Below, in pieces: positions 1 through 48,439 of a stretch of DNA of 48,439 bases (its first letter is position 1; each line of letters starts with the position of its first letter). The notes beneath the pieces are model-generated. The model worked only from the letters and a program-made list of their open reading frames with translations. It made no database searches and was not told the origin of the DNA. A program made the translations under genes and the position numbers. This DNA is from Bermanella sp. (GTDB lineage Bacteria > Pseudomonadota > Gammaproteobacteria > Pseudomonadales > Oceanobacteraceae), in NCBI GenBank assembly GCA_029938135.1, contig JAPYOO010000005.1, positions 1 through 48,439 of the forward strand. Direction: 5' to 3'.

Positions 1-62
1 ACTCTCACTGCATTTAAGAAGTCTAGCCCGGAAATGCAAATTGACTGTCCTAACTAAAGGTA

Positions 63-94
63 ACAATAAAACCCACCGAAGCGGGTTTTATTGT
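63..94 (-). terminator. Rho-independent terminator of the ExbBD/TPR operon
   Basis: A perfect 12-bp inverted repeat (63-74 with 83-94) closes on the minus strand over a short inner stem with a UUCG-type tetraloop, and the 3' arm is T-rich (GGGTTTTATTGTT). It begins 8 bp past the stop codon of the TonB-like gene. The inner G-U pair forms only on the minus strand, which supports that direction. Confidence 0.85.
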
Positions 95-101
95 TGTTAC
101 T

Positions 102-1079
102 TTAAGGAGCAAAGGTTAAAGGAAATTCGAACTTATCCTCTGATTTTGAAGTATCAAAAGACAACATCTTACATGTCATAATCATGCGTTTTTCAACCTT
201 TTTATCCTGCAAGTCACTGGCATTTATTTTACAGCTACTCACGTCACCCGAAGCGGCGATCGTAACACCCAGTGTGACCGTTCCTTCTAAAGCTGGGTTA
301 CTACGTAATGCTTTTTTATAAATTCGTGTAAAGCGTGATAAATTACGCTCAAACACACGATTTATTTGCATTTGCGAACGAGACATTCCAGCCAATCTCT
401 TATCCTGTGGTGCCTCTGCCATCACGTCCTTAGCTAGCTCCTTCACTTCAGTGGTGTCTCGATTTGCTTCGGCTAATTGCTCTGCCCCAGTGGAGCGAGT
501 TAAGCTTGATTCATCTATTCCGCCAATACGATTCACTGCAGTTTGGTCAACAACATCCCCCACATCCGTTGCGGCCGAACCATCATTGTTTAAGCTAGCA
601 CTGTCTACCGTTAAGGACGACATATCAAGCATGCTTTGCATATCAGCTAAATCATTGGAGAAATTGGCTATCAATTTTTTAGCTTTTGCTTTTGCAGCTT
701 TTATTCGGTCTGGTGTACGTTCCTTTTTGGCGACCCTTTTAGGTTTGGGTTTTGGTTTTGGTTTAGCCACCACTTTTGGTGTTGGTTTGGCCTTAACAAC
801 TTCCTTTTTCACCTCGGGTTTTTTCTCAATCTTTTTTTCAATCACTTTTGGTTTGGGCTTTGGTTTAGGCGCTTCTTTTTTACGCTTAATGACCTTAGCC
901 AACTGCGCAGGTACTTTTTCGAGTTTTTCACGCTCAATTTTTGGCAAGCTAATATTGGGAACAATCACACCCATTATGAGTGTTACCGATAAAAAGACGA
1001 TTAAAATAATCTTAAACAAATGCTCTTGTTTATTATCAGCCCAAGGCAATTGAGGAGATCGATAGGTAAGACTACTCAT
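102..1079 (-). CDS. TonB-like energy transducer with AgmX/PglI-type C-terminal domain
   Basis: This 325-residue protein is anchored by one N-terminal membrane helix (about residues 23-43). A Lys/Pro-rich periplasmic stretch (about 60-125) follows, as in TonB or TolA. A low-complexity linker leads to a C-terminal domain (about 230-325) that resembles the AgmX/PglI (GltG/GltJ) C-terminal domain of Myxococcus motility proteins. Two cysteines in that domain (in SSCKIN and MTCKML) could form a disulfide. The ATG overlaps the TAA of the preceding ExbD gene by one base (TAATG), so translation is probably coupled. It is the last gene of the operon. By analogy it would carry proton-motive energy from the ExbB/ExbD complex across the periplasm to the TPR lipoproteins. 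The architecture is seen in the sequence; the partner choice is inference. An iron-uptake TonB is less likely because no receptor gene is nearby. Confidence 0.85.
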   Translation of the reverse strand: MSSLTYRSPQLPWADNKQEHLFKIILIVFLSVTLIMGVIVPNISLPKIEREKLEKVPAQLAKVIKRKKEAPKPKPKPKVIEKKIEKKPEVKKEVVKAKPTPKVVAKPKPKPKPKRVAKKERTPDRIKAAKAKAKKLIANFSNDLADMQSMLDMSSLTVDSASLNNDGSAATDVGDVVDQTAVNRIGGIDESSLTRSTGAEQLAEANRDTTEVKELAKDVMAEAPQDKRLAGMSRSQMQINRVFERNLSRFTRIYKKALRSNPALEGTVTLGVTIAASGDVSSCKINASDLQDKKVEKRMIMTCKMLSFDTSKSEDKFEFPLTFAP

Positions 1080-1582
1080 TACGTCTCCTTAATATCTTTT
1101 TTCTGAGCGGCAAGAGATATTTGAGTAAAGCTTGCTTTCTGGCAGGTTGCCATAATGCGCTTCAATACCTTATAAGGTATGCCCTTATCTCCCATTATCG
1201 TGATAGGTCGCCCTAACTCTAACTCGGTGGCCGTGGCCTGAGTTTTACTCGCTAAGTAATTAAGTTCCTTTTGTAACTCAGGAATCAATTCTTTATCAAC
1301 GTTCATGGCCAGTACATCTTTAACCGATGCCACCAACCGCCCTTGCACAATAATGTCATCACTACTCACCATTAAATTAACTGTATTTAATGGTTGTGCC
1401 TGAGTGACACTATCTGGCAATGTGATGTCGTCATTACTCATCACTTCAACATCACTTTGGTTCATCATTAAGAAGAACACCATTATGGTAAAAATATCCA
1501 TCAGCGATACTAGATTCAACGCCACATCTTTTTTAGTGCGGCGCTGCTTTCTAGACTGGCGTTTATCTTTTGCTGCACTCAT
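1079..1582 (-). CDS. ExbD/TolR-family protein, copy 2 (with proton-carrying Asp)
   Basis: A 167-residue ExbD/TolR-type protein. A very basic cytoplasmic start (residues 1-18) precedes a single membrane helix with the motif SLMDIFTIMVFFLM. Asp29 in this helix occupies the position of the proton-carrying Asp of ExbD and TolR. The rest is a periplasmic domain. In the family, a pentamer of the ExbB-type subunit surrounds a dimer of ExbD-type proteins and converts proton flow into motion. The ATG overlaps the stop of the preceding ExbD paralogue by 4 bp (ATGA), and its own stop overlaps the start of the TonB-like gene. Tandem ExbD genes after one ExbB gene match the AglR-AglQ-AglS arrangement of Myxococcus. 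The family call is firm; the exact partnership is inferred from gene order. Confidence 0.92.
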   Translation of the reverse strand: MSAAKDKRQSRKQRRTKKDVALNLVSLMDIFTIMVFFLMMNQSDVEVMSNDDITLPDSVTQAQPLNTVNLMVSSDDIIVQGRLVASVKDVLAMNVDKELIPELQKELNYLASKTQATATELELGRPITIMGDKGIPYKVLKRIMATCQKASFTQISLAAQKKDIKET

Positions 1583-2079
1583 GACTTCACCTCCACTAAA
1601 GGCGCATCACCAAGCGATACATCAGGAAATAACACGGCATTCACCACACTGGCTGCCACCACTGCCTGAAACGATTTTGCGGCATCAATAACAGCAATAA
1701 TCACTTGATAGTCAATATTGGGTTCTGACAAGATAACGATATCTTTACGCTCGCGACCAAGCTCCTTCTTTTCCTTTTGTAAAGCTATGGAGAGCTGTTT
1801 AATATCAAATTTCCCATCTTTTTTAGCAATACTGCTTCTCTCTAAAGGGCCAAAATTTACCTTAAAGCCACTTTCTCGTATTACAACTTCCAAAGTTAAG
1901 TCGTCAGGATCTAAGTCCTGTGCTTTTAATTCTTCTTCCAGCGGTAGCCTTAAATCAAGAACGGTTATTTGATTAAAAACCATGCTTATCAGCAGTACCG
2001 GAACCAAGATAATCATCAGGTTCATGAAAGAGGTAATGTCTAACTCTGTATCTTCTTGTGCTTTTCTACGGCGTCTCAT
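1579..2079 (-). CDS. ExbD/TolR-family protein, copy 1 (Asn in place of the key Asp)
   Basis: A 166-residue ExbD/TolR-type protein with a basic N-terminus (MRRRRK), one membrane helix (about 15-38) and a periplasmic domain. The helix reads ITSFMNLMIILVPVLL. Aligned with its sister gene (SLMDIFTIMVFFLM) and with classical ExbD, the proton-carrying Asp is replaced by Asn20. It may therefore be a structural or gating half of an asymmetric heterodimer and not an active proton carrier. Asp14 lies just before the helix and could be an alternative. A clear Shine-Dalgarno sequence (GGAGG, 6 nt spacing) precedes the ATG, and its stop overlaps the next ExbD start by 4 bp. The family call is firm; the functional effect of the Asn is inference. 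Confidence 0.9.
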   Translation of the reverse strand: MRRRRKAQEDTELDITSFMNLMIILVPVLLISMVFNQITVLDLRLPLEEELKAQDLDPDDLTLEVVIRESGFKVNFGPLERSSIAKKDGKFDIKQLSIALQKEKKELGRERKDIVILSEPNIDYQVIIAVIDAAKSFQAVVAASVVNAVLFPDVSLGDAPLVEVKS

Positions 2080-2103
2080 AAACCAACCTCCACTTCTTAA
2101 GGG

Positions 2104-2766
2104 CTACTTGGCCACTTTAGGGGCGGCTGATGCTTGAGGAGTTGGTTTACGTTCAGTGATTAAATTTAAAAACTTAACGGTGGCCATTTCTAAGCTATCA
2201 ATGATTTCAGCAGTACGACTTTGCAAAATGGTATGGGCCAACAACAAGGGAATTGCTGAGATTAATCCGAATGCCGTGGTGTTCATGGCAACCGAAATAC
2301 TTTGTGACAATAATGTCGCTTTTTCAGACGGTGCCGCAGTGGCCACCGCAGTAAAGGCAGCAATCAAACCTATGATAGTACCCAAAAGCCCCATAAGAGT
2401 AGAGATATTAGCCAAAGTACCAATGTAACCGGTACGCTTTTCAAGCTTAGGCGTCGTTTCCATCAAGCCTTCTTCCATTGCATACTCAATGTCTTCACGG
2501 CGGTTGCTAATTGGCATACGGGCAATACCTGCACCGTAAATATTGGCAATATCGCTATCTGATTGGCCAGCATAATTTAAGGCCGCTTTATAATCTTTTC
2601 GTTGGATCATGGGTAGCATGTCGTCAAAGGCCTTGCGGTTCCTGCGCTTCGCCGATGAGATGCTTAATAAGCGTTCAATGGCTATTGATAATCCGATAAC
2701 TAAAATGACAGCAATCGGGTACATGAAAACGCCGCCATCTTGAAAAAAGCGAATGAGAGTATCCAT
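2104..2766 (-). CDS. MotA/TolQ/ExbB proton channel family protein
   Basis: A 220-residue protein with the family layout: one N-terminal membrane helix (about 12-35), a cytoplasmic loop, and two further helices (about 113-140 and 155-180). It has the characteristic stretch GLLGTIIGLIAAFTAV and the later NTTAFGL segment. It would form the inner-membrane channel core around the two ExbD-type proteins encoded directly downstream. The ATG follows AGAGGAAG at 6 nt. A 136-bp AT-rich gap separates it from the preceding gene and contains a 7-bp hairpin (2808-2825), so a second promoter or a processing site may let the ExbB-ExbD-ExbD-TonB block be expressed at its own level. AglR of the Myxococcus gliding motor is the closest conceptual match. 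A TolQ is less likely because no tolA, tolB or pal is present. Confidence 0.93.
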   Translation of the reverse strand: MDTLIRFFQDGGVFMYPIAVILVIGLSIAIERLLSISSAKRRNRKAFDDMLPMIQRKDYKAALNYAGQSDSDIANIYGAGIARMPISNRREDIEYAMEEGLMETTPKLEKRTGYIGTLANISTLMGLLGTIIGLIAAFTAVATAAPSEKATLLSQSISVAMNTTAFGLISAIPLLLAHTILQSRTAEIIDSLEMATVKFLNLITERKPTPQASAAPKVAK

Positions 2767-2902
2767 AGTGTACTTCCTCTATTGAATTTTATTCTGAGTC
2801 TTAATCTGGTTTAAAGAATTAAACCGTACGTTTTTTTATTGTTTTAATTTTTTACTGGCTACTAATTATAATTATTTGTAACTTCACGTTATTAAATTAC
2901 GA

Positions 2903-3196
2903 TTAAGGCATTAGGTCAACGACTGCTTTAGCTGGGTTTTTCCATTGTTTATGCAAACCCAGCTCTAATTCAAATGTATGTGGATCAATGGGCTTAAGTC
3001 GTTGTACTTCACCTCCGGAAATAGGACTGTAAAGGCGTTCAGCACCCTTAGGTGATTGCCAAGGAATGATGTACATCACCTGGGGCGCTTCGTTGTCGGC
3101 TTTAATTCTAATACCTTCCAAACGGGTTATTTTTTGCTTAGCTTGAACACTAACAACCATCATTAAGCACGTTATTAACATCACTAAAATTTTCAT
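2903..3196 (-). CDS. Small secreted protein of the TPR/ExbBD operon
   Basis: A 97-residue protein that I do not recognise. Residues 1-19 form a signal peptide ending VQA. The mature part is about 78 residues, with no cysteine and no membrane segment, and contains the hydrophobic patch VMYIIPW. The start ATG overlaps the stop of the preceding TPR lipoprotein gene by 4 bp, so it is probably translationally coupled to it. Its position between the TPR genes and the ExbB gene suggests a small periplasmic or outer-membrane-associated part of the same machine. It could be an assembly factor; nothing in the sequence assigns an activity. Confidence 0.75.
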   Translation of the reverse strand: MKILVMLITCLMMVVSVQAKQKITRLEGIRIKADNEAPQVMYIIPWQSPKGAERLYSPISGGEVQRLKPIDPHTFELELGLHKQWKNPAKAVVDLMP

Positions 3197-3813
3197 TGCG
3201 ATACCTCACCTGCGATTTGAGTTTTCACCCCAGTACGACGATTAATATCCACGATCCAACCGGCAACCTTTCGATCAGGTTCATTTAACATGCCTTGATA
3301 TTTTTGATAATACTCACTGGCTTTAACAAACTTCCCCATATAAATATCGTATAAAATACCCACATTAATATAAGCAGTGCTATCTTCTGGAACGGCTTTT
3401 ATTGCTTTTAGATAACTTTTTTCAGCTTTATCAAACTGCCCACTTTGGCGATAAACTAAACCAAGCTGATTTAATATTTTAATATTTTTAACGTTTTTAA
3501 CATGCCCTTCTTCCAGCACTGACTGTGCCTTAGGCCAATCTTTTTGGTGAGCATAAATCACACCCAAGTTGGCGAAAGGTCCTGACAATTGCGGATAGTC
3601 TATCGTCATTTTTTCTAACAGTGCTTGGGCTTGCGTGAGCTTTGAATTATTCAAATGCTCTATAGCCAGCTTAAAGTCAACAGCGGCCTGAGCAGGAATT
3701 TCAATCACTTGAGACTCTACATTAGCTGCTACCTGCTGCTTTACTTGATTACCCATGCAGGCACTCAGCAGCAACAACAAACATGCAAGACTAGTGTATT
3801 TCAGCAATAACAT
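3193..3813 (-). CDS. TPR-repeat lipoprotein
   Basis: A 206-residue lipoprotein: the signal peptide ends in the lipobox LSAC (Cys19), followed by MGN. With no Asp at +2, outer-membrane sorting is expected. From about residue 45 it has tandem TPR motifs, visible in GPFANLGVIYAHQKDW, NQLGLVYRQSGQFDKAEKSY and TAYINVGILYD. The start lies inside the 3' end of the preceding 941-codon gene (23-bp overlap) but has an excellent Shine-Dalgarno sequence (AGGAGGTAA, 8 nt spacing), which fixes this ATG. TPR lipoproteins usually scaffold multiprotein envelope complexes. In the comparable Agl-Glt systems, TPR lipoproteins such as GltE connect the inner-membrane motor to the outer membrane. That role here is inference from context. 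Confidence 0.9.
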   Translation of the reverse strand: MLLLKYTSLACLLLLLSACMGNQVKQQVAANVESQVIEIPAQAAVDFKLAIEHLNNSKLTQAQALLEKMTIDYPQLSGPFANLGVIYAHQKDWPKAQSVLEEGHVKNVKNIKILNQLGLVYRQSGQFDKAEKSYLKAIKAVPEDSTAYINVGILYDIYMGKFVKASEYYQKYQGMLNEPDRKVAGWIVDINRRTGVKTQIAGEVSQ

Positions 3814-6616
3814 CGTAACTTACCTCCTCTTTACCATATCGAGCTGGCATTAATTTAGATAAAGAGCCAATACTCTTTGAGATCCAATCATCATACAAAC
3901 CATCCCAACTACGCTTGATATTGGTCTCATGAATATTGATAGCGTACTCTTCAAATGGAAACGCTTGGTCTTCTAACAAGTACTCATATTCTTCCAATTC
4001 CAATTCGTCCAAACCTGCGGGACGCTGAGAGTTCATAAGGTCGCGAGACAGTTGCCCATATATTTCAGCAATTTGAAACGTTGCAGCCGTTGTGAACTCT
4101 TGAACTTTCATCTTAGCCGTACGCTGATAGGCATCAAGCGTTAGTTTCAAGCCTACTTTCTTCTTAGCTAGGCTCTTTTGTAACGGTAACGTTAGCTTTA
4201 CTTGAGCGTAAGACTGACGCTCATAGTCCGCTAAACTAAAGGATGCCTTTGCCGCTAAGAAACGTGAGCGATCTGAACGGTCTTTACCCGATTTTTGATC
4301 CGCAGCAATAAGCTTATTTAACCAGTATTTACGTTTCTCATGGTTTTCTTGTACTAAATAAAGCGCTTCTAGTTTATTGATAGCCTCCAGTTGCGCATCA
4401 AATGGCTTAGCATAGTTGTGTGCATAACGTTTTAACATGGACATCGCATTCTCTATGTCCTTGGCCTTTTCATAATATTCAGCCGCCTGAAACAAAGCGA
4501 TACGTTGCTTTTCTTTATTGCGAGCAAATCGCCAAATATTTTGCAGCTCAAATGCGGCCTTTTTCCATTGAGACATATTCTCATAAGCCACAATTAGCTT
4601 AGATGGAACATCTTTTACTAACTTATGCTTAGGAAATAACTCACGAAAACTCAAAAGGATTGTTTCCGCTCTTGCCCATTGCTGTTTTTTCATAAGGTAA
4701 GCCGCTGCATCGTAATGGGCGGTAATACGAATGGGAGATTCAGGTACAATTTTGCCCACGCGCATAAATTGATCCACTGCGTTATCTAAGTTGCCTTTTC
4801 CAACCCACGCAACACCTTGTTTATATATACTGGCTGCTAATTTTTCACGAACGTCCTTGAGCTCGCTTGGCTTTACTTTTTTCAGATCAAGTGCAGCTAT
4901 ATAGGCTATTTCTGCCGGTTTATACTCGTGTAAATCAAAGTGACTATGAGCCTTTATCAGATATGCAACTGACTTCTGATTGACAGTAGCGTCACCTGTA
5001 TTAAGCACTCTAGTAGAGGTGGCTGCGGCTAAAGAGAACTTACTTAGACTAAATAAACCTTGTGCTGCCCGAGCCAAAACTTGAACTGTCTTTTTATTAT
5101 GAGGGTAAACATCGGCAAAACGTAATGCTGTATCCACTTTACGTTCAAGCCAATTGGTTTTTTCTTTCCCTTTGCTTTTCTTGATGATGCGATTATAGGC
5201 CACTAAAGCGGCAAAGGCCGATTCTTCTGAATGTTTATGATAGATAGTATCAAAACCACCACTCACATAAGCACTGATAGCTTCTTCAATCCGGCCTACA
5301 TCGTAAAGTGTTTCGGCCTTTAAGAAATACATTTCGCCTAGCGCGTTATCATGAGGGAAAGTATCTATATATTCCTGATACCACCTAGCAGCCGTTAACA
5401 ATGCATTGAATTTTCTTTTTAGGTTGTTAGTTTTTTGGCCTCTAGCATGATAGTACTGAGCTAATTCAGAGGTATACCCTTTTAAATTTGGGCGAATCAT
5501 TTCTTTTATGTCTTCATCGTATAAGTTCCAATAAGGACTATTGACTCCGAAATTTTCGATATAAGCCATTTTATGCTTAAGTACTTGATCTACGTAACCA
5601 GCAAGTTTATAACTTTTTACAATATTTAAGTAAAAGGCCGAAGCCAGTACGTCTTCTGGATTGGCACTTACAAAGGCTTTATAGGTTTTAGCCGCATCAC
5701 TGTATTGGCGTTTCTCTATATAGTACTCAGCTAATGCGTCATACAATAAGTATTCGTAATGACGTGAACCTGTACGTTTGAATAACTTAACGATTTCTTT
5801 ATGGCCGTTATCATCAGCAAAAACCATACTCATTACACGTACAGTGTCATCCAGCAATTCCCTATCGCCTTTAGAAGCGGTAACAATGGCCGTGGTATTT
5901 TTAAAGCGGCTATCAATCACTGAGATGAATGAATTCAAGGCGTCTTGGTATCGATGCAGCTTAAATTGACTCCAACCTCGCATATATTGTGCACTGGTAA
6001 AAAAACGATTGTCTTTTTTATATTGCGTGACAAATGCAAATGACTTCTGGGCCTGTGAAAACTGTTGGTCATAAAACAACATATCACCACGTCTATAATG
6101 CGCTTCGACTACTAGCGGGGAACTAGGAAATGTTTTAGTGAGAGTATCAAGGGAGTTTAATGCCGCTTCAGTATCCCCTTTCAACATGTATACCTTCGCT
6201 AACTGGTACAACAGCATGTCGCTATCGCGACGATTAGGAAATAATTTCAATACGTTTTTATACGTATCGATTGCTTTTTTATAAACCGACTGAACATGTT
6301 GAGCGTCCAATAATTCAGGGTCTTCGGTGAGTAACTCTTCTATATCCATCAACTTTAAATCAGCCAAACGATGCATTACATGCACTCTAGTATCATTAGT
6401 TGGTGATATTTCTAAGTAATGCTGATACTTAGCGATGGCTTTTTGGGTATTCATTTGTGGTGCTGGCATTTTGGCCAAGCGTACACCTACCGGACGTATA
6501 TTACTGATACTTTTACCGCTTAAGTCCTGCCCTGTACTGATTATATTTTTTTCAGGCTGGTTGGCACAGGCAATTAACAACAAACTGCTGGCCATAATAA
6601 TTAAATACTTATTCAT
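3791..6616 (-). CDS. Large TPR-repeat lipoprotein
   Basis: A 941-residue lipoprotein. The signal peptide ends in the lipobox LIAC (Cys17), followed by ANQ, which favours outer-membrane sorting. Almost all of the mature protein consists of helical TPR or TPR-like repeats, for example LLYQLAKVYMLKGDTEAALNSL, VVEAHYRRGDMLFYDQQFSQA and YFLKAETLYDVGRIEEAI. This gives a superhelical scaffold large enough to span much of the periplasm. The ATG overlaps the stop of the preceding 627-codon TPR gene by 4 bp. It is the longest member of the operon and probably the main scaffold. GltD or GltE of the Myxococcus gliding machinery are the nearest conceptual relatives. I cannot establish orthology by eye, and no enzymatic motif is seen. 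Confidence 0.9.
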   Translation of the reverse strand: MNKYLIIMASSLLLIACANQPEKNIISTGQDLSGKSISNIRPVGVRLAKMPAPQMNTQKAIAKYQHYLEISPTNDTRVHVMHRLADLKLMDIEELLTEDPELLDAQHVQSVYKKAIDTYKNVLKLFPNRRDSDMLLYQLAKVYMLKGDTEAALNSLDTLTKTFPSSPLVVEAHYRRGDMLFYDQQFSQAQKSFAFVTQYKKDNRFFTSAQYMRGWSQFKLHRYQDALNSFISVIDSRFKNTTAIVTASKGDRELLDDTVRVMSMVFADDNGHKEIVKLFKRTGSRHYEYLLYDALAEYYIEKRQYSDAAKTYKAFVSANPEDVLASAFYLNIVKSYKLAGYVDQVLKHKMAYIENFGVNSPYWNLYDEDIKEMIRPNLKGYTSELAQYYHARGQKTNNLKRKFNALLTAARWYQEYIDTFPHDNALGEMYFLKAETLYDVGRIEEAISAYVSGGFDTIYHKHSEESAFAALVAYNRIIKKSKGKEKTNWLERKVDTALRFADVYPHNKKTVQVLARAAQGLFSLSKFSLAAATSTRVLNTGDATVNQKSVAYLIKAHSHFDLHEYKPAEIAYIAALDLKKVKPSELKDVREKLAASIYKQGVAWVGKGNLDNAVDQFMRVGKIVPESPIRITAHYDAAAYLMKKQQWARAETILLSFRELFPKHKLVKDVPSKLIVAYENMSQWKKAAFELQNIWRFARNKEKQRIALFQAAEYYEKAKDIENAMSMLKRYAHNYAKPFDAQLEAINKLEALYLVQENHEKRKYWLNKLIAADQKSGKDRSDRSRFLAAKASFSLADYERQSYAQVKLTLPLQKSLAKKKVGLKLTLDAYQRTAKMKVQEFTTAATFQIAEIYGQLSRDLMNSQRPAGLDELELEEYEYLLEDQAFPFEEYAINIHETNIKRSWDGLYDDWISKSIGSLSKLMPARYGKEEVSYDVIAEIH

Positions 6617-8496
6617 TGTCTGAACTCCGTACCCGCAGCCACTCGATGTTTATTGGACGTTTCATCAAATAAACGTGCAGCCGCTAATCGGGCTTGTAGT
6701 TGATAGTCCATCACCAACTTTTGACGTTCTTTTATATCCAACTTTACTATGCCGCCCACTTTTTCTCTTTGTTTCTGATACACCACATCAAGACGCGTCA
6801 ATTGGCTTTTATATTTATTGCGCAACCTAGTTACTTTCTTATCAAAACCCCTAAAACTCTTTGGTGAAAATCTAAACGCTAGTTTGGCAGCTTTAAGTTG
6901 ATTTTGAGTTTTCTTAATCTTCCCATCAAGAATGGCTAAGTTTTTTGATACTTCTTTTTTACGTTCATAATAACGCTGTGATAAAGACCATTTTAAAACA
7001 CCCTCTACACGTCGTAGACGTTGAAGATAATGGCTGTGTCCATCCAACCTATTAAAATCAGATTTCAACTCATTGAAACGCGCTAATTGGCTTTTTTCAT
7101 ATTCAGAGGCTAATCCCACACCATTTGGGTTATTAAAGGCTTTACTAATTTTATTCTGCAGTGACTTATAACGTTTATTAAGCTTAAGTAATTTACGACT
7201 AGTGAGGTTAATACGCTTATCATTTTTAATTTTTAAATATTCATCCTGGCGAGTATTTTGTAACTGGTCAAACGCGCTTAACTGTTCAATACCCGACTTA
7301 AGTTGCGAACGCATGACATGCAAATCTCTTAAGTTTTTTAGTTCGCCTTGAAAATAGCTTTTACTCATCACGTCTTTCAAATAAATACGATCAGGGTGAT
7401 CCGGTAATGAAAGGTCTATTGCGGAAAATGCACCCCATTTATCGGGGACTTGCTGCGCTAATAACGGCTCTATAAATTCCCCTGTATTAAGCCGTAATGC
7501 ACTGGCTTCTAACTGTGTGTAAATTAGATCGTATTGCTCGCTTGCATAATCAAAGGCCCCTAATGCCATGACTTTAGCATTAAGTTTTTCAAGTAGATGC
7601 GGAATAGCAATAAGCGTTTCTTGTACATCTTGATTAAGCGGTGAATGGTTAGTTTTAAGCATATACCATGGCTGTAAAGCATCATGGTATTGCCATTGTT
7701 CGGTTAATGCCCAGCCATAGGTTAGTAATGCCTTAGACGTGAATGAGCCCTCTAGGCTCACTTCCTTTAAATGTTTGATGGCGCTTCGCCCTCGCCCCGT
7801 AGCGAAGAAAAACTGACCTGCCATTAAATTAATTTTATCCACTAAGCTTTCTGGATGAGCGGTATATTTGGTTAACAACTTAGCTTTTTCAAACACGGCC
7901 TCAACCTTACTGGTGTGTACATCGCGCTCGGTATAACTCACCGCGAGATTTAAAAAGGCGTAGGCCGACCACATACTTTGAGTACTGATGGCTAAAATAT
8001 GTTTATCGGCAAGCGTGGCTTTACCTTGAAATAACTCGAGGGTAGCGGCAATAAAATGAAACTCATCTTTAAGCCGAGGATTAATGTCTTTAACGTTAAT
8101 TTGGTGAATTGCCTGCAAGGCCGTTTTCCACATACCTTTATCATAAAAGTGCTTAGCTAAATAAAACCAGGCTTGGGCGCGTGTGGCATTTGAAAGGTCT
8201 TTATTCGTTTTAGAACGCAGTAACTTTTTGTATTGTTTTTTTGCCTGCTGACTCATGCCTAAACCAAGCATGGCAGTAGCTTGCTGTATCTGAAGCAAGG
8301 AGGTACTTTTTTTTCCTTGGCGTTTTTGTAATATCTGGTTCAATCCCAGAGACTTTTGATAGTCTCCAGAATGCAGGCTAAACAGTAATTGACCATACAC
8401 AGCATCTTGGCCACTGCTGCGATGTTGTTCGGGCAGTAGATCTTCAGCTAAGGCAAATGAACTGACCGCAATCGCGATCACGCAAAACCAACGCAC
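6613..8496 (-). CDS. Periplasmic TPR / coiled-coil protein
   Basis: A 627-residue exported protein. Residues 1-17 form a signal peptide ending ALA, with no lipobox Cys, so it is probably soluble in the periplasm. The N-terminal two thirds are TPR-like (for example ATRAQAWFYLAKHFYDKGMWKTALQAI and KALLTYGWALTEQWQYHDAL). The last ~230 residues are strongly basic and helical with heptad-like spacing (about 400-600), suggesting a coiled coil. The start is a GTG one base after the TAA of the preceding gene, supported by GGAAG 5 nt upstream; no nearby ATG fits the signal peptide. It is probably an elongated adaptor between the other TPR proteins and the TonB-like protein. A relation to GltC/GltD-type proteins is possible but unproven. 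Confidence 0.85.
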   Translation of the reverse strand: MRWFCVIAIAVSSFALAEDLLPEQHRSSGQDAVYGQLLFSLHSGDYQKSLGLNQILQKRQGKKSTSLLQIQQATAMLGLGMSQQAKKQYKKLLRSKTNKDLSNATRAQAWFYLAKHFYDKGMWKTALQAIHQINVKDINPRLKDEFHFIAATLELFQGKATLADKHILAISTQSMWSAYAFLNLAVSYTERDVHTSKVEAVFEKAKLLTKYTAHPESLVDKINLMAGQFFFATGRGRSAIKHLKEVSLEGSFTSKALLTYGWALTEQWQYHDALQPWYMLKTNHSPLNQDVQETLIAIPHLLEKLNAKVMALGAFDYASEQYDLIYTQLEASALRLNTGEFIEPLLAQQVPDKWGAFSAIDLSLPDHPDRIYLKDVMSKSYFQGELKNLRDLHVMRSQLKSGIEQLSAFDQLQNTRQDEYLKIKNDKRINLTSRKLLKLNKRYKSLQNKISKAFNNPNGVGLASEYEKSQLARFNELKSDFNRLDGHSHYLQRLRRVEGVLKWSLSQRYYERKKEVSKNLAILDGKIKKTQNQLKAAKLAFRFSPKSFRGFDKKVTRLRNKYKSQLTRLDVVYQKQREKVGGIVKLDIKERQKLVMDYQLQARLAAARLFDETSNKHRVAAGTEFRQ

Positions 8497-8497
8497 C

Positions 8498-9025
8498 TTA
8501 CTTCCACTCTACAATGGCGAAATCTGGGCGATTTTGTTTTTCATTGTTGCTGATTTTAATTTCTAGATATTTACTTGCGCGTGCTTTGCCGAAATCGGCT
8601 ACCACCGTACGTTTTAATGAACGGCCATCCGAATCTTTACCTAATATTTGTGCGCTTAACTTATGTAAGCCTGGTTTTAAATTACCTATAAATATTTTTT
8701 GAATACCGCCACGGCGTAGCGCCTCAACTTGAGCAGCCGTATATAAATAGGAAGTAATGTCTTCAGTGTCTAAGGTGAGCTTAATTGAAGCTACGGCGAA
8801 ATCATCCACGGCTTCCATGGAAACAAAAACGGCAAATTCTGTTGTGGCTGGGTAAAGAAGCTGTTCTTCAAGTTCGAACAACTCTTGATTTAACTGTACC
8901 ACTTCCGATTTTAACGTCTCGATGCTGGCATCTAAATCTGCCTGTGCCGCAGCTAAGGTTATTTTTGGCGCTAATAGGCTAAGCAGGCACAGCATTACTG
9001 TGATTGAGGTACGGATTGCCTTCAC
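8498..9025 (-). CDS. Exported coiled-coil protein, first gene of the TPR/ExbBD operon
   Basis: A 175-residue protein that I do not recognise. A signal peptide (residues 1-25, ending LA) is followed by a short coiled coil (about 28-58, rich in L/E/Q with heptad spacing). The remaining ~115 residues look beta-rich, with alternating hydrophobics such as VASIKLTLDTEDI and LKPGLHKLSAQILGKD, and could be an Ig-like or PEGA-like fold. The start is a GTG with AAGGG at about 6 nt; an in-frame ATG ten codons later would break the signal peptide. The 160 bp upstream lie between this gene and the terminator of the next operon and should hold the promoter of the nine-gene operon. Everything downstream is on the same strand with gaps of at most 136 bp. 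Confidence 0.8.
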   Translation of the reverse strand: MKAIRTSITVMLCLLSLLAPKITLAAAQADLDASIETLKSEVVQLNQELFELEEQLLYPATTEFAVFVSMEAVDDFAVASIKLTLDTEDITSYLYTAAQVEALRRGGIQKIFIGNLKPGLHKLSAQILGKDSDGRSLKRTVVADFGKARASKYLEIKISNNEKQNRPDFAIVEWK

Positions 9026-9186
9026 GGTAGACCCTTATTTTTATTATTTTTGTAATTTTATGTAACATCTCTTGGCGTATTGTTACCTAGGCTATACTTA
9101 GATGCAACATCGGTTTGTAGTATGAAAGTACCAATTTATATTTTTGCCTGCTTGAACACATAATTACCTAAGCTAAAGGCATAAAA

Positions 9187-9226
9187 AAACCCGCAGTGGT
9201 AAGCCGAAACTCATCACTGCGGGTTT
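9187..9226 (-). terminator. Rho-independent terminator of the MoxR-VWA operon
   Basis: A perfect 12-bp stem (9187-9198 with 9215-9226, GC-rich core CCCGCAGTG) lies 24 bp past the stop of the VWA gene. On the minus strand it is followed by a run of T (GGGTTTTTTTAT). It separates the MoxR-VWA pair from the promoter region of the TPR/ExbBD operon. Confidence 0.9.
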
Positions 9227-9249
9227 ATCTATTTGTCTTAAAGCCTAAC

Positions 9250-10434
9250 CTAACGGGTTAATTGGCGCATTGCGTCTTCTAAACCGTTCACGGTCAATGG
9301 AAACATATTATCTTCCATTATTTCATGTATCGCTTTTAAAGAGCCACTCCAGCCCCACTGATCATCAGGAACGGGATTTAGCCACACAACCTTATCAAAG
9401 GTTTCTTGTACACGTTTCAACCAAGTAGCACCGGATTCATCATTCCAATGCTCCACACTGCCACCCACATGGGTTACTTCATATGGGGCCATCATGGCGT
9501 CCCCTATAAAAATAACCTTGTAGTCCTTAGTATATTTACGCAATAAATCCCACGTCATGGTGCGTTGATGGTTGCGACGAATATTGTCTTTCCAAACGCT
9601 TTCATAAAGGCAATTATGAAAGTAAAACGTTTCCATATGTTTGAATTCACTGCGAGCGGCTGAAAATAACTCTTCACATGTTTTCACAAACGGATCCATC
9701 GTTCCGCCAATATCAAAGAACAGCAGTACTTTCACGGCATTGTGACGTTCGGGTACTAGCTTTATGTCAAGGAAGCCGGCGTTATTGGCGGTTGAGTGGA
9801 TAGTATCATCAAGATCCAACACCTCTTCAGCGCCTTGGCGTACAAATTTACGCAAACGTCTAAGGGCCACTTTAATGTTACGAATACCCAACACAACGTC
9901 ATCATCTAGATTACGATAATTGCGCTTTTCCCACACTTTAATGGCTTTTTTATGACGACTTCGACCTTGGTCAACACGCATGCCTTCTGGGTTATAACCA
10001 TCATTCCCAAAAGGTGACGTGCCTCCAGTACCAATCATTTTGTTGCCGCCGCGGTGACGTTTTTCTTGTTCTTCGAGACGCTCTCTGAATTTTTTCATGA
10101 GTTCATCAAAGCCACCTTGGGCTTCAATGGCTTCCATCTCTTCTTTGCTGAACATGCGTTCAAACTCAGACTTCATCCAATCTTCAGGAATACCCTTAGC
10201 ACTGGTTAAAATACTGTCTAAAGTATCTATGCCTTTAAAATAATGGGCAAAGGCCTTATCAAATTTGTCGAAATGACGTTCATCTTTAACTAAGCACAGA
10301 CGACTTAGATAATAGAAATCATCCAGGTCGGCAAACGCTAAGCGATGTTTAATGGCGCTTATTAAGTCCAAATACTCCCGTATTGAACAGGGTATTTTGT
10401 ACTCACGCATGGTTTGAAAATAATCAACCAACAT
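9250..10434 (-). CDS. VWA domain-containing CoxE-like protein
   Basis: A 394-residue cytoplasmic protein with no signal peptide or membrane segment. The N-terminal ~180 residues are helical and charged, with a Gly/Arg-rich linker around 145-165. The C-terminal half is a von Willebrand A-type domain. Its metal-site motif is LLFFDIGGTMD (about residue 240), with the CoxE-family form D-x-G-G-T in place of D-x-S-x-S. The gene lies 6 bp downstream of a MoxR-type AAA+ ATPase. MoxR and VWA proteins are commonly paired as chaperone-like systems that insert cofactors or remodel protein complexes, as in CoxD/CoxE. No carbon monoxide dehydrogenase or other obvious client is encoded nearby, so the target is unknown. 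The terminator just downstream shows that the pair forms a complete transcription unit. Confidence 0.9.
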   Translation of the reverse strand: MLVDYFQTMREYKIPCSIREYLDLISAIKHRLAFADLDDFYYLSRLCLVKDERHFDKFDKAFAHYFKGIDTLDSILTSAKGIPEDWMKSEFERMFSKEEMEAIEAQGGFDELMKKFRERLEEQEKRHRGGNKMIGTGGTSPFGNDGYNPEGMRVDQGRSRHKKAIKVWEKRNYRNLDDDVVLGIRNIKVALRRLRKFVRQGAEEVLDLDDTIHSTANNAGFLDIKLVPERHNAVKVLLFFDIGGTMDPFVKTCEELFSAARSEFKHMETFYFHNCLYESVWKDNIRRNHQRTMTWDLLRKYTKDYKVIFIGDAMMAPYEVTHVGGSVEHWNDESGATWLKRVQETFDKVVWLNPVPDDQWGWSGSLKAIHEIMEDNMFPLTVNGLEDAMRQLTR

Positions 10435-10440
10435 GTGTCA

Positions 10441-11277
10441 TTAACCTTTGCGGCGCGTCATAAACGCCAGCTTTTGTAACAATTCAACATCTTGTTCATT
10501 CTTCACCATGGCACCGTATAAAGGCGGAATGGAGTTTTCTTTGCTGCGCAAGGTTTCAGGATCGACATCATCCGCCAGCAATAACTTTAGCCAATCGACC
10601 AGTTCAGACGTAGACGGTTTTTTCTTAAGCCCAGGCACTTTACGCAAGTCAAAAAATACATCCATGGCTTCAGCCAATAGATCTTTTTTAATGTCAGGGT
10701 AATGTACATCAACAATTTTTTGCATGGTTTGCTTGTCAGGGAAGTCGATGTAATGAAAGAAACAGCGACGTAAAAACGCATCGGGTAATTCTTTTTCGTT
10801 GTTACTGGTAATGATAATGATTGGACGGTGTTTAGCGACGATACGCTCTTGAGTCTCGTAAACAAAAAACTCCATTTTATCCAATTCAAGTAACAAATCG
10901 TTAGGGAACTCGATATCGGCCTTGTCGATTTCATCGATCAATAATACCGGTGGTTTGTCACCCGTAAAGGCTTCCCATAACTTACCTTTCTTAATGTAGT
11001 TACTAATATCATTTACATCTGCATTACCCAACTGGGAATCACGTAAACGAGAGACCGCGTCATATTCATATAAGCCCTGATGCGCTTTAGTGGTGGACTT
11101 GATGTGCCACTGAATAAGAGGGGTACCTAAGGCTTCAGCCAATTGTTCGGCCAACATGGTTTTACCTGTGCCAGGCTCACCTTTAATTAAAAGTGGACGC
11201 TGTAGGGTAATGGCCGCGTTAACCGCCATCTGTAGTTCACTGGTAGCAACGTATTCTTCAGTACCGGAAAATTTCAT
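10441..11277 (-). CDS. MoxR-family AAA+ ATPase
   Basis: A 278-residue AAA+ ATPase of the MoxR/CoxD type. Walker A is GEPGTGKT (residues 33-40), Walker B is VLLIDE (111-116), a sensor 1 motif ITSNNE follows near 155, and the LRRCFF segment carries candidate arginine fingers. The C-terminal lid domain contains KKPSTSELVDWLKLL. The length is normal for the family. MoxR ATPases form hexameric rings and act with VWA partners to remodel or activate other proteins; the CoxE-like partner is encoded 6 bp downstream. The ATG has only a weak Shine-Dalgarno sequence. The 110 bp upstream, before the amidotransferase gene, probably hold the promoter. The client protein is unknown. Confidence 0.93.
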   Translation of the reverse strand: MKFSGTEEYVATSELQMAVNAAITLQRPLLIKGEPGTGKTMLAEQLAEALGTPLIQWHIKSTTKAHQGLYEYDAVSRLRDSQLGNADVNDISNYIKKGKLWEAFTGDKPPVLLIDEIDKADIEFPNDLLLELDKMEFFVYETQERIVAKHRPIIIITSNNEKELPDAFLRRCFFHYIDFPDKQTMQKIVDVHYPDIKKDLLAEAMDVFFDLRKVPGLKKKPSTSELVDWLKLLLADDVDPETLRSKENSIPPLYGAMVKNEQDVELLQKLAFMTRRKG

Positions 11278-11387
11278 ATTTTGCTCATTCGGGGTAACAA
11301 TTTGCAGGCATATTACCCTAGCGTACCCATATTAACACTGGCTAAGCCCTACAAATTATTGACCAAATTGTACAATTTAACGGGATT

Positions 11388-12170
11388 TTAGTCGCCAGTG
11401 CGCACAAATAGTGAGTCTCCATTCAAAAACGCCCTAAACTCACCTTTTATGTAAGGCTGCCATTGTTCATTCTGAGTTAAGGGTTCCGTGGCTATAATCG
11501 TCACTTTGTCGTGTAAGGCCGTCTCATTCGCAAAATTCACCGTCAGCTGCGCATCCTTAAGACTGGCTTGATTAAAGGGTGCCTGGCGAGTAATCCAATA
11601 TAATTTGCTGCTACAAAAGCTCACTAGAAAATTACCGTCACTAAGCAGCATATTAAACACCCCCAACTTTGCCAATTCGCTGCAGGCTAGCGCCACTACG
11701 GGCAGCCATTGCTCGTGACTTTCTGGTAACACGGGGAATTTTTGACGTAGGCGGTCCAGCATCCAACAAAATGCATGTTCGCTATCGGTCTGGCCGATGG
11801 GTGTATAAAAGTTCAGTGGTCTCTTTTTTACGTCTGGGATTTGACCGTTATGGGCAAATGAAAAAGAACGCCCCCATAATTCCCGTTGAAACGGGTGAGT
11901 ATTTTCTAAGCTGGTGCTGCCCACGTTTGCTTGCCGAATATGACTAAGGACTATTTGGCTTTTAATGGGGTAGGCTTTTACCCAATTGGCTAACGGCGAT
12001 TGGGCACTGGGATTTGGGTCATGAAAGGCTCTGGCACCAGCGCCTTCATAAAAGACAATACCCCAGCCATCACGATGAGGGCCGGTACGTCCGCCCCTTT
12101 CCATAAGGCCGGTAAAACTAAAACAAATATCGGTAGGGGTATTAGCACTCATACCCAATAGTTCACACAT
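11388..12170 (-). CDS. Class II glutamine amidotransferase (YafJ-type)
   Basis: A 260-residue protein of the class II (Ntn) glutamine amidotransferase family. I chose the ATG at 12170 over an in-frame TTG two codons upstream because it puts the nucleophilic cysteine at residue 2 (MCELLGMS), as the mechanism requires after Met removal. Other family motifs are GWGIVFYEG, SHIRQA (the SHxR substrate-binding motif), AHNGQI and TDSEHAF. The length is like E. coli YafJ (about 255), and there is no synthase domain, so the acceptor reaction is unknown. It follows the acidic VWA gene on the same strand but is separated from it by 61 bp. It is probably cytoplasmic, with hydrolysis of a gamma-glutamyl amide as the likely chemistry. 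Confidence 0.92.
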   Translation of the reverse strand: MCELLGMSANTPTDICFSFTGLMERGGRTGPHRDGWGIVFYEGAGARAFHDPNPSAQSPLANWVKAYPIKSQIVLSHIRQANVGSTSLENTHPFQRELWGRSFSFAHNGQIPDVKKRPLNFYTPIGQTDSEHAFCWMLDRLRQKFPVLPESHEQWLPVVALACSELAKLGVFNMLLSDGNFLVSFCSSKLYWITRQAPFNQASLKDAQLTVNFANETALHDKVTIIATEPLTQNEQWQPYIKGEFRAFLNGDSLFVRTGD

Positions 12171-12231
12171 GTACAAAATTCCAAATTGATGTATATCGTA
12201 AACGCATTACAGTTTTTAATTTTACATCAAT

Positions 12232-14979
12232 TTATTCATCTTTTGTGGGAGCGTCATCAACCAAAGCATCCACATCTATATCATCCAATTCACTTTCTAA
12301 ATTGGCAAGAGCTTCATCGATGGCCGCTTCACCATCGGTGGTTTCTTCTTCTGAGTTAACTTGCGCTTCTGCTTCAGGCTCTGCTTCAGGCTCTGCTTCT
12401 GGTTCAGGTTCAGGCTCAGCAAGCACGTCTTCATTTTCACTGGATTGATCATCGTCTAAATTAAAGTTGTCATCATCCAAGTTAAAGTCATCGTCGTCAT
12501 CTAAATTAAAATCATCAGTTTCTTCATCGTCAAGGGCATCCAGTTCTACCTCTGGTGCTGATTCTTCTGGCTCCTCAACCACTTCGTCATCCAACTGGGG
12601 AATATCTTCTTCTATGGGTTCTTCATCATCGGTTAAGCTATCTAACACACTGTCTAGTTCATCGATGGCAGCAGAGGTCTCGTCGTCATCCGTCGCAGTA
12701 ATGTTTTCTGTAGGTTCCACATCAGCATCTATATCGAAGTTTTCATCAAAGTCAGGAATATCATCTTCCACATCTTGAGCTAAATCCTCTTCGTCAGCGT
12801 CATCCAGTTCATCCTTGACCTCTTCTAGATCATCATCACTGGCTAAATCTAAATCGTCCATGCCATCGAGGTCGTCATCATCGTCATCGCCGTCACTTAA
12901 ATCAAAGTCCTCGTCAAATTCTTCATCGTCCATGCCATCATTTAAACTTACCTCTGGGGTCGGCGCAGACATGCCTGAGTCTTTCTCGGTGGTCGGCTTA
13001 TCGTCATTTGCAGGAACAGCTTTCTTCTTTGACAATTGACGAAAAATAAAGAAACCTGCTAAGCCCAATACTATGGTTAATACGGGTATTAAAATATATA
13101 ACCAGAATGGAATCGCTTCATTTTCTAAGGCCGCCTCTTCAAGCTCAGATTCTGATGAAGCCATGCCCTCTATCGAAGGCTCTTCAATAGGGTTAACGAT
13201 CGGCTCTTCCACGAGCTCATCGGCTGGGACTTGCGCCTCAGGTGGCCCTTCCCCCATAGAGTCGTCTAGCGCTTTTGGCCATTCTTGCAACGGCTCTGTT
13301 GCGTCAGGGTTTACATCTTCTTTTACAAAATATTCGTGGGTAAAGTCTTCCGGTATAGGAAAAACCAACATGATAGGGTCAGGCTTTATGCGAAATTCCT
13401 GATCCACGCCAAAACGGCCTTTTACGTTCAACGCCACCTCATAATTACCAAGCCCTTTGTCGGGCATAATAATGGACTCCCAAACACCCTCTTCAATCCA
13501 AGGCACAGCCTGAATAATAGAATGCTGATCGGGCCCTTTTAACTTGGCAATCACACGGGTTCTGGCCACTTCTATATCGGGTACTTGAGGAATAATTCTT
13601 ACTGCATAGGCCATTTCACCATTATGTATTCGTTTACGTATTTCAAACCCGATGGGCTGGCGCACTTGGATGTATTCTTTGCGCATGCGCTGAAAAGTTT
13701 TACCGTCCACCGTAATTTGCAGTTCATATTGACCTTCTTTGTTTAAACGTTTAATGCTTTCACGAAAGCGGCCGTCCGCTGGAATGTTTTCAGGATCATT
13801 TATTTGCTTAGTACCACTGCGGCCAGATTCGGCGGTCATTTTCATTTCAACGGTCATTAAGCTCAAAAAGTCTTGATTGGTTAATACTTTTCCGTCTTCG
13901 TGCAAGTACACTTCAAAATCAACCTGCTGACCTGGAAACAAAGACTCGGGTAAGTTCGTGATTTCCATTTTCAAATCACTCACTACTGTGACTCGATTGT
14001 CAGGGTCTAAATCTGCAATGATTTTCCAGGTACCCGCTTGGGGATTTTCAATGGTGACTAAGTCATAGACTGACTCGCTAAACCAGCGAGCATTTTCAGA
14101 GGCTTTTATTTGGCTTAAAACGTGTCCGTCGGGGGAGGTTAATTGAGTAGGTGCTGATCCCTTTTTACGAAACACCAGTGCTGTAAACTCTTGCACGCTT
14201 TCATCGATTTCAAAGGTATTATCTTGAGCCAAAGGTACTTGTTCGGCCGCTACTGGTGCCGCTTTTTCAAAGGCCTTTAAAAAGGCTTTCACCAATTGTT
14301 CAGAATTATTCACTACCTCATTCATGCCATTGGTAGTGAGGGATAGTTTTTCAAGCAAAACTTTATCTGCATTTTCAGACAAGGCAATCGTGTGAACCTT
14401 TACCCCTAAATCTTGGTATTGCTTCAATACTTGCGTCATGATCCGACGTCGTTCAGCTTCATTTTTTTGAGCTTGCTTTGGGTCTTTATCCGCAGCAATA
14501 TCCACTAATCCGTCGGTTAATAATATAACATGCTGTTCAAACTCACCGTCTTTTTCAAATTTCCAAGTGGCCTTTTCCATGGCCTCGCCAATGTTAGTGC
14601 GCAAACCGTGACTATTAATAGTGTTAGCTTTTAACTTGGCATTTTCGCGCCACTTGTCATCTACTTTTTCTGGGGGCACTAACATATTGACCCATTGACC
14701 AAAAGTCCAAACTCCGGCTTGAGAGCCTTCCGGTAATAATTCAACAATTAGATTAAGGGCGGGTATACGTAGGTTTTCTGGGTCGTTTTGGCGCATGGAG
14801 CCAGAGATATCAATGATGATACGTACATCGGAGGCGACACTAGTGGGTACTATTTTACTTTTGGGTGCAGCTATTTCAGCAGGAGCCTCATCTCCTGGGG
14901 CCGACCACACCAATGCACTCAAGGCCATCCCTAAGATTAAGTAAACAGCTATCCATGCCTTACCAAATCGATCAATCAT
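12232..14979 (-). CDS. Membrane-anchored VWA protein with long acidic C-terminal tail
   Basis: A 915-residue protein that resembles the gammaproteobacterial family I recall as TIGR03503. In order: a signal peptide (about 1-27); a von Willebrand A domain with an intact metal-site motif DISGS (Asp57, Ser59, Ser61) and a later LLTDGLVD; beta-rich Ig-like segments (about 260-560); a Pro/Glu linker; one membrane helix (about 627-648); and a cytoplasmic tail of about 265 residues made mostly of Asp and Glu. The tail includes near-repeats of DDFNLDDD and EPEAEPEAEPEAEA. The predicted topology is VWA outside and acidic tail inside. The start has AAGGATTAAGAG upstream. It lies 33 bp after the three-TM protein gene, probably in one operon. 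Function is unknown; VWA domains usually bind proteins. Confidence 0.88.
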   Translation of the reverse strand: MIDRFGKAWIAVYLILGMALSALVWSAPGDEAPAEIAAPKSKIVPTSVASDVRIIIDISGSMRQNDPENLRIPALNLIVELLPEGSQAGVWTFGQWVNMLVPPEKVDDKWRENAKLKANTINSHGLRTNIGEAMEKATWKFEKDGEFEQHVILLTDGLVDIAADKDPKQAQKNEAERRRIMTQVLKQYQDLGVKVHTIALSENADKVLLEKLSLTTNGMNEVVNNSEQLVKAFLKAFEKAAPVAAEQVPLAQDNTFEIDESVQEFTALVFRKKGSAPTQLTSPDGHVLSQIKASENARWFSESVYDLVTIENPQAGTWKIIADLDPDNRVTVVSDLKMEITNLPESLFPGQQVDFEVYLHEDGKVLTNQDFLSLMTVEMKMTAESGRSGTKQINDPENIPADGRFRESIKRLNKEGQYELQITVDGKTFQRMRKEYIQVRQPIGFEIRKRIHNGEMAYAVRIIPQVPDIEVARTRVIAKLKGPDQHSIIQAVPWIEEGVWESIIMPDKGLGNYEVALNVKGRFGVDQEFRIKPDPIMLVFPIPEDFTHEYFVKEDVNPDATEPLQEWPKALDDSMGEGPPEAQVPADELVEEPIVNPIEEPSIEGMASSESELEEAALENEAIPFWLYILIPVLTIVLGLAGFFIFRQLSKKKAVPANDDKPTTEKDSGMSAPTPEVSLNDGMDDEEFDEDFDLSDGDDDDDDLDGMDDLDLASDDDLEEVKDELDDADEEDLAQDVEDDIPDFDENFDIDADVEPTENITATDDDETSAAIDELDSVLDSLTDDEEPIEEDIPQLDDEVVEEPEESAPEVELDALDDEETDDFNLDDDDDFNLDDDNFNLDDDQSSENEDVLAEPEPEPEAEPEAEPEAEAQVNSEEETTDGEAAIDEALANLESELDDIDVDALVDDAPTKDE

Positions 14980-15012
14980 TATCGAACTCTTAATCCTTAG
15001 GAGGTGTAAAAC

Positions 15013-15684
15013 TTACATTTGGCTTTCTAGTACGCGACGACCTTTTTCAGTAATGTGCCAGCGAATACCGTTTTTACCACTCACTTTACCCGCCATACTG
15101 CGCGTCACTAATACCGCCAATGTTTGCAGCATAGTAGACTCATCGTTGTTAGACTCACGACACAAACCGGGTAATGATCTAAAGATATATCGGCCAGTGG
15201 CCAGCATCTTTAAGGCGTTAGAACTGGTCACATCCAGCTCTTCTTCCATTTTCATAATTTCAGGTTCGTCTTCTGGCTCTAATTCTTGCTCTGTTTCGGT
15301 GTCGATTAAGGGCAGTAATTCATTTTTTATGATGCGTAAGTCGTGATGTACGGTTTCTGATTGCTCTTTAGCGTGACGCGCGGCATCCAAAATACGATCA
15401 GACATATTGGTAATGAAAAACCGACTTGCGATGGCAGATATTAGACAAAAACCGGTAAATATTAATAACCGCGACGGATCCCCCTGGGTCTCTAATATAA
15501 GTTCACTGTTCACTAGGTCTAATATCACCGGCACTAAAAACGCGGCGCCTATGCCCACCACTAGGCACCGGGGTAAACTGATCGCGTCGGGATCATTTTC
15601 ACCGTACATATAATAATTCACTAACCCGCCGAAAATTCCGGCCAGCAGCATGACGGTTGCAAGAATAAAAATATGGTTAGCCAT
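15013..15684 (-). CDS. Three-TM membrane protein, possible YLATT domain with C-terminal winged-helix-like region
   Basis: A 223-residue protein. The ATG at 15684 has a good Shine-Dalgarno sequence (AAGAGGTG, 6 nt); an ATG six codons upstream lacks one, so I prefer the shorter form (MANHIFIL). Three hydrophobic helices lie in the first ~95 residues (around LLAGIFGGLVNYYMYG, GIGAAFLVPVILDLV and LIFTGFCLISAIASRFFI). This pattern matches my memory of the YLATT domain (YEATS-like-associating three-TM), described by others in membrane-linked signalling or conflict systems. An acidic coiled stretch follows. The last ~80 residues (MLATGRYIFRSL...KGRRVLESQM) look like a winged helix-turn-helix. It immediately precedes the acidic VWA gene, so the two may act together at the inner membrane. 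The domain name is moderate confidence; function is unknown. Confidence 0.75.
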   Translation of the reverse strand: MANHIFILATVMLLAGIFGGLVNYYMYGENDPDAISLPRCLVVGIGAAFLVPVILDLVNSELILETQGDPSRLLIFTGFCLISAIASRFFITNMSDRILDAARHAKEQSETVHHDLRIIKNELLPLIDTETEQELEPEDEPEIMKMEEELDVTSSNALKMLATGRYIFRSLPGLCRESNNDESTMLQTLAVLVTRSMAGKVSGKNGIRWHITEKGRRVLESQM

Positions 15685-15968
15685 TTGACACCTCTTATTC
15701 ATTAGAGCCTATAGATAGCGCCGCTAATAAATCGTTCTAAATAATTTTAAAATCAGTGGCTACCGCCTAACGCACACTAATTTACCCAGTGTTTTTATCC
15801 TTATGTTTAAGACTACGCACTAGTTATAAAACTAGACGTATTTTTCAATAGCGCAAAAAATCTGTTGTTAGTGATTGTTTTATAGACAATTTATGCCATT
15901 AAATGCAATACACCTTAGAACACGGCCAAACTTGCCTGTTATACTGCGTCTAACAATTGGAGAGCATT

Positions 15969-16520
15969 ATGGATCTAAATTCACTTACCCATTGGCAGCA
16001 ACTGTCTTTTTGTGCCGCCATTTGTGAGCGCAGCATGCCTAACTTTCAATTATTTTGTGAGCTAGAAGAGACACCCGAGCAATCTAAACAATCCCGTAAA
16101 ATCCTCAATAAAGTCTGGGAATACTTACGCGGCCAGCTCAGCAGCATGAAGAATATAGAGAAACAATTAGAAGTTCTTAATGAATTAGTACCCGATCCCA
16201 CTCAATATGAGAGTTATGGTGCCTACCCTGCTATGGACTGCATGGTCACATTGCAAAGTTGCATTCAGGGCATTTTAGATGACTCCATTAACGATGCCCA
16301 AGCAATGCAAACCATGACCCACGAGCGATTATTAGAAGTGTTTGAGCTACAAGAACAAAACAAAGAAGACAGCCCATTATGGTCACGTCAGATGGAATTT
16401 GAACAATCCGCATTGGCGCTAATTTGTGCACAGAACAGTCACGCGCAAACCATCAAAGAGCTGATCCCCCTAAGCCATGATTTAGGTGTGAGCCAATTAG
16501 GTATTAGCTTAGATGATTAA
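15969..16520 (+). CDS. DUF416 family protein (YjaG-like)
   Basis: A 183-residue cytoplasmic protein recognisable as DUF416, like E. coli YjaG (about 196 residues). Shared landmarks are HWQQLSFCAAICERSMPNFQLFCE near the N-terminus, NKVWEYL, and YGAYPAMDCMVTLQS in the middle. The ATG at 15969 has GGAG 6 nt upstream; an in-frame TTG four codons earlier contains that ribosome-binding site and is rejected. The family's biochemical role is not established as far as I know. It starts a plus-strand unit: the next gene overlaps its end by 8 bp. The 284 bp between this gene and the divergent three-TM gene hold the promoters, with a 6-bp inverted repeat (CTAGTT...AACTAG at 15820-15835). Confidence 0.93.
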   Translation: MDLNSLTHWQQLSFCAAICERSMPNFQLFCELEETPEQSKQSRKILNKVWEYLRGQLSSMKNIEKQLEVLNELVPDPTQYESYGAYPAMDCMVTLQSCIQGILDDSINDAQAMQTMTHERLLEVFELQEQNKEDSPLWSRQMEFEQSALALICAQNSHAQTIKELIPLSHDLGVSQLGISLDD

Positions 16521-16863
16521 AGTTTTTGCCATGTGCTTGTGCCTAGGATTATTGGCAAATGCCAGCTTTGCCAGTGATGATCATTCTGGACATAGTGATG
16601 ATTTGTTATTGCTGTTGCAACACAAAATAGCCATCACTAAATTACAAAAGGCACTTCCCAGACTTGCCTCTATTGAGCAGTTGGAAAACCGTACCCGCCA
16701 AGCACGGCACTTTAAAACCGCCCTGCCTAAGCTTAAACGCTTTATGGCGGTGCCCGAATCCCGCTACCCTAATATAGATATGTACGCGCAAAGCCTTCAA
16801 AGTCGCTCGGCTTTACTTAGTGATTACGCCCAATTATTACTGCAGTTTCACGACCACCCTTAA
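16513..16863 (+). CDS. Small exported protein of unknown function
   Basis: A 116-residue protein that I do not recognise. Residues 1-20 form a signal peptide (ending ASFA, then SDD). The mature protein is about 96 residues, apparently all helical, with His/Asp-rich ends (DDHSGHSDD at the start, FHDHP at the end) that could bind metal. Its start overlaps the end of the DUF416 gene by 8 bp, so it is probably co-translated. The single cysteine pair is in the signal peptide only, so it is not a lipoprotein by a normal lipobox. A four-helix-bundle periplasmic protein is possible. Existence as a gene is supported by the signal peptide and the overlap. Confidence 0.7.
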   Translation: MIKVFAMCLCLGLLANASFASDDHSGHSDDLLLLLQHKIAITKLQKALPRLASIEQLENRTRQARHFKTALPKLKRFMAVPESRYPNIDMYAQSLQSRSALLSDYAQLLLQFHDHP

Positions 16864-16874
16864 AATCCTAGCGC

Positions 16875-16886
16875 TGACCTAGGTCA
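16875..16886. promoter_or_regulatory. 12-bp perfect palindrome upstream of trhP, FNR/Anr-like
   Basis: TGACCTAGGTCA is a perfect palindrome centred 82 bp upstream of the trhP start. With flanking bases it reads CTGACCTAGGTCAA, a near match to the FNR/Anr-type form TTGA(T/C)-N4-(A/G)TCAA. Whether it is bound is unknown. Confidence 0.3.
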
Positions 16887-16962
16887 AGTACCTCATCATT
16901 AATTTGACGCATAATATCCAGTCGTACGGCGCCAGCGCCGACCATATTCTGGATACCACAAC

Positions 16963-18303
16963 ATGACCATTGAATTATTAAGCCCCGCCGGCACCCTTAA
17001 AAATATGCAGTACGCCTTTGCCTACGGGGCCGATGCCGTTTACGCAGGCCAACCTAGATACAGTTTACGGGTGCGTAATAATGAGTTTGATGCTGAAAAT
17101 CTAGCCATTGGCATCAACCAGGCTCATGCACTGGGCAAAAAGTTTTACATCGCCAGCAACATCGCGCCTCACAATAAAAAAGTGAAAAGTTACATGGCCG
17201 ACATAGAGCCGGTTATTCAGATGAAACCCGATGCGTTAATCATGTCAGACCCCGGTCTCATTATGATGGTCCGCGATAAATGGCCCGATATGCCGGTACA
17301 CCTGAGTGTGCAAGCCAATGTGGTGAATTATGCCAGTGCCAAATTTTGGCAACGCCAAGGCATAGAGCGCATTATTTTGTCCCGTGAATTGTCCCTTGAT
17401 GAGATAGAAGAAATTCGCATGCAGGTACCCGACATGGAGCTTGAAGTGTTTGTTCACGGCGCCTTGTGCATTGCCTATTCAGGGCGTTGTCTGTTATCGG
17501 GTTACATCAACAAACGCGACCCTAACCAGGGCACTTGTACAAATTCGTGCCGCTGGAAATACGACGTACACGATGCTAAAGAAACCGAATCAGGGGACAT
17601 TATCCCTACTGCCGCCCCTGCCACGTGGTCTCCTAAACAAAACAGTGCGCCTACCCTTGGAGCGGGCGACACCAGTGATGAGATTTTCTTGTTACAGGAA
17701 GAGGGTCGCCCTGACGAATTTATGCCCGCGTTTGAGGACGAGCACGGCACCTACATCATGAACAGTAAGGATCTGCGCGCCATCCAGCATGTTAAGCGCT
17801 TGGTCGATATGGGGGTGCATTCATTGAAAATAGAGGGCCGCACCAAAAGTCACTACTATGTGGCCCGTACCGCACAAACGTATCGCAAAGCCATAGACGA
17901 TGCCCTAGCCGGTAAACGCTTCGATATGGGCCTAATGGATACCTTAGAAAACCTCTCTAACCGAGGTTACACCGAAGGCTTTTATCGCCGCCACGTGCAC
18001 GATGAATATCAAAACTACGAACGCGGCACCTCACAAAGCCTTAAACAACAAATTGTAGGGGAGGTAATTCAAGAGATTCACCCTGATTACCTCACTATTA
18101 ATGTTAAAAACAAGTTTCACGAAGGGGATTCCATGGAGCTCATGACTCCAAAGGGTAACCAACGGTTTACGCTTAACGGCATGCTGGACACCAAACAACA
18201 GCCGAAATCAGAGGCTCCAGGGGCGGGTATTAAAGTGTTAATTCCCAAGCCCAAGCATTATCAGCACAGCGATAAAATTATGCTGATGCGCAACTTGAGT
18301 TAA
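16963..18303 (+). CDS. trhP: TrhP (YegQ), U32-family tRNA hydroxylation protein
   Basis: A 446-residue U32-family protein matching E. coli YegQ/TrhP (about 453 residues). TrhP is needed for prephenate-dependent formation of 5-hydroxyuridine at position 34 of certain tRNAs. The U32 signature is VFVHGALCIAYSGRCLLSG, with Cys169 and Cys176, followed by GTCTNSC (Cys192, Cys196). Related U32 proteins use cysteines in these positions to hold a [4Fe-4S] cluster. The N-terminal barrel start ELLSPAGTLKNMQYAFAYGA and the later LKIEGRTKSHYYVA are also typical. The C-terminal beta domain (about 350-446) is present. The protein is cytoplasmic. Older annotation as a protease reflects the family name U32 and is probably misleading. 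The hairpin after the stop suggests a single-gene or last-gene unit. Confidence 0.95.
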   Translation: MTIELLSPAGTLKNMQYAFAYGADAVYAGQPRYSLRVRNNEFDAENLAIGINQAHALGKKFYIASNIAPHNKKVKSYMADIEPVIQMKPDALIMSDPGLIMMVRDKWPDMPVHLSVQANVVNYASAKFWQRQGIERIILSRELSLDEIEEIRMQVPDMELEVFVHGALCIAYSGRCLLSGYINKRDPNQGTCTNSCRWKYDVHDAKETESGDIIPTAAPATWSPKQNSAPTLGAGDTSDEIFLLQEEGRPDEFMPAFEDEHGTYIMNSKDLRAIQHVKRLVDMGVHSLKIEGRTKSHYYVARTAQTYRKAIDDALAGKRFDMGLMDTLENLSNRGYTEGFYRRHVHDEYQNYERGTSQSLKQQIVGEVIQEIHPDYLTINVKNKFHEGDSMELMTPKGNQRFTLNGMLDTKQQPKSEAPGAGIKVLIPKPKHYQHSDKIMLMRNLS

Positions 18304-18310
18304 TGCTTAA

Positions 18311-18344
18311 CTTGAGGCGTGAATGCCGCTCACGCCTCCTCAAG
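18311..18344 (+). terminator. Hairpin after trhP, probable terminator
   Basis: GAGGCGTGA (18314-18322) pairs perfectly with TCACGCCTC (18330-18338) over a 7-nt loop, starting 8 bp past the trhP stop. The following bases (AAGAATTATCT) are only modestly T-rich, so termination strength is uncertain. The rest of the gap to 18535 shows nothing recognisable. Confidence 0.55.
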
Positions 18345-18535
18345 AATTATCTGCCCCTCAATGGCACTAAACACGGGGGTAGGCTGTAAAATTACAAAAG
18401 ATAAAGCCCTACCTCCCTTTTCTGCTAAAGGTCCAGCCGCTTCCTATCAATTTCTGCCGCTGAATTAATCTTCAGATATCCCCCATGTGCTATCTTTAAT
18501 GAACAAGAGCCTGCATTTATGGGCCGTTCATTACC

Positions 18536-19822
18536 ATGGATACAAGCATGTTACGTTTTTTTTCTATTCTATTATTGCTGGTGACTCATTTAACTCAGGC
18601 CAATCCTGAGCAACTTATCAGTGACACGTTCACTCAAGTTTCACAGCAACTTTCAGCTTTAAAAGAAACCAGCCTTCAAGATATTGAACAAATACTCAAG
18701 CAAGAGCTCGAACCCCATATGGATATTGAGCGCATGAGTAAACTGGTGCTGGCTGACCACTGGAAACGGGCTAGCTTAAAGCAAAAAAAACGCTTTATAC
18801 AATGTTTTAACCGCCAACTTAGACACGATCAAGCTCAGTCTTTACAAACATGGCATGCAGGCCAATGGTCAATACGTTCCACCACGTTCAACAACAGTGG
18901 CAGTAAAGTGGCCATTGAAGTTCACATGAAAATGACGCAAGAAACCCGAAATATGGTGCTGCGTATGTATAAGAGTGAGGGGCGCTGGTACATCTACGAT
19001 GCCGCGTTTAACGGCATTAGCATGTTAAAAAACTTTCGCGATGATTATGCCTTAAGGATTGAAAGTCAGGGCCTGGGTAAAACCCTCGCCAAATTGTGCC
19101 AACAGTACCCGCTAACGGTTAAAAAGTTAGTCATGGCCGCCAATGAATGGCCACCCTTCATTGGCCGTTCATTACCCGGCCTAGGTTTTAGCGTTGAACT
19201 AATTAGCCAAGTACTCTCAAGGGCCGGTTACGAGGTGAGCATGGCATTTGCTCCATGGGAAAAAGTGCACAAGGGCATGCAAAAGGGCAAATACGATATT
19301 AGCGTGGCGGCCTGGTCTAATGCTGATCGACAAAAGCAGCTATTGTTCAGCAACCCCTATTACCACAATCAATTGGTGGTGGTGAGTGCCTCACAAACCA
19401 TAAATACTCTAGATGCCTTTCAAAACGCACTGGTAGCGGATAAAAAAAGCCTAGGGCTGATGGAAGACTATGCCTACGAGCAACTTATCCCTAAAGGAAG
19501 CCGCATTAGCTACCACCGACACTACGGCCCCTTGTTACGCAAACTCGCCAGTGAAGAATTGGACATGGCATTACTTGACGGGGATGTAGCACGCTATTTT
19601 TTAAATTCTATGACCAGTTTAAAGAACCATTTGCAAGTACCCACTACCACCCTGCACAGCAGAAGCCTGCACTTTACTATGCTAAAAGATCACCCCGCTG
19701 CACATACAGTCATATTAGATTTTAACCGACACTTAAGCGACTACTTGGAATCTGATGATTATCAAAAACTACTTGAGAAATATCAGCTAGCAAAATACGA
19801 GCGAAACTCGAATATTAATTAA
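18536..19822 (+). CDS. Fusion: MlaC-like domain plus periplasmic amino-acid-type binding domain
   Basis: A 428-residue exported protein with a signal peptide (1-22, ending TQA). Residues about 25-190 resemble MlaC/Ttg2D, the periplasmic phospholipid carrier of the Mla pathway. Recognisable segments are the LEPHMDIERMSKLVLADHW core, KQKKRFIQCFNRQL, and the late GRWYIYDAAFNGISMLKNFRDDY. Residues about 195-425 are a family-3 periplasmic solute-binding domain: KLVMAANEWPPFIG, GFSVELISQVLSRAGY, FAPWEKVHKGMQKGKYDISVAA. MlaC normally has about 210 residues and stands alone, so this is an unusual two-domain arrangement. No mlaA, B, D, E or F is nearby. The start could also be the ATG at 18548, which keeps the signal peptide. 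Function is unknown; the domain calls are recognition by eye. Confidence 0.82.
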   Translation: MDTSMLRFFSILLLLVTHLTQANPEQLISDTFTQVSQQLSALKETSLQDIEQILKQELEPHMDIERMSKLVLADHWKRASLKQKKRFIQCFNRQLRHDQAQSLQTWHAGQWSIRSTTFNNSGSKVAIEVHMKMTQETRNMVLRMYKSEGRWYIYDAAFNGISMLKNFRDDYALRIESQGLGKTLAKLCQQYPLTVKKLVMAANEWPPFIGRSLPGLGFSVELISQVLSRAGYEVSMAFAPWEKVHKGMQKGKYDISVAAWSNADRQKQLLFSNPYYHNQLVVVSASQTINTLDAFQNALVADKKSLGLMEDYAYEQLIPKGSRISYHRHYGPLLRKLASEELDMALLDGDVARYFLNSMTSLKNHLQVPTTTLHSRSLHFTMLKDHPAAHTVILDFNRHLSDYLESDDYQKLLEKYQLAKYERNSNIN

Positions 19823-19946
19823 AGAAATAATATTTATTGTTTGAAATTGTTCACTGTTTCACAAAGACCTCTTGAGTTGTTATAACTTTTGTTTACAAGG
19901 GACGGTTTTCTTTGCTTCCCTTGGGAGTTATAACTAACTTTAAGGT

Positions 19947-21182
19947 ATGACTAAATATCCGCTTTACCTCAAAAAAGTAATCCAGCATAACGCACTAAAC
20001 ATGCTTCTTTTTAGCGCTTTATTTATGTCAGCACTCACTAGCGCTGCGGTGCAGGTAATTCCTAAAGGCTACAAAGATAACACCACCTCAAGTGCCCAAG
20101 ACACTCAGTTGAGTGCTGTGCAATTAAAAGCACACTTTAAAAAGGCGGTTAGCGAATACCGGACTGAGTTAAGAGCGTATTGGCCCGATGCAGAAATAAG
20201 CAGTAAAACCCGCCTTGTCTTTTATTCTCAAGATTACCAACAAAAACAGGCGGTGGATTTTAAGTCTAATGAAATTCAAATTTCTATGCCCAGCATACGC
20301 CAAGGTAAAGTATTAAATTACCGTGAAATGCAAAAACGCCTTAAGAAAACACTGGTGCAATTACTATCTACTAATTTACAAGATGCCGTGAATAAGGATC
20401 CCATCAATAAAGTAATGGAGGGGTTGGCAGGTATCCGCTACGCGCAAGATTTAGGCTCAATGGGTCGGGACTTAATACTGGGGGAGTTGTTTCGTGACGA
20501 ACGCCCTTCTATTAAGGCCGTGGAGCGTATGGCTAAAAAATTAAGCAAGGCAGCCTATATTCGTTACCCCGCCGTAGCCTCTTTAAACTTGGCCTTTGCC
20601 TTTAACGATCGCACCACTTACATTATTTCATTACCTGAAAAACGCATTCGCACTAAGGCTATTCGCTATAAATCATTCGTTTATGATTACGCACAAAAAT
20701 ACAGCCTGCCACCGTCTTTAGTATTTGCCATTATCCATGCTGAAAGCCACTTTAATCCACTGGCACGCTCGCAAGCACCGGCCTTTGGGCTGATGCAAAT
20801 AATGCCTCATACTGCAGGCCTGGATGCCAGCCACTTAATTTACAAGAAACAGAAGGTGTTATCCCCAAGCTACCTATACAACCCTAAACAGAATGTTCAG
20901 GTAGGCGCCGCCTATTTTCATATACTGTACTACCGCTATTTAAAAGGCATTACTGATTCAAAGGCGCGTCTTTACTGTGCCATTGCGGCCTACAATGCCG
21001 GTACGACCAGTGTCATGAAAACACTAACGGGCCGCGGCAGTATTAATAAAGCGGTGAACAGCATTAACCGAATGTCTGCACCAGATGTATTACGTAAATT
21101 ACTCAGGCAAATGCCTACGGCCGAAACCCGTGGATATTTAAACAAAGTCCTTAACTTGCAGAAGACCTATGCCAAAATTTAA
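19947..21182 (+). CDS. MltC-like lytic murein transglycosylase without lipobox
   Basis: A 411-residue exported protein. Its N-terminal region (about 60-200) resembles the MltC-specific domain. The C-terminal region (about 240-400) is a lysozyme-like SLT domain with the catalytic Glu266 in IIHAESHFNP, then AFGLMQIMP and IAAYNAG. It cleaves the glycan backbone of peptidoglycan to a 1,6-anhydro product. E. coli MltC is an outer-membrane lipoprotein, but here the export signal (hydrophobic stretch about 19-34, ending SAA) has no cysteine, so the enzyme should be free in the periplasm. A lipoprotein gene overlaps its 3' end by 14 bp. The start codon has a too-close AAGG; the ATG at 20001 is an alternative. 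Confidence 0.9.
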   Translation: MTKYPLYLKKVIQHNALNMLLFSALFMSALTSAAVQVIPKGYKDNTTSSAQDTQLSAVQLKAHFKKAVSEYRTELRAYWPDAEISSKTRLVFYSQDYQQKQAVDFKSNEIQISMPSIRQGKVLNYREMQKRLKKTLVQLLSTNLQDAVNKDPINKVMEGLAGIRYAQDLGSMGRDLILGELFRDERPSIKAVERMAKKLSKAAYIRYPAVASLNLAFAFNDRTTYIISLPEKRIRTKAIRYKSFVYDYAQKYSLPPSLVFAIIHAESHFNPLARSQAPAFGLMQIMPHTAGLDASHLIYKKQKVLSPSYLYNPKQNVQVGAAYFHILYYRYLKGITDSKARLYCAIAAYNAGTTSVMKTLTGRGSINKAVNSINRMSAPDVLRKLLRQMPTAETRGYLNKVLNLQKTYAKI

Positions 21183-21699
21183 GCTGATAATTTATTGCGT
21201 GTTAACCTTAATGTTAACTGCTTGCCTAGACTTCCCAAAGGAGCAATTCTTTAGCACTAGGATAAGTGAAAAAAATCAAAAAGTGGAATACCAAGATATA
21301 CATAAATTAAACTTGGCTATTAATGGATTAGTAAAAGAGGTGGACGAGTCCGGTTTCTCACCTAAATTGAAAACCCACTTCACGCTTAAAGATTTAAGCG
21401 ACGGACCCTGGCCCCAAGCTTGGGTAGCTTTCAATATTGATGTCTATTTAAAAGATAAAAAATTGGCGCGGATTTCCAAAGCTAATGTTATGCAGGACCG
21501 TACCTTAACAGTGACTTTTGAACAGCATTTACCAAAATTTGGCATTACTCAAGATGAATTAAGCATCCGTGTGACGCCGGTAGCGTGGATGCCCACTTTC
21601 CCACTGCATATAATGTCTGACCCTGCAATCGATGAGGCGGTTAAGATAAATGCATCCACTTCTAAGCAGGTCGATAACAAAATAAGTGCACTTCGCTAG
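21169..21699 (+). CDS. Lipoprotein of unknown function, overlapping the MltC-like gene
   Basis: A 176-residue protein that I do not recognise. The signal peptide ends in the lipobox LTAC (Cys19), followed by Leu-Asp; with no Asp at +2, outer-membrane sorting is expected. The mature part looks beta-rich (WVAFNIDVYLKDKKLARI, TLTVTFEQHL, LSIRVTPVAWMP) and could be a small sandwich domain. The start lies 14 bp inside the end of the transglycosylase gene, so the two are surely cotranscribed. Because the transglycosylase lacks its own lipid anchor, this lipoprotein could be its membrane partner or regulator; that is inference only. Confidence 0.8.
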   Translation: MPKFKLIIYCVLTLMLTACLDFPKEQFFSTRISEKNQKVEYQDIHKLNLAINGLVKEVDESGFSPKLKTHFTLKDLSDGPWPQAWVAFNIDVYLKDKKLARISKANVMQDRTLTVTFEQHLPKFGITQDELSIRVTPVAWMPTFPLHIMSDPAIDEAVKINASTSKQVDNKISALR

Positions 21700-21750
21700 A
21701 CACTAATGTAGACACCATTAGCCTTACAGCTGATGGCTCTATGCTTGTCT

Positions 21751-22758
21751 TCATTGTATATAAAATGTTTGTGATGCGGTCATGGTATTTAGTTTAATGT
21801 TCCATTTCTCCATGGCACTTTTACTGTAAACATAACGTCCAACGTTACTAACAAAAGGCTTAATATCAGAGACGGACACACCTTTTAAAATAAAGTGCGA
21901 CAAACGTGCCGCCAACCGTCCTTGGTCATAACCTGATACCACATACCCTCCGGCCGCCATACCCTGCCCCACCGCTAAATCCCAAAATGCAAATAAGGGT
22001 ACCTGTGAGTGGTGATGTGCCCAATTTATTAACTTGCTAGGCGCAGCGTATTCATCATCACTGTTTCGTATGGTGTGGTAAGTACCCAAAATAATGCCAT
22101 CGTAGCCATTGTCTTGAGTATCTTTAATAGCGTTTTTCCAATCAGCTTCATCATTGGTTAACAGTATATCGATATCTGTACGTCTAATGTTAGCGGTACG
22201 CGCATCACCAAAGGTTTCATTTACAGCTGCTTGCATGGTCGTGCTGTTATCCATTAATACTAACATTTTTTTGGGAGCCGGTTTCATCACTTTTCGAATA
22301 TGTTTGATGGTTTCAACATACAATGGACGCTCTAAAACACCGGTGACATTTTTATGTATATCTAAATTTAGCTTACTTAGCGGGCTGTTTACGCCCAAAA
22401 AAACCACAGGTATGTTGGAGTCACTTAAGCGCGGGATCATCAATAAATTCGCATTGTCATCGCCCAATACAACTAAGTCAGGCTTAATGCGATGGAAAAC
22501 CTTCATTACACGATCGGCCGACGCTTCAAACTCTGACTTGGCAATACGCTTAGTATCAAGATAGGTCACCTCAATATTATGTGTACCTAGGAATTGATCT
22601 TCAAAGGCTTGAATGTAGTTTTTATCCCAGTTGTATTCTGGATGATAACTTTCAACGATTAAGATAGTTTGAGCCATGCAGACCGGAGCCGCTAGCAACA
22701 AAAACACTAATAAAAATATATTTTTATTTATCGACTTAACAACGTGATAAACATTCAT
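21751..22758 (-). CDS. Orphan ABC-type substrate-binding protein (ABC_sub_bind-like)
   Basis: A 335-residue exported protein with a signal peptide (about 1-29, ending CMA). The fold pattern is that of periplasmic binding proteins of the ABC_sub_bind (former DUF534) type. Landmarks are ILIVESYHPEYNWDKNY, the PDLVVLGDDNANLLMIPRL segment, IPVVFLGVN and GYDGIILGTYHTIRN, with the hinge AAGGYVVSGYDQGRLAA near the end. There is no permease or ATPase gene next to it. Such orphan proteins often serve as sensory domains or feed distant transporters. The start has an excellent Shine-Dalgarno sequence (AAGGAG, 6 nt). A copy of the 13-bp motif shared with the 3HB genes lies about 98 bp upstream, which suggests co-regulation with that island. 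Confidence 0.85.
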   Translation of the reverse strand: MNVYHVVKSINKNIFLLVFLLLAAPVCMAQTILIVESYHPEYNWDKNYIQAFEDQFLGTHNIEVTYLDTKRIAKSEFEASADRVMKVFHRIKPDLVVLGDDNANLLMIPRLSDSNIPVVFLGVNSPLSKLNLDIHKNVTGVLERPLYVETIKHIRKVMKPAPKKMLVLMDNSTTMQAAVNETFGDARTANIRRTDIDILLTNDEADWKNAIKDTQDNGYDGIILGTYHTIRNSDDEYAAPSKLINWAHHHSQVPLFAFWDLAVGQGMAAGGYVVSGYDQGRLAARLSHFILKGVSVSDIKPFVSNVGRYVYSKSAMEKWNIKLNTMTASQTFYIQ

Positions 22759-22855
22759 ACGTGCTCCTTCATGCCTGTAAGGCTAATTATTATTTTTACA
22801 CAGACAGTCTATTTAATGATTAATAATTAGGTAAAGCACAAAGGATAAAAATGCG

Positions 22856-22868
22856 ACTAAAGGAGGAT
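22856..22868 (+). promoter_or_regulatory. Shared 13-bp motif, copy 1 (upstream of orphan binding protein)
   Basis: ACTAAAGGAGGAT, identical to the copy at 29421-29433. It lies about 98 bp upstream of the divergent binding-protein start at 22758. It is not a ribosome-binding site: the first ATG downstream on its strand is followed directly by a stop codon. Confidence 0.5.
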
Positions 22869-22923
22869 TAAAGTGATGTAAATTTAAGGAAATTTTTAGA
22901 TTTTAATAAATATAATTTATCGC

Positions 22924-23451
22924 CTAATCAGTTTTTATAGTTTGTAATATTTTAATTAAGTGAGCAGCCTGACTGATGGCATCGTCTAATGCATGATGAA
23001 GCGTTCCCAGCCGCTTTAGTTTAATACTTGGGTAAAAACATTTAAGGGTGCGATAACAGCGATTATTATAATGTGTCCATGGTAAAGGGATACCCGCTCT
23101 ATAATAAGCATTAGCTAATATGGCATTATCGAACGATGCGCCGTTTCCCCACACTAAAGCATCCTCCCCTAGCCAAATAGAGAAATCTGTTAATGCCTGT
23201 GTTAATACAATATTAGGTTCAGTGATGGCTTTCCGGGCCGCATCTTCCTGTTGAAGCCACCATTTAATGGTATCGCCATTTACCTCTAAACCGACTTGTA
23301 GACAGCTTTGTAAATCGATCACTTGGTAATATGTATCTTGAAGCTCACCATTGAACCTGACTGCGCCAATAGCCACGATGGCGGCATTACTATGGGTAGC
23401 CATGGTTTCTAAATCTAACATGACATTATTGTTTGATAACGATGACGGCAT
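22924..23451 (-). CDS. DnaQ-like 3'-5' exonuclease (Rv2179c-like)
   Basis: A 175-residue protein with the DEDDh exonuclease motifs. Exo I is VMLDLETM (Asp, Glu), Exo II is WGNGASFDNAIL (Asp), and Exo III is HHALDDAISQA (His, Asp). Short stand-alone proteins of this form resemble the Rv2179c-like/exodeoxyribonuclease VIII-type exonucleases. They act on RNA or DNA 3' ends with two metal ions. There is no polymerase or other replication gene nearby. The ATG at 23451 is preceded by TTAAGG at about 11 nt; an ATG ten codons in (23421) lacks a ribosome-binding site. It is probably cytoplasmic and monocistronic. The substrate is unknown. Confidence 0.88.
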   Translation of the reverse strand: MPSSLSNNNVMLDLETMATHSNAAIVAIGAVRFNGELQDTYYQVIDLQSCLQVGLEVNGDTIKWWLQQEDAARKAITEPNIVLTQALTDFSIWLGEDALVWGNGASFDNAILANAYYRAGIPLPWTHYNNRCYRTLKCFYPSIKLKRLGTLHHALDDAISQAAHLIKILQTIKTD

Positions 23452-23831
23452 GAGTTGCGCAGCCTTAAGTGAGTAGTTGTATTTAGCTTAGGACAGATTA
23501 AAGGTATCTTCCTGATATGTGGTGTTCATGGCCGTGAGAAGTGGACAGATGATATGTTAGGAATTGGTTTTGTTAATCGGGGAAACGCCGCGACGTGCCA
23601 TCCTGCTTTGAAGCTTAGACATCGCTAGCCTGAAAAACGCCGCTCCTTGCCATCCTCGGTAATTGCTCCTGCATTACTCTAATACATCACATCCCTGTGA
23701 TTAATGGCACCGCGGCATACCGTACATCCTGTACATAAAAGCGGCTGCATCCAAGGCGGACAAGACCCGATCTAAATAGGAGCGGGTAAACTAAAGAGCG
23801 ACACCCACATCACTCTTTAATATTCCAAAGG
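23452..23831. other. 380-bp gene-free stretch with degenerate repeats
   Basis: No convincing gene is seen. Two 22-bp direct repeats (23583-23604 and 23635-23656, 19 of 22 identical) share the core AAACGCCGC then TGCCATCCT. A related GC-rich segment (23709-23760) contains GTACATCCTGTAC. These look like REP-like or decayed mobile repeats. A weak hairpin near 23793-23818 (AAAGAG with CTCTTT) may serve as terminator for the hydrolase gene ending at 23832. Confidence 0.55.
23583..23656. repeat. Pair of 22-bp direct repeats, REP-like
   Basis: Two copies 52 bp apart differ at three of 22 positions. Both begin AAACGCCGC and end TGCCATCCT. Their GC content is above that of the surroundings. They may belong to a family dispersed in the genome; this cannot be judged from the window. 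Confidence 0.5.
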
Positions 23832-25916
23832 TTACTCTGGAATGACTACGTTAACACCGTCGAAGGTAATTGGGTTTTCTGGTGTTGCCTGAATATCAAC
23901 AAGATCACTCTTAGCTAACACGGCTACTCCTTCAACGAAGGTTGGGGCCTTAGCTTTCACTAACTGACTGGCTGGTAAAGCAGTTCCGCCTTTCAAATGC
24001 TGTAACATCAGGTCAGCTGCTTTTTTGAAGTAATAATCAATGGGAACATAACTCATGTCAGCTGTGTATAAGTGATACAAATTGGAAATGCTATCCAAGT
24101 GTTGAGCATTGGCAATTTCATAATACTTAAGGTTGCTATTCTCACCTTCAACCTGATTATTCAAACCAAGGTAGGCACGAGAGGAATGATTCGGCACAAT
24201 TAGCGCATCACTTTGACCGTGTACAATAATAGTGGGTTTACCTTGCAGGTTACCGGTTGCCTTCACTTCAGATAAACCTGTCATTAGTTTTTCGTGCAAT
24301 TCATCACTTTCGTCATTGAAAATTTTCCAGTAACAAAGTGCACCTTCCAAATTGTAATCAAATGTGCCGTTAGTAGAAGTGGCCTTATGCTGCTCCATAG
24401 ATGGTGTACCATTTTCATAGTCTTTTATAAGATTGAGGTTTTCTGTACGTGGAATACCGTTGCTGCCGGTTGCCAAAGTTTTATAGGATGTATTTTCAGT
24501 TGGTGCGCCATCGCCATCCACAACTCCCATACTCACGTTACACAAATTATCCACTAAGGAGCTTCGTGTAAATTGGTTAGCATAGGTAGTAATCAAAGAC
24601 TGATATAGATCTAAGCTTGCATAACCTGTAGCAATGCGCATGGATTCGGGCGTGAAACCGGCATCCAATAGTTTTTTAGTTGATTGTACCCCTAACTCTT
24701 CTATGGTTCCCGGCTCGAGTAAACCTGCTACTACTAGGGCATCACATCGAGCATCTACCGTGCCCCGTTGCGCTGCGAACAAGGCACCTGCATTAGCAGG
24801 GTCTTTATTGGCACACTGCCCAAACAACTCAGCAATGGCAAAGTATTCAAATGTGCTTTTACTATGAGCGCTGAAAGCATTATTGGTACCGGCTTTAATT
24901 GAGAATGCGCTATCTGCCGATGCCGGTATTACATTGGGCTCCCCTGCAACCACTGCATCAATCAAACCTTCACTATCCATCTCGGCTGCTCGGATAACCC
25001 CTGCTCCGCCATTAGATACACTGGCGGCAATAACCATAGTGTTGTCTGTTGTAAAATCTTCTGAGAACGTCTCGTTGAGGATATTAAACGCAAACTTAAT
25101 GGCTTGAAGAGTATGCAAGCCCCAATCTTTTTCCGGGTTCTTTTGTGAGTATGCATGTTTGAATGCATAACGATTGGGATTAGCCTCAATATAGGCCTGT
25201 ACTTCAGCGTCAGTAGGCAAGGTTATACCGACATATTCATTAGACGCTTCATTTACGTTTTCTTGGGTTGGAACCACAAAGGTCAATTCTTCATCTGTGT
25301 TCAAGTCCAATGCATTAAGTTGAATGCCATAGCCTTTTTCCTGAGTTAGATCGACTGCACCAGTTCCCTTATTCATATCGGTATAGGCAACCGCACAACC
25401 GTTTTCAAGGCCCCAGGCACCGGATGTACCAATGGCACCATAAACACCACGAGAACCAGAAGCCGGACCTGCAACTATACAAGGATCATCCACATTAAAA
25501 GTAGAGGGCACTTGTACCATCAAGATTGCGCGATTAATACCTTCGCCCACATAGGCTAAATATTCTGTACCGGCATATTTAGTCTCATCGGTTGGGCCGT
25601 ATTCCACACCAAATAAACCGTCTGTTTGGCTAACCAGAGCGCCATAATTAGTATGGATGGTGTTTTTTCTAAGCTCTGCTTTAGTTGGGTTTTCATCATC
25701 TGCATAACCAGGTGCCGCACCTTTAATCCCAGCCAACCCCAAACCTGCCAATAAGCCATCGGTCACACCGTCATATTCGGTGGAGATTACATCACTTATA
25801 TTTAAAGAATAGATTTTAGCTGAGTCGTCAGAATCCGACCCGCACCCGCCTATCAAGGACGCAGATGCCATTAACATCAATGTATAGAGTCGTTTTCTCG
25901 CCAATATTCTTTTCAT
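23832..25916 (-). CDS. D-(-)-3-hydroxybutyrate oligomer hydrolase, lipoprotein
   Basis: A 694-residue protein of the 3-hydroxybutyrate oligomer hydrolase family (about 690-710 residues). It cleaves water-soluble oligomers of 3HB, released from polyhydroxybutyrate, to monomers. Landmarks are CIVAGPASGSRGVYGAIGTSGAWGLENGCAVAYTD, the nucleophile region SVSNGGAGVIRAAE, and KPTIIVHGQSDALIVPNHSSRAY near the C-terminus. The signal peptide ends in the lipobox IGGC (Cys25), followed by GSDSDD, so the enzyme should be lipid-anchored at the cell envelope. I chose the ATG at 25916, with AGGG 6 nt upstream; an ATG 18 codons earlier would spoil the lipoprotein signal. A copy of the shared 13-bp motif lies about 128 bp upstream. 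It heads the catabolic logic of the island. Confidence 0.92.
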   Translation of the reverse strand: MKRILARKRLYTLMLMASASLIGGCGSDSDDSAKIYSLNISDVISTEYDGVTDGLLAGLGLAGIKGAAPGYADDENPTKAELRKNTIHTNYGALVSQTDGLFGVEYGPTDETKYAGTEYLAYVGEGINRAILMVQVPSTFNVDDPCIVAGPASGSRGVYGAIGTSGAWGLENGCAVAYTDMNKGTGAVDLTQEKGYGIQLNALDLNTDEELTFVVPTQENVNEASNEYVGITLPTDAEVQAYIEANPNRYAFKHAYSQKNPEKDWGLHTLQAIKFAFNILNETFSEDFTTDNTMVIAASVSNGGAGVIRAAEMDSEGLIDAVVAGEPNVIPASADSAFSIKAGTNNAFSAHSKSTFEYFAIAELFGQCANKDPANAGALFAAQRGTVDARCDALVVAGLLEPGTIEELGVQSTKKLLDAGFTPESMRIATGYASLDLYQSLITTYANQFTRSSLVDNLCNVSMGVVDGDGAPTENTSYKTLATGSNGIPRTENLNLIKDYENGTPSMEQHKATSTNGTFDYNLEGALCYWKIFNDESDELHEKLMTGLSEVKATGNLQGKPTIIVHGQSDALIVPNHSSRAYLGLNNQVEGENSNLKYYEIANAQHLDSISNLYHLYTADMSYVPIDYYFKKAADLMLQHLKGGTALPASQLVKAKAPTFVEGVAVLAKSDLVDIQATPENPITFDGVNVVIPE

Positions 25917-26043
25917 TTTGAACCCTGTTATTTTTATCTTCTTAAAAAAGTGGATTATTGTAAAAATCATTATCGAAATAGTAGTCCGCTATCGATCAAT
26001 TTTTAACTCACTAAACTTTAATATTTAAGCCCCACCCACCACA

Positions 26044-26056
26044 ATCCTTCAAAGGT
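26044..26056 (-). promoter_or_regulatory. Shared 13-bp motif, copy 2 (upstream of 3HB oligomer hydrolase)
   Basis: On the minus strand the site reads ACCTTTGAAGGAT. Twenty bases further on lies TATTAA, a possible -10 box, at a spacing close to that of the two divergent promoters at 29317-29460. The start codon of the hydrolase is about 128 bp downstream. Confidence 0.45.
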
Positions 26057-26090
26057 ACTAGTCTATATTTCATAGAATTTTTTCGCGCAT

Positions 26091-26124
26091 AAAAAAAACG
26101 GCCAATAACTTACGTTATTCACCG
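26091..26124 (-). terminator. Rho-independent terminator of the TRAP operon
   Basis: A hairpin (26099-26124; outer CGG/CCG, inner AATAAC/GTTATT, with a two-base mismatch) is followed on the minus strand by eight T (26098-26091). It starts 38 bp past the stop of the large permease gene. Confidence 0.8.
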
Positions 26125-26161
26125 CTTTATTTAATATCTATAAATTCTTAGCTCTTTAATG

Positions 26162-27550
26162 TTATGGACTATAAACCGTAGCCGGCAACCAGTTAACAAT
26201 CGATGGATAAGCCAGAATTAAAGTTAAACCAATCAGTTGCAATACAATAAACGGCATAACGCCTTTGTAAATATCGGTCAGTTTAATTTCTGGTGGGCAC
26301 ACCCCTTTCAGATAAAACAAGGCAAATCCCACTGGTGGTGTCAGGAAGGAGGTTTGCAGCGTCACCGCCACCATCATCACAAACCACACTAGCTCTGGAT
26401 TGTCGATTACACCATAACCATTGATGGTAATATCCAATGCACTGATAACAGGCGCCACCAGCGGCAAGATGATTAAGGTAATTTCTATCCAATCAAGAAT
26501 AAAGCCCAGCAAGAATATGACGGCCAACACAAACAAGATGATGCCGTAAGGACCAAAGGGTAAGGATACTAGGAAGGACTCTATAAATTCGTCACCGCCC
26601 AATTCGCGTAATACCAAAGCAAACACAGTGGCTCCGATGAAGATCGCAAAGATATAACCACTCACGTTAAAGGTATTGTGCAAACACTCCTTCACCACTC
26701 GAATTGAGAACTTTCCGTTGTACCAGGCCAATAACATGGCCGACGCAGCCCCCACGGCCGAGGCTTCGGTAGGCGTGGCTATACCGGTGAATATACTGCC
26801 CAATACGGCCACTATCATTAATAAGGTGGGCAACACCGCCTTTAATACTCGAATCCACAATTCCAGCGTCACCGGTTTTAGTTCATCTGCCAATGGCATG
26901 GCTTTGGGTTTAAGCACACCAAAGCCCACGATATATATCACATACAAGGCTCCCAGAATTAAGCCCGGGAACACAGCCCCCATGAACAAATCCCCCACCG
27001 ACAAGGCCAACTGGTCAGCCATGATTACCAACATAATACTGGGAGGAATAAGAATACCCAGCGTACCTGAGCTGGCTATCACACCCACGGCGACTTTTTT
27101 ATCGTAACCCTGTTTTAGCATGGCAGGCAGTGACATCACCGCCAATAACACCACGGATGCACCGATAATGCCGGTAGACGCGGCCAAAATAACACCGATT
27201 AAAATGACCGTAATGGCTAAACCACCGCGGACACGGCCAAATAATTCTTGGAACGATTGCATGAGCTTTTCGGCAGCACCCGATTTATCCAACATATTCC
27301 CCATGAAGATAAACATGGGCAAGGCCACCAGTATCCAATTGTCCATGATTTTATAGATACGGTTAACCGACAAGCCCAGGGTCATAAAATCAAGCCCAGT
27401 CATGGTTTCCATGTAGAAATCTGAATAGTAGCCAATGGCGGCAAATATAACCCCTACACCACCCAGAACCCAGGCGATGGGAAAGCCACTAAATAGCAGC
27501 ACCAAAAAACTTAGCATCATGCCAACAATCAGGACTTCATTCATTTCCAT
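26162..27550 (-). CDS. TRAP transporter large permease (DctM family)
   Basis: A 462-residue, highly hydrophobic DctM-type permease with about 12 membrane helices. Typical features are FSGFPIAWVLGGVG at the N-terminus, PMFIFMGNMLDKSGAAEKL, IIGASVVLLAVMSLPAMLKQGYDKKVAVGVIASSGTLGILIPPS, GIATPTEASAVGA, and LTPPVGFALFYLKGV near the end. It forms the Na+-coupled transport channel with the small permease encoded 2 bp upstream. The Shine-Dalgarno sequence is GAGGGGAG about 7 nt from the ATG. It belongs to the subgroup seen with mannitol/chloroaromatic- or 2-oxoacid-type binding proteins. The substrate is probably a short hydroxy- or oxo-acid, given the neighbouring 3HB genes; this is inference. Confidence 0.95.
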   Translation of the reverse strand: MEMNEVLIVGMMLSFLVLLFSGFPIAWVLGGVGVIFAAIGYYSDFYMETMTGLDFMTLGLSVNRIYKIMDNWILVALPMFIFMGNMLDKSGAAEKLMQSFQELFGRVRGGLAITVILIGVILAASTGIIGASVVLLAVMSLPAMLKQGYDKKVAVGVIASSGTLGILIPPSIMLVIMADQLALSVGDLFMGAVFPGLILGALYVIYIVGFGVLKPKAMPLADELKPVTLELWIRVLKAVLPTLLMIVAVLGSIFTGIATPTEASAVGAASAMLLAWYNGKFSIRVVKECLHNTFNVSGYIFAIFIGATVFALVLRELGGDEFIESFLVSLPFGPYGIILFVLAVIFLLGFILDWIEITLIILPLVAPVISALDITINGYGVIDNPELVWFVMMVAVTLQTSFLTPPVGFALFYLKGVCPPEIKLTDIYKGVMPFIVLQLIGLTLILAYPSIVNWLPATVYSP

Positions 27551-27552
27551 GA

Positions 27553-28077
27553 TTATTCTCCCCTCTTAAGTAACACGACTTCACGATACAACCGGTTAAG
27601 GGCGGTGAGCATTAGAAATCCTATGCTTAAAGGAATCACAGATTTAATTATCCAGCGAAAAGGTAAACCCGATGGTGCGTTGGAGCGCTCTGAACTTCGA
27701 AAAGCTTCGTAAACGAAATCCAGGCTGTGATAAAAAATTACATACAAAAAAGGTAACAAGAAAATGCAGATTCCAACGATTTCAACTATGTGTTTCCACC
27801 GGCTAGAGAAATGCACTGATAAAACATCTACCCGCACGTGGGCGTTGGTGGCTTGGGCATAGGCCAAACCAAACATGACACCAATGGCATACAGGTGCCA
27901 TTGCAATTCTTCCAGAACAATGAGTCCGGAGCTAAAACCACGACGCAAAATTACCTGGGTAATAATGACCGCTATTAATATGATATAAACCCATGAAATT
28001 CCATGGCCAATTTTTTTAATGACATGGTCAATTTTGTCCGCTATAGGAACCGGCTTTAGTTGTATTTCCTGGCTCAT
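27553..28077 (-). CDS. TRAP transporter small permease (DctQ family)
   Basis: A 174-residue protein with four membrane helices (about 30-50, 63-85, 102-125, 148-167), the DctQ layout. Landmarks are the ELQWHLYAIGVMFGLAYA segment and NAHVRVDVL, typical of the family. It pairs with the large permease in the inner membrane. Its stop lies 2 bp before the start of that gene. A 127-bp gap with a strong hairpin separates it from the upstream binding-protein gene. The Shine-Dalgarno sequence is weak (GGGTG), consistent with lower production than the binding protein. Confidence 0.93.
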   Translation of the reverse strand: MSQEIQLKPVPIADKIDHVIKKIGHGISWVYIILIAVIITQVILRRGFSSGLIVLEELQWHLYAIGVMFGLAYAQATNAHVRVDVLSVHFSSRWKHIVEIVGICIFLLPFLYVIFYHSLDFVYEAFRSSERSNAPSGLPFRWIIKSVIPLSIGFLMLTALNRLYREVVLLKRGE

Positions 28078-28148
28078 AATATTACACCCACATAACCCAC
28101 TGCTAATAAGACTCTATTAAGGGTTTATTATTGAAATAAAGTTTGGTG

Positions 28149-28175
28149 AATGTGCTGACAGATCGTCAGCACATT
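28149..28175 (-). other. Intercistronic hairpin in the TRAP operon
   Basis: A perfect 11-bp stem (28149-28159 with 28165-28175, loop AGATC) lies between the binding-protein stop and the small-permease start. No T run follows on the minus strand, so it is more likely an mRNA-stabilising or partial-termination element than a full terminator. It would favour more binding protein than permease. Confidence 0.65.
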
Positions 28176-28204
28176 TTAAATCGAACAAAGCTTGCAAGAA
28201 AAAA

Positions 28205-29254
28205 TTAGTTTCTTGTAATGAACGCTCGTGAAGACCATATTTTGTAGTTGGCGCGGAACTGAGACAAGTCAGCATATACTTCTTTAAACATTGGATCTTG
28301 GCTTTGCTCAACAACTACTTCATCCCATGCAGCTTTAAACTGAGCCATCATATTGTCAGGCCAGGTATGCATGATTACACCACGCTGAGACGTGTTTTTT
28401 TTCATGGCATCAAACTGAATGAATTCAGATTCAGCAATAGAGTTAGATACAGACGCTTTACAAGTAGTCGACACTTGAGCCTGCTGATTTACACTCATTT
28501 TATTCCAAGTATCTTTATTGATTAACAATTCAAAAAGGGTGGCTTGCTGGTGCCAACCGGGAAAGTAGTTATGCTTAGCGATTTTGTAAAAACCCAGTTT
28601 TTGATCGATGGCTGGCTGAGAAAATTCAGTAGCATCAATAGCGCCCTTTTCTAGCGCACCAAATATTTCGCCACCAGGAAGTAACGATACCGACACCCCT
28701 AACTTTTGCATTACCTGGCCACCAAGACCGTAGAAACGCATGTTAAGGCCTTTCAAGTCCGCCATAGATTTGATTTCTTTCTTGAACCAACCTGAGGTTT
28801 CCGGAGAGATTATGGCACACGCTTCAACATGTACATTGTAACCGGCTTCATCGTACATTTTTTGGTACAACTTCATGCCATTACCATAATACATCCAAGC
28901 CATAAACTCAGGTGCTTCAGGGCCGAAAGGAACAGTTGAGAAAATAGCGGCGGCGGGCATTTTGCCGGCCCAGTAACCTGAAATGGCATAACCTGAGTTT
29001 ACCTTGCCGCTGGATACCGCATCCAGAATTTCAAGTGGTGCGACCAATTTACCTGGCTCATACACTTTCATCTTTAACTGACCCTCAGAGACCAAGGCCA
29101 ACTGCTCTTCTACCCATTTAATGGGGGTACCCAATGCTGGTAAATGTGAACCAAACGCGATAGGGGTTTTAAGTAAAATAGGTTTTGCTTCTGCCATGGC
29201 CGCACACATTAATAGTGCGCTGACTGCAGTGACTGTTTTTAGAATATTGTTCAT
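28205..29254 (-). CDS. TRAP transporter substrate-binding protein (DctP family)
   Basis: A 349-residue periplasmic protein with a signal peptide (about 1-24, ending AEA). It has the DctP fold signature: an early LKTPIAFGSHLPALGTPIKWVEEQL, the ligand-region motif LKGLNMRFYGLGGQVMQKLG (with the conserved Arg of the family), and GEIFGALEKGAIDATEFSQP. The FYGLGG form is that of TakP-like proteins, which bind 2-oxo acids or related monocarboxylates, so a small hydroxy- or oxo-acid ligand is plausible. I chose the ATG at 29254 (GGAG, 7 nt) over a GTG four codons upstream. It is the first gene of the TRAP operon and is driven from the divergent promoter region, which carries a copy of the shared motif about 92 bp upstream. 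Confidence 0.94.
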   Translation of the reverse strand: MNNILKTVTAVSALLMCAAMAEAKPILLKTPIAFGSHLPALGTPIKWVEEQLALVSEGQLKMKVYEPGKLVAPLEILDAVSSGKVNSGYAISGYWAGKMPAAAIFSTVPFGPEAPEFMAWMYYGNGMKLYQKMYDEAGYNVHVEACAIISPETSGWFKKEIKSMADLKGLNMRFYGLGGQVMQKLGVSVSLLPGGEIFGALEKGAIDATEFSQPAIDQKLGFYKIAKHNYFPGWHQQATLFELLINKDTWNKMSVNQQAQVSTTCKASVSNSIAESEFIQFDAMKKNTSQRGVIMHTWPDNMMAQFKAAWDEVVVEQSQDPMFKEVYADLSQFRANYKIWSSRAFITRN

Positions 29255-29316
29255 ACATGTCTCCACTTGTTATTTTTTAACGGGTCCGGTTACTCACATG
29301 AGCTTGGGATGGTGAA

Positions 29317-29358
29317 ACTATAGTGGACAGGCTTGCACACCAACCATCCTTCTTTGGT
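29317..29358 (-). promoter_or_regulatory. Promoter of the TRAP operon with shared motif, copy 3
   Basis: On the minus strand the motif ACCAAAGAAGGAT (29358-29346) is followed by 14 bp, then CCTGTCCACTAT overlapping the likely -10 box TATAGT (29322-29317). No -35 box is evident, which fits a class II activator site near -40. The 12-mer CCTGTCCACTAT is perfectly mirrored at 29446-29457. Confidence 0.5.
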
Positions 29359-29420
29359 AGGAGTGATTAGGAGTAAAATGTTTTTACACCACATAATAGG
29401 CTTAAATACCTAGACTTAGA

Positions 29421-29466
29421 ACTAAAGGAGGATAGCCCCTCTAACCCTGTCCACTATTATGGACAG
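29421..29466 (+). promoter_or_regulatory. Promoter of the acyl-CoA ligase gene with shared motif, copy 4
   Basis: The motif ACTAAAGGAGGAT (29421-29433) is followed by 12 bp, then CCTGTCCACTAT (29446-29457) overlapping the likely -10 box TATTAT (29455-29460). It mirrors the divergent TRAP promoter. A further TGGACAG (29460-29466) makes an inverted repeat CTGTCCA-N6-TGGACAG. Confidence 0.5.
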
Positions 29467-29495
29467 TCGTTTTTTCATCATTTGGAGTGTATAAG

Positions 29496-31121
29496 ATGGG
29501 TGACATGATGCAGTTCCCATTGCTCACCAGCCATATCATTAAAAGTGCGGCGTCGCGTTACGCACAGACTCAAATAGTTTCTCAATTAGATAATGGCAGT
29601 ATTCATAAATACACTTACAAGGAAGCCTATATCCGCATTAAACAACTTGCGAATGCCTTAACCCAATTAGGCATTAAAAAAGGGGACTGTATTGCGACTA
29701 TTGCTCTGAATAACTTTAGACACTTTGAATTGTATTATGGAATTTCGGGTATAGGCGCCATATTCCACACCGTTAATGCACGGCTATTTTCACACCAAAT
29801 TCACTATATTTTAGAACACGCAAAAGACAGTTTCATTTTTATTGATGCAACCTTACTGCCTTTAATTGAACCTATTATTGACGAACTATCCTGCGTAAAG
29901 GGCATTATTGTTAATTGCTCAGCCAAAGAAATGCCCGCCACTAAACTTAATAACCTTTATTGTTATGAAAACTTAATTGCAGACAACAGCAAAAAATTTA
30001 ACTGGCCAAGACTACCCGCTCACAGTCCTTGCTGTTTATGTTATACATCCGGCACCACTGGTCACCCAAAGGGAGTTTTGTATAGCCATCAATCCACGGT
30101 TTTGCATGCCATGATGTCTGGCTCATCTCAATTACTAAATTTTAATCATGCCAGCGTGGTCATGCCTGTCGTGCCGATGTATCACGTGGTGGCATGGGGA
30201 ATCCCTTTTTCAGCTCCCTTATATGGCGCCAAATTGGTATTGCCCGGGCCTTGTCTAGACGGAGAGTCTATTCATCAGCTGATTCAAAAAGAACAGGTAA
30301 ATAAAGCATATGGCGTTCCTGATGTATGGCAGGGCTTGCATCAATATTTAAAACAATCCAAACAACGTATTCCGAGCTTAAAGCACATAGGAGTAGGTGG
30401 ATCGGCTTCCCCTATTGCGCTGGTTAAAATTTATGGAGAGGAATATGGGGTTTATTGGATGGGCATTTGGGGCATGACTGAAACAAGCCCACTCGTTACT
30501 GCTGCCATTTATGAGCCCTACATGGATAGTATTCCAATTGATGAAAAATATGCCCTGCAAGCATCAGCTGGGCGCGCCATATTTGGCAGTGAAATCGCCA
30601 TTTTCGATCATCAACAAAATCCGCTACCCCATGATGGAGTAAGCCGAGGACAATTAAAAGTCCGTGGACCGTGGATAATGCGCCAGTATTTTAATGAACC
30701 CACTCATGTTACTGACCCGCAAGCTTGGTTCAATACAGGGGATACTGCCACTATTGATTCAAACGGTTATTTAAACATCATAGATCGCCTGCGTGATGTT
30801 ATTAAAGCTGGGGACAACTGGATTAGCTCGGCCAGCCTAGAAGATGCCGCCTTAAACTACCAGCCGATTAACGAAGCCTGTGTAATATCAGCTAAACATA
30901 AACGGTGGAATGAACGCCCTATCATGCTCATTACGTTAAAAGATCATCAACAGTTTAACCAATACCATTTCATTCAAGAGTTAAAAAACCACCTATCCCT
31001 TTGGTGTATTCCTGACGCTATTATTACAGTGCCGTCATTACCCCATACTGGTACCGGTAAGTTAAAGAAATATGAGTTAAGAGAGAGATACCAGGATTAC
31101 CTGTTAAACATTAAGGCTTAG
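29496..31121 (+). CDS. AMP-dependent acyl-CoA ligase (AlkK-like)
   Basis: A 541-residue member of the acyl-CoA synthetase superfamily, cytoplasmic. The P-loop-like motif is YTSGTTGHPKG (about residue 182), followed by a GIWGMTETSP motif, NTGDTATID, the hinge region IIDRLRDVIKAGDNWISS and the C-terminal catalytic lysine in TGTGKLKK. Form and length resemble medium-chain ligases of the AlkK type. In this island it is well placed to activate acetoacetate, 3HB or a related acid to its CoA ester; this is inference from context. I chose the ATG at 29496 (TGGAG, 8 nt) over a GTG three codons upstream. It is transcribed divergently from the TRAP operon, and the CrbS-like kinase follows 73 bp downstream. 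Confidence 0.92.
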   Translation: MGDMMQFPLLTSHIIKSAASRYAQTQIVSQLDNGSIHKYTYKEAYIRIKQLANALTQLGIKKGDCIATIALNNFRHFELYYGISGIGAIFHTVNARLFSHQIHYILEHAKDSFIFIDATLLPLIEPIIDELSCVKGIIVNCSAKEMPATKLNNLYCYENLIADNSKKFNWPRLPAHSPCCLCYTSGTTGHPKGVLYSHQSTVLHAMMSGSSQLLNFNHASVVMPVVPMYHVVAWGIPFSAPLYGAKLVLPGPCLDGESIHQLIQKEQVNKAYGVPDVWQGLHQYLKQSKQRIPSLKHIGVGGSASPIALVKIYGEEYGVYWMGIWGMTETSPLVTAAIYEPYMDSIPIDEKYALQASAGRAIFGSEIAIFDHQQNPLPHDGVSRGQLKVRGPWIMRQYFNEPTHVTDPQAWFNTGDTATIDSNGYLNIIDRLRDVIKAGDNWISSASLEDAALNYQPINEACVISAKHKRWNERPIMLITLKDHQQFNQYHFIQELKNHLSLWCIPDAIITVPSLPHTGTGKLKKYELRERYQDYLLNIKA

Positions 31122-31194
31122 ATTTAACAGGGAAACCAGTGAGTGCATCTGATATATTCAGATAAATTAAAATAATAATATTGAGCTAGCTGTA

Positions 31195-34100
31195 ATGGAA
31201 TATCTGCACAACACTTGGTTTATTGCCGTCGTCTCTTTAAGTTACTTAGGGCTTTTATTCGCAGTGGCTATTTATGGTAACCGTTCAAAAGAAACCCGCT
31301 GGCAACCCTACGTATACAGCCTCACTATGGCTATATTTTGCACCAGCTGGGCTTTTTATGGCGTTGTGCAACAATCCATTACCACCGGCTGGTTATTAGC
31401 TCCCACCTATTTCGGCGCCATCTTATTAATGACGTTTGGTTGGAAAGTAATTGACCGAATTATTACCGTTGCTAAAAATGAGAATAGCACCACCATATCT
31501 GACTTCTTAGCCGCACGCTTTGGCCACTCTCGAGGCATCGCCATTTTGGTTACGGCCATTTGTTTAATTGGCATTATTCCCTATATTGCCCTGCAATTAA
31601 AAGCGGTATCCGGCAGTTTTCAAATGCTCACCGACACCGGCGCCATACAACTAAGCTGGTATACCGACCCCACTTTAATCATTGCCGCCATTATGGCCGT
31701 CTTTGGAATTTTATTTGGCACCCGTACCATAGATTCAAGTGAAAGCAATCGAGGCATGATGCTCGCCATCGCTTTTGAATCCATTGTTAAGTTAGTGGCG
31801 TTTATGGCGGTTGGTTTATTTGCTGTTTACGGGTTTTATGATGGTTTTTTTGATTTATTCAGCCAAGCTATGAACAGCCCAAAACTACAGCACACGCTTA
31901 CTGACTATTCCAACCCCAGTGTGTATCTCACCCATGCGGTCATCGGGGCCATTGCAATCATTGCTCTGCCTAGGCAATTTCATGTGGCGGTGGTAGAAAG
32001 CAGCAGTGATAAAGATTTAAAAACGGCTCGCTGGTTGTTTCCTGTGTATTTATTGCTCATTAATTTATTTGTTTTACCACTGGCGATGTTCACTATGTTA
32101 CAACAGGATGACTTTGTTACCCTGAACTATATTACCCTTCAAATCCCCATGATCTATGAACAAAATGGCTTAGCTTTATTGGCCTATATTGGTGGATTAT
32201 CGGCAGGCACCTCTATGGTTATTATTGCCGCCATCACTCTTGCAACTATGGTATCTAACGAAATAATGCTGCCATTGCTGATTAAATTTAAATACAAACA
32301 AGACGCCCATTCACAGAAATTAAAATCCAGAGTATTAAATATACGTAGAGTTGCCATCGTGATAATCCTCTTTATGTCTTTTTTCTATTACCGAATTTTA
32401 TCCCAATATAATTCTTTATCCGAAATAGGCTTATTGTCTTTTGTGGCAGTGGCACAATTTGCACCGGCCATGTTGATTGGCCTAATGTGGCAAGGTGCAA
32501 ACTCCCGCGGTGCATATGCAGGGTTAATCACCGGATTTTTGGTGTGGTGTTACTGCTTATTTATACCCGTATTAGCCAGTGCTGGCTGGGTGAATGCTGA
32601 GTTTATGTTAGGACCTTGGGGTATTGAATTTTTGCGCCCTTATGAGATGTTTGGTTTAAACGGTCTTGAGCACATAGTGCATGGCACTTTTTGGAGCTTG
32701 GCTTTAAATACACTGGCATTAGTCATAGGCTCACTATATTACAAACCCGGCTTTGCTGAAGCCGAACAAGCACTTCGATTTGTTAAAATTCACAAACCTA
32801 CTAAAGACCCCGCTAAAGCCAATTACAGCATTAAAATAGCAGACCTTAAGGCGCTACTGCTGCGCTTCATCAATGAGGCTAAAGTCGATGGGTTACTAAA
32901 ATCCTCTAGCAACCCGTTCACGGGACGTTTAATTGACAAAACAACTGTGGATGACAAACTCTTAAAGTCGGCCGACCGCTTGTTAAGTTCAGTACTAGGC
33001 CGACGTGGATCAAGTTTACTCATGGCAAAGCTAGTTAGCGGAGAAACCGATCAGTTTAACCACTTAAATACCATTATGGAGGAAGTATCCGAAGTCGTGA
33101 GTTTTAACCGTGAGTTACTAAATTCGGTGCTGCAAAATTTTAATCAAGGGGTCAGTGTGGCCGATGAAAATTTAAACCTTATTGCCTGGAATCAAAAATT
33201 TGTTTCTTTATATGAATTTCCTAATACCTTTTTATATGTGGGAATTTCGTTAGAAAAAGTTATTTTATTTATCGCCAAGTCTGGGGGTTATGGTACGCAA
33301 AATATAGATCAATTGGTGTGGAGGCGTATGTCAGAGCTGCGTTCCGGTAGTCCGCATCATTCGGTACGTAAAACTAAAGAAGGTCGCTACATAGAGCTGC
33401 AAGGAAATGCTATGGCCGATAACCGTTATGTGACTACTTACACCGATATTACCGCACACAGAAAAATTGAAGACGAACTTAGAGAAAGCAATGAAGAACT
33501 TGAAGAGCGGGTTGAATCCCGAACCCAAGAACTCACTGATTTAAATGAAGTACTGCACAAGGCCAACAGCAATAAAACACGATTTTTAGCATCCGCTGGC
33601 CATGACTTAGTGCAGCCCCTTAACTCGGCGTCATTGTTTGCAGCCTCTATTTTACATAAAATTAATAATCTGAAAGAAAATGACTCTAAAGATAATTTAG
33701 TGAATGTAGCCCACAACCTTGAAAAATCACTCAACTCTGCCGAATCCTTACTTAACGAATTATTGGAAATATCCAAACTAGATGCTGAAGTTATAAAACC
33801 TAATATTCGTGTATTTGCCATTGACCAAGTACTAACCACGCTTTACCAAGAATTTTTGCCTTTAGCACAAGAAAAAGGCATTGAACTGCATTTTGTACCC
33901 TGTCATTTAAGTGTGCGCAGTGATGCGGCATTATTGCGCCGCGTTATTCAAAATTTATTAAGTAACGCGCTTAGATACACCCCACAAGGTAAAGTCTTAT
34001 TAGGCGTAAGGCGTAAACAGTCTGACTTGTGGATAGAGGTGCATGATACCGGCATTGGTTTACCTCAAGATCAAACTGACGCCATATTTGAAGAATTCAC

Positions 34101-34674
34101 GCGCTTAGAAGATAACAAACACAACAGTGAAAAGGGCCTTGGATTAGGTTTATCTATTGTGCAGCGTATTGTGAACCTACTGGGGCACAAAGTATCGGTT
34201 CAATCACAACCAGACGTGGGCAGCTGCTTTAGAGTGAATGTGGCAACAGCTAAAGCCGTAGCTGTGCAAAAAATTAACATCGAAGTCGCTGATAAAGAAA
34301 TAAGCTCTATGGCACAATTAATTTTGTGCATTGATAACGAGCAACAAATTGTAGATGGCATGGGCAGTTTACTTAATGACTGGGGGTATCAAGTGGTAAC
34401 CGCCACCAATGAACAACAGGCACTTAACATTTTAGCGGGTAAAGTTCCTAATATGACCATCATTGATTATCATTTAGATGCTGGGGTCACAGGCATTGAG
34501 GTAATGAAAAACTTACAAAAACGTTGGCAATTGAATTTACCTTGTTTAGTCATTACTGCTGATTACACCACGGAAGTGAAAGATGAGATTACACAGAATA
34601 AATTTTATTTACTTAAAAAACCCGTAAAACCCATGGCTTTAAGATCGTTATTAAGAAAGCTCATGGGTGACTAA
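31195..34674 (+). CDS. crbS: CrbS-like sodium/solute symporter-hybrid histidine kinase
   Basis: A 1159-residue transporter-sensor chimera. Residues about 1-510 are a sodium/solute symporter-type membrane domain with around 13 helices (an early TMAIFCTSWAFYGVVQQS and later LPRQFHVAVVE are typical). A STAC-like linker may follow (about 545-620). Next come a PAS domain (about 645-745, LNLIAWNQKFVSLYEFP), a coiled coil, and a histidine kinase with phospho-acceptor His803 in SAGHDLVQPL. The ATP-binding domain has an N-box (QNLLSNALRYTP), DTGIGLP and GLGLGLSIV. A C-terminal receiver carries Asp1091 (TIIDYHL). CrbS (MxtR in Pseudomonas) senses small-carboxylate availability and controls acetate use with the LuxR-type partner CrbR. 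The partner gene here is convergent, 27 bp away. Regulation of the 3HB island is inferred. Confidence 0.9.
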   Translation: MEYLHNTWFIAVVSLSYLGLLFAVAIYGNRSKETRWQPYVYSLTMAIFCTSWAFYGVVQQSITTGWLLAPTYFGAILLMTFGWKVIDRIITVAKNENSTTISDFLAARFGHSRGIAILVTAICLIGIIPYIALQLKAVSGSFQMLTDTGAIQLSWYTDPTLIIAAIMAVFGILFGTRTIDSSESNRGMMLAIAFESIVKLVAFMAVGLFAVYGFYDGFFDLFSQAMNSPKLQHTLTDYSNPSVYLTHAVIGAIAIIALPRQFHVAVVESSSDKDLKTARWLFPVYLLLINLFVLPLAMFTMLQQDDFVTLNYITLQIPMIYEQNGLALLAYIGGLSAGTSMVIIAAITLATMVSNEIMLPLLIKFKYKQDAHSQKLKSRVLNIRRVAIVIILFMSFFYYRILSQYNSLSEIGLLSFVAVAQFAPAMLIGLMWQGANSRGAYAGLITGFLVWCYCLFIPVLASAGWVNAEFMLGPWGIEFLRPYEMFGLNGLEHIVHGTFWSLALNTLALVIGSLYYKPGFAEAEQALRFVKIHKPTKDPAKANYSIKIADLKALLLRFINEAKVDGLLKSSSNPFTGRLIDKTTVDDKLLKSADRLLSSVLGRRGSSLLMAKLVSGETDQFNHLNTIMEEVSEVVSFNRELLNSVLQNFNQGVSVADENLNLIAWNQKFVSLYEFPNTFLYVGISLEKVILFIAKSGGYGTQNIDQLVWRRMSELRSGSPHHSVRKTKEGRYIELQGNAMADNRYVTTYTDITAHRKIEDELRESNEELEERVESRTQELTDLNEVLHKANSNKTRFLASAGHDLVQPLNSASLFAASILHKINNLKENDSKDNLVNVAHNLEKSLNSAESLLNELLEISKLDAEVIKPNIRVFAIDQVLTTLYQEFLPLAQEKGIELHFVPCHLSVRSDAALLRRVIQNLLSNALRYTPQGKVLLGVRRKQSDLWIEVHDTGIGLPQDQTDAIFEEFTRLEDNKHNSEKGLGLGLSIVQRIVNLLGHKVSVQSQPDVGSCFRVNVATAKAVAVQKINIEVADKEISSMAQLILCIDNEQQIVDGMGSLLNDWGYQVVTATNEQQALNILAGKVPNMTIIDYHLDAGVTGIEVMKNLQKRWQLNLPCLVITADYTTEVKDEITQNKFYLLKKPVKPMALRSLLRKLMGD

Positions 34675-34701
34675 TTTGAAAATTAAAAAGTGTTTAAAGC
34701 A

Positions 34702-35319
34702 CTACTCAACAACGCTGAGTTCTCTTAATATTAATGCGGCTTGAGTTCGGTTAGTTATTTCTAATTTTCGCAGGATATCACTGATGTGTGTTTTCACAGT
34801 GGTTTCTTTTATATCCAGTCGGTAGGCAATCTGTTTATTCAAGTCACCCTCCCCAATCATGTGCAGCACTTTTAGCTGCTTAGGTGTTAACAGATTAAGC
34901 TTGCTGGCCACCCTAGCGTCATCATTTGGCTTAGTAAATTCAGGAAATGAGAATTCGCCATTTAAAACCGCTGTGAGGCCTTGGTGAATGTCATCTCTTT
35001 TGGAAGATTTTGGAATAAAACCCATGGCTCCCATGTCTTTAACATCACTCATGGTTTGCGGGTCTTCATTGGCACTTACCACCACTATAGCCAATTCAGG
35101 GAATTCGCTTCGTAACGACAATAATCCCAACAAGCCCTCGTTACCTGGCATGCGTAAATCTAACAGCAGCAGATCAATATCGTTGTTTAAAATATGATCG
35201 TAGGCTTCGTCAAAGGTAGAGGACTCTGCAATATCAAATTTTAGCTCCATCTCAATTAGAGACCCTATTAGTGCGGCCCTAAACAAAGGATGATCATCAG
35301 CAATTAGCACTTGATACAT
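34702..35319 (-). CDS. crbR: CrbR-like LuxR-family response regulator
   Basis: A 205-residue response regulator. The receiver domain has the acidic pair Asp8/Asp9, phospho-acceptor Asp54 (LLLLDLRMPG) and Lys in IPKSSKRDD. The C-terminal NarL/LuxR-type helix-turn-helix (about 140-205) contains LTPKQLKVLHMIGEGDLNKQIAYRLDIKETTVKTHISDILRKL. It is the natural partner of the CrbS-like kinase encoded convergently, and such pairs (CrbSR, MxtR/ErdR) control small-carboxylate catabolism. The Shine-Dalgarno sequence AAAGGA is 6 nt from the ATG. A copy of the shared 13-bp motif about 92 bp upstream suggests autoregulation. LuxR-type regulators commonly bind short imperfect palindromes, matching the form of that motif. 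Confidence 0.9.
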   Translation of the reverse strand: MYQVLIADDHPLFRAALIGSLIEMELKFDIAESSTFDEAYDHILNNDIDLLLLDLRMPGNEGLLGLLSLRSEFPELAIVVVSANEDPQTMSDVKDMGAMGFIPKSSKRDDIHQGLTAVLNGEFSFPEFTKPNDDARVASKLNLLTPKQLKVLHMIGEGDLNKQIAYRLDIKETTVKTHISDILRKLEITNRTQAALILRELSVVE

Positions 35320-35410
35320 AGGATATCCTTTCTGTTATTTTTATTATTCGATTTAATCTGCTCCTGTAACGATACGCAAGAGTGAAAGAGGACAATAACC
35401 ACCCTATGGG

Positions 35411-35423
35411 ACCAAAGGAGGAG
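35411..35423 (+). promoter_or_regulatory. Shared 13-bp motif, copy 5 (upstream of crbR-like gene)
   Basis: ACCAAAGGAGGAG, about 92 bp upstream of the response-regulator start and about 330 bp from the porin start. The short distance favours autoregulation of the response regulator. It could also act on the porin at long range. Confidence 0.45.
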
Positions 35424-35582
35424 GTCGAAAAACGCCAAACATGTCATTTTGCACACTACAAATAACTAATGCATATAATAAAATGAGATTTTAAGGCTTT
35501 TTACGGGATTAACAATACCCCTAACTGACCTACTCATTTAATTTTTCAAAGCATTGTAACTCCCCACCATTGTTACCCCCTT

Positions 35583-35630
35583 GTTAATGGTTAATGGCTA
35601 ATGGCTAATGGCTAATGGTTAACGGCTAAC
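35583..35630 (+). repeat. Tandem heptamer repeat, seven units
   Basis: Units of the form G(T/C)TAA(T/C)G run head to tail: two GTTAATG, three GCTAATG, one GTTAACG and a final six-base GCTAAC. The array lies 124-171 bp upstream of the porin start. It is short enough to vary by slippage and could affect promoter spacing. Confidence 0.8.
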
Positions 35631-35753
35631 TCCTCCCCTACTAATGGACGAGTTTAATATTGAAACTTGTGAGATATATTTTAATCGTCCGGTTAGAAAC
35701 GTTTTAACGAAACGCTTTTACCAAAATAAAGTGCGCAACGAAGGAATAACATC

Positions 35754-36896
35754 ATGTTAACAAATAAAAAAAATATGTTAAGTGCAGCGGTCGTAATGGC
35801 AAGCTTAGTCGGCACCCATGGAATCGCTAATGCGGCGCCCGTGACGACTACGACAGTGGGTGGTTACGTAAAATTTGATTCTATCTACAACCAGGAAAAT
35901 GACACTAGCGGTAAATTACGAGAGCAAGCACTGCTAACATTAAACGGTAATGAAAGTGCCGATGAAGAAGGTGATTTGTACTTCTCGTCTTATGAATCCC
36001 GTATCAAGTTCACCTCTAAAACAACAGGAACACCAGTCGGTGATCTTAAGGCCGTAATTGAGGGTGACTTCTACTCTGGTGCCACACAAAACATTGTTAA
36101 CCTACGTCATGCCTACTTCACACAAGACAATCTGACCATTGGTCAAACATGGTCTACTTTTATGGACCTAAGCGCCCTGCCTGAAAAGGGAGACTTTGGC
36201 GGTGCTGCTGCTCGAGTTTTCTCACGAAAAAGTTTGGTTAAATATTCCACCGATGTGGCTGGCGGTAAACTGGACCTTGCAGTTGAAGCCCCAGTATACA
36301 AAGTAGAAGGCCAGCAAGATGCGGTGACACCGGATTTTATTGCTAAATATACTTTAAAAACTGGATTTGGCCATGTCTCTACCGGCGTTCTTATTCAAAA
36401 CATTGCTATCGATAATACATCTACTGATGTTGATACTGATACCGCCGGTGACCAATTTGGTATTTTGGATGATACCAAAATTGCCGTAGCAGCCCGTGTA
36501 TCTGGTCGCGTTAACTTCGGTAATGATAACTTAAAATTTGCGGTGATTGCCGGTCAAGGCCTAGGGGGTTACCTTAACTTTGGAGATACTGCCACTGGCG
36601 CCGCCTCAATTGACGGTACTAAAGTCGAGCTATCTGACAGCTTGGCTACACGAGTATCTTTCCAGCACCACTGGAGCACTACTCTTCGTTCAAACCTGGT
36701 ATATGGCACCACCACTGCCGATATCAACGGGGTTGACTCCGGTGATTACACCTCTACCCACATAAACCTTATTTATTCACCCTACAAAGCGGTTAAATTT
36801 GGTGGTGAAATCATCAGTGCAACAAAGGAAGTCACTGATAATTCTGAAGACAAGAAACTAAGCCGTTTACAAGTTTTTGCTAAATACGCGTTCTAA
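35754..36896 (+). CDS. DcaP-like outer-membrane porin
   Basis: A 380-residue outer-membrane beta-barrel protein. A signal peptide (about 1-27, ending ANA) is followed by alternating amphipathic strands. It ends in Tyr-Ala-Phe, the C-terminal Phe expected for barrel assembly. Segments such as GGYVKFDSIYN, the LRHAYFTQDNLTIGQTWSTFMDL stretch and RVSFQHHW resemble the DcaP family of trimeric porins, which pass small carboxylic acids. In context it would admit 3HB or short oligomers through the outer membrane; this is inference. The start has AAGGA at 9 nt. It is followed by a strong terminator, so it is monocistronic. Confidence 0.9.
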   Translation: MLTNKKNMLSAAVVMASLVGTHGIANAAPVTTTTVGGYVKFDSIYNQENDTSGKLREQALLTLNGNESADEEGDLYFSSYESRIKFTSKTTGTPVGDLKAVIEGDFYSGATQNIVNLRHAYFTQDNLTIGQTWSTFMDLSALPEKGDFGGAAARVFSRKSLVKYSTDVAGGKLDLAVEAPVYKVEGQQDAVTPDFIAKYTLKTGFGHVSTGVLIQNIAIDNTSTDVDTDTAGDQFGILDDTKIAVAARVSGRVNFGNDNLKFAVIAGQGLGGYLNFGDTATGAASIDGTKVELSDSLATRVSFQHHWSTTLRSNLVYGTTTADINGVDSGDYTSTHINLIYSPYKAVKFGGEIISATKEVTDNSEDKKLSRLQVFAKYAF

Positions 36897-36964
36897 AACA
36901 TTTATAGGCATTATCGCCTCACAAGTTATAAAAATTGAAGACACTCTTACCCTAGGTTCTTCAT

Positions 36965-37016
36965 GAGTTGATAAATCACTGGCCACAAGCCGGCGAGTTA
37001 TCAACTTTTTTATTTT
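36965..37016 (+). terminator. Rho-independent terminator of the porin gene
   Basis: AGTTGATAA (36966-36974) pairs perfectly with TTATCAACT (36998-37006); the loop contains an inner CTGGC/GCCGG stem. A T-rich tail (CTTTTTTATTTTT) follows on the plus strand. Confidence 0.9.
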
Positions 37017-37061
37017 TAACTCCACTATTTAAAAGAAAACCCCTCGAAGTATCCTACTCTA

Positions 37062-37074
37062 ACCCTCCTATAGT
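37062..37074 (-). promoter_or_regulatory. Shared 13-bp motif, copy 6 (upstream of 3HB dehydrogenase)
   Basis: On the minus strand it reads ACTATAGGAGGGT. With flanks, CCTACTATAGGAGG is a near-palindrome (12 of 14 positions symmetric), the best evidence that the motif is a dyad. It lies about 74 bp upstream of the dehydrogenase start. Confidence 0.45.
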
Positions 37075-37147
37075 AGGACATTAAACATGCACCATTTTTG
37101 TTAACCTTATATCTAACCTATAGAAAAATAGTAAATGGGACGTTCAC

Positions 37148-37912
37148 ATGTCAAAAAAACAAATATTAATTACCGGCGCTGCCAGTGGAATAGGCCAAGG
37201 CATTGCCTTCTTCTTAGCAAAAAATGGCCACCACATTATTGTCTCAGATATGAATTTAGAACACGCACAAAAAACTGTTGATGAAATAATTCAGCAAGGT
37301 GGCAGTGCACAGGCCGTAAAACTAAACGTTACGTCTAGTGAGGATGTAAACAATCTAGTCGCGGCTTTAAATAAACCTATTGATGTTTTGATCAATAACG
37401 CGGGCATTCAGCATGTAGAATCGTTAGATAGTTTCCCCATGGATAAATGGGATTTTTTAATTCAGGTTATGCTGGTCGGTGTGGCCAGACTCACACAAGC
37501 GGTGCTGCCTAATATGAAGTCACAAAATTTTGGCCGCGTGATTAATATTGGCTCCTTACATGCATTAGTCGCCTCCCCTTATAAAAGTGCTTACATTGCT
37601 GCCAAACACGGTTTATTAGGGTTTTCTAAAACTATCGCCCTAGAGGTCGCGCAAAACAACATCACTATCAATACCCTGTGCCCAGCGTATGTTTTGACGC
37701 CACTGGTTGAAAAACAAATTGCCGCTCAAGCCAAAGAACACGATATGTCAGAAGAAATGGTTATTAACGACATTATGTTAAAACCCATGCCTAAAAAAGC
37801 CTTTATTGAAATTGACGAACTGGCCGCCAGTTGTGAATTTTTAATAAGTGATTTTTCAAAAAATATTACCGCACAAGCCATCGCCTTAGACGGAGGTTGG
37901 ACAGCGCAATAA
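37148..37912 (+). CDS. bdhA: 3-hydroxybutyrate dehydrogenase
   Basis: A 254-residue short-chain dehydrogenase that oxidises D-3-hydroxybutyrate to acetoacetate with NAD+. It has the cofactor motif TGAASGIG (about 8-15), NNAG (about 86), the catalytic Ser in NIGSLHAL and Tyr/Lys in YIAAK. The family-specific segment CPAYVLTPLVEKQIAAQA distinguishes 3HB dehydrogenases from general short-chain dehydrogenases. Length is normal, and it is cytoplasmic. GGGA lies 7 nt before the ATG. It completes the pathway from oligomer hydrolysis to acetoacetate, and a copy of the shared motif is upstream. It stands alone between the porin terminator and a convergent hairpin. Confidence 0.95.
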   Translation: MSKKQILITGAASGIGQGIAFFLAKNGHHIIVSDMNLEHAQKTVDEIIQQGGSAQAVKLNVTSSEDVNNLVAALNKPIDVLINNAGIQHVESLDSFPMDKWDFLIQVMLVGVARLTQAVLPNMKSQNFGRVINIGSLHALVASPYKSAYIAAKHGLLGFSKTIALEVAQNNITINTLCPAYVLTPLVEKQIAAQAKEHDMSEEMVINDIMLKPMPKKAFIEIDELAASCEFLISDFSKNITAQAIALDGGWTAQ

Positions 37913-37969
37913 GAGTTGCTTTAAGGATGTGTAGAAGGAAAGTTAATAGGAATTTTAGAATGGGTTAAT

Positions 37970-38004
37970 AAACCACTAAGCCTAAGGTGAGGGCTTAGTG
38001 GTTT
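37970..38004. terminator. Hairpin between convergent bdhA and RND genes
   Basis: A perfect 13-bp stem (37970-37982 with 37992-38004) lies between the stops of two convergent genes. Neither side has a long T run, so it may work weakly in both directions. Confidence 0.7.
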
Positions 38005-38026
38005 CAGCGTGATTATATGGAATTAG

Positions 38027-41000
38027 TTAACGCTTAAGTTCAGGCTGTTTAATACCATAAAACAAACTGTATAAAACCGGCACCGCAATCATGGTTAATA
38101 CGGTCGCAAATGCTAGGCCGCCCATAATCGTTACCGCCATATCCGCAAAGAATGCATCAAATAATAAAGGCCCCATACCTAGAATGGTTGTAATGGCCGC
38201 CAAAGAAACCGGACGTAGTCGACTTAAACTCGCCTCCACTACGGCTTTTTGTGGCTCTAGACCTTCATTTATTTGAATATCAATCTCTTCAAGCAATACA
38301 ATGGCATTTTTAATTAACATACCAAACAAACTTAAAAAGCCCAGTAACGACATAAAACCAAAAGGCATATCCGCCAACAATAGTCCCGCCACGACCCCAC
38401 ATACGGCCATGGGGACAATTAACCAAATAATAAGAGGTTCCCTTACTCGGCCAAACAAGAAGATGGTAATTAATATCATCACCAAAAATCCTAACGGTAA
38501 TCCACTGCCTAAGGATTTTTGAGCATCACGTGAACTTTCAAATTCGCCGCCCCACTCCAACTTATATCCGTCAGGTAGTTCAATCGCTTCTATCAGCGGC
38601 TGAATGCGCTTAAGCGCTTGTCCTGCGGTTTCTTCAATGCCTGGTTCCGCCATTACTGTAAGTGTACGCAATCGATTACGCCGGTGAATCAACACCCCTT
38701 CAGATTGAATTTTTAATTCTGGGCTCAACTGCCTTAAGGGAACATAGCTGCGCTGATAAGGACTCCATACCTGAGCATCGTAAAGCTGCTGAATGTCATT
38801 CACTTGCCCCGTGTTTTTTGCGGTAGGATTATAGGCTTTGGCAATAATGTCATAACTGTAATCGCCGTCACGCAATTTACCCAACTTCAATCCGTTGCTT
38901 GCAAACTGTACCGCATCAGAAAAATCGGCTCGGGTAACACCAGCAATACCGGCATTGTAGTCATCGTATTGAGGAGCCAATATCAATTCTTTTTCACGCC
39001 AATTGTGCCGTACATCAATGAGCTGTTCATCGGCTTTGAGTATCGCCAATGCCTGCTCACCTAAGTCTCTTAATACGGATTTATCTGGGCCGGTGAAGCG
39101 ACTTTCTAATTTAGCACCACTGCCGGGACCAAAAACAATACGTTCCATGTATATTTGAGCATCTGGATCCAAGGCGCTGAGTTCTTCGTTAAGCTGAGCG
39201 ACTAATTCTGGAATCTGGTCACGTTCATGAGTACGTATCACTAATTGGCCATAACTTTCATTAGCTTGCTGAGGATTATACGTCAGGGTATAGCGCTCCC
39301 CCCCCTTACCAATGAACGTAGTCAGTGAAGCCACTTCTTCATGTTTCATGGCAATGGCTTCTGCTTTTTCTAAAAATTCAGCCGTCACTCTAATATCACG
39401 GGTTTGTGGACCCCAATAGTGAACATAAAACATGGGTGTATTAGAAGATGGGAAAAAACCCTGTTTTACAAAACCAAAGCTGTAGTAACTCAGCATCGTA
39501 ATGCCTAATAGAAGTAAAACGGTTTTACCCGGTTTATCTAACGCAATAAGTAATACATGGCGATATTTTTTATGAAATACACTATTAAAATTATCTTCGT
39601 TAGTTTGTGTCCCCACTTTAAAAAAGTACGATCCAAACAACGGCGCCACTGTAATAGCCAGTACCCAACTTAAAAACAAGGATATGGTAATCACGGCAAA
39701 GAGTGAGAATAAAAATTCACCGGTTGAGTCGTTTGATAAACCAATGCCCGAAAAAGCCGCAATACCAATTAAGGTGGCGCCCAATAGTGGCCACTGAGTT
39801 TGTTTTACCACGTGGCTTGAGGCTTCTAAGGCACTAATGCCTTTTTGCATGCGCAACAACATGCCTTCGGCCACCACGATGGCATTATCGACTAACATAC
39901 CCATAGCGATCACTAGGGCACCAAGGGAGATACGTTGTAGATTTAAACCATACAGCCACATCACTAAAATGGTGCCTAATACCGTCAGCAATAACACGCC
40001 GCCCACAACCACACCGGCCCGCCACCCCATGAATAAACATAGAGTTAAAATAACTACTGCCACCGACATAACCAAGTTAAGAATAAAACCACTCACCGAT
40101 TCATCCACCACTTGCGCTTGGTCGTAAATGGGCTCTAAGGTAATACCCGCTGGCAACTCACTTAAAATTTCACTCATACGGGTACGTACCGCTTGGCCCA
40201 CTTCCACTACGTTGGCTTCTCGGTTAGCAGCGACCGCTAAGGTAATAGCACTTTTTCCGTTGTGGCGAACTAAAAAGCGAGGAGTATCCACAACGTCTAG
40301 GGATATTTTAGCAATATCGCTGATGCGTATTTGCGAGGTGGTACCGGGCAAGCCTATAGTGATATTTTCAATAGCATCAACTTTAGAACCTGCACTGTCT
40401 ACCGGAATGCGAATACGTTGACCATCCATGATCAAACGGCCAGAACTGTAGGGGCGTAAGCTGTAATTTAATGCCTGCTTCACATCGGGTAATGACAATC
40501 CCAAGCTTGCCAATTGAGAGGTATCAATATTAGCGGTAATTTGTTGTTTTAAAACACCCGCTACCGACACCTTAGACACGTTGGGGACGGTTAACAAATC
40601 GCGACGAATAATGCGCGAAAACTCTCGTAACTGGTAAGGGGTAAAATCGGCGGCGGTGAGTGCATAGTACAACCCATAAACATCGCCAAAGTCATCAAAC
40701 ACTTGAATTGGGCGCACGCCTGTAGGCAAACTATTTTGCACGTCAGTCATGCGTTTACGTAATTCATCCCATATTTGGGGCAACTGATCACCATCAAATT
40801 TGGATTTCATTTCCACCGATATTTCAGACACACCGGGTTTTGAAATTGAAGTCACCCTTAACACCTGCGGCATTTGCTGCATGGCGGTTTCTAACGGTTC
40901 GGTAACTTCACGCTCTACTTGCTCGGCACTGGCACCAGGAAAGGCCGTTACCACTTGTGCTAATTTTAACGTAAAGGCCGGATCCTCTAGGCGACCTATG

Positions 41001-41092
41001 TCCCCTAATCCGACTAAACCACCAATTAAACAAATGATGATTAATAACCAAGTATTAACAGGGGTCTTTATTGACGCTTTTGCAATATCCAT
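38027..41092 (-). CDS. RND efflux transporter permease
   Basis: A 1021-residue inner-membrane pump of the RND superfamily with the normal length and twelve-helix layout. Landmarks are the N-terminal helix, ITEPLE-like REVTEPLETAMQQMP, the proton-relay region IAMGMLVDNAIVVAEGM (conserved Asp in TM4), and the second-half repeat GFLSLFGMLIKNAIVLLEEID. It exports hydrophobic or toxic compounds using proton flow, with the periplasmic adaptor encoded 10 bp upstream. I chose the ATG at 41092, with a strong Shine-Dalgarno sequence (AAAGGAGA); an in-frame TTG/ATG ten codons earlier lies inside the adaptor gene. No outer-membrane channel gene is present here, so a TolC-type protein encoded elsewhere is probably used. 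The substrate is unknown. Confidence 0.95.
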   Translation of the reverse strand: MDIAKASIKTPVNTWLLIIICLIGGLVGLGDIGRLEDPAFTLKLAQVVTAFPGASAEQVEREVTEPLETAMQQMPQVLRVTSISKPGVSEISVEMKSKFDGDQLPQIWDELRKRMTDVQNSLPTGVRPIQVFDDFGDVYGLYYALTAADFTPYQLREFSRIIRRDLLTVPNVSKVSVAGVLKQQITANIDTSQLASLGLSLPDVKQALNYSLRPYSSGRLIMDGQRIRIPVDSAGSKVDAIENITIGLPGTTSQIRISDIAKISLDVVDTPRFLVRHNGKSAITLAVAANREANVVEVGQAVRTRMSEILSELPAGITLEPIYDQAQVVDESVSGFILNLVMSVAVVILTLCLFMGWRAGVVVGGVLLLTVLGTILVMWLYGLNLQRISLGALVIAMGMLVDNAIVVAEGMLLRMQKGISALEASSHVVKQTQWPLLGATLIGIAAFSGIGLSNDSTGEFLFSLFAVITISLFLSWVLAITVAPLFGSYFFKVGTQTNEDNFNSVFHKKYRHVLLIALDKPGKTVLLLLGITMLSYYSFGFVKQGFFPSSNTPMFYVHYWGPQTRDIRVTAEFLEKAEAIAMKHEEVASLTTFIGKGGERYTLTYNPQQANESYGQLVIRTHERDQIPELVAQLNEELSALDPDAQIYMERIVFGPGSGAKLESRFTGPDKSVLRDLGEQALAILKADEQLIDVRHNWREKELILAPQYDDYNAGIAGVTRADFSDAVQFASNGLKLGKLRDGDYSYDIIAKAYNPTAKNTGQVNDIQQLYDAQVWSPYQRSYVPLRQLSPELKIQSEGVLIHRRNRLRTLTVMAEPGIEETAGQALKRIQPLIEAIELPDGYKLEWGGEFESSRDAQKSLGSGLPLGFLVMILITIFLFGRVREPLIIWLIVPMAVCGVVAGLLLADMPFGFMSLLGFLSLFGMLIKNAIVLLEEIDIQINEGLEPQKAVVEASLSRLRPVSLAAITTILGMGPLLFDAFFADMAVTIMGGLAFATVLTMIAVPVLYSLFYGIKQPELKR

Positions 41093-41102
41093 AACGTCTC
41101 CT

Positions 41103-42164
41103 TTACTCAGCCACGTAAGCACGAACCAGCATGCCTGGTTGCATCTGTGAAGCGCCCGCTGCCACTACTTTTTGTCCAGCCTTAAGACCAGAAAGAATCG
41201 CTACCCAGCCTTGACTCATAGGGCCTGCACTTACTAATTGTTTATTTACTGTTTTTGTTTTTTCATCCTGTAGCCACACATAAAGTTTGTCATCGTTACC
41301 GGTCACCAGCGCATTGATGGGAACACCCACCATCGATAAGGCTGCTTCATCACTACTTCTAACGGTAACAGTGGCACGAATACCTGGGGTAATATCCAAG
41401 CCTTTTGGATAATCCATTGCAAATACCACTTGATAAGTTTGTGTCACCGGATCGGGTTCTGTACTGTGTTCTAGGTATTCAATGTCGAAGCTTTTATCGA
41501 TGTGGCCATCTATATAGGCACTGGCTTTAGAGCCATGAGTATCAGCACTGCGATAGCGACTGACTAAACGCTCTGGCACATCAAACTTGAAATGAATGCG
41601 AGAGAGATCCTGTAAATGCGCAACCACAGAGCCCGTTTTAATGTAGCCTTGATTCTCTATAAGGCGTTTGGCAATTAATGCATCAAAAGGCGCATGCAAT
41701 TCACTGTAACGCATATTAGAAGCCGCCGTTTCTAAATCAATTTCGGCAAGTTCAACCGCTGCTTGGGCATTATCAACTGACTTTTCTGAGCCTATGCCTT
41801 TAGTGGCGATGGCCTGAACACGTTTAAGATCTAACTTTGCTTGCTTTAGCTGAACCTTGGCTTTGGCCTTGGCCAGTAGAAAAGTAGTGGGGTCTAATTT
41901 AGCCAGTAACGCGCCTTTCTTTACAAACAAACCTTCAGTTAAATGCACTTTATCTAAACGCCCCCCCACTCTGAAAGCCAGGTTAGCGGTACTTTTAGGC
42001 AAAACGGTTGCTGGGAATGTGTATTTATTTTCACTGGTTTGAACCTGTACATCCACTAGCTGTACTACGGTGGCTTTTTGCTGGACGGCTAACTCATCGC
42101 CGTCACTGCATCCTTGCATCGTAACAGTGGCCAAAACGGCCAATATCGAAACCCAAATTCGCAT
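41103..42164 (-). CDS. RND efflux periplasmic adaptor lipoprotein
   Basis: A 353-residue membrane-fusion (adaptor) protein. The signal peptide ends in the lipobox MQGC (Cys19). The typical order follows: beta-barrel/lipoyl half (RVGGRLDKVHLTEGLFVKKGALLAKLD), an alpha-helical hairpin (about 95-150), the second lipoyl half (LHAPFDALIAKRLIENQGYIKTGSVV), and a membrane-proximal domain. It bridges the RND pump and an outer-membrane channel. It is the first gene of the efflux operon and lies divergent from a TetR regulator, with a 27-bp operator palindrome about 90 bp upstream of its start. Confidence 0.94.
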   Translation of the reverse strand: MRIWVSILAVLATVTMQGCSDGDELAVQQKATVVQLVDVQVQTSENKYTFPATVLPKSTANLAFRVGGRLDKVHLTEGLFVKKGALLAKLDPTTFLLAKAKAKVQLKQAKLDLKRVQAIATKGIGSEKSVDNAQAAVELAEIDLETAASNMRYSELHAPFDALIAKRLIENQGYIKTGSVVAHLQDLSRIHFKFDVPERLVSRYRSADTHGSKASAYIDGHIDKSFDIEYLEHSTEPDPVTQTYQVVFAMDYPKGLDITPGIRATVTVRSSDEAALSMVGVPINALVTGNDDKLYVWLQDEKTKTVNKQLVSAGPMSQGWVAILSGLKAGQKVVAAGASQMQPGMLVRAYVAE

Positions 42165-42253
42165 CTGCGTACTCCATTAAATTGCTGTTTGCTTAAGCTT
42201 AGTAAATGGTCTAAAAGAACCCATTTTAATTTAGTGCTATTTTTAACACATTG

Positions 42254-42280
42254 ACAGGTTTACACATAGTGTTAATCTGT
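42254..42280. promoter_or_regulatory. 27-bp imperfect palindrome, probable TetR operator
   Basis: Arms of 12 bp around a 3-bp centre match at 10 of 12 positions: ACAG-n-TT-n-ACAC, then ATA, then GTGT-n-AA-n-CTGT. It overlaps a TTGACA hexamer (42251-42256) in the region between the divergent tetR and RND genes. Size and place are those expected for a TetR-family repressor site controlling both directions. Confidence 0.7.
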
Positions 42281-42380
42281 AAACAAGCTCTTAATATGTA
42301 ATTAAGACTTACCCATATTTGCAACAGTCCCGTTAAACATGTGCATTTTGACCGACTATTGAGCTAACAATAGGCTAAGT

Positions 42381-42953
42381 ATGAGCAGTAACACTCGCCA
42401 AACAATCATTGATGGTGCCCGCGCCTGCTTTTTTAAGCACGGTTTTCGCGCCAGTAACATGTCGTTAATTAGCAAATTTGCCGGTTTCAGTCGCGTTACC
42501 TTGCATAAACACTTCAGAAATAAAGAGTGTGTATTTAGAGCGGTATGCACAGACTACCAAACAAACTGCATTAACGATTGCCAACCGATTTTAGCGCAAC
42601 ACTTTAGCTGTTGGGACATGATTGAGCAGATAACGGTTAGCTGGAACAAATCGGTTTTTGAAGAGGTATCTGACGACAGGGTATTAAGAGAGCTATTATT
42701 TGAAGCTTCCCAAGTGGCCCAAGATATTTTTGAGGATGCCAAAAAAGCCAACCGAGATATGCTTCAAGCTGTCTTGGAAAAAGGGTTAATAGACTCACAA
42801 ATCAGCTTGCAAGCCTGCCAACTAAATAGCGAGCAATTGGCCTCCATGATTGTGGCGTGTGTTAACGGCATTCGTAGCAACTACCCCAGAGAGCAAATAC
42901 GTTTAGCTTGCCAGCAACAATTAACGCTGCTTCGTCTGGCCACACAAATTTAG
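42381..42953 (+). CDS. TetR/AcrR-family transcriptional regulator
   Basis: A 190-residue regulator. The N-terminal helix-turn-helix (about 5-52) reads TIIDGARACFFKHGFRASNMSLISKFAGFSRVTLHKHFRNKECVF, shortened here only by its natural pattern of the TetR family. The rest is an all-helical ligand-binding domain. It is divergent from the RND efflux operon and separated from it by 216 bp with a good palindromic operator. It is therefore probably the local repressor of the pump, released when a pump substrate binds. The ligand is unknown. Confidence 0.92.
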   Translation: MSSNTRQTIIDGARACFFKHGFRASNMSLISKFAGFSRVTLHKHFRNKECVFRAVCTDYQTNCINDCQPILAQHFSCWDMIEQITVSWNKSVFEEVSDDRVLRELLFEASQVAQDIFEDAKKANRDMLQAVLEKGLIDSQISLQACQLNSEQLASMIVACVNGIRSNYPREQIRLACQQQLTLLRLATQI

Positions 42954-42970
42954 AGTGTTAATGGTAGCGT

Positions 42971-43696
42971 CTATTCACTAATCGAGTCTAAGGGTGCATT
43001 ACGCCTGGAACGATCGTAATAATCATTAAAGTACTGAAAGTATTCTGACAGTGCGCCCGCCGCTTTGGTTTGTTGATGAATAAGCAGTAATTCCATGGCG
43101 ACCTCGCATGTGCACAAATGAAATTCATCAGGGGCCTTGCGTAACTTGTACAAGCTATGACGCTGAGTGTTCAGCGGCAATATTGGCAGATGCTGTAAAT
43201 ACTTACTTAAGCGAAACATACGTCCAGCCTGGCGCCAGCTGCCGTCTAAAATAATAAAGACCGGTATTTTGCCATTCGTTTTCTCAACTTCACTCACCAC
43301 TCGATGAGCAATACCCTCACGATCCCCCGGGTAAATAATATGTGGCTGGTAGCGTGGATCCTTTAGCAACTCTAAAAACACTGGATCGGGCTCAGTACGA
43401 TGCCAATAAAAGCGTCGCGTCGATTCAGGTAAGCAATGCTCAATCAAGCGGCCCGTATTTGTGGGTTTATAACTTTCTTCTTTATGCATTAAAAGCCAAA
43501 TTTCCAATGGTGCACTAGGGTCTAGCGAATGGGCCTTAGTATATTGGCAAATACAGTATTTTTTAGCCAGCAAGCACACCTCGCAGCGTACCACTTTACT
43601 GCCCTTGGCTAAAAACGGTTTATTTTTGACTTGGGTTTTATACATCGGGGTGTCTATATAAGAGAGCTGCGTGGGCGTAATTGTAACAGGGATCAC
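42971..43696 (-). CDS. DTW-domain protein (tRNA-uridine aminocarboxypropyltransferase type)
   Basis: A 241-residue DTW-domain protein. Members such as E. coli TapT (YfiP) transfer the aminocarboxypropyl group of S-adenosylmethionine to uridine in tRNA (acp3U). The N-terminal cysteine cluster RCEVCLLAKKYCICQ and the core motif ILDGSWRQAGRM (the D-x-x-W signature, here DGSW) are visible, with LRKAPDEFHLCTCEV near the C-terminus. The GTG start at 43696 overlaps the TGA of the preceding gene, which suggests coupling, but it has no clear Shine-Dalgarno sequence. The ATG at 43645 is an alternative that would drop 17 residues. It is cytoplasmic. The position of the modified uridine cannot be read from sequence. 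Confidence 0.88.
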   Translation of the reverse strand: MIPVTITPTQLSYIDTPMYKTQVKNKPFLAKGSKVVRCEVCLLAKKYCICQYTKAHSLDPSAPLEIWLLMHKEESYKPTNTGRLIEHCLPESTRRFYWHRTEPDPVFLELLKDPRYQPHIIYPGDREGIAHRVVSEVEKTNGKIPVFIILDGSWRQAGRMFRLSKYLQHLPILPLNTQRHSLYKLRKAPDEFHLCTCEVAMELLLIHQQTKAAGALSEYFQYFNDYYDRSRRNAPLDSISE

Positions 43697-44076
43697 AGTC
43701 GCTGTGATTTTTTTAGTCTGTTGTGCACTGACACATGATAAAGCTTACTTAGAATGGGCCGCACTAAAGGAAGCGCAATAAGCCAAGCCAGCGGCTTAAG
43801 CCACAAAGTGTTATTCATTAAAATTATATAAGCATCTAATTCACTGACAACGTAAAGCGGTTTATTGGGTACCTCTATTTGTATATGCAGCTCTTTAAGG
43901 GCTTTTATAGGGTCTATACCCAGATCCCTTAGATGTTCATCTTTATGGGTGATATCTACCCACGTGACGTTTTTGGCTTGCTTACCCGCTATCGCCAAAT
44001 AGTTATCTCTATCTTTACGACAACGTCCACAAGAGCCGTCATAAAAGACATTGATTTTCGTGATGATTTTTTTCAT
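43693..44076 (-). CDS. DCC-family thiol-disulfide oxidoreductase-like protein (DUF393)
   Basis: A 127-residue protein of the DCC family. The name-giving motif is FYDGSCGRCRKD near the N-terminus (Asp, then CxxC). Later segments D-A-Y-I-I-L and LKPLAWLIALPLVRPILSKLYHVSVHNR are typical of the family. The CxxC suggests thioredoxin-like redox chemistry, though few members have been tested. I chose the ATG at 44076, with AGGG about 7 nt upstream, over a TTG six codons earlier. It overlaps the downstream DTW gene and shares its transcript. A strong palindromic hairpin separates it from the upstream aldehyde dehydrogenase gene. Confidence 0.88.
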   Translation of the reverse strand: MKKIITKINVFYDGSCGRCRKDRDNYLAIAGKQAKNVTWVDITHKDEHLRDLGIDPIKALKELHIQIEVPNKPLYVVSELDAYIILMNNTLWLKPLAWLIALPLVRPILSKLYHVSVHNRLKKSQRL

Positions 44077-44139
44077 GAAAGACCCTATGGTCAAGCAATA
44101 TAGTATTAAGTTTAGTTCAATTCATGCCCATAAATTCAA

Positions 44140-44167
44140 AAGGTCTTCAGCTTAAGCTGAAGACCTT
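44140..44167 (-). terminator. 28-bp perfect palindrome, probable terminator of the aldehyde dehydrogenase gene
   Basis: The 28 bp are exactly self-complementary (AAGGTCTTCAGCTT and its reverse complement). It lies 32 bp past the aldehyde dehydrogenase stop, and on the minus strand it runs into TTTTGAATTTAT. It stands before the start of the DCC gene on the same strand. Confidence 0.75.
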
Positions 44168-44199
44168 CCTTATTTTACATTACGATTTTGCGCGTTACA

Positions 44200-45948
44200 T
44201 TACAGCGCATAAGCAATGCGTTTCACGTTCATTAAATGACGATAGGTCACATTATCAGAGGTTGAACCGCCTCCTTGTGTACCACAACCCAACGTCCAAG
44301 AAAGCTCTAGGCCATTGGCAGCACCTATGCACCCTTGAGTTCCTGGGGTATTCACCAATATTCGACTTACATCTACCACCTGAGCAAACTGCTCTATAGT
44401 ACTGCTGTCGTCGCAATGAATAATAGCAGTATGACCCGCCCCTTCACCTTGCAAAATATTCTTGGCAAGAGATAAAGCCTGCTGTGTATCATCCATTACA
44501 CTTAAGGATAAAACGGGCGCCAATTTTTCTTTTAACAAAGGAGAGTGCAAGTTATCTTTTTCTACTGAAGCCAATATAAGCTTAATTTCATAATCACGTT
44601 CAATATTTAAGAAATGGCAGATGTCAGCAGCCGAACGTCCTACCCATTGAGCATCGAGACGACCTGATGAAAATACTTCATCCAATAAAATCTTCAGTTC
44701 ATAATCATTAAGTAGAGCTGCACCGCACTTCTGCGCTTGTTGAGTAAATTCATCTACTATACATCTATCCACTAGAAGGTTATTTTCTGAACCACACACA
44801 ATGCCATTATCAAAAGATTTACTGCCCACTACATCTTGCGCTGCTTTTTCTATATTGCTGTTGGCACAAATCCAAACCGGAGCATTACCTTTACCTACAC
44901 CTATTGCAGGTGTACCTGAAGTATAAGCCGACTTCACCATTGAAGGGCCGCCGGTTGCCAATATGAAATTCACATCCTTATGACTCATAAAAGCATTGGT
45001 TACTGCACGACTCGCCGGTAATTGAGGTGCTTGGATTAGATTTACTGGTGCACCGTGTTCTTGCAACACACTTTGAATCAACTGCACCGTTTTTAAACCT
45101 ACATCACGACCCTTACGATGAGAGCTCACCACTATGGCGTTTCGAGACTTCAAACAGCTTAAAAACTTAAACAGAATCGTCTCTACTGGGTTAGTAATTG
45201 GAATCATTCCAAATACAACGCCCATAGAAGTATTAATGCATTGAACGCCATTTTTCTTTTCAGAAATGGCACCAATACCGTCTTGGCCGATTAACGTTTT
45301 TGCCACTTCAATTGTGCCTAAACCAATCTTTAAAATTTTATTATCCCTAACACCCATTCCAGACTCTAGAACCGTTTGAGAAGCCAATTCATCGGCATGA
45401 TTATTTATTTCTATAGCCACATCGTTTATTAATTCGTCAATAAACGCTTCAGAAAAATCTTTCATTTTGTTATGAGCGTCGACTGCTTTGCTCATCATAA
45501 AATCTACCTCCGGAATGGAACTGCCCAATAACCCATCAATAGCAATACTTTCGTCTGATTCGGCATCGTTTTTAAAATAGGACGCCAATGCCATTTCATG
45601 AAATTCCGCCAAGGCCTTTTCATCTTTTAACATTTTTTTATACGCTGTTTGATTTAAAAACAAACAGCTCACTTCTCCACCACATACAACACTAAATGAG
45701 TATTTATTATTATTAAACAGCTCCTTAACGCCTATCAGTGAATTATGACTAAAGGTTTTTTTCAAGACAGCTTCTCTGCCTAATTCCGCGTCCTCCACAA
45801 GCCCATAAACATTACCTTTCAGTAAAATATAACAGCCAGCCGCGGCATCCATTTGTTTGAATAAAAACTCACCTTTAACAAAGCTTTTCTTTTGGAAGTA
45901 TTGCCTAACTGTTGCGCTTGAAGCTTGTGGTAAAGTACTGCTTAACAT
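44200..45948 (-). CDS. Fusion: cyclic-nucleotide-binding-like domain plus acylating aldehyde dehydrogenase
   Basis: A 582-residue protein. Residues about 1-125 resemble a cNMP-binding (CRP-like) beta-roll: KGEFLFKQMDAAAGCYILLKGNVYGLVE, then the LIGVKELFNNNKYSFSVVC strand-turn region and a following helix. Residues about 140-582 are an aldehyde dehydrogenase of the CoA-acylating type, like the N-terminal half of AdhE or EutE. Evidence is FGMIPITNP, the catalytic Cys385 in FDNGIVCGSENN, and the end GGSTSDNVTYRHLMNVKRIAY. It would interconvert an aldehyde and an acyl-CoA with NAD(H). The classical Arg of the cAMP phosphate-binding cassette is not obvious, so the ligand may differ. AAAGAA/GGAAAG precedes the ATG. 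The domain pairing is unusual and suggests direct ligand or membrane-signal control of the enzyme. Confidence 0.88.
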   Translation of the reverse strand: MLSSTLPQASSATVRQYFQKKSFVKGEFLFKQMDAAAGCYILLKGNVYGLVEDAELGREAVLKKTFSHNSLIGVKELFNNNKYSFSVVCGGEVSCLFLNQTAYKKMLKDEKALAEFHEMALASYFKNDAESDESIAIDGLLGSSIPEVDFMMSKAVDAHNKMKDFSEAFIDELINDVAIEINNHADELASQTVLESGMGVRDNKILKIGLGTIEVAKTLIGQDGIGAISEKKNGVQCINTSMGVVFGMIPITNPVETILFKFLSCLKSRNAIVVSSHRKGRDVGLKTVQLIQSVLQEHGAPVNLIQAPQLPASRAVTNAFMSHKDVNFILATGGPSMVKSAYTSGTPAIGVGKGNAPVWICANSNIEKAAQDVVGSKSFDNGIVCGSENNLLVDRCIVDEFTQQAQKCGAALLNDYELKILLDEVFSSGRLDAQWVGRSAADICHFLNIERDYEIKLILASVEKDNLHSPLLKEKLAPVLSLSVMDDTQQALSLAKNILQGEGAGHTAIIHCDDSSTIEQFAQVVDVSRILVNTPGTQGCIGAANGLELSWTLGCGTQGGGSTSDNVTYRHLMNVKRIAYAL

Positions 45949-46117
45949 TATTTCTTTCCGTAAATAGTTGATTGAAATTCACACATACAACCAAACTTTC
46001 CCTTGGGAATGTTGCTCATAACCCTTAGTCCATTTGGTTATAGTCTTTTACAGTCTAATACTTTACGGTTACAATCAATAGGAATTAATCTCAACTAAAA
46101 GTAGAAAAGGCTCACCC

Positions 46118-47332
46118 ATGGACAGGTTAAACCGGCGGGAAATAGAACACGTTTTAGGTATTTACCCTCCCTTCCGTGTGAAAGATATTATTGTCAACGG
46201 TGAACAAGAAACCTTGACGATTTTACTAGAAGAACAATCCACAAAAGTACGTGGAATATTCTCGACTACCAACAAAAAAGTTACGGGTAAAACTGTAAGT
46301 TGGCATCACAGTAAAACCGGGCGTTTTGATACTGTGATAAAGATTCAAGCGAGTGCCAATACATTTTCTAAGAGTCGAAATCTTAATCCCCCTGCTTTTT
46401 TGGGTGCGAAAGACGCTAAATATACTTACCAGTTACAACAAACAATTTTATTGGCGGCCTCTAAAAATCTTGATACTGAATCTATCTGCGCGTTAACAGG
46501 AATTAACCGTACATTAATCGCACAAATCATTAGTGATAATGAAAATGTCCAACAAGATCAGCAGCTTCAAAGCTTATTACCACTAGAAACGGATCCTATT
46601 TGGCGAGCCATCATTCAGCACGAAATTAGTTTTAAAACGAACTTATCTTCATTAAAGTTTTTAATTTCTCGCCTTGAATTGACCTACATTAATAACAAGC
46701 AAGACCCCAGTGTTTTACAGGACTCCGTCGCAACCTTACGTCAATTTTTTATTAAACACCGAACTCAACTTAAAAGTGAGTATGCTCAAATTGGCGTAAA
46801 TTTAGACCCTGTATCCCAAGTAGCCGACACCAAGAAAACCAAGAAGCGAGTATCGTTAACCGCCGAACACCCCATTTGGGATAATATCCTTACCGGTGAC
46901 ATAGATTTATTGAGTAAAAATATAGGCTTAAATCTGTATATCACACAGCTTAAGAGTCTGTATCGTAAAGACGAAAATAGTAATGAAGAAAAGCACCAAA
47001 TTGCCAAAGAGTTGCTTTTCTATTTAAAGAAAAATATGACCAAGCTTAAACCCGAGCTAGTATCCATTTCTCGTATTGTCGCTCAAATGGGATCCGTTAG
47101 TACACGTGCTGGGATTCCTGATGAAACACACCCAGTTTGGGCACGTTTACTCAATGGCGAGTTTATTATTGAGTCTAAGCAAATGGCCTTTAAGCTACTT
47201 TTGGTTAAGGCTCGCTCCAGCGATAATATAAAGGAGGCTGCCGAGCAAATAAGGCAGTACTTTACGCGTAACTCTCGTGTATTAGAAAACGAGTTACGCC
47301 AAATAGATCAACAATTTGCCATTGCCAGCTAA
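46118..47332 (+). CDS. Unrecognised protein with three ~65-residue repeats
   Basis: A 404-residue cytoplasmic protein that I cannot assign. Residues about 10-80 (LGIYPPFRVKDIIVNGEQETLTILLEE...) faintly recall the N-terminal domain of ISL3-type transposases, without its zinc cysteines. Residues 103-140 look like a helix-turn-helix (SICALTGINRTLIAQIISD). Three repeats follow, at about 159-225, 251-317 and 338-396. Each begins (D/H)P(I/V)W..(I/L)...(E/D) and ends with a helix of the form (F/Y)(F/L)..(H/N)...L..E(Y/L)..I. The repeats are helical. The next gene starts 9 bp downstream, so the two form an operon ended by a strong terminator. It could be a DNA- or protein-binding regulator; that is inference. 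Confidence 0.8.
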   Translation: MDRLNRREIEHVLGIYPPFRVKDIIVNGEQETLTILLEEQSTKVRGIFSTTNKKVTGKTVSWHHSKTGRFDTVIKIQASANTFSKSRNLNPPAFLGAKDAKYTYQLQQTILLAASKNLDTESICALTGINRTLIAQIISDNENVQQDQQLQSLLPLETDPIWRAIIQHEISFKTNLSSLKFLISRLELTYINNKQDPSVLQDSVATLRQFFIKHRTQLKSEYAQIGVNLDPVSQVADTKKTKKRVSLTAEHPIWDNILTGDIDLLSKNIGLNLYITQLKSLYRKDENSNEEKHQIAKELLFYLKKNMTKLKPELVSISRIVAQMGSVSTRAGIPDETHPVWARLLNGEFIIESKQMAFKLLLVKARSSDNIKEAAEQIRQYFTRNSRVLENELRQIDQQFAIAS

Positions 47333-47341
47333 GAGATTAAT

Positions 47342-48343
47342 ATGTCAAACGAAACTGTAAGCATTACAAGTAGTACCCTAGACTTAGCCTGTGTAATTGA
47401 AAAAATTGAAGCTGGGGAATTTTTAATTGTCGCTTGCGACCAAAGCACTCTTAGTCAACTACCCAGCGGCAACTGGATTGGCGGAAGCATTCCTTATTTT
47501 ATGGGGGATGATGGTGGTGTTGTGAGCCGTGACACTATATTTGTTCATACTATCTCGGGTTGTGCGCAGCCGCGTATCACCCCTTACGATGTTAATTCTA
47601 TCTCGCGTATCGCTCAAGATGCGCCCGACAATGGCTTCACCATAACCATCTTACCGGCTGGCTCAGATGTGCACAGTGAATACGCACAAAATTCGCCCAG
47701 TTTCCCCAATATGTTTTTCTCGCCAATAATTGGTTGGGTTGCGGGTGTTCATCTTGACGATGTGGCCAGTCAAAAGGCACAAACGGTGTTTGGACCCGGT
47801 GGCATGTTAATGGACGACAAAGCCGTGGCCATGCATGTTAGCTTGCCAGACAAACAATTCGCTAATATTCATATTGTAAATTTATTTGAGCAGGGTAATG
47901 GACCTAAAATTTCGTTTCCCAATACGGGCTTTAAAGTAGACACGTGTACAGTCGATGGCGCTGAAATGAACTTCACAGAGTTCCTTGCCAAGAATAATAT
48001 CGATACACGCTTACCGTTAGTGGCCGATTACAACGGTATTAATGTCAATGTGAGTGTGCAAAATATCAACAACACAGATGTAGATTTATACGCTCCCGTA
48101 TTTAGCGATGTAGAATATCAATTTGCCAACCCTGTGCCTGATTATGTAGAGGCCTTTAATCAAGCTATTAGCACTGAGGAATCTGACAGCTCTGCATTCA
48201 GCTGCAACTGCATACTAAACTTTTTGTATTCCGAATTAGAGGGTAAAAAAACCGGCGCCTTAACTGGCCCCATTGTATTTGGTGAGGTGGCCTATCAGCT
48301 GCTAAACCAAACATTGGTTTATATGACACTTGAAAATCAGTAA
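47342..48343 (+). CDS. Unrecognised cytoplasmic protein, partner of the three-repeat protein
   Basis: A 333-residue protein that I do not recognise with certainty. It has no signal peptide or membrane helix. The N-terminal segment LIVACDQSTLSQLPSGNWIGGSIPYFMGDDGG is well-formed and looks like a conserved core; it recalls small conserved DUF families with FIST-like features. It also has FFSPIIGWVAGVHLDD, VFGPGGMLMDDKAVAMHVSLP, and a cysteine pair FSCNCILNFLYSELEGKK near the C-terminus. That last stretch resembles the C-terminal part of FIST sensory domains (CNCILNFLYSELEG, then TGPIVFGEVAY). A ligand-sensing role is therefore possible. It starts 9 bp after the repeat protein, with AAGAGA upstream. 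Confidence 0.78.
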   Translation: MSNETVSITSSTLDLACVIEKIEAGEFLIVACDQSTLSQLPSGNWIGGSIPYFMGDDGGVVSRDTIFVHTISGCAQPRITPYDVNSISRIAQDAPDNGFTITILPAGSDVHSEYAQNSPSFPNMFFSPIIGWVAGVHLDDVASQKAQTVFGPGGMLMDDKAVAMHVSLPDKQFANIHIVNLFEQGNGPKISFPNTGFKVDTCTVDGAEMNFTEFLAKNNIDTRLPLVADYNGINVNVSVQNINNTDVDLYAPVFSDVEYQFANPVPDYVEAFNQAISTEESDSSAFSCNCILNFLYSELEGKKTGALTGPIVFGEVAYQLLNQTLVYMTLENQ

Positions 48344-48365
48344 TTAATTCCTAAATTACGTTTAT

Positions 48366-48399
48366 AAAAGCCCATAAGGTCATTCCTTTTGGGCTTTTT
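48366..48399 (+). terminator. Rho-independent terminator after the final gene pair
   Basis: A 9-bp outer stem (AAAAGCCCA with TGGGCTTTT) plus inner AAGG/CCTT closes over TCATT, 23 bp past the stop, with T-rich 3' side. It ends the two-gene operon. The remaining 40 bases of the window show nothing. Confidence 0.92.
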
Positions 48400-48439
48400 A
48401 CATTCTTCTACACAGACAAAATCATTTCATCATTTTACC

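Follow-up and report, generated by a model that had tools for sequence, protein, structure and literature searches.

The nine-gene operon

The window, by which we mean the whole stretch of 48,439 nucleotides analysed from a Bermanella sp. contig, carries at one end nine open reading frames on the reverse strand (positions 102-9025), all nine of which were confirmed. In operon order, they encode X175, GltC, GltD, GltE, Y97, AglR, AglQ, AglS and GltG, which contain 175, 627, 941, 206, 97, 220, 166, 167 and 325 amino acids, respectively. The genes had been described as overlapping within a single operon. This was found for five neighbouring pairs (overlaps of 4-23 bp in four of them and of 1 bp in AglS/GltG) but not for the three others, which are separated by 1 bp (X175/GltC), 24 bp (AglR/AglQ) and 136 bp (Y97/AglR). 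Due to this last gap, an additional promoter ahead of the motor genes AglR-AglQ-AglS is possible. A terminator-like hairpin of 15 pairs with a loop of 4 is located 3' of GltG on the same strand (62-95); the hairpin scan, in which loops up to 8 were allowed, gave 13 sites for the region, compared with 8.8 ± 3.2 for shuffled sequences.

Motor, transducer and TPR proteins

Analysis with Pfam and NCBIfam bore out the original prediction of one ExbB-type protein, two ExbD-type proteins and a TonB-like protein of the AgmX/PglI type. AglR (2104-2766) matched the MotA/TolQ/ExbB family PF01618 with 90.8 bits, and the two ExbD/TolR proteins, AglQ (1579-2079) and AglS (1079-1582), matched PF02472 with 40.5 and 61.5 bits. 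GltG (102-1079) consists of a short cytoplasmic end and one transmembrane segment, both recognized by eye, a Pro/Lys-rich linker and an AgmX/PglI C-terminal domain (NF033768, 62.4 bits for a cut-off of 40). This protein also scored 36.8 bits with the GltG family (NF033760, cut-off 650) and weakly, 24.8 bits, with an NCBIfam TonB C-terminal family (cut-off 27.1); no FHA domain was matched in the Pfam scan.

TPR repeats were detected in GltD (3791-6616) and GltE (3193-3813), together with the lipoboxes LIAC and LSAC, respectively, seen by eye, in agreement with the two TPR lipoproteins expected. For the predicted periplasmic TPR/coiled-coil protein, GltC (6613-8496), the signal-like N-terminus was found, but the TPR match stayed below cut-off. 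Signal-peptide-like N-termini, assigned by eye and not by a predictor, were present in GltC and also in X175 (8498-9025) and Y97 (2903-3196), the two small proteins that had been considered exported.

When the gammaproteobacterial profiles of GltD, GltE, GltG, AglQ and AglS were compared with Myxococcus and Hyalangium proteins, counterparts were obtained for each of them. The GltD profile gave 136-288 bits with myxobacterial GltD-like proteins encoded beside other glt genes, and the GltE profile 51-196 bits with GltE-like proteins; with the NCBIfam GltE family, the window protein reached 36.4 bits, far under the cut-off of 225. The GltC profile was weaker than the others (15-41 bits to GltC-like myxobacterial proteins), and the position of the gene in the operon is the right one.

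The AlphaFold2 model of X175 (mean pLDDT 92.2) comprises a helix at residues 2-57 followed by a beta domain, that is, a predicted signal region and long helix and then a predicted beta-sandwich domain. A fold search with this model returned weak matches only, mostly to beta-sandwich proteins, and comparison of the X175 profile with the PDB by sequence gave nothing useful. However, profile comparison with two myxobacterial proteins gave a probability of 94.7 and an E-value of 6e-8, the counterpart in Myxococcus and Hyalangium being encoded upstream of a GltC-like gene. For Y97, hhalign with its putative myxobacterial counterpart gave a weak match (E-value 1.6e-4, probability 50); the Hyalangium protein at this position scored 24.6 bits with the CglF family NF033764 (cut-off 90). 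On these comparisons, X175 and Y97, the latter at the GltF/CglF position, probably both have myxobacterial counterparts, with good support for X175 and weak support for Y97.

The best NCBIfam matches of AglR were TolQ (64.4 bits, cut-off 221) and ExbB, both below cut-off, and its matches in the PDB were TolQ and ExbB entries only. The two ExbD-type proteins scored 24.7 and 21 bits with TolR, for a cut-off of 127.3. In the AglR tree, one clade with an SH-aLRT of 95 contained 41 of the 51 rows, including all 8 myxobacterial rows used, and the remaining ExbB/TolQ-type proteins encoded in the window's genome were placed away from it; this is a quick tree with some long branches, and a lone Desulfuromonas row lies outside the Agl clade. 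The phylogenetic and profile checks suggested with the original prediction thus both turned out in favour of a gammaproteobacterial Agl-Glt relative, GltC giving the fainter signal. The reported absence of receptor, Tol/Pal and flagellar genes is correct as far as the nine operon genes are concerned. The TonB2/TtpC and Tol-Pal systems have in common with the window system an ExbB/ExbD-type motor and a TonB-like transducer, but differ in tree position and gene content, and on these two grounds Tol-Pal and TonB identities were rejected. Elsewhere in the genome there are ExbB-type genes in tandem, the first encoding a long protein, which resemble TtpC systems. The operon is almost certainly a complete core machine of the Agl-Glt/Nfs type, and its nine genes probably encode a proton-driven machine that crosses the cell envelope.

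The ExbD pair corresponds to AglQ and AglS in the same order, as Myxococcus AglQ scored 60 bits with the gammaproteobacterial AglQ profile and 12 with the AglS profile, and Myxococcus AglS 95 bits with the AglS profile and 23 with the AglQ profile. In M. xanthus, a membrane aspartate of AglQ is essential to proton conduction and motility, and its change to asparagine paralyses the motor. At this place, the AglQ proteins compared carry Asn in 89 of 92 sequences (Asn20 in the window), Ser in two and Asp in one, and the aspartate of AglS (Asp29) is conserved in 92 of 92. Since AglQ has Asn in place of Asp, it is likely that protons pass through AglS only.

The idea of an Agl-Glt relative is not new, as a stand-alone core complex was already described in Gammaproteobacteria by Luciano et al. 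2011 (PMC3169522). The operon had been likened to a reduced Agl-Glt system; in the accessible part of that paper, the core is by contrast considered ancestral, unites gltC, D, E and G with aglR, Q and S in one cluster, as in the window, and is at times present in several copies per genome. It is given as seven genes with one extra gene lacking a myxobacterial homologue, whereas two small extra genes, X175 and Y97, recur here. Neither the Asp-to-Asn change of AglQ nor the TIGR04565 and DUF3570 neighbours presented below were met in that part of the paper. Furthermore, nothing on the AglQ asparagine or on a link between the core and TIGR04565 barrels was found in the accessible texts of a literature search that covered few subscription journals.

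Distribution, barrels and neighbours of related copies

With the GltD profile, the core was found in 88 of 369 genomes of the class, and the genome of the window has three Agl-Glt-type systems. Of 33 related loci, 30 show the same nine-gene order, another contains the nine genes in rearranged order and two are incomplete; among 76 additional loci, the order was found in 43, or in 44 if a locus with a split GltC is included. Because of this conservation, the nine-gene set is not due to chance. The Hyalangium order (X175-like, GltC, GltD, GltE, GltF-like, GltG) is also that of the window. In three Geobacter-type genomes (G100-G102), the searches for AglR- and GltD-like proteins gave no match as strong as expected, whereas the core was reported in three Geobacter in the part of PMC3169522 that was available; this discrepancy is perhaps a matter of species.

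A barrel scoring above the TIGR04565 cut-off was present in 56 of the 369 genomes, from 31 families; all 56 belong to the 88 core-positive genomes and none to the 281 others, and the remaining 32 core-positive genomes gave no match above cut-off. By our reading of the matches, the barrel has a DUF3570 match at a distance of no more than about 3 kb in 53 of the 56. TIGR04565 also fits two Myxococcus barrels encoded directly before a GltC-like gene (193.5 and 71.5 bits). The order of this cluster, barrel, barrel, GltC-, GltD-, GltE-, GltF- and GltG-like, is that of the gammaproteobacterial set, and from its layout we take it to be the nfs cluster. Glt and Nfs share AglRQS. The window system thus resembles the Myxococcus Agl-Nfs spore-coat machine (PMC3858216) in gene order, but in Myxococcus the motor genes are shared and lie elsewhere, whereas in the window the motor and transducer genes form a single operon that no barrel gene adjoins. 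According to the part of PMC4488436 available, the M. xanthus proteins GltA and GltB, two barrels that are paralogues, bind GltC.

Upstream of many relatives' cores, a recurrent cassette encodes a giant HZS_alpha-type protein, an SH3-barrel protein, the barrel, and thioredoxin-like and DUF3570 proteins. In addition, giant proteins are encoded 3' of gltG in eleven loci, and DUF11-type repeats were above cut-off in five of the six scanned. A DUF1501 label for one recurrent neighbour was dropped, as none of the three members scanned had a Pfam match. The DUF3570, thioredoxin-like and haem-motif proteins encoded beside many copies could also suggest that the motor drives redox or metal-handling machinery outside the cytosol. 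Thioredoxin-like and DUF3570 neighbours each occur in 20 families and ApbE in 15 (confirmed by Pfam in both proteins scanned), the HZS_alpha-type neighbour averages 2.4 CxxCH motifs over the partial sequence covered, and a Chlorobium DUF3570 protein is flavinylated by its ApbE, according to the accessible part of PMC8238504. The thioredoxin-like label of the family f1 proteins was assigned by clustering and by a ResA match of 15.9 bits; a member scanned with Pfam gave nothing. However, the [ST]GA[ST] motif occurs in only 9 of the 25 DUF3570 proteins from cassettes, which fit the DUF3570 profile in part only, and many copies, that of the window included, are without the cassette; we therefore regard a redox role as rather unlikely.

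Gliding or another surface motility, as driven by Agl-Glt in Myxococcus, would agree with the homology of AglR, AglQ, AglS, GltD, GltE, GltG and, more faintly, GltC, and with the barrel family that many relatives share with Myxococcus. The window system differs from the gliding machine in that AglQ lacks the essential Asp and GltG the FHA match. Furthermore, at an E-value of 1e-20, the polarity GTPase MglA was found in only 3 of the 88 carriers and not in the window's own genome. Although undirected movement would be compatible with the absence of MglA, motility is an unlikely output.

Beside the window copy there is no surface-protein gene, the contig stopping just past GltG; in the same-genus loci L031 and L033-L036, the next gene after GltG points in the opposite direction. 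An SH3-type and a barrel gene precede X175 in 9 of 12 sister-genus loci and are absent from this position in the window's genus, and a family-type barrel profile had no match in any of nine genomes of the genus; the window itself contains no GltA/GltB-type barrel, and a TIGR04565 match above cut-off is located at another system (C178) of the window's genome. The copy of this genus might then be losing its function, its outer-membrane partners being gone. However, none of the nine frames is disrupted in the window or in L031-L036, whose AglR proteins share 84-95% identity with that of the window; this may point to continued selection, and we consider such a loss quite improbable. A TonB- or Tol-type system of the ordinary kind, serving the uptake of nutrients or the stability of the envelope, is very improbable: in spite of the TolQ, ExbB and TonB matches below cut-off, AglR groups with Agl, receptor, TolB and Pal are absent among the nine genes, and two unlike ExbD proteins stand in fixed order with TPR lipoproteins.

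Myxobacterial CglB, an adhesin, is a VWA protein, and for this reason the VWA-MoxR-CoxE genes upstream of the operon (9250-14979) were considered as a part of the system. In a profile search covering the 33 related loci, all three genes were beside the core in 16 loci and two of them in one more; all of these loci are of family f1, and the genes were set aside. Between them and the operon, near 9222-9180 (5' of the operon), inspection by eye showed an inverted repeat with a T-run; this repeat is not among the sites given by the hairpin scan, in which loops did not exceed 8.

Proposed mechanism and output

For the core machine, we propose that an AglR pentamer would surround an AglQ/AglS pair in which AglS alone carries protons, and that the motion would pass through GltG to a GltC/D/E relay beneath the outer membrane. 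In many relatives, this relay would act on a GltA/GltB-like pair (the TIGR04565 barrel and the SH3-barrel protein) and on large surface proteins. Since barrel genes are missing beside the copy of the window's genus, it may borrow a barrel pair from another locus of the genome or use another partner.

The original prediction left the output open between motility, transport and surface assembly. From the neighbours of related copies we infer, tentatively, that the machine may most commonly serve to assemble, display or reposition large proteins or lipoproteins of the surface, a role that we place closer to the assembly of the spore coat by Nfs than to gliding. The neighbours are diverse, and many copies show none of the cassette or surface-protein genes in the stretch examined, so several outputs may exist. 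Taken as a whole, the proposal of a core machine with protons on AglS only, a GltG and TPR relay and an output in surface assembly appears somewhat favoured.

The natural asparagine of AglQ predicts a 5:2 motor with one aspartate, and bears on the question of the AglQ/AglS heterodimer. The tie between the core and TIGR04565 and the recurrent surface-protein neighbours provide a named set of candidate partners for study in culturable gammaproteobacteria, and address a question left from 2011, the ancestral job of the myxobacterial gliding machinery. More speculatively, the gammaproteobacterial Agl-Glt might be a general energised surface-assembly system, in which the single-aspartate AglS motor, GltG, the TPR relay and GltA/GltB-like barrels place giant proteins and some motorless copies borrow the motor of a complete copy, in the way that AglRQS is shared by Glt and Nfs. 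Myxobacterial gliding and movement of the spore coat would then be offshoots, and the giant surface proteins placed would be in part adhesin-like and in part endowed with haem motifs.

Kinship of the operon with the myxobacterial Agl/Glt machines

The nine genes, which occupy positions 102-9025 of the minus strand in the order X175-GltC-GltD-GltE-Y97-AglR-AglQ-AglS-GltG, encode products of 175, 627, 941, 206, 97, 220, 166, 167 and 325 aa. All nine ORFs proved to be real, as expected from the original prediction of nine adjacent envelope-machine genes. Analysis with Pfam and NCBIfam revealed one MotA/TolQ/ExbB protein, two ExbD/TolR proteins, TPR repeats and, over its cut-off, an AgmX/PglI C-terminal domain. 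Genes overlap by 1-23 bp at five junctions, the widest intergenic gap (136 bp) precedes aglR, and a terminator-like hairpin of 15 pairs is found 3' of gltG.

Myxobacterial genomes were reached via an MglA query, and 11 genomes, seven of them myxobacterial, were searched. In a quick tree built from 51 AglR/ExbB-type proteins, with several long branches, a single clade (SH-aLRT 95) took in 41 rows, namely all the core AglR proteins, all eight myxobacterial rows and the second and third systems of the window's genome. The other ExbB/TolQ-type proteins of this genome and a lone Desulfuromonas protein fell outside, so that the proposed Agl-Glt kinship was upheld for the channel subunit. It extended to other core proteins when Myxococcus sp. 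CA023 was analyzed with the gammaproteobacterial profiles: AglR scored 180 bits, AglQ 60 bits (12 with the AglS profile), AglS 95 bits (23 with the AglQ profile), and the GltD-, GltE- and GltG-like proteins 153-278, 98-176 and 68-71 bits, respectively. The match was weaker for the GltC-like proteins, at 15-41 bits only.

In Hyalangium (locus L202), genes for an X175-like protein, GltC, GltD, GltE, a small protein and GltG follow the order of the operon. Profile comparison of X175 with its two myxobacterial counterparts gave a probability of 94.7 (E 6e-8), and that of Y97 with the myxobacterial small proteins a probability of 50 (E 1.6e-4). The Hyalangium small protein matched CglF with 24.6 bits, below the cut-off of 90; by these comparisons Y97 is likely, if weakly, the counterpart of this small protein. 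An mglA gene precedes a glt-like cluster on the same strand in Myxococcus CA023 (L196:6717-7301, 124 bp away) and in Hyalangium (L202:3502-4086, 98 bp away). The MglA encoded by L065 (BNCN01000011.1) shares 99% identity with the Myxococcus query; this record bears the title Comamonas sp. KCTC 72670 and looks mislabelled or misassigned.

The motor pair was compared in 92 rows, namely the window and 91 loci, some genomes contributing two rows. At the AglQ position that corresponds in the alignment to the membrane aspartate in the Myxococcus protein, Asn was found in 89 rows, Ser in two and Asp in one, and AglS carried Asp in all 92. Among ten rows outside this set, Asp was present in six myxobacterial AglQ-like rows and the lone Desulfuromonas ExbD, and Asn in Nannocystis, Enhygromyxa and the third system of the window's genome, where six other ExbD proteins retain Asp (by eye). 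In M. xanthus, the AglQ D28N substitution is reported in PMC3858216 to abolish proton conductance and to paralyse the machine; according to PMC9389320, AglQ and AglS each have a conserved aspartate, and whether the two form heterodimers is not known. In the present motors, protons would probably be carried by AglS alone.

Distribution of the core and copies without a motor

With the 627-aa GltC protein as query, matches were obtained in 56 of 93 relatives' genomes. The nine-gene order was kept in 30 of 33 stretches drawn from some of these genomes; in L057 all nine genes are present but X175-GltC come last, and the core is incomplete in L051 and L061. In a sample of 369 genomes across the whole class, the GltD profile matched 88 at E <= 1e-50. 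Among 76 further stretches, 43 contained exactly the nine genes in order and one more had GltC split in two; the remaining 32 lacked at least one core gene, owing to the end of the stretch, an unrecognised gene or absence of the motor.

Seven loci (L231, L241, L243, L246, L266, L270 and L276) had no AglR despite at least 7.7 kb after GltD. For L231, L246 and L270, a motor-bearing copy was fetched from the same genome (L230, L245 and L269, respectively); L240, the partner of L241, reaches its contig end at AglR; a second GltD match exists in the L243 and L266 genomes, and the GltD profile gave none in that of L276. Without proving such sharing, these copies recall Myxococcus, in which Glt and Nfs use a common AglRQS motor (PMC3858216).

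The window's genome contains three Agl-Glt systems, the window's copy being one. The second would combine X175-GltC-GltD-GltE on contig C47, which extends no further than 251 bp upstream of X175, with motor genes on C217, the two contigs being assigned to one system by inference. The third (C178, L210) reads AglR-AglQ-AglS-small protein-GltG-barrel-GltC-GltD, with a GltG of 794 aa and a TIGR04565 barrel of its own.

Barrels and the upstream cassette

Upstream of the window's operon, positions 9250-14979 (minus strand) encode a VWA protein (915 aa, acidic tail, membrane-anchored by eye), a MoxR-type AAA ATPase and a CoxE-type VWA protein. In 16 of the 33 loci the core is preceded by all three genes; these loci all come from family f1, to which the window belongs. 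A PF20303 YLATT three-TM match (144 bits) at 15013-15702 (minus strand) adjoins the VWA gene.

In nine of 12 sister-genus loci of this family, SH3-type and barrel genes precede X175, mostly with a third, thioredoxin-like gene. The barrels measure 201-237 aa, except for one called at 325 aa in L050; the model of the L037 barrel has eight strands (pLDDT 77.7) and OmpA as best PDB match (E 2.9e-6). In the window's genus these genes are absent before X175. The barrel profile, searched without a positive control, found nothing in all nine genomes of this genus; the SH3-type profile matched strongly in seven, on the same contig as the GltC match of the second copy and no more than about 3 kb from it, scored 28.5 bits in G006 and had no match in the window's own assembly.

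Clustering of 937 ORFs neighbouring core loci yielded recurrent, mostly upstream, partners: thioredoxin-like (36 ORFs, 20 families), DUF3570 (25, 20), SH3-barrel (36, 19), a 218-aa barrel (29, 18), an HZS_alpha-type CxxCH protein (19, 17), ApbE (17, 15), a protein of about 545 aa with no Pfam match (11, 10) and a LamG protein bearing cytochrome-type motifs (10, 9). In its fullest form, the cassette reads HZS_alpha protein, SH3-barrel, barrel, thioredoxin-like, DUF3570, then X175. Cassette-bearing loci include L242, L228, L314 and L315, where DUF3570 is divergent, and in two genomes about 8 kb separate the cassette from the core. Just nine of the 25 DUF3570 proteins carry a flavinylation-type motif.

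The L242 barrel matched TIGR04565 with 149.8 bits (cut-off 60). Over the cut-off, this family occurred in 56 of the 369 genomes (31 families), all within the 88 core-positive ones and none among the 281 core-negative (Fisher 1e-43, kinship uncorrected). Weaker matches were found in 55 more genomes, only six of them core-positive, and the tie is therefore limited to the over-cut-off family. By our reading, the barrel has a DUF3570 match no more than about 3 kb away in 53 of the 56 genomes (exceptions: the window's genome, G169 and G366); DUF3570 alone is no core marker, being over its cut-off in 95 of 369 genomes, both core-bearing and core-free.

TIGR04565 also fits Myxococcus barrels encoded immediately upstream of a GltC-like gene (193.5 and 71.5 bits) and one in another glt-like cluster (113 bits). 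M. xanthus GltA and GltB are described as a pair of paralogous barrels with GltC as an interaction partner (PMC4488436), and in 2011 barrels of this kind were listed only for Myxococcales and Bdellovibrionales (PMC3169522). Since the Myxococcus barrels fit TIGR04565 and GltA/GltB bind GltC, such barrels probably have gammaproteobacterial relatives, the likeness being traced through TIGR04565.

Giant surface proteins and the output of the machine

A long protein is encoded directly 3' of gltG in eleven loci (L044, L220, L229, L230, L232, L234, L247, L248, L249, L253 and L254), with 1057-1565 aa available in nine and 725 and 316 aa in two, most being incomplete at the stretch end. GltG reaches 446-477 aa in all eleven, versus about 300-375 aa elsewhere, as if a long GltG were fitted to giant cargo; three loci (L236, L260 and L271) have a GltG above 430 aa without such a neighbour. 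Five of six giant proteins scanned contained DUF11-type repeats over a cut-off, three of these also reaching an isopeptide/fimbrial-domain cut-off, and the sixth, from L044, gave no domain match. In second-copy loci (six of the window's family and L062 of another), gltG is followed by a lipoprotein of 927-1502 aa (564 aa, partial, in L062), also found by the HZS_alpha-neighbour profile; Pfam gave HZS_alpha 19-26 bits in three of four, below the cut-off of 26.6.

MglA was found in three of the 88 carriers and in four of the 281 other genomes. Most carriers are thus unlikely to perform directed gliding as Myxococcus does. Because barrels and giant surface proteins are the commonest recurring partners of the core, we tentatively favour a surface-assembly machine, an output that is plausible but somewhat short of an even chance.
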